Positions 1 through 64,000 of a DNA stretch of 64,000 nucleotides are shown here, piece by piece. The DNA comes from Antedon mediterranea (taxonomy: Eukaryota; Echinodermata; Crinoidea; Comatulida; Antedonidae), in NCBI RefSeq assembly GCF_964355755.1, contig NC_092672.1, positions 6,820,001 to 6,884,000 on the forward strand. The letters run 5' to 3'. The position numbers were made by a program, and so were the translations under genes. How positions within the stretch are numbered: the stretch's first letter is position 1; each line of letters begins with the position of its first letter. The notes under the pieces were generated by a model. That model saw only the letters and a program-made list of their open reading frames with translations, searched no databases and was not told where the DNA came from.

Positions 1-959
1 GCTATAAAATATGTTTTTGTAAATGAATGTATATACAGTAACAGTTTTTAAATATGTTTTTTTATACTTTTTTTTAAACAATTATGGTTTTAATGTTGTT
101 TATTCTGCAAAAGTTATTTAATGGATTTATTTTTTACAACAGGGTACGTACGGTGTAACAACTTCTTTTTTTATTAATTTTAACTTTATTTGTAACTCCT
201 TTTAAATGTTTACTTCTCATTGCACCTGGCTTGTTCTTATTTCTAATGTTTAATAATATATTTTAATAGTGTACAGTGTTTCAAAAATCGAAATTTACAG
301 TTCAAGTTTAAACTAGGTATGTAAAAAGAAATAGTTAAATAATAATGCATTTTATTCCTAAGGGACTTAAAATTAAATAGTAAAGTGTAATGTCTACACC
401 TTTAACTAGTTTGTCAAAAAAATATGGTAGCGATATGATGCCATGTCCCTATATGAGCACATCACAATTTTTGTCACATAAAGTTTGATAGTGTAGACAG
501 GGCTTTAGACAAATTATTTACGAGCGAATACATGTTTGCATTGTACTTTTATAAGCATGTATTTTATTTTAAATATCGTACATGCCCACATAATGCCGTA
601 ATGGCATCGCATTATTAAAAGCTAGTTTATTGCTAGTTATGATCATAATAATTTATATATGAATAATTTTTTTAAGATCTGAAATTTTAGTCGTGTAAAT
701 ACGCCTGTTTATAGAATATAATAGATGACTTTGATAATATTATGTCATATGTTCACTTAAATTATTCTTGACCAGTGTTTTAATTTGGTTTTTTTTTGTA
801 ACAGCGAGATAAAAATAGATTTTTCATAATCTGTATCTCACGATTTTTGTTAAAGACCATTTTGAGGTAGCGTTAATCCGCAAAAAATGATTTTCAATTA
901 ATTAAAATAATTTACGCACTGTCGTTTATGACGCATAGCTAGTAACCATGATTAGTTGT

Positions 960-1085
960 CTCCACTTTGGACGCAACGAAATGATGTATCGCGCACCGCA
1001 CGTAATTTAACCAATCACGATGCGCTGAATCAATCATCGTAACGCCACCATGCGCTATTTTTTATCCTCATGGCGCAACCATTTG
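960..1085. mobile_element. Degenerate GACGCAACG/CCAATCA miniature element
   Basis: Contains GGACGCAACG, then a TTTAACCAATCACGATGCG segment and a weakly inverted partner (ATCATCG, GCGCAACC). It resembles the better preserved hairpin copies at 11097-11200, 12508-12642 and 14438-14793. Ends are unclear and the copy is old, so the boundaries are approximate. Confidence 0.35.
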
Positions 1086-2671
1086 TCCTTCAGGTCAAAG
1101 GTTAAACATCTCATTTATCTGTTAATTTAAATTATCTGATTTGAATATCGGTTATTATCGGTTAATTTTTCTCGAGTGATATCGGTTAACCCGTTTTCAC
1201 AGTAACTTTAACGGTTAATTATTGGTTAAGTAAGGACCACAATCCAAAACAAATATATTTCTACTTGATTGTGTATAATCCTGTATAAATATGTTGTTAA
1301 ATAAATAAATAAAATAATTATCGGTTAATTATCGATTACTTTTCTTTTATAAATATTTTAATACAGACTCATTATGTTATGTGTTTGGAGTCTTTTCGCG
1401 GATACAACGAATTAACCGCAACTCAAAAGTTTAATTAGTGCTGCTTTCACTACAGGTGGTTAATAGGTATTCAAGAAAACTGTTGATTTCTTATACTAAA
1501 CCTAATGTTTCAGGTACAGTCTCTCTTTGGGATGTGTCACTCACTGTTGTGCTACGCCAAATAACAAATTAATAACAATTGCATTTATGCTTTTCCTTTT
1601 TTCATCTGATATATAATGCTTTGAGAAATTGTCACCATCCTGATACAATGGTCATGGTAAGGCTAGATATTCCTACGCGAAAAGGTTCATTTCGGAGCTA
1701 CATTACCAAATCAAATTATGACAATGTTTTTAGTGACAATGCTCTATATTTTGTTTTTGTTCTTTGTTTTTGTTTTGTATGCGTTATATGACAATACTGT
1801 AACGTACAGTAACGAATAAAATAATTACCTTATTATTATGATGATACAGACAATCAGATGTGAAACACGTGTATTGCTGTGTTACGGAATTTGCCTACAA
1901 CACTGGAGAATATTGTATGTAAAGATACAGCACTAAAGAATCATCATAATAAAACCATTTTATCAATTACTTTTCCGTTAATGGTTACGTTGCTGTTGTC
2001 AACGTTTTCTTCCAATTTCGATAATAGAATGCCGCAACTCGAGTTTATTAAAAAGTAATATCATTTATATTTTTAAAAGCAATCAACTATGTATAAAATT
2101 AATACCACCATTCAGGATGTAGGTTGGATAGTAAACCTTTTATCGTAGTGTAAACATCAGTAAACTGGTTTGGGCCTAGAAGATCAATTCCTAATACATT
2201 ATGCTTCGTTATGAACGATTAACTATTCAGTGAGTTTTCTAAATTCTTCGGTATAAATAAGAGCTCACATTATGTTACAGTTGTTAAATATATACATACA
2301 GCTTGTAGTTGAAATAGTCACTGTGCTTCACAAACGCGACGTGTTCGCAATATTCCAGTATAGTTGTCTTTCATTGTATTCCAAACAACGTAGGCCTAGG
2401 CATACCATCGGTATGCCAGCTTTCAATCATCTTTGAGTTACTGGAGCTGCCAACTATTGTATAATTAACGTCTTAATATTTCTTGTGGTCAGAATAACAT
2501 ACATAGAACTATGCTAGATGTTTAATACAATTGAAACAATATATTTCACTAAATTGCAGTGCATACGTGTTAACAGCAATGTCAGAATTGTATTTAAACA
2601 TATTATTACCAATTCAAATTAGAAACAGGTGTGACGACCTTTTTTATTTGTTGGTAAATGTAAGATATTAA

Positions 2672-3238
2672 AATATGTATTGTCCCCAAACACACCATGA
2701 AAGATGAAGATTAATTAAATCAGATCAGGTTATTTTATAGTTTTAATAATGTTAATCCATTCTGTACAAAAAACCGGAAAAAACAAGATGGCACGTATCA
2801 TTTTAAATGTTGGTCCGAGGTCTCACATAGGTGCCAAAGAGCTTTCCGTTCTTGGGTTTCTTAATGTCAGCCTCAGAAATAAGTTTTTAAGATTAAATTA
2901 TGTTCACAAAATTCGCTATAACTTTAATACGCCTTCTTTCCTTAAGGATAACTTTTTGTTAATTTTTGATCATCATAACCATTTCACCAGGGGTACAACA
3001 TTTAATTCAATCAATCAATTCTCATATAAAATGACAAAATAAATGGTCAAATTCAACCAAGAACCCATTGGCTGGCAGCATATTTGACTATTTTGTTGCT
3101 TTAAATTACAGTTTTTTTCAGGTCAATAATTTTTTTAATTCAATTTTTGTTCAAAGTGAATCACTATTATGTGACATTAAAAGGGCATATTAAAAAAAAA
3201 AATACAAATTATTTTTTCAGTTGGACAATACTACGTCT
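2672..3238. mobile_element. TTAA-flanked miniature inverted-repeat element, long copy
   Basis: Terminal sequences ATGTATTGTCC (left) and GGACAATACTACGTCT (right) are inverted, and TTAA lies directly outside both ends. The interior shares the 'ATGAAGATTAATTAAATC', 'CCATTGGCTGGCAGC' and 'TTTTTTCAG' blocks of the copies at 21599-21955 and 51359-51603. It carries about 200 extra bases (roughly 2785-2990) absent from the others, in which a 97-codon frame of no recognised function lies. Target choice is that of the piggyBac superfamily. No transposase is present, so it is non-autonomous. Confidence 0.65.
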
Positions 3239-3739
3239 TTAAGATAAGAATTAGAAAACACAATTATACTATCATATAGACTCTTTATTTACTGTATATT
3301 GATCTATAACTATTATTACAATAAAACAATACTTAAACCTAATGATATATACAAAATATGTCATATAAAAATATAACAATGGCAAGGTGCGTCATGGACA
3401 GAATTAGCCGATGGTAAAACAGTAAAACGACAATTGGGTCTTAATTTATTATCATAAAAACAGTATTACACAAACACAAACAGAGTTCATCATATAAAAA
3501 TAATTAAATACTAATTAAAATACGATAATGACTGAAATATATTTAGGCTTTGCGATTCTTAAATATAATACAACATTTAATGCTTTAAATCATACGTTGT
3601 AGGCCTATAGAGAAACGAACAGCAATCATGTTTGAAAATCATGAATTTCATTCATTATGGAACGCGATATCGCCGCTAATTGCTAAGAAATAAAAACAAA
3701 AATGTTATGCAGTATTCGGATCACGTGGAATTTTCAACA

Positions 3740-3865
3740 GCAGCGTTCAACGTTATGAGTGGTAGGCGCAAGCGCACGTCAAGTAATTTTAACCAATCGC
3801 GACGCAGTAGATCACCCGAACTGTTGCTTGTGATTGGTTAATTTTGAAGCGAACCAAGCTTAGGC
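3740..3865. mobile_element. CCAATCA-type miniature hairpin element
   Basis: Inverted halves are recognisable as TAATTTTAACCAATCGCGACG on one side and GTGATTGGTTAATTTTGAAGCG on the other, with GCGCAAGCGCACGTC outside. It is the same family as the copies in G1 introns. Terminal repeats are diverged. Confidence 0.45.
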
Positions 3866-5598
3866 AATTAGCCTAAAAGGGTAGGCCCATCAAAGACGGT
3901 ACATCTTGGTATTAAATAAACCTGCTGTCCGAACGAGACGCAGATACTCGTGATGACATGAAGCTACCCGATTTTAAGTGCACATGTGTCCAGTATCATA
4001 GGCAAATTCCATAATACAATATCACATGTTATACCTGTGTCGTGGAAGGTTAGGTTAAGGATTAGAGTATGTACAAACTACTTTGTATGCGTTTTACATA
4101 TAATGCTGTATCACAGAATTGTCCATGATATCTTGTACTAAGAGTCGTCTACAGGAAATAATATATTTTATAACGTAACAGTATTAATTCAAATGTTGCA
4201 TGTTTCATCGCCATCATTGAAGCTTAAATGAGTTTAAAATGTAATAGCAATATGATGATTAATAATTGTATATCATCAATCAGGATAAACTATCTTTATG
4301 CTAACCATTGTGTCAAAATTACGTTCTTACAGAAGCCAATATCTCTTACAAAGAACCATGAATAAGAAGAACGAACTAGTTGATCAAGATCGGTGAGAGG
4401 ATTGCCATCGATCTATTTCTATTATAAATTCCTACTAAACTCTAGCAAATTGCTAAATATAATTTCGTACATTACAGCAACAATTGAGTTGCTGAGTAAA
4501 TTGTGGATTGTATATTACATTGATGTATTAATATGTCTTTTAGGCTAACTGTTGATGAATAATCTATGGTTTTTATGGTATTTTAAGTCATAATACGTGC
4601 AGAAGTTCGATATTTTGTTATTATATTATTGTGCTTCTTTATATTAACTATAATCGCCGTCATTACACCGATAATCACTCACTATTCAATGAAAAGTGTA
4701 CTACGAGGGAAGATTGAACATTCTCAATTTAAACATAATCTGTTTATATATTATATAAGCATCATCATCATTATCATCGTCATCATCATCATCATCTAAC
4801 AAACAGAAATCATCATTGTTATACCATCGTCGTTTCGTTATATTGTCGTGTAAAAATATCTAAATTTTAATAAAATAAGTATGACACTTTTCATCTCACG
4901 AAGTGTCTACTAAGACTCAACAGGTATTGAATCTAAGCAACGTCCTGTCCATGCTCATATCGCTTTTTTTATACTATAGATATATCTACTGTCAGTATCT
5001 TGTTCAATGTATTCTATGTATGAAAGGCCGAAAAGGCATTATTCTCGATCTACTGGTATGCACAGTCAAATGCATGCCGGGCGAATGACGTTAGCGTCAC
5101 CAATAGTGACTGGAACAACTATTTATTATTACCTACCAGTACTCCATGCACTTTCGTTAATGAAAAATTTTCTTTTGTATTAATAATAATTATAAAAGAC
5201 CTATAATATTCCTTTATACGAAATACATTGCCAAAAACATTTCTTGTTTTATTATTATTCTAGTGATTATATAAATTAATCATCTGCCAGAATATATTTA
5301 TCGATTTGGTTTTGCAGAGCTGATAATAATAATAATTAATGTATACTTCGGCGCATCTTCTAATTTCAAGATTCAAATATTCTGTCTATTGTTATTATTT
5401 GAAAGTAATTATTCACTGTTGCTACCTTTTTTAACAAATAGAATAAATTATTAAACCTAAAAAAATGTAATAATAAACATATTTTTTAAGTGTTATGAGT
5501 ACTTTTATATGTTGATCTATGGTCGTTTTTTAGAATTATTATTTTTTCTTCATTATGAGAATGCTTCTATTTTTGTACAATTGTAGCACCAGATTTAA

Positions 5599-6180
5599 AG
5601 AATGGGTCTTGTTTCACAATACTTGTTCTGCTTCACTGGTCACAACAGAAACGTTGGGTGGCGTTTAAATTGTGGTCGCAATTGTTTTGTAGCATCAGTT
5701 TTGCAGCAATGCATGTTTCACAATGTTTGTTCTGCTTCACTGGTCACAGCCAAAACAGTTGAACTGCGTTACGACATGATGATCGTAATTGTTTTATAGC
5801 ATAAGTTTTTCAGCACAAGTTCTGAAGCAGAGTGCCTGTATCACAATGTTTGTTCTGCTTCACTGGTCACAGCAAAAACAAAAGTTGAGCTGCGTTAACG
5901 TGGTGGTCGCAATTGTTTGTAGCATCAATTTTGCAGCAGTGTTTGTTTTACACTGTTTGTTCTGCTCCACTGGTCACAGCAAAAACAAAAGTTGAGCTGC
6001 GTTACTACGTGGTGGTCGCAATTGTTTGTAGCATCAATTTTGCAGCAGCAGTATTTGTTTTACACTGTTTGTTCTGCTTCACTGGTGTCAGCCGAAAAAG
6101 TTGAACTGTGTTAACTACATGGTGGCATGGTCGTTATTGTTTTGCATGCAGAGAAGAGATTGACAAAAGTCAGGGTCGTT
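5599..6180. repeat. Minisatellite, about five units of 104-123 bp
   Basis: The anchor GTTCTGCTTCACTGGTCACA, or a close variant, recurs near 5625, 5729, 5852, 5959 and 6071. Between anchors lie repeated segments AAAACAAAAGTTGAGCTGCG, TGGTGGTCGCAATTGTTTG and TAGCATCAATTTTGCAGCA. Unit length varies through small indels. Short open frames across it are by-products of the repeat. It ends about 50 bp past the stop codon of G1, so it lies in or beside the G1 3' UTR. Confidence 0.85.
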
Positions 6181-6234
6181 AAGTGTGGTCGCAAAATTAT
6201 TTGTACCCCTGTAGAGTCGAATGTGTGTGTAGGC

Positions 6235-9200
6235 TTAAGTGGAATCCTTGCCTTGGATAGTTAAACGAATTACTATGATGTCTAATGTTGCAATTATGGC
6301 TACAGAGAGTGCCACCAGTAGAAACACCCGGTCGAGAATGGCACCGATATCTTTCCATTCCATCAATATTAAAGTCTCCTCTGCGTCCTCTGTCATTCTC
6401 TTTGAAATTCCCTTTAACTCCTCTAAAATATCTTCCAGCTCTTTATTAACTATTCTACAGGTTCGATTTGATTGCGGGTTATTTTCCGTTCTATCATTTC
6501 CTTCTAAAAAATTAGTTTCCCGAAACTTTTTTCCATTCGGCTTACCATTGTCTGACGTGTCGGTTTTATTGTTGAAATTATTACTAGTGGTTCGAATAAC
6601 GTCAACTTTTGTGGTCATGCCATTTTCAAATGCGTAGTTTTCGTTACCGTTTCTTCTTGCTGCGTATGTGACTCCTCTGACAGAAGACGCACGTGGCGTG
6701 TAAAATACAATGCGAGCTACAGTTTTAAGCATCAAAATACGTAGCCAACTGGGTGCCCTTACACCGCCATTTTTATTATATACGTTTAGTATGAAGGCTG
6801 TAAATAATATAGAGAGGCATCCCATGCTGATAAGTATGGTAAAGTATCGACCTAAAAGAAACATAAAAAATGAACCATGTAGGCTAAACTTAAAGAGTAA
6901 ACAGTCTCTTAAATGTAACGAAAAAACAGCAGCCGCTTTGGTGTGAAGGTAATTTCTGTTGTAGTAAATAATATTAGTAAGATAATACGTATTGGAATAT
7001 ATACAATATTCGGGAATGAATTGGAAAACTTATGACTCATTTAGTATTGTAGAGCCTATAGGCCTATTAATGAGGCCTAAACATTTTTCTGGTGAGTATT
7101 ACATGACACTTATAGCTTCAATTTGACTTAATTTTAACTATTTAGACAAAATTCAGCCTATTCACACCATAGTTAGTACTTACTAAGTAACGGAGAACTG
7201 TCAGCACTTGGCGGTAATGTTTCGGCAATAAGTTGCTGGAAAAGAATAATTGCTAGAAGATTGGTTATAGCAAACGAAATCTTCTCGTCACATTCTGGAG
7301 GCAGATAGAACACCAACATCGTAACGAACGATAATAACACGCATGGAATCAAAATGTTACCCATGAAGAACTCTGGTCTTCGCTTTAAGATCAACGTGTA
7401 TTCCAGGCTTGGGTAAGGTTCTGGGCAGCAATTATATTTTGCGACATATCTCTCGCCAAGTACTGTCGACAACTCCCAGACTCCATTCTCGTCGAATTCT
7501 GTCTGTTCATTATGGGCACCGCCTGGAAAATCTAAGTTTAATTGCCAGCCATTGTACAGCCATGAGGCAAACTTTAAAGTGCAGTGTTGCTTGTCGAAAG
7601 GGAAATATTCTACATTCATCCGACAGAAGCTGGTGAGGATGGAGGGAGCTGCCTTGACAACCGTTCCGTCCGATTGTATTATGAAGTAAAGGCCTTCTTT
7701 GAGTCGCTCAAAATCTTTGTCAACACTGTAAACATTAAAGAAAACCATCTTAGTGTTTCATTACACACAAGTTTTTTTTTTGCGAACAAATGGGCTTTAC
7801 TTAAAGCTCAGGTACAGGCATGAATTTTAAATATAATATTTGGTTAATTGTACATAAATCAAATATTTGTAACAGAAATCGAGACGAAAAAACATGAATT
7901 TCCCTTAATATGGTCAAATACAAAATTTGGCAAAATTCTTCCATAAAAACCAGGAAGACTTTTTTCAGTAGTTAGGTAGTTAACCTAATGTAATAACATG
8001 CCTGGTGACTCCCTAGACGGTGAAAAAAGATGGTGGATATACGGTGGATAATTTTTGCTATAGCATGAAAATAAAAATCTGAAGTTGAATAAAAATATCA
8101 GAAATGTAATATTCAAGTTATATTACCTATATTTAGTCATCTGATAACATTTTTTACCACACCATTTATTTTTCATAGCTTTTTAAAATGCCTCTCTATT
8201 TACAAAATTTGTGTACAAAAGAATAGAGATTTTACTGTGTAATTTGAACTATCCCCCCACTGATAAGAAAGTGCTTATTTTCAACAAGCTCGTGTAACAC
8301 AAATAAAATCCCAAAAATTATGAAACATAGGGGAAACTATAGATCGATAATTATTGGAATGTATGATCAATAGAAATTTTTTGCCCGCACCTGGCCTTTA
8401 AAATCATGATGATAATTAAAAATGAAAATTGTATGATGGTGATTTAGATTGAATGTTAATGATGGCTGCTTTTCATGTATTTTAAGGATGATGATGATGA
8501 AGTTGTCAGAATAAATAATGCTGATAATAACGTGGTTGTGATTGGAACAAAGAAAAAGAATGTGATCTGTACGATTATGTAAGACGCAATGAATCATGTT
8601 AGGACATTAATAATTTGTTTGATTTATGAATGTATAATTAATATATAGGGCCTACTTGTTGTAAAGTGTTATGTCCGGTTCCCATAATGTCCCAGGCCGC
8701 ATGTGAACAGAGCTTATGTTGCCATAGTCAGACGCATTCCATGGAATAAGTTCGTCTTTCCATTCCTAAAATAGCAAAAGATTGACCACGTATTATATTA
8801 AATGCTTGCTGTTCAAATCTTATTGCATGTATTGCTCTTCTTTGTGGTCTAATCACACTAAAGTGTACTTAATGCCCTACGGGTATGTTACAACAATGCT
8901 CTTCGATTATTGTTAAGATTTCCAAGATACTGCAGTGCTAGTGACATTTATTTGTTATTAATGATGTCCCGTCATTTGGGAAATATCTAAGAAAATCTGT
9001 CTTTTCATTGTAACAGAGAATGTCAGCTGGCAAAAATGAAATGATAGAATGTATGATGATGTCATCATTTGAATCATCCAGGCTCCATATAACAAAATGA
9101 TGGAGATCCTGAGGTGATCTTTTCTATTTCTGTTTTCTCCATAGGGCGTTTCCAACTTTTCTAACTTTTTGAGCTCAAGTATTATACGTTTGAAACGCCG

Positions 9201-12200
9201 TATGTGCCAAAATATTTATCTTTTTACTATTATTAATACGAAACACAGTTTAGGCTAGACTATATGATACCTCACGACAGGAATCGACTGTTTCAATCAA
9301 TCAACTCATGTGCATTGTTCAGGTTTGTAAGCATTTGACTTGAACATTATAAAATAACCTATTAATTGTCGTTTAATATTTAGTTATCGTCGGGTTATGT
9401 TTAATTTTAAACTCTTTAATGGAGTGGATCAATCGCCCATTCCCCTTTATTGTTTATCGGCAAACATTCATGAAGCAGTAGCATGTATACTGTGTGCATC
9501 GTTATTGTAATATGATGCACACATTAACGAATAGATGGAAAAATCAATATTCAGTCTGCACCAATGTTGACAGAAAATGTAACTAATATTGGCAATACCA
9601 TTAAAAGTCTGAGCTACTATGTTGTAACTCTTACATAAACACATGTGATGATGTAGGGCGCAATGAATCGGAAGTTCGTGTCTGTCGTTTAGCTTAGTTA
9701 TTCTACTTCTTAACGGTAATTTCATCTAATTATTACTCTACTTGACTACAACAAATGAAAAGTCGACAAGCTAAAAATATTACATTTTATATAGAAATCG
9801 TCTAAGTTCAAATTTCAGTCTTAATCGACATTTGGTCAGTAGTCCAGTTCGGTCTAAAACGACATTTGACAAGTAGTTATAGGTATAAATAGACATTTGG
9901 CCTGTTGTAGAAAAAAAAATTGAAAGGTGAAAAATACGTGTTTTATAAGGATACCGTGCGTGACGTGTCCATGCCATTATTCCTCATGTATTCAACACGC
10001 ACACCGACCTTAATACTAACCGCGTCACTTGTAATTATAATGATTGGTTTATTTTGCCGGCGTCATTTGATAGCCAATAAGCGCTTGTGCATTGTATAGA
10101 TTTTTTTCTCAACTTAATAAATTTGTTCTTCGAAACAACAGACAAATTCGTTTATGCTTCATTTCATTAGTTCTTTACGAATTATATCAGTGAAACAATA
10201 TAATGCAGTAGGCCTAATTAACGCATTACTGTTTGTTTGTTTGTTTGTTTTATTAGTTTCTCCACACATTGTAAAATAAAAGATAAAAATTAACTGTATT
10301 ATTTCACTTATAGGCCTATACCGTAATTCGTAACCTTACTTTTTTAAACGAATTACTGAACTATTCAATCATCCAACTAGACTACAATAAGGAACGAAAT
10401 TGAATTACATGGATAATACAGACGATTTTGAGAGTCATCACTAACATTGTTAAAATGTTGTTAAAATGAATATACAGTAAAAAGATGGTTTGGCGCTCTT
10501 TTATACGGTAGCTTATGACTAAAATATAAACGTCAATTTTACTTTTTCATGGAAAAAAGCGGTTGTATGGCATTCGAGACGCCTACAATCAAGTTAATTC
10601 TGCGTTAATGATAACAACTTATCGGATTAAGAATGATACTACAATTAATGATCGATCCGAATTCTAAAGATTACAGAATGTCGTCACATCACGTGTACAA
10701 GTCCAAATTATATCCACTTTCGTCATAGATCACTCGAAAGATTCAAAACACAAATTAATGTTTCAAATCCCTACTCAAAACGCGTTTTATACCATTATAT
10801 TAGAAATTCGATTATCTATGTTTCGAGAATTACTATAATGAATTGATTTCTCGGAGCTCATTAGTAGGTGCTTTATAACTGTTCACGGGCGCCTGTTTTT
10901 GTTTTTTATTCATTAACGGAAGATTCGTAAACCATTGGCCTAGTGCGAGTAATTCTGAGTAGGAGTATATAATGCGGTACTGGCCTAGAAACAGAATCGT
11001 AAAACGTAATCAGTTTAATTTATTATAAAGAGTTAAGATCCATTCATCGAGGTGAATCATACTGAAGCTTGGTTACCACTATTATGGATAAAACACAAAG
11101 ACGTAAGCTGAACGCAAGTAATTTGACCAATCATAAGCGATGGATTATTCGAACCATCGCTTGTCATTGGTCAGCTCGCTTGGCGTTGCGCTTTTAGGTT
11201 CTTCTAGCTTTAGTAGTGAACTGTGTTGTGCTGTGGGATCGATTTTAACGCCTCTCCTCCAAAATACACAGGGCATATCGGTATCCATTTTCCGCGAAGA
11301 AGACGCTGTTCCTTTAAGTACGGACCTGGTAACACTTATCGTAACTGACAATTATGAAAGAAAGTCAGTGTTTATATTGTTGCAATATTTGACGAGCAGC
11401 CATTATATAACAAATCGATAGACAATTTAATCGCTCCGGTAACCACGAGGTTCAGACATCAACTATTCTAAATTACTAATATTATTATGTGTAAAGTTTA
11501 TAAAAAATCCAGCGAAGAAGACCGTGCATTGTTTTAATAGCATGTGAGCCGCCACTGTTATTCGGTAAACATTTTGCACCTATTCGCTAGCATTACTAAA
11601 ATACAAGGTATAAAGTTTGATAATGTAGACAGATATTTACAATTTTATATTTTAATGCGTATAATCCACATTAAGAATAAAACTAGGATCGATATTATTA
11701 TAATAACGGATTAACGAAAAACATTATACTAACCATTCTCATCCAACCACTGATTGTTAATTCCTGTCTTTTTTCTACCTATAAGACAAAAACAACCCGA
11801 GGGATTATTCGTAATATATTAATGATGCGTCGGTGGAATCATCGCACGAAGTGATTAATAGTAATACATTGAGCAAAGTGTATACACATACTACTGGATT
11901 TTCCCGTCGGTAATTAAACTGTAGGCCTAATACTGGTATATTGAGAAACCACCTGATACAAGAGCACTATCTGTGACAATAAATATCATGCAGTATTACG
12001 CCTTCTGGTATTAACTTTTATCCAATATGGACACATGTGCCTATTGATATGGCATGTGCTTGTGTATAATATAATTAATAATTCATAAAAATATAAGTAC
12101 CAGAATTTTTGGTATCCAATTTTGTTACATAGGCGGTCACCATTTTGAAAAAAATAATTTTAAGACATTCTACATAATTATCATCAAAAAAAGGTTTCAG

Positions 12201-15200
12201 TCAGAACTATGATGGTATAATATGTACATTGTATACCTTATATATATAACATTTGTTCCTAGTCTTATATTCACCAACCATATAATATAATATTTAATAA
12301 TAAATCCAACAATAAAGAGTTCAATTATAAATAATTAAATATGTTTTAAAATTCAGATATGATAATATAATCCTAAATCTAAAATTCTGCTTCTTCATTG
12401 TCGGAAAATAATGAGTTGCAAAGACGTTAGTAATATTAAATTAAAATATTTTGAGAGGTTATACTGTAATAATGGATTAAACTGTAATTAAGCGTTGTTA
12501 CTACTATAATAGAACCTAACGCAACCGACAAGCAATGCAACTAATTTGACCAATCACAGCAGACTGTTAATCCGAATGTCACTTGTGTGATTGGTCAAAT
12601 TACTTCGGTTGCCTATCGTCCTTGCGTTGTGTTGTTAGTACCAGCCACGCCTTTACTACGCAAAAGATATTTTGATAGAGGATGGCCAGTGCTAATTACA
12701 ACAATCCTAATTATTATTTATAATTTTAATTATTTGGCCAAAGTTTAATTTTAATATGCGTTGAGATTACACATTAGTTTAATCAAACTGTATATATTTA
12801 TAAAAATGTAAATTTCCCAATACCTTTTACTGACTAATTGTAATTACTCACCATTTGTATAACCTGCGTCACTAATATACGGAACGTAACGCTTACTGGT
12901 AAGGAGGAATTAAGGACAGGCCTAGCACTTGTCTCTGCTGCTTTTGATAAAGCCCTCTGCAATATTAAATCTTCCATGTTGACATTTTTACTTGACGAAT
13001 ATTCTGAAAAAAAGATTAACTTTGTGAGATTTTAGAGAGATTTCATACCAACAGGACTTTGAATGTTGGGTTTTTAGGCTATTCCAAAAGTAAATCCTCT
13101 GGCGATGATCCTTCTTCTGTGTTGGTGGATGATTAAGATGACGTCCATTTGGTTCAAGTTTGGCCTATCCTTTTACAAATCCAACGTAAAACTAACACTT
13201 ATATTAATTAGAAGATTTTTTAGTGTTTTCGGAAGTTGCTACATGGAAGTCCGTGATTCCGTTTTGAATCCCATGCAGTCACTTTTTCAAATTCCACACT
13301 ATTAGTATTGCTATCTTCAGTAATGCGGCATTAATTAATTAAGAAATAATTTATATAATGTCGTAGCAAAACACGCATTGTGTATTCATTACCTTAATGC
13401 AGTGATAACTTAAATAAGGGACGTTGTGTCTCCTAATGTCGGCAGCACTATTGTTATGTTGTTATACCTAATCTTGATTTACCTTGATTTTGTATTTCTA
13501 TATTGATGCAGTTGATTTATATGAACATACAATAGTAATGCCAACGATTGCCATTACGGCTACCTTGCAACGTTATGTATTTTTAAATTACTAGGCCTTT
13601 TTTCCATTGAACTTTTAGGCCTAATAGTAATATCCCAATATTACATGCCAAAGGAAACACGTTGAGTGTTGATTTGGTTTCAATTCATAGTTGACTGGTG
13701 GTTTGCCGGACCTATTGGGTTCTTTTCAATTCAATTCATTTGGTCAAACCAGGGAAGAATGAAATTTCAATCTTCCCTGGTAAAACCCATTCATGTGGCT
13801 CGACATTTGCCGTGCTTGTCACAGGTAATAAACACGAACACCATTATAAGTGGATTGTTTTTGTCGACGATGTTAATTTACATTTTTTTTAAAAATATCA
13901 TTGCAATCCTGCTCTTATTTAATTTGTTTCAATAACACTGTTCCAATTGTAGAGTATAATGCTAACATTTAAATCTCTAAATCTCTCTTAAAAATATGCC
14001 AGGAATACAGTGTTTTTAAATAACTTACGTTGTTTATTAAACACAGATATATTTCAATCAACTTAATAGGCTTAAATTGAAAATTAAGATGATCAGTTCA
14101 ATTTCTATATAGATCGGTCAATTGGAATTCTATTTTTGACAAAGCGATTATAATTAATGATAATCTGTGATCTATATTCAATGCTATTTCTGAATGATTT
14201 TGTTTTTTTTCATAAGATAATAATCAGAAACTAATAATTGTCTTTAAATGCTAACATAACAAATAAGAATTATGATTTCTTGATGTCAGACAACAGATGC
14301 TAATTATTGTTAGGCCTACTTCTAAATTCCTCAGTTCGTTTTGTTCAATAATTGATCTAAAATTCTGGTTTTGGTGGACTTAATCAATTTGTACTTGGTT
14401 ACCAAGTTACTGAGTTACTGGGTAAACAAGTTAAGCGTGGTTCACACTAGGACGCAACGTAACGCAACCTACGCAACGTAAGAAAATACCCTTTCAATAA
14501 TTGTGTTTTCTCCCGCCTACGTGAAATCAAACCTGTGATTTTTGCAGCACTATTGCGTCGTCGGTTCCCACTTGCGATTACGCAATGCATCACTTTGCGT
14601 CGATACGTCGCTGCGTTGCGACGCTAGTGACTAGCGACGCAACGCAAGGACGTAACGCAACGCAAGTGAATTGACCAATCACAAGCGATGGCTTATTCGC
14701 TTGTGATTGCTAACTGTCTATAACTTCGCTTGTCATTGGTTAAAACGCTTGCGTTGCGTTTACGTCCTTGCGTTACGTTCTAGTGGGAACCAAACTTTAC
14801 TATGGGTTACCAAGTTACTGGGTTACTTGGTTGGTTTACCAGATTACTGGGGGTTGCCTGGTTGGGTTACCAGATTACTGGGGGTTGCCTGGTTGGTTTA
14901 CCAGATTACTGGGGGTTGCCTGGTTGGGTTACCAGATTACTGGGGGTTGCCTGGTTGGTTTACCAGATTACTGGGGGTTGCCTGGTTGAGTTACCAGATT
15001 ACTGGGGATTGCCTGGTTGGGTTACCAGATAACTGGGGGTTGCCTGGTTGAGTTACCAGATTACTGGGGGTTGCCTGGTTGGTTTACCAGATTACTGGGG
15101 GTTGACTGGTTGGGTTACCAGATTACTGGGGGTTGCCTGGTTGGGTTACCAGATTACTGGGGGTTGCCTGGTTGGGTTACCAGATTACTGCACAAAAACC

Positions 15201-16518
15201 TGTTTTCATATACCATGCTCCAAAATGTCCACAGAGCAGTAGGCCTACTATACTAGTATTATTTTAGATCTAATCAGACTAATCTTACTCCGTGGAAACA
15301 TTTGTCAGGCTAGACAAAGTCATGTATTCACACATGTACTAATTAAGTTATCTTCACGAGTAAATCGATTTGTTTATCGGTCTACATTGTTGCAAATACA
15401 ATGGAAAACCTTAATGAAATTGAAATAATAATTATAATATATATATAGAATTTCTAATTTAAACCATTTTTTTTTTATAGATTTATATTATTGATAAAAA
15501 TAAAATAATACAAGAAAGGCAATTATCATCACCAAAAGTATTAGTATATAACATCAATGCAGTGCATTTAATGGAAAGAAAATCCGACGCAACTGGTATA
15601 TTTATAAATAAATAATGAAAAATAACTAGACAAAGTTGTTATATTTATAAAATGTTTACGTAAACCCTAAATAATGTACTTTTATAGAAATATCTATAAT
15701 AAAGAAAAACAATATATACCGCCACAAATTAATTAAGCCATCGGTTCTCCTATGATGAATTATGGTATCTTACGGTATTATTATAAAACTTGATTACTTG
15801 TAATTATGATGATAAATGACCAGAAAATTGTGTTTGTTTTCTTAATGATATTCCATTCACTGTACAAGTATTAAACCGGGTTAATCTAATAAAAATTCGA
15901 ATTGTTTTTTTATAATGAAGTATAATGTATTAGCATAATTAGAGTTTAAAGAATGTAAAATATACTTTGAAATAGTATCATAACCTTACAGTAGTTACAA
16001 ATTATGGTCACAAACATACAGTACATAATATTGATTCAACCTACGATCATATCACAGCAATGTTTGTTAACTTAAAGTCGAAACTAAAATAAAATGATTA
16101 ATATATATTATTTTAATATGTATTATTATTAATTTGTGCCTCTTCTGTTGATCCTGTCATGGTCTATTATGGCTTTTTAATGTATTTATTATCTTAATGT
16201 AACTAGTTTTCTGTGGGCCTCCCATCACAAGCCCCTTGTGGAATTACTGGACGTCCCTTTCACCTTCTTTCAATTTGTATTACTTAAAGATATTGGATTA
16301 CCTGTATCACGGAAAGCGAACTCCATGACAGACCATCATTTAGACCATTATTTATAGTAATAATAACATATACAGTATAATTCGATGAAAAGTGAAATTG
16401 AAATATGTATATATAAAGAACTATATTACAAAATTATCCTTACAAAAATTTAATTGTACTTACGTGAGGTAATATAAATAACGAAAATTAAAAAAAATAT
16501 CTTCTGATATGTCTTCAT
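6235..16518 (-). CDS. G1: nicotinic acetylcholine receptor alpha-like subunit, six coding exons
   Basis: Predicted ligand-gated cation channel subunit of 506 residues in the plasma membrane. Coding exons (minus strand, 5' to 3') are 16518-16464, 13003-12852, 11778-11734, 8765-8656, 7725-7184 and 6851-6235; all introns are GT-AG and phases agree. Visible features: signal peptide 1-19; loop D Trp81; loop A Trp112 and Tyr119; Cys-loop Cys155-Cys169 (13 apart) with FPFD; loop B Trp176; loop C Tyr218, Cys220-Cys221, Tyr225; TM1 about 240-262; TM2 about 270-288 with Glu at -1' (268) and Leu at 9'; TM3 about 304-325; amphipathic helix before TM4 (about 475-498). Exons 3 and 4 have the family-typical 45 and 110 nt. 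The cytoplasmic loop is longer and more Asn/Thr-rich than in the other copies. This is the most diverged gene of the array. The alpha class follows from the CC pair; the ligand is not provable from sequence. Confidence 0.9.
7726..8655 (-). other. G1 intron 4
   Basis: A 930-bp intron between the 110-nt and 542-nt exons, with a GTAGGC donor and a TTTACAG acceptor. It is AT-rich. I see no conserved reading frame or recognisable repeat in it. Confidence 0.7.
8766..11733 (-). other. G1 intron 3, with miniature transposon
   Basis: A 3-kb intron. It contains a (GTTT)4 tract near 10228-10248 and a well-formed hairpin element at 11097-11200. The frame near 8958-9155 reads superficially like an exon 3 but lacks a donor; the true exon 3 is 11734-11778. 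I see nothing else in it. Confidence 0.65.
11097..11200. mobile_element. CCAATCA hairpin miniature element in G1 intron 3
   Basis: A clear palindrome: TTGACCAATCATAAGCGATGG on the left pairs with CCATCGCTTGTCATTGGTCA on the right around a short TTATTCGAA loop, with GACGTAAGC and GCGTTGCGC outside. It is the same family as 14438-14793. No coding capacity. Confidence 0.65.
11734..11778 (-). CDS. G1 exon 3: 45-nt loop D exon
   Basis: Exactly 45 nt, with acceptor CTTATAG and donor GTTAGT. It encodes VEKRQELTISGWMRM, aligning with NEKRQEITVSGWFKM of G2. Trp81 is the complementary-face loop D tryptophan of the agonist pocket. The 45-nt size is the conserved third exon of nAChR genes. Confidence 0.9.
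12508..12642. mobile_element. CCAATCA hairpin miniature element in G1 intron 2
   Basis: Outer AACGCAACCGACAAGCAATG and inverted CCTTGCGTTGTGTTG flank an inner palindrome AATTTGACCAATCACA / TGTGATTGGTCAAATT. It lies inside the 1.07-kb intron 2 of G1 (11779-12851). Confidence 0.65.
12852..13003 (-). CDS. G1 exon 2: start of the ligand-binding domain
   Basis: 152 nt bounded by a polypyrimidine TTTTTTTCAG acceptor and a GTGAGT donor. It encodes the N-terminal helix and first strands, including the family signature ARPV followed by a beta-strand ending VTQVIQM. This corresponds to the RPV...QVIEI segment of the other copies and to RPV...QI in vertebrate subunits. It joins exon 1 in frame (codon CAA) and exon 3 in frame. 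Confidence 0.85.
14438..14793. mobile_element. Full-length GACGCAACG/CCAATCA inverted-repeat element
   Basis: The longest copy of the family. It starts GGTTCACACTAGGACGCAACG and ends with the inverted CGTTACGTTCTAGTGGGAACC. Internal blocks include repeated GACGCAACGCAAGGACGTAAC and TGACCAATCACAAGCGATGG. About 356 bp, no open frame, so it is a non-autonomous DNA element. Both flanks carry GGTTACCAAGTTACTG, so it sits inside a pre-existing minisatellite. Confidence 0.7.
14812..15189. repeat. 31-bp minisatellite, about 12 units
   Basis: The unit is TTACCAGATTACTGGGGGTT plus GCCTGGTTGGG or GCCTGGTTGGT, with rare point variants. Since 31 is not a multiple of three and no frame of the plus strand contains a stop, several overlapping open frames cross it, all with a 31-residue protein period. 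These are by-products and not genes. It lies within G1 intron 1. Confidence 0.9.
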
Positions 16519-16528
16519 CTTCCTCTGT
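16464..16528 (-). CDS. G1 exon 1: start codon and signal peptide
   Basis: A TTTTAG acceptor precedes a short leader, then ATG at 16518. The 18 encoded residues begin MKTYQK and continue with a hydrophobic run of Phe, Leu, Ile and Val, ending in ITS, which fits a signal peptide. A GTAAGT donor follows after the first base of codon 19 (phase 1), matching the phase of exon 1 in G2-G4 and G6. The acceptor means that at least one 5' UTR exon lies further right; I did not locate it. Confidence 0.75.
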
Positions 16529-19129
16529 CTAAAACACCAATATATTGCAGAACTATCTTGAATATATATAGCCTAAAAATCAAATGTGACAACTTGTTAA
16601 TATGTTAGTGAATCAACCGTGCGCACACCAGCGAACTCTACTTCAAAACTAAAAAAAATCGAACAGGTCGATCAGTGAGTAATATAGTATTGATAATATC
16701 TTATACGACAATACGCCCTCAATAGTTGTGCTTTATTAATAATTATTATTCTACCATTTTTATTATTATTAACTTATGATTATTATGATGGTCCTTAAGA
16801 TTCTTTTTTTAAAATAATATCTCCTCCTTATCATTATTATCATTATCGTATTTATTATTATATATTATCATTATAAACGGTGATTCGGTTTAGGTCTAAT
16901 AAAGAGAGATAAACTTGTTGGCACACATGGCGTGCCATACTTATATTTCAACTGAAATCGCCTCTAGTTTACAGACTAAAATCAAAAGGGCGAGAGAAAG
17001 ATTCTCTTAAATCTTATCTACTTGCGATTATAGGATTTAGATACATGTATTATTTGTCATCCTTATTTTATTGGAGATCAAAATAATGAGTTTTGCACTA
17101 AAAGTCTTCGACAGTGTATGAAAAATGATAACATAATATTTTTTCAACAACATTTATTCTATAGATCAACTTACTGAATAACAAATCCCCTTAAAAACAA
17201 ATATTCGTTTATGGACCAATTAAAACAGGAACAAAAACAAGCCAAAACGATCGAAAAATGCTCCTTGCTGACACATTCATAAAGTACTACATTAGAACCA
17301 CACTTTCGCGATTAAAGGGTGTGGCACCTTAATAGAGGTGACTGCAGTATTGTTAGATGTATTGTCCCAAAAAACACGAAAAATGAAGATTAATAAAATC
17401 AGGCTTTAAATAGTCCATTTTGTAGTTTTAATCAAGTTTATCACTTCCGTAGAAAAAAAAATTGTTATCAGTTATAATAAACTTTTAAAATCAACCAAAA
17501 ACCCATTGGCTATCAGCCAATTTGACTTTTTTTTTTCAGGTAGGCCTAAATAATTTTTTTTGGTCCAATTTTTGGCCAAAGTGAATAAATATTATGCGAC
17601 ATTCAAATGGCATATTCAACAAAAAAAAATATTTTTTAGGGAGACAATACACCTTAAAGATAGCAAAGTTGTACTGGTGGCGACAAGACCCGAGAACTTA
17701 CAACGTATGATTATCATATCTAATTTGGGGCACTAAAGAAACAATTAAATGAATAAACAATACTACTTTTGTTCCCGCTTTAACCTAATTATCTGATATC
17801 TGATATCAAATCAGGAAAGAGTAATATAAGATCACATGAATTCTTTAAATGCGGTCACTTTTAAAAACATATTTTGAATTAAAAATGTGCATAAGTGAAT
17901 ACATAACATTAAATGAAACAGTTGTTACGCGATAAACTATAGAGGGCACAATACATTATCAGATAATAAAGATAAAAACTCGACTTGATTTGAGTTATAA
18001 CCCCATTAAAGAATTCTGGTAAAAATTACATTGTGAAGTTTAATGTTACGAACATCTACGCATGCTCACAAAATCACGATTCTATGCTTTTACAGATGAG
18101 TTAAAGATTTTGAATTGTTGAGGTAACTGTTTAATATGGAAACATTTTAAACGACATTTCTCACTAAATAAAACGAAATACAAAAGTTAATACGTCTAGT
18201 TCCAAAACATTTATGATCATTATGTTCACCAATTCCACAAGGAGTAGACTACTCTAAGGTGCTGGACATTTAAGGAAATGGATATATGTGTAGGCCTACT
18301 TATAACAGTAGGATTTATCATACACAATTAAAACATTTCATAATAATACAATAGGTTAAGGTGAGTCCCGTATTTATTCTGAACGTAGGAAATCATTGTA
18401 CCATGGCAATCTAAGTCTTGATTTTTCTTCTCGGAATGTGGTAAAAAGGTGGCCAGTTCTTTCATCCCTTGTGTTTTTCAACCAGGCACTCATTTACAGC
18501 AACGGGCAGCTGTTATTATCGGGAAATCAATCCGGGTATTTCTGTATACTATCCTAACAACTCGGATACGCAACTCCTTTATATTACTATTATTCTCTTC
18601 AAATACCATCAGTTTCCCAAGATAATTACATTCATTGTTAGCAATTTAAGTTTCTTTAAGGCGAATGGTGAAAACACGTTCTTTTCCTATAAAATTACCG
18701 TTTATTGATTACTAAACCGTAAATGTGTTTTGTAGACATGCAGATATACATAAATTTAATAAAGCCTTCGCGCTGTTTTTTCGGAATAAGGAGACCTTCA
18801 ATTATTGTATAATTCCTGGGATTTTGCCTCTTTATTATTAATATTTAAATATTTTAAATATTTTTATTTTGTTACTTCGAAAGAGAAAAAGAAATACGTT
18901 TTATTTTGAATGGAATATTAGTATTAGGGCTTACTGAAATTATATTAATTTTTATGTTACAGTTGAGCCCCTATTAAGAGACCAACAAAGTTCCCTTTAT
19001 ACAGGTGTCCATTGAATATGATTATTCTTAGATTAATTTACTATTGGTAATCCTTGGTCACATGTGCCTAAAGACATAGAATAACATATATATAAAAGTG
19101 TGATGAGATTGTTTTTGCAAAAAACTCAA
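16529..19129. other. Intergenic region between G1 and G2
   Basis: The 5' side of G1 and the 3' side of G2. Contains a TTAA-type miniature element at 17355-17653 and, from about 17790, the left edge of the tandem duplication unit (anchor TCAAATCAGGAAAGAG). Downstream parts near 18300-18800 are repeated beside G3, G4 and psiG5. I could not place the G1 promoter or 5' UTR exon, and no coding gene is supported. Confidence 0.6.
17355..17653. mobile_element. TTAA-type miniature inverted-repeat element
   Basis: Begins AGATGTATTGTCCC and ends with GGGAGACAATACACC; the right flank is TTAA, the left flank TGTT (mutated). The interior matches the family (ATGAAGATTAATAAAATC, CCATTGGCTATCAGCC, TTTTTCAGG). 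About 299 bp, non-coding. Confidence 0.6.
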
Positions 19130-22100
19130 TTATTTTCCAGATATTATAAGTAATATTACTGTGATTGTTACTATAACAACAACGATAAACAACACGATAA
19201 AGAGTAACCTGTCAACAAGTATGGCAACATTCCGCCAATTCTCCTTTTTAAAATTATTAAGTTCTTCTTTCTTATATTCATTCGAATATAGCCGCATTTC
19301 ATTCAATATCAGTTTTAATTCTTCTGGCGTCGAGTTAATTGCCGGGTCACTGATATACTTTATTCGTTCGTCAAACTGTGTGATACTGATAAACCTACCA
19401 GAGTAAACAGAAGCATCCGAATTAGAGTATGCCGTGTTTTCATTTCCGGTATCCATTTGCTTTTGGAAAATGTGTTCATTACAATAATATGCACTCGTCT
19501 TTCTACCAATTGCTTTTCCAACTTTTCCAAAAAGTATACTAGCTAGCCATTTTGGAATATCTTCAGGCTGATTGCGGTTATAGATGTTGAGCAAAACTGC
19601 ACTACAGACAATGCTAATACAACTCATACAAGTAAGCATTGTAAAGTATATTTCTGAAATAGTAAACAAAACAAATATTTAAGTTAGTCTAAACTGTTTT
19701 AGACTCCCTGATCTAGTTTCTTAAATTGTTATGCAAAATGATAATTTTCATCGTCATTGTCCTTCGTTTGGTGCACGATTCATTGTCTCCAATGGGAGTC
19801 CCCTTAACATGATGTTTCCTGAATAATGGTGTCATAAAAGAAGGGTTTTTTAAATCTCACCAATAAGTAAACATATTAATTACGAAAAAAACCTTACGGA
19901 GTATCGGTGTACTGTCGGCAGATGGTGGCAAAGCGTCGGATATCATTTGTTGGAATAAAAGAATCGACAGTAGGGTACTGACACCAAACGACATCTTCTC
20001 TCCACTTTCCGGTGGCAGCAAGAACACAAACATTGTCAAAATAGACAAGAGACAGCAAGGTAGAAGAATTATCTCGACAAAGAACCTCTCACGCCTTTTC
20101 AGAATAATTGTGAAAACAACTTTTGAGAAAGGTTCAGGACAACAATTGTATTTTTCTGTTATGTACTGAACACTGACGTCTTTCAGACTCCATGCACCGT
20201 TTGGATTAAACTGTGTTTGTTGGCTTTCACTTCCAGTCTCCGGGATTAGGTCCTGTTGTTTGATATGGTAATTCCAAGGCGCAAATTCTAGGGCACATTT
20301 CTGCTCATCAAATGGGAAATATTTTAAATACATCTTGCAGAAGCTTTTTACTATCATAGGTGTGGTTAAATGAACCGTACCCTCGTTATTTACCCTTAGA
20401 TGAAGCGACCTCTTAATTTGTTCAAATTCTCCATCAACGCTACAATACAAAAGTTTAATATAAAGTCTTATTACTTAATGTATAGGCTACTTTTATATAT
20501 ATAAAAAAACGTACTTGATTTAAGATAAAACACAAATTTAAGTAATGTATGAGGCTCAAACTTTTATTGAAAACAATTAAAATTGATTTGCGTTCCAATT
20601 AATATGAAACTTTTTAAAATTAGATTTTGCAGTTTTTGTTAAATTCCGACTAATATTCACTGACTGACAATTCAGACTGAATTTCGAGTTTTTTTTTCAT
20701 TATATCAATGGTTAGAAAATCGATAATGTTTTATTTACTGCGCTAACATCAATAAAATTGTAGAGGTCTATATATTACATTTGTGTCAGATGTTCAATGT
20801 TTCACAAATAAACGTTTTAGGAGTCTAGTCAACGACCATATTAAGTGTATTTCTTGTAACTCATATTTATAAATTAAAACACATTAAGGCCTACTTGAAA
20901 TGTGCTTGATGCTGTTTTTCATAAAAAGAAACCAAACTATTATTATTATTGTAATTAGACAGATTTGTATAATTAATTACGTAGGCTTACTTGTTATACA
21001 ATGTTACATCCGGGAGCCATAACGCTGACTGTTCCACGAAAATCTCGGTAATGTTGTTGTAATCATTCGGATCCCATACCATAAACTCGTCTTTCCAAAG
21101 CTTAAAAAATATATAATTTGGTCCTATATATACACATTTGACAGTTATAGAGAAACCAAAAACTAGAAATAATTTTTAATAAATACGTGCGAGTTATAGT
21201 CATATATACACGGCAGATCAACATAAATAAAGTATCTTTCTCTTGAAAAAAATTGGATTTCAATTTAAAACTAGACACTAGTCATTTACCATTGTGTAAG
21301 GTTTATATAATTATATCAAATGAGATCTCCTTTGCTTACAAAATTATAATTTTGTATTGAATTTGAATATTTTAATATATCGATATTGAATTCAGTAATA
21401 TAGTGTATAACGTTCGTTGAGTTTGTTTTAATGTCTGAAATGACTGCCTTGCTCCTGTAATTTTTTATGAATAAATACATACCATTTTAAACCATCCGCT
21501 AACTGTGATTTCTTGTCTTTTTTCGTTCTAAAAATTACAATCAATAGAAATGGACGACTTTCATTAGCATTATTTCAAAACAACCTAACATTCATTAAAG
21601 ATGTATTGTCCCCCAAAAACAAGAAAAATGAAGATTAATTAAATCGAACTTTGAATAGGTTATGTTGTAGTTTCAATAAAGTTAATCACTTCCGTAAGGA
21701 AAAAAAAAAAAAAAAAAAAAAAAAACAACAATGTTTTCACTTATAAAAATGACAAAATAAATGATTAAATTCAACTACAAATCTATTGGCTGGCAACTAA
21801 TTTGACTATTTTGCTTTAAATAACAGTTTTTCAGGTAAATACATTTTTTTTCGATCTAATTTTTGTTCAATGTGGATAACAATTATATGACATTAAAATG
21901 ACATATTGAAAAGAAATTTTTGTAATAATTATTTTTTCAGGGGGACAATACATCTTTAAGTGATGTGTGTCTGTCTTTCGTTCACTCAAAACAGAACATG
22001 GTAATGGTTTTAAATGCTAATATGTATTGGGTAATCAATTTTTATTGGTTATATTAATGGAAAATATCAATCATTTATACAAGTTAATGTTTACCGACCG

Positions 22101-23103
22101 ACCGACATAGTGAGCTGTAGAGTGGATACTGTAATGGTTCTATGTTAATATGTAATCGCTTATTGAGTAATCAGAAATTAACATTTTGTATTGGTTATTT
22201 TAAACCAGTAGCGGAGAAAAATCAGTCAGAATCATTTATAGAAACAACAAAAATCAGTGGAAAAAAATAGGGGATAGATGACAAGAGAGAGGCTGTCAAA
22301 AATGATGACTGTACTATTGTAAAACGTCAATGACAATTATATTACCATTACATAACCATTGTATTGTATCAGGGCTTTGATATAACAGTACATGTTTACT
22401 ATTAAATATTAGTGCATCTTTAAATTGATTTATAATCCTTTACATTATGGGAATTACTTTCAGAGTCTCTAGAGACACGTAAACAAGTAAACATCTTTAA
22501 ATATCTCGTTGTCGTGTCATGGTTACATTACACAAAATCACAAATATTGCCCATTTTTTTAAACAATAATAATATGTCAATCATGCAAATGAACTGACAT
22601 TTGATAATGTTCAAGATCAAATCAAAATAAAAACTTTCTTACGATTTCAATCACTTGTGATACAAGCAGTCGTATCGTGACCGTAACATTGTTCTTATGA
22701 TCTCGGACTGGTCTCGTTGACGGCTCTATATATTTATCCAGTAAGTCCCGTATTAATTGCGACTCTGTATTCGTAGCTAATGATTGTTTAACTGTAAATA
22801 AACACATTTGAAACAATGAAAAGGTAAATGTATTTATAATGTGTAAGGAGTGCGTGAAAGAGTAAGGCCTATATTTAATATCAGCGGCGGGTAGCCGAAC
22901 AAACAAAACAGATTAAAAACAAGTAGATGACTGCAATAATGAAGCAGATATGTAATATATATAATAACAAATATGAAATAGCAACATAACAAATAAAAAA
23001 ATTAATTTCCTAATGAATGACAACAAAATAATTGGAAAGAAAAATATTTACCTGAATAAAGTAAATACAATATAACGAGTATCAATAGTTGGAATAAATT
23101 CAT
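19130..23103 (-). CDS. G2: nicotinic acetylcholine receptor alpha-like subunit, six coding exons
   Basis: Predicted 473-residue cation-channel subunit. Coding exons are 23103-23052, 22791-22643, 21527-21483, 21100-20991, 20439-19898 and 19653-19130; GT-AG junctions and phases agree. Features: signal peptide starting MNLFQLL; sequons at NNVT and NNIT; loop D Trp79; loop A Trp110 and Tyr117; Cys-loop Cys153-Cys167 with FPFD; loop B Trp174; loop C Tyr216, Cys218-Cys219 and Phe223, where canonical alpha subunits have Tyr; TM1 about 239-260; TM2 about 268-286 with Glu266 at -1' and Leu276 at 9'; TM3 from 302; short cytoplasmic loop of about 100 residues with an amphipathic helix; TM4 near the C-terminus ending SGK. 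A non-coding 5' exon ends at 23379. Intron 2 carries a TTAA-flanked element. Nearest relative by shared changes is psiG5. Confidence 0.93.
21599..21955. mobile_element. TTAA-flanked miniature element in G2 intron 2
   Basis: Termini AGATGTATTGTCC and GGACAATACATCT are perfect inverts, with TTAA at 21595-21598 and 21956-21959. G3 and G4 have the uninterrupted site (ACATTTATTAAGTGATG, TTAA at 27700-27703 in G3), proving a TTAA target duplication. A run of about 26 adenines lies near 21701-21725. Non-coding. Confidence 0.85.
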
Positions 23104-23378
23104 TCTAACGACAAGTACAGTACCTGAAAAATAGTAAAAATCAGATTTGATAATTTTGTCCAATACAATTGTACACACCATAATTCATAGGCCTAACTTG
23201 GGTTGCTATCTATGAATTGCGACAACAAAGATAATTTTATATTACAGAAATACTATAATCTCATTTTGCCAAAAATGTCAATATCTCGCTGTTTCTTTCA
23301 TAAGATAAAAATACCTTTAAATAAGTTATAAAGCCTACAAAGAAAATTACGTTGTAACGAAAAATTAAACATACTTAC

Positions 23379-23500
23379 TATTTGAAAAGTTTAATTTACA
23401 AAGCAAAACAATGAACAGTATCTGCGACACTATCAATTTAATAAACACTTTAAAAATTCAAATGATGCATTGAATGAAGTCTGCTCACTTTTTTTTATCA
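23379..23500 (-). other. G2 non-coding first exon (5' UTR)
   Basis: The minus strand reads AACTTTTCAAATA then the strong donor GTAAGTATG. The acceptor TTTTTCAG ends at 23124, so the coding exon starts with 20 nt of leader (23123-23104). The same exon and donor are kept in G3, G4 and, more diverged, G6. Its upstream end is not defined and is estimated from the conserved block. Confidence 0.6.
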
Positions 23501-23540
23501 TTATTAATTTGTAAACGTTGAGGGGGTAAATAAATAGGTA
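23501..23540 (-). promoter_or_regulatory. Candidate core promoter of G2
   Basis: The minus strand carries TACCCCCTCAACGTTTACAA (23528-23509), identical in G3, G4 and G6, preceded at once by a TATA-like TATTTATTTACC. It lies about 130 nt upstream of the 5' UTR exon donor. Conservation in G6, whose introns are largely unalignable, argues for function. Promoter role is inferred. Confidence 0.45.
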
Positions 23541-25158
23541 CCTACTAGGCCTATAATACACACGTCTTTAATATTTTGACATGGATTTAGATGGCTACGC
23601 CTGCTACCAGCAATTAGTGATATTGAGGTTGTATAGTCTAGGTTCGAAAACGGCGATTCGACTTTAACATTGGTAAAAGGATAAATATTGTTGGCACACA
23701 TGGCGTGTTATATGTATACTTGAGCTGGAACATCTGATAGTTTCGGTTTTGTACAAAATATTCAAACCGTGTTGATTCGCTAGGTGGCGCTCGTAAAAGA
23801 ATTCTAGTATAACAACCAAGAGAGACTGAGACAAATAATACTTAGAAATATTTCTTGTTTTTAACTACGTACGGAGTGAACTTATATACAATTATATAAT
23901 CATAACCAAATATTACCTCTATAAATCAGAGATATCTGAGCATAATGTAGGCCTACCACAAATGAAATAACAGTGGTACGAGTCCTCCCACCCCGATCCA
24001 AAATTGATGAATCTTCTACACCTTCAACATCTTTAACAATGTTATATGTTTCAATCAGGTAAGGTAAAAAATTAAATTATTTGAGTTAGGCATAAACACA
24101 TTATATACGTAAGGACATTTAATTGTAATCGTACCAAATAAGAAAATAAAATACTGAGTAAGAAAGCCATTCACTTTCGTTATCAGTAATATTATAATAG
24201 CACTATATTATTATTATTATTTTTATCATAATCAAAATACAATGTTCAAATTCTAGTAATTATCTAATATCAAATCAGGAAAGATTGTAAAATCAAATGA
24301 ATGCTTCAAATTTGGTAAAAATATTTTGGATTAAAAGTTTGCATACGTGAATACATAACATAAATGAAACAGTTGTTACGCGATAAAGTATAGAGGGCAC
24401 AATACATTTCCAGATAATGAAGATAAAAACTCGACTTGATTTGAGTTATAATCCCATTAAAAAAATCTGGTAAAAATTGCGAAGTTTAGTGTTACGAACA
24501 TCTACGCATGCTCACAAAATCACAATGCTATGCTTTTACAGATTGATTTGATACAAGTGTTTATTGTGGGAGCATTTTTAACGAAATTTCACACTAAATA
24601 AATATATAAATATATACAGTTAATACGTCTGGTTCTAGGAGAAAAAAAACCCATTTATGATCACCAATTCCGCAACGAGTAGACTACTCTAAGAAGATAG
24701 AAATTTAAGGGATAAAGTGAAGTAAAATAAAGTGGATATTTTTCTATGTGTAGGCCTATTTGTAACAGTAGGATTTATCATACATAATTAAAACATTTTA
24801 TAATAATATAATAAGTACAGGTGAGTCCAGTATTTATTCTGAACGTAGGAAATCGTTAATTTTTCTTCTCGGTATGTGGTAAGCTGGCCAGTTCTTTCTC
24901 CTGTTTTTCGACTAGGTACTCATTTACAGCAATGGGCAGCTGAAACCGGGTATTTCTGTATACTATCCTAACAACTGGAATATCCAACTCCTTTATATTA
25001 TTATTATTCTCTTCAAATAACATCTTTTTTTGGCTAGAAATTTCTATATAGCGAAAGTGTTAATTTACTATTGGTAATCCTTGGTCACATGTGCCTAAAG
25101 ACATAGAATAACATATATATATAAAAATGTGATGAGATTGTTTTTTCAAAAGACTCAA
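23541..25158. other. Intergenic region between G2 and G3
   Basis: Repeated unit sequence, including CGATTCGACTTTAACATTGG, CACACATGGCGTG and TGATTCGCTAGGTGGCGCTC motifs and a stretch near 23920-24200 that is open in some copies but frameshifted in others. The border of units 1 and 2 lies near 24262. No gene supported. Confidence 0.6.
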
Positions 25159-28100
25159 TTATTTTCCAGATATTATAAGTAATATTACTGTGATTGTTAC
25201 TATAACAACAACGATAAACAACACGATAAAGAGTAACCTGTCAACAAGTATGGCAACATTCCGCCAATTCTCCTTTTTAAAATTATTAAGTTCTTCTTTC
25301 TTATATTCATTCGAATATAGCCGCATTTCATTCAATATCAGTTTTAATTCTTCTGGCGTCGAGTTAATTGCCGGGTCACTGATATACTTTATTCGTTCAT
25401 CAAACTGTGTGATACTGATAGACCTACCAGAGTAAACAGAAGCATCTGAATTAGAGTATGCCATGTTTTCATTTCCGGTATCCATTTCCTTTTGGAAAAT
25501 TTGTTCATTATAATAATATGCACTCGTCTTTCTACCAATTGCTTTTCCAACTTTACCAAAAAGTATACTAGCTAGCCATTTTGGAATATCTTCAGGCTGA
25601 TTGCAGTTATAGATGTTGAGCAAAACTGCACTACAGACAATGCTAATACAACTCATACAAGTAAGCATTGTAAAGTATATCTCTGAAATAGTAAACAAAA
25701 CAAATATTTAAGTTAGTCTAAACTGTTTAAACTCCCTGATCTAGTTTCTTAAATTGTTATGCAAAATGATAATTGTCATCGTCATTGTCCTTCGTTTGGT
25801 GCACGATTCATTGTCTCCAATGGGAATGTCCCCTTAACATGATGTTTCCTGAATAATGGTGTCATAAAAGAAGGGTTTTTTAAATCTCACCAATAAGTAA
25901 ACATATTAATTACGAAAAAAACCTTACGGAGTATCGGTGTACTGTCGGCAGATGGTGGCAAAGCGTCGGATATCATTTGTTGGAATAAAAGAATTGACAG
26001 TAGGGTACTGACACCAAACGACATCTTCTCTCCACTTTCCGGTGGCAGCAAGAACACAAACATTGTCAAAATAGACAAGAGACAGCAAGGTAGAAGAATT
26101 ATCTCGACAAAGAACCTCTCACGCCTTTTCAGAATAATTGTGAAAACAACTTTTGAGAAAGGTTCAGGACAACAATTGTATTTTTCTGGTATGTACTGAA
26201 CACTGACGTCTTTCAGACTCCATGCACCGTTTGGATTAAACTCTGTTTGTTGGCTTTCACTTCCAGTCTCCGGGATTAGGTCCTGTTGTTTGGCATGGTA
26301 AATCCAAGGCTCAAATTCTAAGGCACATTTCTGCTCATCAAACGGGAAATATTTTAAATACATCTTGCAGAAGCTCTTTACTATCATAGGTGTGCCTAAA
26401 TGAACCATACCATCGTTATTTACCCTTAAATGAAGCGACTTCTTTATTTGTTCAAATTCGCCATCAACGCTACAATACAAAACAGAAATCCTATTACTTA
26501 ATGTATAGGCTACTTTTATATACAAAGAAAACGCACTTAATTTAAGATAAAACACGAATTAAGTAATGTATAAGTCTAAAATTTTTATCAAAAATAATTA
26601 AAATTGATTTTCGCTCAAATTCATATCAAAATTTTTTATCTAGATTTTCAATTTTTGTACAATTCCGACTAATATTCACTGACTGCTTATTCAGACTGAA
26701 TTTTGAGTATTTTTTCATTATTTTAATGATTAGAAAATAGATAATATTTTATTTACTGCGCTAACATAAAACGTTAAACTTCGTTTTAAGTTATGGGAGT
26801 CTATCAATATTACATTTGTGCCAGATTTTCAATGTTACACAAAGCAAAGTTTTAGGAGTCTAGTCAACAACCAAATTAAGTGTATTTCTTGTAACTCATA
26901 TTCATAAATTAACACACATTAAGGCCTACTTGAAATATACTTAATGCTGTTTTTCATTAAAAAAACCCCAACGAACTAAATAATATTATTGTAATTAGGC
27001 AGATATATATAATTAATTACGTAGGCCTACTTGTTATGCAATGTAACATCCGGGAGCCATAATGCTGACTGTTCTACGAAAATCTCGGTAATATTGTTGT
27101 AATCATTCGGATCCCATACCATAAACTCGTCTTTCCAAAGCTTAACAAAAATATAATTAAGTCCTATATATACAGTTGACAGTTATAGAGAAACCATATA
27201 CTGTACTAGAAATCATATATAATAAGCACATGCGAGTTATAGTGTCATATATACACGGCAGATCAACATTCATTTTTGTACTCAAAGTATTTTTCTCTTT
27301 AAAATAGATTTTAATTTAAAACTAGATACTAATCATTTACCATTGTGTAAGGTTTATAAAATATACAATCCAGTTCATTGTTTGTACAATGGGAATTTAA
27401 TATATAGTTATATCAAACGAGATCTCATTTGCTAAAAAAATATAATTTTGTATTGAATTTGAATATTTTAATATATCGACATAGAATTCAATAATAACAT
27501 ATAGTGTATAACGCTCGTTGAGTTTGTTTTAATTTCTGGAATTACTGCCTTGCTTCTGTAATTTTTGTTATGAATAAATACATACCATTCTAAACCATCC
27601 GCTAACTGTGATTTCTTGTCTTTTTTCGTTCTAAAAATTACAATCAATAGAAATTTACGACTTCCATATTAGCATTATTACAAAATAACCTAACATTTAT
27701 TAAGTGATGTGTCAGGTTTGACGTTTAATGGAAAACAGAACATGGTATAATGGTTGTAAATGCTAATATGAGGCGTAGCTGTATTGGGTAAACACATTTT
27801 TTATTGGTTATTTTAGTGGAAAAAATCTTTTATATAGGCCTACAACAAAAAGCAGTGGCAAGTAAAAAACAAGGGGATCAGAAATTAACATTTTGTATTG
27901 GTTATTTGAAACCAGTACCGGAGAAAAATCATGTATAGAAACAACAAAAATCAGTGGAAAAAATAGGGGATAGCTGACAGGGGAGGGGCTGTCAAAAATT
28001 ATGACTGTACTATGTTTGTAAAACTTCAATAACCATTATATTACCATAACTATTGTACTGTTTCAGGGCTTTGATATAATAGTACATGTTTACTATTAAA

Positions 28101-28850
28101 CATTAGCGAATCGTTAAATTGATCTATAATCCTTTACATTATGGGAATTACTTTCAGAGTCTCTAGACACGTAAACAAGTAAACATCTTTAAATATCTCG
28201 TTGTGTTGTCATGGTTACATTACACAAAATCACAAATATTGCCCTTTTTTTTAACAATAATAATATGTCAATCATGCAAATGAACTGACATTTGATAATT
28301 TTCAAGATCAAATCAAAATAAAAACTTTCTTACGATTTCAATCACTTGTGATACAAGCAGTCGTATCGTGACCGTAACATTGTGTGTATGATCTCGGACT
28401 GGTCTCGTTGACGGCTCTATATATTTATCCAGTAAGTCCCGTATCAATTGCGACTCTGTATTCGTAGCTAATGATTGTTTAACTGTAAATAAACACAATT
28501 TGAAACAATGAAAAGGTAAATGTATTTATACTGTATAAGGATCTTTTCCACGCCGCCTTATCCTTTCTGAATTGTTGAGGTATGGATGTATGAATGATTC
28601 ATTGAACGAACGAATAAGTGAGTGAGGGAAAGAGTAAAGGTCCCTATTTAATTTCAGCGGCGGGTAGTCGAACAAACAAAACAGATTGAAAACACATAGA
28701 GGACTGCAATAATGAAACAGATATGTAATATATAATAATAATAAATATAAAATAGCTTATTAAGGAAGAAAAAAATAATTGGAGAGAAAAATATTTACCT
28801 GGATAAAGTAAATACAATATAACGAGCATCAGTAGTTGGAATAAATTCAT
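25159..28850 (-). CDS. G3: nicotinic acetylcholine receptor alpha-like subunit with His at loop A
   Basis: Predicted 473-residue subunit. Coding exons are 28850-28799, 28482-28334, 27630-27586, 27140-27031, 26469-25928 and 25682-25159, with intact splice sites and phases. It is very similar to G2: Cys-loop with FPFD, loop B Trp174, KYNCC loop C, TM2 with -1' Glu and 9' Leu, TM4 ending SGK. Unlike G2 and G6, the loop A motif reads LWLPDVTLHN, so Tyr117 is His; the codon is CAT. Phe is at 223. These are two of the aromatic residues that line the acetylcholine pocket, so ligand preference is likely altered. A non-coding exon ends at 29094. Close sister of G4. Confidence 0.93.
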
Positions 28851-29093
28851 TCTAACGACAAGTACAGAACCTGACAAATAGTAAAAATTAGATTTGATAA
28901 CTTTTTCCAATACAAATTGTACACACCATAATCCTAACTTGGGTTTCTATGTATGAATGCGAACACAAAGATAATTTTAAAGAAATACTAAAATCTCATT
29001 TTGCCAAATGTCAATATCTCGCGGTTTATTTGATAAAAATACCTTTAAATAAGTTAAAGCCTACAGAGAAAAATAAAAATAAAACATACTTAC

Positions 29094-29215
29094 TATTTGA
29101 AAAGTTTCAGTTACAAAGCAAAACAATGAACAGTATCTGCGACACTATCAATTTAATAAACACTTTAAAAATTCAAATGATGCATTGAATGAAGTCTGCT
29201 CCCTTTTTTTTATCA
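29094..29215 (-). other. G3 non-coding first exon (5' UTR)
   Basis: Same donor (GTAAGTATG) and exon sequence as G2. The acceptor of the coding exon is TTTGTCAG, after which 20 nt of leader (28870-28851) precede the ATG. The upstream limit is estimated. Confidence 0.55.
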
Positions 29216-29255
29216 TTATTAATTTGTAAACGTTGAGGGGGTAAATAAATAGGTA
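29216..29255 (-). promoter_or_regulatory. Candidate core promoter of G3
   Basis: The TACCCCCTCAACGTTTACAA block occupies 29243-29224 on the minus strand, with the TATA-like TATTTATTTACC directly upstream, as in G2. Confidence 0.45.
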
Positions 29256-30890
29256 CCTACTAGGCCTATAATACACACGTCTTTAATATTTTGACATTAA
29301 TTTAGATGGCTACGCCTGACCAGCAATTAGTGATATTGAGGTTGTATAGTCTAGGTTCGAAAACGGCGATTCGACTTTAACATTGGTAAAAGGATAAATA
29401 TTGTTGGCACACATGGCGTGTTATATGTATACTTGAGCTGGAACATCTGATAGTTTCGGTTTTGTACAAAATATTCAAACCGTGTTGATTCGCTAGGTGG
29501 CGCTCGTAAAAGAATTCTAGTACTGTATAACAACCAAGAGAGACTGAGACAAATAATACTTAGAAATATTTCTTGTTTTTAACTACGTACGGAGTGAACT
29601 TAAGTACAATTATATAATCATAACCAAATATTACCTCTATAAATCAGAGATATCTGAGCATAATGTAGGCCTACCACAAATGAAATAACAGTGGTACGAG
29701 TCCTCCCACCCCGATCCAAAATTGAGGAATCTTCTACACCTTCAACATCTTTAACAATGTTATATGTTTCAATCAGGTAAGGTAAAAAAATGTAATTATT
29801 TGAGTTAGGCATAAACACATTATATACGTAAGGACATTTAATTGTAATCGTACCAAATAAGAAAATAAAATACTGAGTAAGAAAGCCATTCACTTTCGTT
29901 ATCAGTAATATTATAATAGCACTATATTATTATTATTATTTTTATTATAATCAAAATACAATGTTCAAATTCTAGTAATTATCTAATATCAAATCTGGAA
30001 AGAGTGTAAGATCAAATGAATGCTTCAAATTTGGTAAAAATATTTTGAATTAAAAGTTTGCATACGTGAATACATAACATAAATGAAACAGTTGTTACGC
30101 GATAAAGTATAGAGGGCACAATACATTACCAGATAATGAAGATAAAAACTCGACTTGATTTGGGTTATAACCCCATTAAAGAATTCTGGTAAAAATTGCG
30201 AAGTTTAGTGTTACGAACATCTACGCATGCTCACAAAATCACAATGCTATGCTTTTACAGATTTGATATAACTGTTTAATGTGGGAGCATTTTTAACGAA
30301 ATTTCACACTAAATAAATATATAAATATAAATATATACCAGTTAATACGTCTAGTTCTAGGAGAAAAAACCCCATTTATGATCACCAATTCCGCAACGAG
30401 TAGACTACTATAAGAAGATAGACATGTAAGGGATAAAGTGAAGTAAAATAAAGTGGATATTTTTCTATGTGTAGGCATATTTGTAACAGTAGGATTTATC
30501 ATACATAATTAAAACATTTTATAATAATATAATAAGTACAGGTGAGTCCAGTATTTATTCTGAACGTAGGAAATCGTAAATTTTTCTTCTCAGAATGTGG
30601 TAAGCTGGCCAGTTCTTTTTCCTGTTTTTCGACTAGGTAGGCCTACTCATTTACAGCAATGGGCAGCTGAAACCGGGTATTTCTGTATACTATCCTAACA
30701 ACTCGAATACCCAACTCCTTTATATTATTATTATTATTCTCTTCAAATACCATAAGTTTTTATTGCTAGAAATTTTTATATAGCGAAAGTGTGAAAAGAA
30801 CGATCTTTTCCTATAAAACTACCGTTTATTGATTACTAAGCCTGCTGTAAATGTGTTTTGTAGACATGCAGATATCGCAAATTTAATAAA
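29256..30890. other. Intergenic region between G3 and the insertion beside G4
   Basis: Unit sequence shared with the other copies. The 91-codon frame at 29618-29893 is not maintained in units 1 and 3 because of indels in an A-run, so I do not call it a gene. The border of units 2 and 3 lies near 29978. Confidence 0.6.
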
Positions 30891-32438
30891 CTAGATGGCA
30901 CGCTCGCTTCGCTCGCGTACCATCTAGGTCGTGCCCACAGATGGTTCTCGAATACACAGTATTTCCAGCGAGAAAAAAATGGAGATTTCAAATGTACGTA
31001 CCGCAGGACTATAATACATTGTCGTTTACAGAAACGAATAAATATACACAATGATTTATGTAGTCAACCAAAATTAGCACCCTGGGAATTACTTCCGAGA
31101 GAGAAACAAATTTTTTTATTCGGACTCATTTAAACAAACCCAATTTGTGTTTTGTATGTAACATTAAGGGTTGAGGGATGGGGAAAGAAGATAGGTACAA
31201 AGAGGAAACATTTTAAAATATATTCTTATCCACTCAGTAACGAAATATTGTTTTTAATGTTTTATAGGCCTATAAATAATATACCACTAAATACAGTAAA
31301 ACATTTACGATTTAATACGGTACTTTGTTAAAACTCTCACTGTCATAGTCGATTGAAATAGTAAAGTACATGTAACGATACACCACTACGACGTTTATAT
31401 ATTTTTAAATTATTAATTAATACAAACGTTGAGAAGCAACTGTCAGTAATAACGTTTATTTATTTGTATATTATATGTTTATAATCTAACAGTAGGGCCT
31501 ACCCACACTCACAGTAATAAAGTTTATTTGTATATATTTTATATTACATCTAACAGTACCAACACTCACAGTAAGAAATTTGCGATTCAAATTGCGATCA
31601 AAAGTGGTTAATACCTTAACAGTATTGTACAGCATTGCAGTACTATTTATGTTTATTCTCCAAGGGGGCCCATAAATCTAAATCTATACCTCTATGGTTG
31701 AACCAAATAATTTGGAATGTTTATTTGTATATTATATGTTTATAATCTAACAGTAGGGCCTACCCACACTCACAGTAATAAAGTTTATTTGTATATATTT
31801 TTATATTACATCTAACAGTACCAACACTCACAGTAAGACATTTGCGATTCAAATTGCGATCAAAAGTGGTTAATACCTTAACAGTATTGTACAGCATTGC
31901 AATACTATTTATGTTTATTCTCCAAGGAGGCCCATAAATCTAAATCTATACCTGTATGGTTAAACCAAATAATTTGGAATGTTCCATTCATCACAAATCA
32001 ATACATTTGTAAAAACGTATATTAAATGTATCAAAATAGTATTTTTTAAAGAAAATCGGCCTGTCTTCAACATTATGATGCTGTACTCGAACTGTTCAAC
32101 CGGTTTTCAGCTATTAAAAACAATTATCGTAGGAGGAGATAGAAAAATGCGAAGCCTCCTCGCATTTTTGTGGCGGGTATTTTTCAAGATGGACATCCAT
32201 TAGACAGTGTATACCACGATCGGAAAACACCCCTATTTGGGGCAAATCTTTGAACCTAAATTAGTTTTAATCGTCAATAACTAATTATCTAACTTAATTT
32301 AATTAGTAAACAGGGTTACATCAGGTGGTTAAAATCAGTACCGAAAGTACGAACCAACTTTACATACCATCGAGTAAAAATTCTAAAAGTAAGGCGCGAT
32401 TTACCGAATTTTGCCCTTACGTAAATTTATATATAGAA
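30891..32438 (-). mobile_element. 1.55-kb insertion with Helitron-like ends
   Basis: Absent from the equivalent sites beside G2 and psiG5, where TTTAATAAAGCCTTCGC is continuous; here the insert separates TTTAATAAA from GCCTTCGC. Read on the minus strand it starts TCTATATATAAATTTACG (after a T) and ends GTGCCATCTAG before T, with a GC-rich hairpin CTAGATGGTACGCGAGC / GCTTCGCTCGCGTACC at that end. TC start, CTAG end and lack of a clear target duplication are Helitron/Helentron traits, but the hairpin includes the terminal CTAG, which is unusual. No Rep/helicase frame; non-autonomous. Confidence 0.45.
31461..31982. repeat. Two direct repeats of 261 bp inside the insertion
   Basis: Copies at 31461-31721 and 31722-31982 share ATCTAACAGTAGGGCCTACC, CAGTAAGA-ATTTGCGATTC and TATGTTTATTCTCCAAGG, differing by a handful of bases. 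The duplication is recent and internal to the mobile segment. No coding content. Confidence 0.85.
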
Positions 32439-32790
32439 GCCTTCGCTTTTTTTTTCGGAATAAGGAGACCTTCAATTTCTGTGTAATTCCTGGGATTTTG
32501 TCTCTTTATTATTTATATTTAAATATTTACTTTGTTACCTTAAAAAGAGAAAAAGAAATACATTTTATTTTAAATTGAATACTATTATTAGGGCTGACTG
32601 ACATTATTTTTATGTTATACAGTTGAGCCCCTATTAAGAGACCCAACAAAGTTCCCTTTATAGAGGTGTCCACTGAATAGGGTTGTTCTTAGATTAATTT
32701 ACTATTGGTAATCCTTAGTCACATGTGCCTAAAGACATCGAATAAAATATATATAAAAGTGTGATGAGATTGTTTTTGCAAAAGACTCAA

Positions 32791-35700
32791 TTATTTTCCA
32801 GATATTATAAGTAATGTTACTGTGATTGTTACTATAACAACAACGATAAACAACACGATAAAGAGTAACCTGTCAACAAGTATGGCAACATTTCGCCAAT
32901 TCTCTTTTTTGGAATTATTCAGTTCTTCTTTCTTATATTCATTCGAATGCAACCGCAGTTCATTCAATATCAGTTTTAATTCTTCTGGCGTCGAGTTAAT
33001 TGCCGGGTCACTGATATACTTTATTCGTTCATCAAACTGTGTGATACTGATAGACCTACCAGAGTAAACAGAAGCATCTGAATTAGAGTATGCCGTGTTT
33101 TCATTTCCGGTATCCATTTCCTTTTGGAAAATGTGTTCATTATAATAATATGCACTCGTCTTTCTACCAATTGCTTTTCCAACTTTTCCAAAAAGTATAC
33201 TAGCTAGCCATTTTGGAATATCTTCAGGCTGATTGCGGTTATAGATGTTGAGCAAAACTGCACTACAGACATGTACAATGCTAATACAACTCATACAAGT
33301 AAGCATTGTAAAGTATATCTCTGAAATAGTAAACAAAACAAATATTTAAGTTAGTCTAAACTGTTTTAGACTCCCTGATCTAGTTTCTTAAATTGTTATG
33401 CAAAATGATAATCGTCATCGTCATTGTCCTTCGTTTGGTGCACGATTCATTGTCTCCAATGGGAATGTCCGCTTAACATGATGTTTCCTGAATAATGGTG
33501 TCATAAAAGAAGGTTTTTTTAAATCTCACCAATAAGTAAACATATTAATTACGAAAAAAACTTACGGAGTATCGGTGTACTGTCGGCAGATGGTGGCAAA
33601 GCGTCGGATATCATTTGTTGGAATAAAAGAATTGACAGTAGGGTACTGACACCAAACGACATCTTCTCTCCACTTTCCGGTGGCAGCAAGAACACAAACA
33701 TTGTCAAAATAGACAAGAGACAGCAAGGTAGAAGAATTATCTCGACAAAGAACCTCTCACGCCTTTTCAGAATAATTGTGAAAACAACTTTTGAGAAAGG
33801 TTCAGGACAACAATTGTATTTTTCTGGTATGTACTGAACACTGACGTCTTTCAGACTCCATGCACCGTTTGGATTAAACTCTGTTTGTTGGCTTTCACTT
33901 CCAGTCTCCGGGATTAGGTCCTGTTGTTTGGCATGGTAATTCCAATGCTCAAATTCTAAGGCACATTTCTGCTCATCAGACGGGAAATATTTTAAATACA
34001 TCTTGCAGAAGCTCTTTACTATCATAGGTGTGCCTAAATGAACCGTACCATCGTTATTTACTCTTAGATGAAGCGACTTCTTTATTTGTTCAAATTCGCC
34101 ATCAACGCTACAATACAAAACAGAAATCCTATTACTTAATGTATAGGCTACTTTTAATTACAATGAAAAGGCACTTAATTTAAGATAAAACACGAATTAA
34201 GTAATGTATAAGTCTCAAATTTTTATCAAAAATATTTAAAATTGGTTTTCGCTCAAATTCATATCAAAATTTTTTATCTAAATTTTCAATTTTTGTACAA
34301 TTCCGACTAATATTTACTGACTGCTTATTCAGACTGAATTTTGAATATATTTTAATGATTAGAAAATAGATAATATTTTATTTACTGCGCTAACATAAAA
34401 CGTTAAACTTCGTTTTAAGTTATGGGAGTCTATCAATATTACATTTGTGCCAGATTTTCAATGTTACACAAAGCAAAGTTGTAGGAGTCTAGTCAACAAC
34501 CAAATTAAGTGTATTTCTTGTAACTCATATTCATAAATTAACACACATTAAGGCCTACTTGAAATATACTTAATGCTGTTTTTCATTAAAAAAACCCCAA
34601 CGAACTAAATAATATTATTGTAATTAGACAGATATATATAATTAATTACTGTACGTAGGCCTACTTGTTATGCAATGTAACATCCGGGAGCCATAATGCT
34701 GACTGTTCTACGAAAATCTCGGTAATATTGTTGTAATCATTCGGATCCCATACCATAAACTCGTCTTTCCAAAGCTTAACAAAAATATAATTAAGTCCTA
34801 TATATACAGTTGACAGTTTTAGAGAAACCATATACTAGAATTCATATAGAATAAACACATGCGAGTTCTCGTGTAATATATACACGGCAGATCAACATTT
34901 ATTTTTTGTACTCAAAGTATTTTTCTCTTTAAAATAGATTTCAATTCCAAACTAGACACTAATCATTTACCATTGTGTAAGGTTTATACAATATACAATC
35001 CAGTTCATTGTTTGTACAATGGGAATTTAATATATAGTTATATCAAACGAGATCTCATTTGCTAAAAAAATTTTGTATTGAATTTGAATATTTTAATATA
35101 TCGACATAGAATTCAATAATAACATATAGTGTATAACGCTCGTTGAGTTTGTTTTAATTTCTGAAATGACTGCCTTGCTCCTGCCTTTTATGAATAAATA
35201 CATACCATTTTAAACCATCCGCTAACTGTGATTTCTTGTCTTTTTTCGTTCTAAAAATTACAATCAATAGAAATTTACGACTTCCATTAGCATTATTACA
35301 AAATAACCTAACATTTATTAAGTGATGTGTCAGGTTTGACGTTTAATGAAAAACAGAACATGGTATAATGGTTGTAAATGCTAATATGAGGCGTAGCTGT
35401 ATTGGGTAATCACATTTTTTATTGGTTATTTTAGTGGAAAAAATCTTTTATATAGGCCTACAACAAAAAGCAGTGGCAAGTAATTAACGAGGGGATCAGA
35501 AATTAACATTTTGTATTGGTTATTTGAAACCAGTAGCGGAGAAAAATCATGTATAGAAACAACAAAAATCAGTGGAAAAAAATAGGGGATAGCTGACAGG
35601 GGAGGGGCTGTCAAAAATTATGACTGTACTATGTTTGTAAAACTTCAATAACCATTATATTACCATAACCATTGTACTGTTTCAGGGCTTTGATATAATA

Positions 35701-36471
35701 GTACATGTTTACTATTAAACATTAGTGAATCGTTAAATTGATCTATAATCCTTTACATTATGGGAATTACTTTCAGAGTCTCTAGACACGTAAACAAGTA
35801 AACATCTTTATATATCTCGTTGTCTTGTCATGGTTACATTACACAAAATCACAAATATTGCCCATTTTTTTTTAAACAATAATAATATGTCAATCATGCA
35901 AATGAACTGACATTTGATATTGTTCTAGATCAAATCAAAATAAAAACTTTCTTACGATTTCAATCACTTGTGATACAAGCAGTCGTATCGTTACCGTAAC
36001 ATTGTGTGTATGATCTCGGACTGGTCTCGTTGACGGCTCTATATATTTATCCAGTAAGTCCCGTATCAATTGCGACTCTGTATTCGTAGCTAATGATTGT
36101 TTAACTGTAAATAAACACAATTTGAAACAATGAAAAGGTAAATGTATTTATACTGTATAAGGATCTTTTCCACGCCGCCTTATCCTTTCTGAATTGTTGA
36201 GGTATGGATGTATGAATGAATCATTGAACGAACGAATAAGTGAGTGAGGGAAAGAGTAAAGGTCCCTATTTAATTGCAGCGGCGGGTAGTCGAACAAACA
36301 AAACAGATTGAAAACACATAGATGACTGCAATAATGAAACAGATATGTAATATATAATAATAACAAATATGAAATAGCTTATTAAGGAAGAAAAAAATAA
36401 TTGGAGAGAAAATATTTACCTGGATAAAGTAAATACAATATAACGAGCATCAGTAGTTGGAATAAATTCAT
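32791..36471 (-). CDS. G4: nicotinic acetylcholine receptor alpha-like subunit with several unusual residues
   Basis: Predicted 475-residue subunit. Coding exons are 36471-36420, 36104-35956, 35250-35206, 34774-34665, 34107-33566 and 33320-32791; splice sites are intact. It shares loop A His117 and loop C Phe223 with its sister G3. Specific oddities: the Cys-loop motif reads FPSD, not FPFD (Phe162 to Ser), at a position that couples ligand binding to gating in this family; residue 173 before loop B Trp174 is His; and exon 6 has a 6-nt in-frame insertion that adds His-Val inside TM3 (near position 315). The frame is otherwise open from start to stop. It may be a functional but altered subunit, or a gene in early decay. 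A non-coding exon ends at 36732. Confidence 0.9.
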
Positions 36472-36731
36472 TCTAACGACAAGTACAGGACCTGACAAAT
36501 AGTAAAAATTAGATTTGATAACTTTTTCCAATACAAATTGTACACACCATAATCCTAACTTGGGTTTCTATGTATGAATTGCGACCACAAAGATAATTTT
36601 GAAGAAATACTAAAATCTCATTTTGCCAAATGTCAATATCTCGCTGTTTGTTTCATAAGATAAAAATACCTTTAAATAAGTTAAAGCCTACAGAGAAAAT
36701 TACCTTGTAACAAAAAATAAAACATACTTAC

Positions 36732-36852
36732 TATTTGAAAAGTTTCAGATACAAAGCAAAACAATGAACAGTATCTGCGACACTATCAATTTAATAAACA
36801 CTTTAAAAATTCAAATGATGCATTGAATGAAGTCTGCTCCCTTTTTTTATCA
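36732..36852 (-). other. G4 non-coding first exon (5' UTR)
   Basis: Donor GTAAGTATG and exon body match G2 and G3. The coding-exon acceptor ends at 36492 and 20 nt of leader precede the ATG. The upstream limit is estimated. Confidence 0.55.
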
Positions 36853-36892
36853 TTATTAATTTGTAAACGTTGAGGGGGTAAATAAATAGGTA
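36853..36892 (-). promoter_or_regulatory. Candidate core promoter of G4
   Basis: TACCCCCTCAACGTTTACAA at 36880-36861 (minus strand) with an adjacent TATA-like TATTTATTTACC, identical to G2 and G3. Confidence 0.45.
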
Positions 36893-38856
36893 CCTACTAG
36901 GCCTATAATACACACGTCTTTAATATTTTGACATTAATTTAGATGTCTACGCCTGACCAGCAATTAGTGATATTGAGGTTGTATAGTCTAGGTTCGAAAA
37001 CGGCGATTCGACTTTAACATTGGTAAAAGGATAAATATTGTTGGCACACATGGCGTGTTATATGTATACTTGAGCTGGAACATCTGATAGTTTCGGTTTC
37101 GTACAATATATTCAAACCGTGTTGATTCGCTAGGTGGCGCTCGTAAAAGAATTCTAGTACTGTATAACAACCAAGAGAGACTGAGACAAATAATATTTCT
37201 TGTTTTTAACTACGTACGGAGTGAACTTAAGTAGAATTATATAATCATAACCAAATATTACCTCTATAAATCAGAGATATCTGAGCATAATGTAGGCCTA
37301 CCACAAATGAAATAACAGTGGTACGAGTCCTCCCACCCCGATCCAAAATTGAGGAATCTTCTACACCTTCAACATCTTTAACAATGTTATATGTTTCAAT
37401 CAGGTAAGGTAAAAAATGTAATTATTTGAGTTAGGCATAAACACATTATATACGTAAGGACATTTAATTGTAATCGTACCAAATAAGAAAATATAATACT
37501 GAGTAAGAAAGCCATTCACTTTCGTTATCAGTAATATTATAATAGCACTATATTATTATTATTATTTTTATTATAATCAAAATACAATGTTCAAATTCTA
37601 GTAATTATCTAATATCAAATCTGGAAAGAGTGTAAGATCAAATGAATGCTTCAAATTTGGTAAAAATATTTTGAATTAAAAGTTTGCATACGTGAATACA
37701 TAACATAAATGAAACAGTTGTTACGCGATAAAGTATAGAGGGCACAATACATTACCAGATAATGAAGATAAAAACTCGACTTGATTTGAGTTATAATCCC
37801 ATTAAAAAATTCTGGTAAAAATTGCGAAGTTTAGTGTTACGAACATCTACGCATGCTCACAAAATCACAATGCTATGTTTTTACAGATTTGATATAACTG
37901 TTTAATGTGGGAGCATTTTTAACGAAATTTCACACTAAATAAAAATATAAATATAAATATATACAGTTAATACGTCTAGTTCTAGGAGAAAAAACCCCAT
38001 TTATGATCACCAATTCCGCAACGAGTAGACTACTATAAGAAGATAGAAATTTAAGGGATAAAGTGAAGTAAAATAAAGTGGATATTTTTCTATGTGTAGG
38101 CCTATTTGTAACAGTAGGATTTATCATACATAATTAAAACATTTTATAATAATATAATAAGTACAGGTGAGTCCAGTATTTATTCTGAACGTAGGAAATC
38201 GTTAATTTTTCTTCTCGGTATGTGGTAAGCTGGCCAGTTCTTTCTCCTGTTTTTCGACTAGGTACTCATTTACAGCAATAGGCAGCTGAAACCGGGTATT
38301 TCTGTATACTATCCTAACAACTGGAATATCCAACTCCTTTATATTATTTTTATTCTCTTCAAATAACATCTTTTTTTTTTGGCTAGAAATTTCTATATAG
38401 CGAAAGTGTGAAAAGAACGATCTTTTCCTATAAAACTACCGTTTATTGATTACTAAGCCTGCTGTAAATGTGTTTTGTAGACATGCAGATATCGCAAATT
38501 TAATAAAGCCTTCGCTTTTTTATGGAATAAGGAGACCTTCAATTTCTGTGTAATTCCTGGGATTTTGTCTCTTTATTATTAATATTTAAATATTTACTTT
38601 GTTACATTAAAAAGTGAAAAAGAAATACATTTTATTTTAAATTGAATACTATTATTAGGGCTGACTGAAATTATTTTTATGTTATACAGTTGAGCCCCTA
38701 TTAAGAGACCCAACAAAGTTCCCTTTATAGAGGTGTCCACTGAATAGGATTATTCTTAGATTAATTTACTATTGGTAATCCTTGGTCACATGTGCCTAAA
38801 GACATAGAATAAAATATATATAAAAGTGTGATGAGATTGTTTTTTCAAAGACTCAA
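36893..38856. other. Intergenic region between G4 and psiG5
   Basis: Repeat-unit sequence collinear with 23541-25158. It contains the intact TTTAATAAAGCCTTCGC site that serves as the empty-site reference for the insertion beside G4. No gene supported. Confidence 0.6.
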
Positions 38857-40932
38857 TTATTTTCCAGATATTATAAGTAATATTACTGTGATTGTTACTA
38901 TAACAACAACGATAAACAACACGATAAAGAGTAACCTGTCAACAAGTATGGCAACATTCCGCCAATTCTCCTTTTTAAAATTATTAAGTTCTTCTTTCTT
39001 ATATTCATTCGAATATAGCCGCATTTCATTCAATATCAGTTTTAATTCTTCTGGCGTCGAGCTAATTGCCGGGTCACTGATATACTTTATTCGTTCATCA
39101 AACTGTGTGATACTGATAGACCTACCAGAGTAAACAGAAGCATCCGAATTAGAGTATGCCGTGTTTTCATTTCCGGTATCCATTTCCTTTTGGAAAATGT
39201 GTTCATTACAATAATATGCACTTGTCTTTCTACCAATTGCTTTTCCAACTTTACCAAAAAGTATACTAGCTAGCCATTTTGGAATATCTTCAGGCTGATT
39301 GCGGTTATAGATGTTGAGCAAAACTGCACTACAGACAATGCTAATACAACTCATAGAAGTAAGCATTGTAAAGTATATCTCTGAAATAGTAAACAAAACA
39401 AATATTTAAGTTAGTATAAACTGTTTTAGACTCTCTGATCTAGTTTCTTAGAGTGTTATGCAAAATAATAATTGTCATCGTCATTGTCCCTCATTTGTGC
39501 AACAAATAATGTTGTCTTAAAGAAAGTTTTTTTTAAACTCACCAATAAGTAAACATATTAATTACGAAAATAACCGTACGGAGTATCGGTGTACTGTCGG
39601 CAGATGGTGGCAAAGCGTCGGATATCATTTGTTGGAATAAAAGAATTGACAGTAGAGTACTGACACCAAACGACATCTTCTCTCCACTTTCCGGTGGCAA
39701 CACGAACACAAACAGACAGCAAGGTAGAAGAATTATCTCGACAAAGAACCTCTCACGCCTTTTCAGAGTAATTGTAAAAACAACTTTTGAGAAAGGTTCA
39801 GGACAGCAATTGAATTGTTCTGGTATGTACTGAACACTGACGTCTTTCAGACTCCATGCACCGTTTGGATTAAACTCAGTTTGTTGGCTTTCACTACCAG
39901 TCTCTGGGATTAGATCCTGTTGTTTGGTATGGTAATTCTAAGGCGCAAATTCTAAGGCACATTTCTGCTCATCAAACGGGAAATATTTTAAATACATCTT
40001 GCAGAAGCTTTTTACTATCATAGGTGTGCCTAAATGAACCATACCTATTTACCCTCAGATGAAGCGACCTCTTAATTTGTTCAAATTCACCATCAACGCT
40101 GCAATACAAATGTTTAATATACAGTCTTATTACTTAATGTATAGGCTACTTTTATTAAAGAAAACGAACTTGATTTAACACGAATTAAGTAATGTATGAG
40201 TCTCAAACTTCGGAATTAATTAAAATTAATTTGCGTTCCAATTCATATCAAACTTTTTAAAATTAGATTTTCAGTTTTTGTACAATTCCGACTTATATTC
40301 ACTTACTGATAATTCAGACTGAATTTCGATTTTTTTTTTTATTATAGCAATGGTTAGAAAATCGATAATGTTTTATTTACTGCGCTAACATCAATCAAAT
40401 TGTAGAGGTCTATTGTTACCGTACATTTGTGCCAGATGTTCAATGTTTCACAAAGCAAAGTTTTAGGAGTCTAGTCAACAACCAAATGAAGTGTATTTCT
40501 TGTCTCATATTCATAAATTAAAACCCATTAAGGCCTTCTTGAAATGTGCTTCATGCTGTTTTTCATAAAAAAGAAACCCAACAAACTATTATTATTATTT
40601 TTGTAATTAGACAGATTTATATAATTAATTACGTAGGCCTACTTGTTATACAATGTTACATCCGGGAGTCATAACGCTGACTGTTCCACGAAAATCTCGG
40701 TAATGTTGTTGTCATCATTCGGATCCCATACCATAAACTCGTCTTTCCAAAGCTTAAAAAATATATAATTGGGTTCTATATTACATACATTTGTAAGACA
40801 AGGGGATGTAATGTCTCCTCTATTATACAATGTATATGTTGACACTTTTAGTACGTCTCTTTGATATACTGAAATTTAATTAATTAATTTGAAACGATAA
40901 AGATGAGGAAATCTGTGAGAATGAGAAAAAGT

Positions 40933-41004
40933 TGCCCCAACCGAGACTCGAACTCGGACCGCCTGCTTGATATGCAGATGTCCTAACCATTAGACCACCG
41001 GGGC
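40933..41004 (-). tRNA. tRNA-like gene with anticodon AUC (copy 1)
   Basis: The 72-nt cloverleaf folds completely: 7-bp acceptor GCCCCGG/TTGGGGC (two G-U), D stem GTCT/GGAC with loop AATGGTTA, anticodon stem TCTGC/GCAGG with loop ATATCAA, T stem CCGAG/CTCGG with loop TTCGAGT, discriminator A. U8, GG in the D loop, U33 and TTC-A in the T loop are present. Anticodon AUC would read the Asp codon GAU, which canonical tRNA-Asp (GUC) normally covers. The D-arm resembles tRNA-Glu. It may be a SINE head, not a working tRNA. Confidence 0.65.
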
Positions 41005-41296
41005 TTTCATGGTATTGTTCGAACTCGATTGGATAGCGACTCTTTAACATTCTCGGCGTGGTACGGCGGAACAGCACTAGTCCTCAGTTGTACGCACGCG
41101 CACCAGAGATCAAATTGATACGCCCTCATCTTACAGTATTTTTATTCACGAGGCGGGATCTCAGAAGAGATACTTTTATATATATAAACAAATTAGGCAC
41201 AGAACATTAATTCTAAACCGCCCAGTGATATACTGAAATTTAATTAATTAATTTGAAACGATAAAGATGAGGAAATCTGTGAGAATGAGAAAAAGT

Positions 41297-41368
41297 TGCC
41301 CCAACCGAGACTCGAACTCGGACCGCCTGCTTGATATGCAGATGTCCTAAGCATTAGACCACTGGGGC
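41297..41368 (-). tRNA. tRNA-like gene with anticodon AUC (copy 2, probably degenerate)
   Basis: Differs from copy 1 at two sites: the invariant D-loop GG becomes GC, and the sixth acceptor base is A, turning a G-U into an A-U pair. Loss of the D-loop G probably harms tertiary folding. Otherwise the cloverleaf is the same. Confidence 0.5.
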
Positions 41369-41667
41369 TTTCATGGTATTGTTCGATATAATTATATCAA
41401 ACGAGATCTCATTTGCTAAAAAAATATAATTTTGTATTGAATTTGAATATTTTAATATATCGATATTGAATTCAGTAATAACATATATATAAACGCTCGT
41501 TGAGTTTATTGTAATGTCTGAAATGACTGCCTTGCTACTATAAATTGTTTTGATGAATAAATCCATACCATTCTAAACCATCCCCTAACTGTTATTTCTT
41601 GTCTTTTTTCGTTCTAAAAATTACAATCAATTGCAATGGACGACTTTCATTAGCATTATTACAAAAA

Positions 41668-41853
41668 ATCTTGAAAATGAAGATTAATTAAATCGGTCTT
41701 TGAATAGGTTATTTTGTAGTTTCAATAAAGTTAACCACTTCCGTATGGAAAAAAAAAACAGAAAAAAACAATGTTTTCACTAAAAATGACAAAAATTCAA
41801 CCAAAAATCTATTGGCTAGCAGCAAATTTGACTATTTGTGCTTTATTTTGATT
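41668..41853. mobile_element. Truncated TTAA-type miniature element in psiG5
   Basis: Matches the interior of the G2 intron 2 copy (GAAAATGAAGATTAATTAAA, CACTTCCGTATGGAAAAA, CTATTGGCTAGCAGC) at the same place relative to exon 3, but both terminal repeats are gone. Its right end abuts promoter-flank sequence, marking a deletion breakpoint. Confidence 0.7.
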
Positions 41854-43444
41854 GATTACAGGTTGAGTGGGTAAATAAATAGGTAGCTACTCTACTAACG
41901 TCTCTAATATTTTGACATGGATTTAGATGGCTACGGCTGCTACCAGCAATTAGCGATATTGAGGTTGTATAGTCTAGGTTCGAAACGGCGATTCGACTTT
42001 AACATTGGTAAAAGGATAAATATTGTTGGCACACATGGCGTGTCATATGTATTCTTGAGCTGGAACATCTGCAAGTTTCGGTTTCGTACAAAATATTAAA
42101 ACCGTGTAGATTCGCTAGGTGGCGCTCGTAAAGGAATACAAATATATAACAACGAGAGACAAAATAATACTTATTACGGAGTGAACTTAGATAAAATTAT
42201 AATCATAACCAAATATTACCTCTATAAATCAGAGAAAGCTGAGCATAATGTATCACAAATGAAATAAAAAGCTACCCCCTCCCCACTCCCAAAAAACAAT
42301 GGGAAACATCACTTACATAGCTAAAATCAAAGTTAGATAAAACAGATGTTTGTTTGTGAAATCCAATACTTATATGAATCGCATATAGGTACCGATAACA
42401 ATATTCCCAGTGGACCCTCAACTGATGATCTTTCCCGCATACTGAATAGACGCTAATGGGTATAGTCACTTAATTGGATATTTTGTAATTTCGATTTATA
42501 CTACTACAACAATATATTTAATGTAATGTATTATGTTGTAGACTTTATGACGCAGAGATTATGACTCAGAGATAAAAACACATTTCCCTCGTTTATTTCA
42601 CAGGAAAGTATTCCATTAATATGGGTGTCACAAAGGAAAGGCTCTCATCTCTTTAAATACACCAGTTTATTAAATTACAAGCTTATCTAAAATAAGCCTA
42701 ATTAAGGAAAGGTCTCTAGAAAACATGGTGAATGAATATTTCTGAAAAATTACAACATGAAAACGTCAGAAGGTTGACCCATTCAGTTACGTTTTCGTTT
42801 CTGGTAATTGTTAATAAATTCGCCATAAAATGTCAATCTTGTGTACGGAGAATAACCAATTAGAATTTATTGATTTAGGTTAGATTAAGGGGAAAGTCTA
42901 AAAGCAGCATGTGCCTTTTAAAGTCATCAACTATATTGCGATTATTTAGGAAGTTGGAAAATGGAAATGATACAGATGCAATACAAGAAACTTTATTTGC
43001 CTTCGTAAAAGAATTATCAGTTGTCAGCAAATTCGATTAAAAATATACATACATAAACAGACTAAAAAATATGTAAACGTATAAACAGTAACATTAACAA
43101 TCTTAAACAATTTTAAATCGTATTGTTACAAATACAATCTAGAGGCACTGGCTGGTTGATGACTTTTTGGCTGGCAAATTGTTCCAATACGTACATTGTT
43201 GTGGAATTGAAGAATCTCATTGGCTACACCTTCAAAATCTTTAACAATGTTAATATGTTGTTTCAATCAGGTCAGGTAGAAATTAAATTATTTAAATTAC
43301 ACATAGACACATTATATACGTAAGGACATTTAATTCTAATCGTACCAAATAAGAAAATGAAATACTGATTAAGAAAGCCATTAACAGGTTTCGTTATCAT
43401 TAAAATATTATAATAGCCCTATATTATTATTATAATGAAAAAAA

Positions 43445-44140
43445 AACAATGTTAAAATTGTTAGTAAAATTGAGTAGAAATACAAAAAGCATCTGGTAAT
43501 TCCATGCAGATAAACCAATATAATTATTATGATATATAGATCCAGAATCTTGTATATTAGCTGTTAAATTCAAGTGCAATTATTATTGTAAACATTTACA
43601 TTTAGTAGTAGATGTGGAAATTATGACGCAAATCTACAATGTTTAAGAAATTACTTATGAACTATAACTATTATTAGGTAGAAAAAATGCCATAGAAAGA
43701 AGTACCATGTTCAAATTGTTAATGAAACTGAGCATAATTATATATAACTAATAATTTTTGGTGATCCAGAATCTTGATTTGTTATTAATGTATGATTATT
43801 ATTAAGACAATGATATTTGATAATAGAGTATAAGTGCAAATTATGTCGCACGCCACAATATTTTAAAGAAACTATAATTTGAATTCTATTAATGCAGAAG
43901 GGAAACAAAACAATGTTAAAATTGTTAATGGAGTTTAGAATAGAATACCCTCAGTAATCTGTTTAGTGTATTGGAATGTGGCATTTTGTTTTTATTTATT
44001 CTTTGTTTTTGGCAGAATCATGTATATTAGCAGTTAAATTCAAGTGCAATTATTATTGGAACAATTTACATTTAGTGGAAATTATGACGCAAATCTACAA
44101 TGTTTAAGAAATGACTTGAACTATAACTATTATTACCATT
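43445..44140. repeat. Three diverged direct repeats of about 240 bp
   Basis: Anchors CAATGTTAAAATTGTTA recur near 43450, 43709 (variant) and 43913. AAATTCAAGTGCAATTATTA followed by ATTATGACGCAAATCTACAA recurs near 43568 and 44036. The middle unit is the most diverged. Non-coding. Confidence 0.6.
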
Positions 44141-44251
44141 TTGTTTTTACTTATTCTTTGTTTTTGGTATGGGTTGTGATCCCTGACCTGAGAACAAAAT
44201 TAAAAAACAAGGCCAACAGCCATTAAGTCGCGTGCTACAATACATAGTGAT

Positions 44252-44325
44252 ACCGGACCGACAGACAAACAGACCGACAGACAGACAGACCGACAGACAG
44301 ACGGACCGACCGACATAGTAAACTA
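44252..44325. repeat. GACA/GACC microsatellite
   Basis: Runs of GACAGACC and GACAGACA between CATAGTGATACCGGACCGAC and CGACCGACATAGTAAACTAT. The same flanks bracket the second array at 44899-44996, so this is a dispersed repeat with an expanding core. Confidence 0.8.
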
Positions 44326-44898
44326 TACTGACCGAAATTACTGAACATGTTTAAAAATGTTGAAATGTTTAAAAACATTTATATTTTTTTAATTTACACG
44401 TGCGTAGCCTGTCACTTTTGACGTGCTCGTATAACGTAATTTCGAGTTGAAAAGTAAGTCAAGAAAACAGAAATCGGGCAAAAAGAGTGCGCAATAACAT
44501 TTAACGCGCAGTGCGCGCGCAAAAATCTGCGCACTCATGGCAATTTTGTAAACGCTTAAAATTGCCTAAAACGTACTCTTATTTCATCGAAAATAAATTT
44601 TAAAAATTTTAAGAGCGCGTACGCATGCGTTACATGCGCTACGCACGTAATTGTATTGCCATATGATGATTTATGCCCTGAAATTTATGAGTACCAAATT
44701 TTATTTAATTGTGATTCATGGTTGTTAAGATATGATTACAAACGTGATTTCGTTAAATCGTGCGTAGACCGCGTAATTTTTTATTGCGCACCGTGAAAAC
44801 ATAACCACAGCGATTCCTGGCCATAAGGAATATTCTGTGAAAAATTGACTTAGCTAGATTAAACTGATATCAAGATAAGGTCATAAAGCGATAAAACG

Positions 44899-44996
44899 CA
44901 TAGTGATACCGGACCGACAGACAGACAGACAGACCGACAGACAGACCGACAGACAGACAGACAGACAGACCGACCGACCGACATAGTGAACTATAG
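44899..44996. repeat. GACA/GACC microsatellite, second copy
   Basis: Same left flank ATAGTGATACCGGACCGACAG and right flank CCGACCGACATAGTGAACTA as the first array. A short relative (CCGACCGACCGACATAGTGAG) also occurs near 22094. Confidence 0.8.
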
Positions 44997-45105
44997 AGTC
45001 GCTTCCACGCGACTAAAAAACATTAGGCCTATTATTTTTATTATTATTATTATTGTAATACAGTAACGTTTAGTAGGAGGTTCATTAATAACCTACACCA
45101 ATGGC

Positions 45106-48100
45106 TTAATTTCCAGAAATTATGATTATGACTGTGATGGTTACTATGACAACAATAGTAAACAGAACGACAAATAGTAACCTGTCAACAAGTATTACAA
45201 CATTCCGCAAATTTTCTTTTTTGGACTTATTCAGTTCTTCTCTCTTATATTCATTTGAATACTTCCGCAATTCATTCAATATCAGTTTCAATTCTTCAGA
45301 CATGGAGTCCATTGTTGTATTACTGATATACCTTGCTCTTTCATCAAACTCTTTAATACTAGACCTACCACCACACATGCAATTAGCATGATCAGCCGAA
45401 TGAAAACAGGTTATGTTTTCATTTTCTTCGCCGGATTTCTTTCGCTGTAGGGAAATTCGCTCATCAGCATTTGTACTCGTTTTTCTGCCAATTGCTTTTC
45501 CAACTTTTCCAAAAAGTACATTTGCTAACCATTTCGGAATATCCCCAGGCTGGTTACAATTATAGATGTTGAGCAAAACCGCACTACAGACAATGCTAAT
45601 ACAACTCATACAAGTAAGCATTGTAAAGTATTCCTCTGAAATAGTGAGAAAAAAAAATCATAAACAGAATGGAATATAAGCCTTTTACATGACTAACATT
45701 TTACTGATTCTTACTCGGAATTTTGGTGGTTTTATACATGATTTTTCTAACAATAAAAAAATGTGTGAAACGCTTATTATGCTTATCTATTGTTAGTAAA
45801 CAGATATTTAATCGTCACCGTTGCCATCCAAGTTATTTCATTTGATGTATAATTAATAATACATTTATATATCACCAATAAATAAATAAACAATACTGTT
45901 TAATAAACATCCTTACGGAGTATCGGTGCACTGTCGGCAGACGGTGGTAGAGCATCAGCAATCATTTGTTGGAATAAAAGAATCGCCAACAGTGTACTGA
46001 CACCAAACGACATCTTCTCTCCACTTTCCGGTGGCAGCAAAAACACAAACATTGTCAAAATAGACAAGAGACAGCAAGGTAGAAGAATTATCTCAACAAA
46101 GAATCGCTCACGCCTCTGCAAAAACAGTGTATATATTACTCTGGGATAAACATCTGGACAACAATTATATTTCTCTTGTATGTACTGAACACTGACGTCA
46201 GTAAGATTCCACGCGCCATTTTGATTAAACTCCGTTTGTTTGCTTTCATGTCCAGTGTCCGGGATTAGGTCCTGTTGTCCACCATTATAAACCCAACCTC
46301 CAAATTCTAGAGCGCATTCCTGTTTGTCAAACGGGAAATGTCTCAAATGCATTTTGCAGAAGCTATTTAGTATAACTGGCGTAGCTAGATCCACCATTCC
46401 ATCATGCTTCACATTCAGATTAAGTGACTTCTTCGTTCGTTCAAATTCGTTGTCAACACTAAAAACAAAAATTGATTACAAACATAAAATACTCAAAATA
46501 GTATCATAACATGTTTCAATGATCCCAGATGCCTATTGTGCTTCAATGACATGGCTGACAGAAGACTATGGAATCAAACGTCTTTAAACTTTCAGAACAT
46601 TGTTTTAAATTGAGGTGCTGCAGACCATAATTATTATATCAACTGAAACAAATGTATTATTATACAAATAATGAATGTTTATGAGTGCAATGGTACAAAT
46701 AATGGCACGAGGTGAATGATGAAAGGTTATATCAACGAGGCAAAGCCGAGTTGATATAACCTTTCATCATTCACCAAGTGCCATTATTTGTACCATTACA
46801 CGAATACAAAACATTCATTATTTGTTTTATATAACATCTAGACGTTTTTTTTTCGTACACAAAAATTTTTCAAAAAGTACTATTTAACGATCGTTGAATA
46901 GTGCGTACTATTGCACGCCATGTGACCCACATTCGTCCAATCAAATGACAGGAATTTATATAGGTGTTATATAATAAGTATTATATAACACCTAAATAAA
47001 TTCCTATCAATTGATTGGTCGATTGTGGGTCATATGGCGTGCAATAGTACATACACACTATTCAATAGTACTTTTCTACGTGTACGACAAAAAATCCCTC
47101 TCCACGTTTTTTCATACTGTTGCTTCTCAAATAACATAGAATTAGCCTAGATGAGTTCCATTGCATGCCTCGTTGAAATATAACTTTTCATCATTCACCT
47201 CATGCCATTATCTGTACCAACACACTCTTAAACATTTATTATTTGTATACCATACAATGGACAAACAATAATCGATCGAGACAAGAAAACCATTACTATT
47301 AACTTTTTTTTTGTCTTGTGTGGGTTCGTCCCACTTTTATTATAGTTCTATAAATATAAATAATATATGTGTATATGCACATTTATATAATTCTCTTATT
47401 TATAAGGTACATTGTTAAAAAAATACATATCTTTTGAACAGTATATACATAAGACTAAGATTATTTTGATGTTAAGAAGTAACCACATTTACATTCATAT
47501 ACATTTTTAAAAATACAATTAATTAAAATATGTCGATGGCAGTAAACTGACGATAAAAATTGATTTAAAAAAAACGTACTTATGAAAAAGTTATTATTGT
47601 TGTTTTATTCTGTTCGTGTCCGTTATCTGGGTAGAGAGGCTATAAACTCAGGGGAAGAATATAAAGAATCTTCCCTTTTCACCAAGAAAGAAATGGATGA
47701 GATGAAAACGAAGAATGCAAAAGCTTGAAAAAAGGGTGTTTAGAATGGATAGGATGGAATGATATATATAATGAAAACCGTAAGGTTAGAGTCCATACAC
47801 AGTGCAAGTCCAAGGTAATATTTTGGCTCTGTGTGTATGTGAGTCGCTTCATACCCGGATGACATATCTTAAAACTAATATAGTTACTAGGCCTATATAC
47901 AATGTATTTAAGAGATAAAAATAGCATTTTTTTTTTATTTCATTAATTTAAGGAGATTTTGCTTTATATCTCCCCATTTACATTGAGCTTTAAAGTAGTA
48001 GCACTTATACTCACTTTCAATTAAATGCTTTACTTCAGTAATAAAAAGATTCCAGATCTTTTTTTCATAGTTGTTTCCTTTTTTTCAGGTTTTGTTAATA

Positions 48101-51100
48101 TATGCAACTTATATATAGAGAATACAAATAATGAAATCAATTCATTTAAAATTATGTTATTTGATCCAGTAATCATTGTAGTCCAAGTTATTGGGTCTTC
48201 GTTTGAAAAGCTCTTAGCTATGAAATTTTTAAATTTAAGCCATATCCATTGAATTACACTGCATTTATATAACATGTGTTTTTCAGTTTCAACCTTGTTT
48301 ATACATTTATCACATAAATCATTACCTGCTAAGTTCCAGATTTTCAATCGTTTTTTACATGGTAGTATTCTATGCAGAAGTTTAAAATTAAATTGAGCAA
48401 CTTTGGGTATATGTTTTAGTCTATAAACTTTATAGTACCAAACATTACTCCAATCAATGTCTACCTTACCTAGTTCAATTTCTCATTTTGTTTGTGAATT
48501 TGGTATTTTTGAACATCTATTAATAAAATGATTATAGAAGACGGTTCCTTTATTTTTCATATAAAGTCGTAGACTAGGAATACTATTGTCTTCCTTTTTT
48601 GTATTACCTTTTTCAATAATTTCTTTCCACTCTTTTGGTATGGCTTTTAACAATTGCATATATTCAATTAAGGCGTTATGCCGTTTATACAGTTTAGGAA
48701 ATATTTCACAAGGTGAAAGTACTCTATCATTCATGTAAATATCTCCGATTGTTTTAAACCCAGAAGATAACCGTACTTTAAAATACATAGATTTATTGTT
48801 CAATACGATATGTCTGTTTTCCCATAATTGTTGGCTCTTTATTTCCATGTTGGTTTTTGGTTTTACATGTATGATATTGTTTAATTTTACAACAGACTTC
48901 ATCATATTTCTATAAAATAAAGGCATACTGCCCAGGTTAGCATGCTCTTCTAAATTCAACTGCGTTATGTTAACTGTATATTCAATAGGTTGAAGGTAAA
49001 ACTTTGGAATGCATTTCCATTTACCTGGATCTGGGCTTAAGAGTCTCTTAACCCAGGTTAGTTTGAGAGATTCTATCACCGAAGTGAGATCTGGCATATT
49101 CAAACCACCTTCTTCCACATTTCTAATTAATGTTGTTCGTTTTATTTTTTCTTTTTTATTACCCCAAAGGAAGTCATATAACAGTTTTTCTATTTTTGTA
49201 ATTATTTCCTTAGGCACCTCAATAATACTAGCAGTATAGATAAACCTTGATATTGCTAGTGTTTTTATAATAGTAATTTTACCAAAAAAACTTAGGTTAC
49301 GTCTTTTCCATAAATTTAATACATTTTCTAAGTTGGTGATTTTTTTCTCCCAATTTCTGTATTCACATAGTTGTTTATCATAACCTACATGTATTCCTAG
49401 AAATTGTACTGGTTCACTGGACCATACAATATTGAATGGTTTTGACATATTATTTTTGTTTGAACCAATCCACATACCATTTGTCTTATTTTTATTTAGT
49501 GTTAATCCTGACACTCTACAGAATAGATCAATTTCATTGAAAAAATATTTTAGACTACTTTCATCTTGCGTAAAAATAACGGTATCGTCTGCAAGTTGAG
49601 CAATCTTTACAATGTTGTCATTTTCGTTATTGCTGTTTGGTAATGTAATTCCTTTACATTTAGGATTTTTTCTTATATTTGTGGCCATTAATTCTGTCAC
49701 CAAAATAAATAGTAGCGCTGATAATGGGCAGCCTTGCCTCACGCCGCACTCCATATTAAAGCTTTCTGAGAGCCATCCGTTATTTACTATAACACAATTT
49801 GTTTCTTTATAAATTACATTTATCCATTTGATAAAAGAATTACCAAAACCGAAATGACTTAAAGTCTTAAATAATAGGACTCTATCTAATGAGTCAAAGG
49901 CTTTTGCAAAATCTAGAAATACAATTGCACCTGGCATATTGTTTAAGCTTGTAAAGTCTAGTATGTCATTTACTAGTCTTACATTTTCTCCCCCAAACCT
50001 CTTTTTTACATATCCTTTTTGATCTTCATTTACTATAGATCCTATAACATTTTGTAATTTGGGCTAATATTTTATAATCGACATTAAGAAGAGTAATCGG
50101 TCTCCAGTTATCTAAGTTTTCTCTTTGTCCCTTTTTATATATTAGGTTTATTATACCTCTTTTTTGTGTTGTGGATAACTTTCCATTATTATAGTTATAG
50201 TTTAAAGAATCACATAGGATATGTTTTAAATGGTTCTAAAAAGTGCGATAAAATTCTACACTTAGGCCATCAATACCTGGACTTTTATTTAATTTCATTT
50301 TGAAAATCGTTTTTGTACATTCATCTACAGATAGAAGACCTTCACATTTTACTTTTTCTTCGTCAGATAACATTTTAAGATATGTATTGTTTAGGTATTT
50401 ATTCATTTTATCTGCAGGTATCTCTTTATTAGAATACAGGTTTTTGTAGAATATAACTTCTTCTTTCAAAATTTCTTCGTTATTCGAAGTATATTTACCA
50501 TTTCTTTTTAATACAGCGTTAATGTGTTTTCTTTTTGCTTTAGTTTTTTCTAATCCTAAAAAGAATTTATTATTCTTTTCACCTTTTTCGAACCATTCGA
50601 TTCTAGACCTTATTTTCGCACCATGTGCTTCTAGAAGGTAGATGTCATCTAACTGTTTAATTTTATCTCTTAATATTTTGTCTGTATTTTCAGAGTAGGA
50701 AACATTTAATTGACTAGTTAGTTCATCAATTACCATTACTATTAACTTTGTTATTCACATAGTCAGTCAGAAATTATCAATATAAAATGAGACAAAAAGT
50801 GACAATTTGTTTTTATGGGATTCCGCATTTGCATTTTATGTCCTCTTCAAATGATACTTTTAATCTTGCTTGCAATCTATTATCAAATCTATTTCTAATA
50901 TACAATACATTTAAAAGCAATTTAGTCGGAATTCAGAGCAATTTATTTTAGTATTGTGTATACCATGGAGAAATTACTTATTTCTATACCGTTGTAGTTG
51001 TAGTACTAGTAGGACTACAGTTGATGATTCATGTAAAGTTATGTTTTTGATATACAAAAAAATTCAAAATAATTTACTGTAACTAAAAAAATGAATTAAA

Positions 51101-53469
51101 AACTGAATAATTCAAATGGTAGAATTATAATAAATTATTGCAATAGAGATTCGATAGATTTAAATTAAATTATATTCCTATTACTCTCTTACTCTATTCT
51201 TATTTTATTAGCATTGGGCTTACTTGTTATACAAGGTTACGTCCGGGTTCCATAATGCTGACTGTTCCACGAAAATCTCGGTAATGTTGTTGTAATCATT
51301 CGGATCCCATACCATAAACTCGTCTTTCCAAAACTAAAAGAAATATATTTTTGTTTAAAGATGTATTGTCCCTCTGAAAAAATAATTCTTGAACATTTTT
51401 TATTAAATTATTCCATTTTAATGTCATTTTGTTGAATGTAACCGTTTATTTTTTTATTTTATAAGTGAAAATATAATTTTGTTGGAGTTCTTTTTCTATA
51501 GAAATTATTAAATAAAAATGTAAAAACTATAAAATGGCCTATTCAAAGTGTAATTTTATTAATCTTCATTTTTCATGTTTTTGGGGGATCGGACAATACA
51601 TCTTTAAAGATATTATCTCCTGATTTTGGTTGTTGAATATGTCATGTCATTCATATGTCACGTAATAGTTATTCATTTTGATCAAATGGTTATCTACCTG
51701 AAAAAACTGTAGCCTAATTTAAAAACAAAACGTAGTCAAAATGTCATAAAATGAGTTTTTGGTTAAATTTAACCGTTTATTTTGTATTTTTGAAAGTGAA
51801 ATCATTATTTGTATTTTATTTTATTTTTTTTATATCTGATAGTACCTGTATTGTTTGATTAAGTTAACTTACTCACCGCATTATACCATGCACTAACTGT
51901 AATATCTTGCCGTTTCTCGTTCTACAAAACACAACAGAGAAATATGAATGTTATTACCATTACCTATTATTATAATGCTATGTAAGCATCCATGAATGTA
52001 TTCAATTGTGCACGCACGCGTCGAGTTGTCGCCTTTTATTTTATCAGTATTGAGTGAAAGGAAAATTATATTTGAAGTTTTTTTTAAAAATGTTTATGCC
52101 ATACATATCATGACAAATCAATTAATATGTATTGTTTTTTTGTTATTCATAAATAACTTAATAACTCCCTTACCAGTTCAATTACTTGCAAAACAATTAA
52201 ACGGATCATAACTGTAACATTTTGTGTATTATCTTTGACTGGTCTCGCCGATGGTATTATATAGTTATCCAGCAAGTCTCGTATTAATTGCGACTCTGTA
52301 TTGTGAGCTAATAGTTCAACTGAAACAACAACCAACAAAGAGGAAGAAATGCATTGATGATGACAATGGCAATTGTGTTGAACTAATAAAAAATGGAAAT
52401 TTAAACAGATGATAACATCATCACATCCATTATATTAACACGTTATTTTTTCTATCCTTGTATGGTTGTATGTTTTACAGGTATTTCATGCTTGTTTATT
52501 TTATACTTTTTTTGGATTTATGTTTTCTTTTTTTTTAAAATATATAAATAATTGTTTGTGTATTTCCAAAGTAATTTGAATGGTTGTGTCGTGTCGATGA
52601 AGTATAAATAAGTTAAATTACCGATTTGTATGTTAAGTTTGTAATTTTGCTAAGAGATGCAAAAGATTAAGTATAGAGAGTGTGTGCACGGGAGAGAGTT
52701 GCCATGGGTAGTATAACAATTAGGGTTGATGTCGTAGAATGTGAATAAAATAACTTCTTTACAAAGAAAGATACGAATGAAAGAATGTAGTGAACAGAAT
52801 AGAAGTTGAATAGGCCTATGGGCTGAAATTGATGAATGGAAAGGAACATGATGAGAAAACAAATCATGATTGAATGAATGTATACTCAAGAAACATGCAA
52901 GGAATACAAACGAATTAACATAATTATTATGGACAAAAGGGTCTTTCACACCTGTTCCGGCACGGTTCCGGTCCGGCGAATCGAACATCAATGTTTCGTT
53001 TTCACGCGGCTATTCGCCAATCGATATGCGCGTAGCCGCGTGAAAACGAAACATTGACGTTCGATTGGATTTTCCGGCGCCGGACCGGAACCGTGCCGGG
53101 ACAGGTGTGAAAGACCCTTAAATGAATAGTTGTATGGAGTGAACAAATAGATATAAAAACAAAGAAATAACCTACTGAGGCTAGGATTTTAAAATTTAAA
53201 TAAAAAAAAAAGCAAAATAGAATGAATGAAAGTGTGAAGTATGATGTAAGCATAATAATAGATGCATTATTTAAATTCAATGGAACGAATGAAATAATAC
53301 TGTTACATTTTATAAGGGTGGTATGATGAATGAATGACTAAAATAAACCCATGAATGCAACAATCAATTGAAAATTGCATCATGGAAAATGAAATAATGA
53401 TGAAATTAAATTACATTTACCTGGATGAAGAAGCAAGATAAGAAGCGTCAATTGTTGGAATAGATTCAT
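45106..53469 (-). CDS. G6: nicotinic acetylcholine receptor alpha-like subunit, LINE in intron 4
   Basis: Predicted 473-residue subunit. Coding exons are 53469-53421, 52319-52174, 51921-51877, 51333-51224, 46458-45917 and 45635-45106; all junctions are GT-AG and in phase. Features: signal peptide beginning MNLFQQL; loop D Trp77; loop A LWNPDVTLYN with Tyr115; Cys-loop Cys151-Cys165 with FPFD; loop B Trp172; loop C Tyr214, Cys216-Cys217 and Tyr221, so the full canonical aromatic set; TM2 -1' Glu and 9' Leu; TM4 ending SGN. The loop before TM4 differs from G2-G4 (Cys-containing CFHSADHANCMCGG-like stretch). Intron 4 (46459-51223) is enlarged by a foldback element and a LINE on the same strand. 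Intron 3 holds a TTAA-type element. A non-coding exon ends at 53762. Confidence 0.92.
46662..47260. mobile_element. Nested foldback element in G6 intron 4
   Basis: The outer inverted repeat pairs about 46668-46745 with 47163-47250 (GGTACAAATAATGGCACGAG versus its inverse). A second near-perfect palindrome is centred at about 46743 (46662-46826), and another at about 46978 with arms of about 110 bp (46850-47092, core AGGTGTTATATAATA). There is no open frame. It looks like a miniature foldback transposon with an extra arm copy. Confidence 0.65.
47307..50731 (-). mobile_element. 5'-truncated L1-like LINE in G6 intron 4
   Basis: Bounded by an 18-bp target duplication ACCATTACTATTAACTTT at 47289-47306 and 50732-50749. 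The minus-strand 3' end has a short A-tail (AAGACAAAAAAAA). The element starts inside ORF2, so the endonuclease domain is missing. The 3' UTR is about 0.6 kb (47307-48029). Insertion did not disturb the exons of G6 and is in the sense direction. Confidence 0.88.
48030..50731 (-). pseudogene. LINE ORF2 remnant: reverse transcriptase and C-terminal zinc knuckle
   Basis: Non-LTR reverse transcriptase of the L1/Tx1 type. On the minus strand the order is a pre-RT region (50731-50236), NWRPITLLN palm entry (about 50110), VFLDFAKAFDSLDR (motif A, about 49915), GVRQGCPLSALLF (about 49750), the LADDTVIF catalytic motif (about 49590; Leu where Tyr is common), GGLNMPDL thumb region (about 49105), and a CDKC...HMLYKC zinc-binding end (about 48310-48270). 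Defects are a TAG replacing a Trp near 50238, a frameshift near 50056 and an in-frame TGA at 48483. It therefore cannot retrotranspose, although damage is light. Confidence 0.85.
51359..51603. mobile_element. TTAA-flanked miniature element in G6 intron 3
   Basis: AGATGTATTGTCC and GGACAATACATCT termini with TTAA at 51355-51358 and 51604-51607. The interior is in the opposite orientation to the G2 copy (TTAATCTTCATTTTTCATG). 245 bp, non-coding. It is an independent insertion from the G2/psiG5 one, because intron and orientation differ. Confidence 0.85.
52937..53119. mobile_element. GC-rich full-length hairpin miniature element in G6 intron 1
   Basis: Ends AAGGGTCTTTCACACCTGT and its inverse. 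The arms continue through CCGGCACGGTTCCGGTCCGG and TTTCGTTTTCACGCGGCT, so almost the entire 183 bp folds into one stem with a loop near 53010-53030. GC content far exceeds the surroundings. No target duplication is evident. Non-coding. Confidence 0.8.
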
Positions 53470-53761
53470 TATTATGATAGTATTAAAGGTACGGTACCTC
53501 TGCAAGATAATAACCCAAGTTTATTGATTTTTTAAATATAATATTTGACCTATAGATTTAAATCTAAAGTCTAGAAGCTAAACAACTATTTCAACATTTT
53601 CGTTAAGTAGTCGCCTAATCCCAACATTTGAAGTTAGTTTTAAGTCTAGCCTAATTTTAGGCTAATCTATGTAAAATACAAACTGATGTTTTAACTAAAC
53701 AAATTCTAGCGAGATAACGAGTCGAGAGACAGGTGAAGTAAAATGTAATTTAAAAACTTAC

Positions 53762-53883
53762 TTTTTAAGTATGAAGAAATTCAGCTACAAAGCGAAACAA
53801 CAAGCTTATCCGGGACGAAATTGAATAATAAACACTTAACAAACCAATGTTACATTGAAGGTGTTCCATTCTCTCATTCGTCG
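53762..53883 (-). other. G6 non-coding first exon (5' UTR)
   Basis: The minus strand ends CTTAAAAA before donor GTAAGTTT. It retains AAGTGTTTATTA and TTTCGCTTTGTA in common with the G2-G4 exon. The coding exon acceptor is TCTTGCAG (ends at 53500), leaving 30 nt of leader. The upstream limit is estimated. Confidence 0.55.
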
Positions 53884-53925
53884 TTAGTAAGTTGTAAACG
53901 TTGAGGGGGTAGTTAAAAAATATCT
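53884..53925 (-). promoter_or_regulatory. Candidate core promoter of G6
   Basis: TACCCCCTCAACGTTTACAA at 53911-53892 is identical to G2-G4. The upstream neighbour is ATATTTTTTAA in place of TATTTATTT, so an AT-rich TATA-like element is kept although its sequence changed. Confidence 0.5.
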
Positions 53926-55472
53926 CGCTCACTTGATTTTTTTCGAGTATTGTATGAAAATATAGGTTTACATCACATACACCATTTATATTGAAAATGT
54001 CAATACATACATATTCAATTAATGTGACTTTTCTAACAGAGTTGAAACACCCTTGGAACACTAAGCTGTATTAGGTTCAAGATACTTACCGTTTATCTAA
54101 AACCCCATTTTGAGTTTTTTTGTCTCCAAACTTTTAAAAATATGAAAAATAAGTCGGATTCTAATAATTTAAGTGGTCCGGTATATCATCATGCTTTGCG
54201 CATATATTGCTACTTTCGTTTTGTTTCTGTGCAAGAGTTGATTGTGGAAGAATGAAAGAGCCATTAACTGTTTAGCGATAATGCGGAAAAAGATAATACA
54301 TCCAGTAACGAGACAACGTCAGGTTAGGCCTAATAGGGTACCATACGAGTTTTGTACATTACCAGTAGGTCATACAAAAACGTAGGTACTATGCCTACAT
54401 TGCTTTTCTCTTGTTATCAAAATTAACTAAGAACGTATAGTGATATATTATAAATGCATTATTTTTACAACATTAATGTGGCATACGAAGTGGTGTTTGA
54501 TATCACTGTTGATGTCCTGGTGAACACAACATGCCAAATCAGCTCACCACTATAACTCACGTACCACAGTGATTCAATTCCTTGTAGCACCTATAAGTAT
54601 ATCATAATAATAAGTGTACGTTTATGCAACACCCATCCATCATAGTTAAAGCCTTTCGCCGCCCTTTCCCCCCGCTATACAACTTACTTTGTGTTGGTAT
54701 GTCATGCTAACGAGCGCATTTCTCTGTACACAGGAATGCATTTGCCTTGTATGCAAATTAGCACTTATTAGCATTACTGCCATATGAATCTGTATTTAAA
54801 AAAAATGATATTTATAATAGCCATATGTTTATATCCTTTGAAATCCGCTTATCTTAATTGGATTTTCGGATTATAACACAAATTTAATTGTGAGGAACTG
54901 TTGGTTTATGATGCGGGTTCATTTTCTATCGGCTTCGATACGAAGAAAAATCAGCAACCAATCAGAGCTCAGCAATGCCAGATTCGCGCGAATAGTTTTG
55001 CATGGAAATAAACAAGCAGCTGATTGGTACGTTTGTTGCATCGTAGAAAAGAGACATGCGCATAAATGCAACAGTTTCCATTCTATTGAGTGAACTCCTT
55101 TACAGGCCTAAAGCGCTTTCAGAATTACATTAAGCCGAGGATAAGAACAATCCATTAAAAAAATTAATGAAGAACATGTCATTGTAGACAATATTTCATC
55201 TGGTTTAATGAGTTTAGAGAAACAGCAACCTACCAGTTGGATTTTTTTTGTGCTGAAAATATTTTGGTTAGACACTAGTTATATTATGGTGTGATACAAT
55301 AAATCATCATTCTCATTTCTCCTCATCTTGATCACTCACTTCATGATTTTAAGATTTTATGATTTATTTCAACAATATCAAGTAAAATGAATGATCAACA
55401 CTGGACCATTGAATCAAGTTCCACTCACTTAAATAATTAAAGTCGCAACTGAAAGAGTGATAGACAATATTA

Positions 55473-55620
55473 AGACGCATAGCAACGCAAGGACGTAAGT
55501 AGTTTGACCGTCCTAATTGGGAGAAACCAAGTTTGATCTGAAGTGACGCTTATTTCATTGCTAAAATTACGTGCGTTGCGCGTGCGTAGACCCATCGCCT
55601 TGTGTGCTAGTGGAAACGAA
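55473..55620. mobile_element. GACGCAACG-type miniature element
   Basis: AGCAACGCAAGGACGTAAGT at the left and the inverse-like ACGTGCGTTGCGCGTGCG plus GTGCTAGTGGAAACGAAG at the right, with TTTGACCGTCCTAATTGGG inside. It is a diverged member of the 14438-14793 family. Confidence 0.5.
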
Positions 55621-56499
55621 GTTTTATGAGTAGTAAAGTAAATCGTAGTAGGCCTAGAATTTATCATATATTAGATTTTCTAGATTATTCTCAGTAACCT
55701 GGTTACTCTATAACTATAACGTCATGTCGAAGGAAAAATCATTAAACAATTCTGTACATTAGGTCTACTTATTTTATTTAGAGACTTGACTTCAGATAAA
55801 CGATTTTTATACATACATTCATTACTTTGATAGAATGCGTAACTTTAACTGCTAAATAAGACAAATAATAGTACCGTTGACAAATTGCCTCGAGAATTAC
55901 ACGCGTGCAATTTTCATATGACACGGACAATTTCTTATGAAGAAGATCTTGCTGCAAACAATGAATAATTCGCATTTAACTCCAAAAATGCACAAGAGTA
56001 TTTTGCGTGTTAAGGTGAAGGATTTATATTGTGTTGTACGATTCTGTTGACATAATGCTGATGATATTTACAAAATAAAGAAACCAGTGGTACGAACCGA
56101 TAAATGTGTATAGTGTTGAGTATAGAACCCCGTATATCATACACACCAGGCTACGAGACTCTATTGCTAAATTTATGTAAAAAGTTTTAAACAAAATAAT
56201 CATTCATGCATATCAAATAATTTGTTATTAACTTATTAATTTATTTTATAAACAGGCGTTGATACTCTAATAATAGGCCTACTAATACATATATTTAACG
56301 ATAATAAGGCCATATGCCATGCAATGTGTATACATTGGATTAATTTTTACCAATGATTATTAACAATTTAACATTGTACTAAAAATTATGAGGAAAGAAC
56401 TCTGCATGGGGATACTGAGGTTAAATCTTAAAAAGTATTCATTTAGAAGCATATACAAAACTAAAATTATTTACAAAATTTGTATATTTTCCCTACCAC

Positions 56500-56640
56500 T
56501 CTATACTATTATTGCAATACGAGTAGGGGGTTATCTCGGTGTATTAGTACATCACAGCCACTGATCACCAACTGGGCCCTCTGGGAGATCAGTCTTTGAC
56601 TGAAGAGGTCACCCAGTATAAAGATAAAAACAAACAAATA
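56500..56640 (+). mobile_element. Possible non-LTR retrotransposon 3' tail
   Basis: A GC-richer block (CACTGATCACCAACTGGGCC, CTGGGAGATCAGTC, GAAGAGGTCACCCAGTATAA) ends in an A-rich AAAGATAAAAACAAACAAAT tract, the shape of a LINE 3' end. No coding part remains. The family is uncertain. Confidence 0.3.
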
Positions 56641-57627
56641 CTCTTTTAAATTGTCACTAAGGATTAAAAATAAAATATGAACTATAATATAATTTTGCTA
56701 CATTTGAAATTAAAACTAATTCAGGCACATGGAAGGTGTAATATGTTGTAAAACGTGATTGTTCAGTAACAAAAACACATAACCTGTTAAAAATTGATAA
56801 TAACTACTAACTAATTAAAAATATTGAATTTGCAGCTCATTTCTTCATTGTTATTCCAATGGCTGCTACAGAAAAGACCATGAATGTTAATTTTGATTAA
56901 ATCTAACCTGCATCCAACATTATTCGAGGGAGGGAGTGCTAATACTGAAGTAGTATGTGTAGAGGTTCACCACAACCCAAAGCCAATATGAGACTCTGTA
57001 CAGTACAAACCGACTAGTTTCACGTTATAAATTTCATCAAAGTATCTTAAAAACCTCAAGGCATTAAATAAATTAAATCAGTATTATCGTCACCGTTCTG
57101 TTTGTCGGTTAATCCTCTTATGGAACGTGTATTGGATGTAATCGTAAACATCATTTATATCATTTCATATGTGATACTTCCCTTTGGTAATAGTCTGTCA
57201 TTGCCTTTCGTCGGTCGGTCCGTCATATTCCGTTCCAAATTTATACAGATTGCACCGTCATTAACGTTTTTGTCATTAACTAAACACGTATGGTACAAGT
57301 AAATACGGGATAATCATTTTCCTCAAATAACTGTTTGAATTAAAGCAACGCAGTTCATCATCTTCCTAATATAGGTAGTAAAATGGTCACCGTGATGGTA
57401 TATACAATGCGGCGCAGTTTAATTCGTTATACGGTTTCCATTAGGTCTGCATGCATTTAACAAAGCGGCGCAAAGTGTAAACGTAACATAAACATGTTGT
57501 TTTACCATTAGTAGCACAACAGTGTCTCTACGACATCTTCGAGATTTCTTTATCAATACTCCTCTGCTATTTAAGAATTGTGTTGGTTTTGTCATCTCTG
57601 GACAAAACTGCCGTACTCATCATTGCG

Positions 57628-60347
57628 TTACTGCGATGAAATGAGAACAATTACAATAATTGTTGCTATGATGATAATAAGCAGTGATGTAAGAAACAAA
57701 ACTCTATCTACAAAGATTGCCACTCGTCTCCAATCATCCATTATGGCATTACGCATTTTGTCTTTCTTCTTTTCTTTTAAATATGTCTGTAGTTCATTCA
57801 ATATTAATTTTAACTCTTTCGAAGAGTAAGCCATCCTGCTTAAATTGCTATTTCGAACTCGTTCTTCTACGCAGCCATTCTGTTTTGAAGAAATCGTATT
57901 TACATAATTATTCTCTGTGAATTCTTCAAGAATGTCAGCATCCAACGGTGATGTAGTATGTTTAGCTTTGTTTGAAACGTGTTGGTTGAAGTAGACACTT
58001 GAAAGCTTTGTTCTTCCGATTGCCTTTCCAACTTTCCCAAACAATAACTTTTTTAGCCATTCAGGGACTTGGCTCGTATGACCTCTGTTGTAGAGGTTCA
58101 GAACAAACGCAGTGCAAACAATACTGATACAACTCATACATATCAGCATAGTAAAATACGACTCTGAAATGAAATAGGCATACATAATTAAATATTTAAA
58201 TATGAAATTATTCATTAACAAACATATATCATCAAACATGGTTGATCTAGCGATCCCAGAGTGAGTCTGCCACACCGATGCCATAAAAAGAATAAATAAA
58301 AAATAAAACAAAAAATATAGGTAGGCCTAAATAATAAATATATATATATCATTAAACATGGTTTATCTAGCAATCACAGGTTGAGTCTGCTAAACCATTG
58401 CCACAAAAAAAAATAAGCAAAAAGTAGGCTAAATAAATAATACAAATATTAATTATAAATAAATAGATAATTATAACAAAATAAATAAAAAAAAAATAGA
58501 TAAAATAAATAGATTTAAAAAAAAATAAATAAAAATACATATTTAAAATTATTGGTTAACAAATGTATATCCTCAACTGTCACAAAATAAATAAAATATT
58601 AAAACAAATTTTATTTATAATAAATGAATTTTAAAGAAATAAAGAATAAAAACATTTAAAATAAACAAAACAAACCCAACAACAACCCATCTCCCTAAAA
58701 GTCGCGAAGAAAGGAGGATGCATCCTTGGATTGGAACTGTTGAAATTTATAAAATGGAATTATAATAGATTGGATTTCATTCGGTGGAATCCAATATGAA
58801 TTAGTTATCAACTTTAACAATTAGATTGGAAGACGCACATTCAAGGGTATTATGATTAATCTGTATACATCATAATACAAAATGTTATTATCAGTTAAAT
58901 TTAACAGAAATCGATTAAGAATCTTGCGATTTGAAAGTCTTTTAGAAACATAATAATAATAATAAGCTATGGATGAAACCAATTTGGACAATTGGATTTC
59001 AAAAGCTCTCTTGAATATAAATTATTTTTTTATAAACTTCCGATATGATTCAGTTTGAATTCATAGTATTTGCAATTTTTAGTAAAGTACAACCATAATA
59101 TATCTATTATTAATGTATCATTATTTGCATAACAAAAGGATTATACGATCATTGCTTTTACCTGTACTTTATGAATAAGAACAGATGAATAAATGGTATA
59201 TAGCCTATACATATTATGATAGTGTTTCATTTAGGCCTAATAGTTTAAACAAAAATTGACGCAGTGATTTGTTCTTAATTGGGCTTACGTATAGGACACT
59301 GCTAGTTATAATGATATGAGTAACTATTTATTTATTTATTTATTTAACTTTGTTTTACGAAGGTAGGCTCTAACACTGTACTAAACAACAGTAGTACAGA
59401 TAACCTAAAATGGCCCTCTTCAAAACAATATAAACATACGTAAAGGCCTTATACATTCAAACAACAAATTACATACACATTCAGTTAAAATTTAAAAAAA
59501 ACACAACAAAGCACAAGTTTGAACACAAGAAAAAAATAATATAACATTATTTATCATAAATCAAATTATAGTACACTTTACAAAAGTCATAATACTTTTG
59601 AATTTAAATAAAGATGAATTGGCTCGTATAATTCAATGTAATCTACTTCTTCACTCTGTTGCCAAGCGCAAATGAAAAAAGTCTATTAAAAAGGCAGTGC
59701 TTCAGATTGTTGCAGTAATAGCAATTATCATACTCATTTCATAGTTTTTAATTATAATTATAAAATAGTAGGCTATGGGATAAAAATAATAAAAAAGATT
59801 CTTACGGATTATCGGTGTACTGTCAGCAGATGGTGGCAACGCCTCGGCTATCATCTGCTGAAATAGAAGAATCGCCAAAAGCGTCGTGACACCAAATGAC
59901 ATCTTCTCTCCACTCTCTGGTGGAAGCAAGAAGACGAACATCGTTAAAGCAGATAGCAGGCAACATGGTAGAAGAATCACTTCAACGAAGAACCGCTGGC
60001 GACGTCTTAGAATCAACGTATATACAACTTTTGGGTACACCTCTGGACAGCAGTTGTACTTAGTCTGAATATATTCAACTGTAACCGTATTCAAATTCCA
60101 AATGCCATTCGGATTAAACTCTGTCTGAGTGCTTTCATCACTGGTGTCTGGGATGACGTCTTCTTGTGAACCATGATATACCCAACCGGCAAACTCCAGA
60201 GAACATTTCTGTTCATCTAGAGGAAAGTACGTCATGTCCATTTTGCAAAAACTTGTCAGAATGATTGGAGTTGCTAACACAACTTCGCCAGTGTACCCAA
60301 CTTTAAGGTTAAGTGAGGTCTTCGTTCGTTCAAATTCATCATCGACA
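57628..60347 (-). CDS. G7: nicotinic acetylcholine receptor alpha-like subunit, last two coding exons
   Basis: Partial gene; exons 1-4 are not found up to the window edge. Exon 5 (60347-59806, 542 nt) encodes the start of the VDDEFERTK strand, the Cys-loop with FPLD (Leu where Phe is usual), loop B Trp (FAGWVYHG), loop C KYNCC with the later Tyr retained, TM1 and TM2 (SGEKMSFGVTTLLAILLF; -1' Glu, 9' Leu). Exon 6 (58163-57628, 536 nt) encodes TM3, a cytoplasmic loop with an amphipathic helix, and TM4 ending ISSQ. The joining codon is CAG. Intron 5 is 1.64 kb and carries an A/T-only tract near 58400-58660. Sequence is between G6 and G1 in divergence. Confidence 0.88.
58164..59805 (-). other. 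G7 intron 5
   Basis: Starts with two diverged direct copies of ATCATCAAACATGGTTGATC / ATCATTAAACATGGTTTATC followed by a tract almost wholly of AAATAAAT-like words (about 58400-58660). Around 59325-59400 is TATTTATTTATTTATTTAAC followed by TTTGTTTTACGAAGGTAGG, which resembles an inverted non-LTR 3' tail. No coding region seen. Confidence 0.6.
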
Positions 60348-60862
60348 CTATGAAAAGAAAGCAATTGCGATAATAGTCTACTACTTTAAATATATTTTTT
60401 ATTAGAAATATCAGTTGAATCATGAACGTTTAGAAATAATTATATTATGAATATTCAACTTTATTATCAATGAAATGCTTTGAATAAAGAAACTGAACCC
60501 GTAACTTGATAAGCGACGCTTTCAGTTTATTTTTATCCAAACAAAATGTAAACAAACAATATGATTCAATCCAATCTATACTTTGAATTTTATATTTCTA
60601 TAATTATGTATAACTGCTAACGAATTCTGACTGATTGGATAATTGAAAATTAATTAATGATATTCAAATTTAACTGCGTAAATTTGCCGAATATTTGTAA
60701 TTATTATCTTAAATCAACATCTAGCCAAATAGTTTGATGATTTCCAATAAAATATAGAATCCAAATTCTGCCATTGCATAACCTTATTTTTGTGTTTATC
60801 TGTAATAGTGGAGTCTGTTAGGGATATTTTGGTTCACTTTTTTCCAAAAGCATCAAATTTGG
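60348..60862 (-). other. Start of G7 intron 4
   Basis: AT-rich DNA right of the G7 exon 5 acceptor (CTTTTCATAG). No 110-nt exon 4 can be recognised here or further right, so intron 4 extends at least to 64000 if the gene is complete. Confidence 0.5.
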
Positions 60863-63800
60863 TATACAGGTTGCCCACCCTATACAAATTAAATTTTTGA
60901 TGGGCGCCAAGCAAAATGACCCCTTGGGTCACCTAATTTGCATAATTTTAAATGGCGGACACTTTCGCTTAAACAGTCTATATCTCTGAAACTACTGGTC
61001 ATAGAGAGTTGATTTTTAGCTCAAAATGTTCAGAACATAAACATTCCTATTTACTCTAATGAAGTATTTTGGAAAAAAATGACCGGAAGTACCAGTTTTA
61101 ACCTTTGACCCATATTTTAAGGCATTGCCATATCTCAGTAAATAGTTGTCACAGACAGTTTATTTAAGTGTCAAATTGTTCAGAATATATATGTTACTAT
61201 TTAGTTTAATGAAACATTTTATCCAAAAATGACCGGAAGTACTCAGTTTTGCCTTTGACCGTTACGGTGTAATTACCAACCTTTTTATGGTTAATATATT
61301 TTGATATTCATAAAATTACTTGTCATAGAGAGTTAATGTTGGTGTCAAAATGTTCAGAACATAAACATTTCTATTTACTATAATAAAGTTTTTTCTAAAA
61401 TAATGACCAGAAATACCATATTTGACCTTTGACCTGTTTTTTCAGGCAAATTGCTATATCTCATTATTGGGTTGGCGTGGAAAGTTCATTTTGGTGTCAG
61501 ATTGTTCAGAATATATATGTTACTATTATGTTTAATAGAAGATTTTTCCAAAAAAATGTCAGGAAGTACAGTTGACCTGTTTAACTGTATATTTATATTA
61601 TTTTGCAATCCACTTTTGAGCACTTGTCGAAGATGGCTACTTGCATGTACAATTGAACGAAATATACTGAATGAAGTTGAATATATTTGTAGTGAGTCTA
61701 GAGTAACGCAAATGAGAGAAAATTGTATAGACAAAAAATACCCAATCTCATTCTCATCTAATCGAGTACTTAAATGAAGTCTTCTACACATTTAGCAATA
61801 ATGTTTACTGATGAAATCTATTCAAGTTTTGTTTTGGAAAGTTAGTGTTTCCATCACTTGTGTTTGTTTGGTTGTTACATTCAGGGTAATTGTCCTATAT
61901 TGCATTTCTTCGCTGAGTATCTTTCTTTAAAGGGCCTTCAAACTGGGGTATAACCTACTAATTAAAAGGATGGACATTTTCGGGATGCACAATATAAAAA
62001 CTAGACTACTGTTGCCATCACGAACCACAACTGAAAAATATACTTTTTCCACCAGACCTAAAGTAATCCTTGGTCCGCCAAACTTGGCAGAATTCTCGAA
62101 TTTTAATTTAAAAAAATTTGGCCATCATCTGGACACGATTTGGGTATTACAGTTTTGTTACTTATGACATTACGCCTTAGTATCATCTTTTTCATTATTG
62201 CCTTTTTACTTGATTTTTGGTTGATTAGTAAATGTTAAATTGTTGTTATATTGGAATTGGTAACAACTCTTGGCTTGTGTAACATAATGTATTGATGAGC
62301 TGTTTTAACCTCATGAACAGATTTACTTTTATTACTTTCATTTCTTTTATGTACATTTTCAAAGTATTGAATGATATGTCCTTTCTCATATCGAGTATTT
62401 GGAAAATAATGGCTTATTCAAACTTCTTTAGCAATCCTTGAACAGTCTGGTTGGTTCAGTCACCATAAGCACATGTATGGTAATTGTAATATTTTCATTG
62501 TTCTCGTAAAGACGAAATTCCCCATCATGTTCTGAGCTTGAGTATGATATTGTTTCTTAGAAATGAGGCTAAACCTTTTTGTTGATTTTTGCACAACATT
62601 TCCATTCATAAAATTTGCATTGTTCACATAGTTCATTTTAAGTTTGAAAAAAGGGCAATATATGAAAAAGAGGATACTAGAGCGTAACATGTCATTAGTA
62701 ACAAAACTGTTCCTATTCATCCAATCTCTTCTAGATGATTACTGTATATGGTCGATTTCTTTTTTTTTTTTAATTTGAAAATCTTTGAGAACCACAAAGC
62801 TGGACGGTCCTTGGATGACTTAGGTCTGGAGGACAGAAATCTTCGGTGTCTTTTCCCCATTCAGTGGTTGTTCGTGTTATGGCAACAAAGAGAAATGTAG
62901 CAACATGAAATTGTTATGCAACAGCAAACACAAGTGACGGAAACACTAACTTTCCAAAACAAAACTTTTACTGGATTTCATCAGTAGGCCTACACATTAT
63001 TGCTAAATATGTGGAAGACTTCATTTAAGTACTCGATTAGATGAGATTGGGTATTTTTTGTATATACAATTTTCTCATTTCTCATTTACATTACTCTAGA
63101 CTCACTACAAATAGGACAATCTATTCAACTTTGTTCAGTATACTTTGTTCAATTGCACATGCAAGCAGCCATCTTCGACAAGTGCTCAAAAGTGGGTTGC
63201 AAAATAATATCATAAATATACAATTAACTATACAATTAACTGAACAAATTTATAAATTTTATGTATTTAACAAGTCAATAACTATACTTCCTGACATTTT
63301 TTTGAAAAGTCTTCTATTAAGCAGAATAGAAACATATATATTCTGAACAATCTGACACCAAAATGAACTTTCCACTCCAACCCAATAATGAGATATGGCA
63401 ATTTGCCTGAAAAAACAGGTCAAAGGTCAAATATGGTATTTCTGGTCATTATTTGAGAAAAAACTTTATTATAGTAAATAGAAATGTTTATGTTCTGAAC
63501 ATTTTGACACCAACATTAACTCTCTATGACAAGTAGTTTTATGGATATCAAAATATATTAACCGTAACAAGGCTGGTAATTACATCGTAACGGTCAAAGG
63601 CAAAACTGAGTACTTCCGGTCATTTTTGGATAAAATGTTTCATTAAATTAAATAGTAACATATATATTCTGAACAATTTGACACTTAAATAAACTGTCTG
63701 TGACAACTATTTACTGAGATATGGCAATGCCTTAAAATATGGGTCAAAGGTTAAAACTGGTACTTCCGGTCATTCTTTTAAAAAAAACTTCATTAGAGTA

Positions 63801-64000
63801 AATAGGAATGTTTATGTTCTGAACATATTGGGCTAAAAATTAACTCTCTATGACCAGTATTTTTAGAGATATAGACTGTTTAAGCGAAAATGTCCGCCAT
63901 TTTAAATTATGCAAATTAGGTGACCCAAGGGGTCATTTTGCCTGGCGCCCATCAAAAATTGAATTTGTATAGGGTGGGCAACCTGTATACCAAATTTGGT
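60863..64000. repeat. Giant inverted repeat, arms over 1.2 kb each
   Basis: The left arm 60863-about 62125 is matched in reverse by about 62755-64000, with a loop of about 630 bp. Examples: CAAATTTGGTATACAGGTTG at the left start and its inverse at the window end; GTTTAAGCGAAAATGTCCGCC versus GGCGGACACTTTCGCTTAAAC; TTTTGTTTTGGAAAGTTAGTG versus its inverse. The outer parts are well matched, the inner parts (about 62010-62125 with 62755-62890) more diverged. The right end is cut by the window. No transposase frame is seen. It would be part of intron 4 of G7 and would fold as a long double-stranded RNA if transcribed. Confidence 0.85.
61000..61620. repeat. Four alternating sub-repeats of 150-174 bp within the left arm
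   Basis: The anchor TGTTCAGAAC or TGTTCAGAAT occurs near 61027, 61177, 61351 and 61503. Each unit holds a CATAGAGAGTT- or ACAGACAGTT-type lead, the anchor, an AT-rich middle, ATGACCGGAAGTAC and a TTTGACC tract. Odd and even units resemble each other most, implying duplication of a two-unit block. The same series occurs inverted near 63339, 63491, 63667 and 63815. Confidence 0.75.

Follow-up and report, generated by a model that had tools for sequence, protein, structure and literature searches.

A histidine at the loop A tyrosine position in two tandem nicotinic-type receptor genes of Antedon mediterranea

Introduction

The hydroxyl of the loop A tyrosine of nicotinic receptors (nAChRs) has been described as crucial for the recognition of acetylcholine (ACh) (PMC4006026). 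Two neighbouring genes in a nicotinic-type array of the crinoid Antedon mediterranea, here named G3 and G4, read histidine at this position. The locus raises the question of whether the histidine marks altered ligand recognition, a pocket that is no longer needed, a harmless exchange or the onset of decay. The initial annotation favoured changed ligand choice rather than decay.

Materials and methods

The window, meaning the whole 64,000-nucleotide stretch of DNA that was analysed, is C3:6,820,001-6,884,000 of a 354-Mb assembly. All results are from this one assembly, and the window contains no gap bases. Positions of G1 to G7 are those of the window. Local alignments used a human alpha7 reference sequence, and its alignment at loops A, B and C was matched independently by a PDB search. 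The codon model was fitted to G3, G4, G2, the pseudogene psiG5 and G6. The loop mask comprised the six ligand-binding loops in their standard ranges in alpha7 numbering and covered 79 of 210 extracellular residues.

Results and discussion

The tandem array

An array of nicotinic-type genes on the minus strand of C3, extending from approximately 6.806 to 6.946 Mb, encloses the window. The genes considered here are:

G1, 6235..13003, minus strand, paralogue at a greater distance (read from exon 2 to exon 6), with Tyr (TAC) in loop A and the canonical K145
G2, 19130..23103, minus strand, intact paralogue, 473 aa, loop A Tyr kept
G3, 25159..28850, minus strand, intact, six exons, 473 aa
G3 exons, minus strand: 28850-28799, 28482-28334, 27630-27586, 27140-27031, 26469-25928, 25682-25159
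G4, 32791..36471, minus strand, intact, six exons, 475 aa
G4 exons, minus strand: 36471-36420, 36104-35956, 35250-35206, 34774-34665, 34107-33566, 33320-32791
psiG5, 38857..41613, minus strand, pseudogene, Tyr codon kept
G6, 45106..53469, minus strand, intact paralogue, 473 aa; Tyr at loop A and both loop C positions
G2 to G7 span, 19130-60347, minus strand; exon 4 of G7 falls immediately beyond the window

G2, G3, G4 and G6 have complete six-exon reading frames of 473-475 residues with consensus splice sites. In psiG5 the codon of the loop A Trp is replaced by TGA and that of the loop B Trp by TAG, exon 5 has lost 23 nt, and exons 1 and 2 were not found. Exon 6 of psiG5 is approximately 98% identical to that of G2 despite the stops at two signature tryptophans, and this likeness suggests recent death or conversion.

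Elsewhere in the window, a 31-bp minisatellite (12.6 copies, 14803-15190) lies upstream of G1 exon 2, and intron 4 of G6 contains two open reading frames (48483-50736, minus strand) that resemble a non-LTR retrotransposon reverse transcriptase. Other clusters of Cys-loop receptor genes were seen at C3:37.07-37.60 Mb, C6:3.3-3.5 Mb, C6:18.4 Mb and C5:31.5-31.9 Mb, and Cys-loop receptor genes elsewhere in the genome include a GABA-A alpha-like exon reading FFHND (L049).

The loop A codon

Exon 4 of G3 (27140-27031) and of G4 (34774-34665) is 110 nt long on the minus strand in each gene, has consensus splice sites and reads LWKDEFMVWDPNDYNNITEIFVEQSALWLPDVTLHN. The codon of interest aligns without gaps to Y93 of human alpha7:

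G3 codon 117, 27036..27038, minus strand, CAT = His at the loop A Tyr93 position
G4 codon 117, 34670..34672, minus strand, CAT = His at the loop A Tyr93 position

The histidine that the initial annotation had reported in both genes was thus read directly. At the same position the codon is TAT in G2, psiG5, G6 and G7 and TAC in G1, which confirms the tyrosine claimed for G1, G2, psiG5 and G6 and extends it to G7, with that of psiG5 lying in a broken exon. Sequencing error had been named as something that could undo the observation, and is very unlikely, as the same base is found at two separate loci amid independent flanking differences.

A single event in a young duplication

G3 and G4 lie in a duplicated unit:

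Tandem unit containing G3, 25060..30890, minus strand, duplicated as 32694-38507 containing G4

The two units are 96.6% identical over 5.8 kb, with substitution divergence of 2.4% in noncoding sequence and 1.5% in exons. Noncoding divergence of G2 from G3 or G4 is approximately 7%, and G2 and psiG5 are further copies of the unit in series. G3 and G4 are recent tandem copies. Every outgroup copy has TAT or TAC, so the most economical history is a single T-to-C transition (TAT to CAT) after the split from G2 and before the duplication that produced G3 and G4. Two independent histidine events were ruled out, as G3 and G4 are one duplicated unit. The two genes had been counted as two witnesses of the histidine, but they are young copies that inherited one event. 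Later gene conversion between G3 and G4 is possible and would leave the count of events unchanged.

It could also be supposed that G3 and G4 are haplotypes placed in tandem, or the histidine a segregating variant. The basis is a single assembly, and an identity of 96.6% is within the allele range of some marine invertebrates. However, the window has no gaps, the two units are 1.8 kb apart, and G2 and psiG5 repeat the unit in series. G3 and G4 also have indel differences, and the 3' part differs by 7.7%, against 2.4% in noncoding sequence overall. We regard an assembly artefact or allele as extremely unlikely.

The 7.7% difference lies at the 3' end of G4, where several codons match G6, and suggests a mosaic history. 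Exon 4 of G2 to G6 (e.g. 21100-20991 and 51333-51224) has its own pattern: G6 and G3 share approximately 90% DNA identity there and 78-80% in the neighbouring exons, as if exon 4 had been homogenised by conversion or were under unusual constraint. Gene conversion may well occur within the array.

Family membership of G3 and G4

A Pfam search found both Cys-loop receptor domains in G3 (PF02931 Neur_chan_LBD, E=7.3e-57; PF02932 Neur_chan_memb, E=3.8e-28), and in a PDB search its best solved relative was human alpha7 (E=5.5e-65). The Cys loop of G3 is CKMYLKYFPFDEQKC, with cysteines 13 residues apart and FPxD between them; G4 reads FPSD. The vicinal cysteines of loop C that characterise alpha-type nAChR subunits (the CC pair) are present in the YNCCPEPF of G2, G3 and G4, and GEK, the cation-type entrance at the cytoplasmic end of TM2, is also present: PPESGEKMSFGVSTLL. 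With PF02932 present and TM1-TM4 encoded, the genes differ from acetylcholine-binding protein, which is soluble and has no membrane domain.

The complete aromatic box (Tyr in loop A, Trp in loop B, two Tyr in loop C, Trp in loop D) is retained at three of five positions in G3 and G4. This does not exclude them from the alpha type, since in the oyster Crassostrea gigas the full principal site is found in only 13 of the 33 alpha-type subunits, and the other 20 depart from it too (PMC6896357). The K145-D200 pair, which is common in nAChR alpha-type subunits but not strictly defining, was not found in G2 to G4 or in G6 and G7. On these features G3 and G4 are intact alpha-type, cation-type nicotinic-receptor-like subunits.

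Composition of the pocket

The initial annotation stated that all other box residues remain in these copies. The loop D and loop B Trp, the first loop C Tyr and the CC pair are indeed kept in both, as they are in human alpha7 (CHRNA7), which G3 and G4 also resemble in the Cys loop and the GEK entrance to TM2. Beyond the box, G3 fits the statement better than G4, in which, within 34107-33566 and 33320-32791, the Cys loop has changed from FPF to FPS (Phe to Ser) and a 6-nt insertion adds two residues (Val-His) to TM3.

Two box positions differ from alpha7, namely Tyr93, which is His, and the second loop C Tyr, which is Phe. The Phe had been joined to the histidine as part of the altered pocket. 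It is present in G3 and G4, but it is not specific to them and adds little: G2 keeps the loop A Tyr yet has the Phe, psiG5 shares it, and at least six other copies have it (L005, L008, L027, L032, L038 and L041). The loop C Phe was therefore rejected as part of the histidine change.

Further differences from alpha7 lie outside the box. In loop E, L119 is Gly and Q117 is His, the latter also in G2, and K145 and D197 (D200 in muscle numbering) are Glu and Lys. G3 and G4 differ from G2 around loop B (positions 147 and 153) and in loop E (119). The K145-D200 pair is a proposed activation salt bridge in muscle receptors (PMC11655062), and alpha7 D197 is the same residue as muscle D200. At these two positions G2 to G4 have Glu and Lys, and G6 and G7 have Glu and Arg or Lys. 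Lys is found at 145 in G1 and in the copy at C3:6,805,976. psiG5 is also listed with the reversed pair (Glu 145, Lys/Arg 200).

The charge pair is reversed across the subclade, a deeper departure than the histidine. The subclade, G2 included, thus departs in loop E and at K145/D200 from the canonical ACh receptor, independently of the histidine. With E and K/R at the activation pair, the receptor probably no longer resembled a classical ACh receptor by the time the histidine arose.

Loop A across the genome

A genome-wide search found 34 copies of exon 4. Tyr is present in 30, with the broken exon of psiG5 included (e.g. C11:4,145,936, L047, which reads WWPNLIVYN); two are G3 and G4, one other has His and one has Leu. 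The third His is in a divergent array member, L014 (3940-4725, minus strand; exon 4 C3:6,917,125-6,917,223), which reads WTPDAKLHQ. In this gene the loop B Trp, the CC pair and the GEK motif are missing as well. The Leu found by the exon search is in the array member at C3:6,939,215, and an array member at approximately 6.946 Mb, detected only by the Pfam search, also has Leu at this position. The loop C cysteine pair is absent from all three divergent array members (6.917, 6.939 and 6.946 Mb). The two array members with Leu at the loop A position are L015 and L016. Among the CC-containing copies read, His is thus confined to G3 and G4, and a third His occurs in the array beyond the window.

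This distribution bears on the possibility that G3 and G4 are partner subunits that are no longer required to bind agonist on their own principal face, in which case changes in the loops are near-neutral while the fold and the channel stay constrained. The three most divergent array members read have lost the loop A Tyr (His, Leu and Leu) and are non-alpha subunits with no CC pair, and non-alpha subunits generally do not require this Tyr. However, Tyr is kept in every other CC-containing copy read, and a retired face would be expected to lose the CC pair, the first loop C Tyr and the loop B and D Trp that G3 and G4 keep.

Selection

Neutral evolution of G3 and G4 was another outcome that could have undone the initial reading. 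In the branch codon model omega for the G3/G4 clade was 0.29, with 1.0 rejected (p = 0.00045). This is purifying selection, and neutral decay of the two genes was therefore ruled out.

It could still be supposed that G3 and G4 are at an early stage of becoming pseudogenes like psiG5, with the histidine a harmful passenger. The adjoining psiG5 is broken, and G4 has the FPS change and the two extra TM3 residues. None of these G4 lesions is found in G3, though, and both reading frames are open, all splice sites are present, omega outside the loops is 0.23 and that of the clade is significantly below 1. Early decay is accordingly a highly improbable account.

No lineage-specific acceleration was seen on the G3/G4 branches, where overall omega equalled the background (p = 0.96). 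This would suit a tolerated change, in which His still makes an ACh-like contact, pharmacology is little altered and G3 and G4 are ordinary ACh receptor subunits. Against it, human alpha7 with Y93C is nearly insensitive to ACh, as is D197N; Y93C is rescued by an allosteric modulator, and the protein therefore reaches the surface (PMC4560414). The surroundings in loops B and E and the K145/D200 pair are altered too. We consider a tolerated change distinctly unlikely. No measurement of a Tyr-to-His replacement at nicotinic loop A was found in the literature searched.

Within the extracellular domain the changes are unevenly placed. Among G2, G3 and G4, 11 of 15 variable extracellular residues are in the loops, compared with 4 of 13 synonymous changes (Fisher p = 0.03), though the counts are small. 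The G2-G3 comparison gave an omega of 1.08 for the loops and 0.08 for the remaining extracellular residues, with 0.39 outside this domain. On the recent branches a partitioned codon model gave 1.09 in the loops and 0.23 outside them (LRT 16.6, p = 4.6e-5). The loop value is not different from 1, and positive selection above neutrality was not detected. When the loop mask was shifted circularly along the domain, which keeps the clustering, p was 0.024, or 0.20 without loop B. The loop signal is of modest size and comes largely from loop B (positions 147, 148, 150 and 153). About a dozen residues have changed in the pocket loops, the loop A His among them. Conversion that imported old variation was considered as a cause of the signal and thought unlikely, because such tracts should show the long-term loop ratio, which is 0.29 for G2-G6.

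The loop signal fits ligand-driven diversification or lost pocket constraint alike. As omega in the loops is near 1 rather than higher, relaxed constraint on the pocket stays a candidate. Taken with the residues that a retired face should have lost, we see it as the main rival reading, less likely than altered recognition but to be taken seriously.

The claim of changed ligand choice rather than decay therefore holds in part. Intact, constrained genes with changes concentrated in the binding loops fit altered recognition better than decay, but with loop omega near 1 and branch omega at background, changed ligand choice is plausible beside relaxed constraint on the pocket.

Comparison with known receptors

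His occurs at the homologous loop A position in GABA-A alpha1-5, where it sets benzodiazepine affinity (PMC4006026); alpha4 is given as Arg in PMC3407089, against the former source, and the effect on benzodiazepine affinity is common to both. GABA-A alpha1-3 and alpha5 (loop A His101) are thus like G3 and G4 at this residue. They differ in belonging to an anion-channel family, in their loop A motif (WxPDTFFxN, where G3 and G4 read WLPDVTLHN) and in having no CC pair, and their His sits at an allosteric interface, not at the agonist site.

The chemotactile receptors of octopus and squid are a closer parallel in one respect, as an expansion derived from nAChRs in which amino-acid changes cluster in the pocket; in octopus selection too is concentrated there (PMC11526382). 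They are without the signature ligand motifs common to nAChRs (PMC10338036) and are gated by hydrophobic molecules, whereas the CC pair and most of the box persist in G3 and G4. Lophotrochozoan nAChR expansions, such as that of C. gigas, resemble this locus in their tandem arrays and imperfect principal sites. Alvinella Alpo4 is likewise an nAChR-like invertebrate receptor with an altered loop A (Phe103) and an unknown natural ligand (PMC10338036), but it has no CC pair and no loop A His, and the His in its pocket belongs to loop E.

There are thus precedents for expanded nicotinic arrays whose principal sites are imperfect. A loop A His in an alpha-type subunit and a reversed K145/D200 charge pair appear to be new, as a description of neither was found in the literature searched.

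Interpretation

We propose that G3 and G4 encode alpha-type subunits that function in a cation-selective pentameric channel of nicotinic type, and that the young copies of the tandem array diverge mainly in the ligand pocket. One loop A Tyr-to-His change occurred between the G2 split and the G3/G4 duplication, alongside the other pocket differences from G2. It would put an imidazole in place of the agonist-contacting phenol, next to the Trp of loop B and the first Tyr of loop C. Binding or gating by ACh may then be weaker, and a different ligand may be favoured.

On the strength of the intact reading frames, the clade omega of 0.29, the concentration of changes in the loops, the Tyr of the other CC-containing copies and K145E with D200K/R, we put at even odds that G3 and G4 are functional subunits with reduced or altered ACh recognition. 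A more specific proposal, that their receptor is gated by a ligand other than ACh and that the loop A His, possibly with the loop E His across the interface, confers dependence on pH, a metal or a new ligand, seems rather unlikely. The His would in that case have arisen independently of that of GABA-A alpha.

If reduced or altered ACh recognition is correct, the series G2, G3 and G4 would be a neurotransmitter receptor pocket changing stepwise within one tandem array. As the copies are a few percent apart and differ mainly in the binding loops, one codon swap could isolate the effect of the His. The array could also show, as a natural experiment, whether charge reversal of the K145-D200 activation pair is tolerated.
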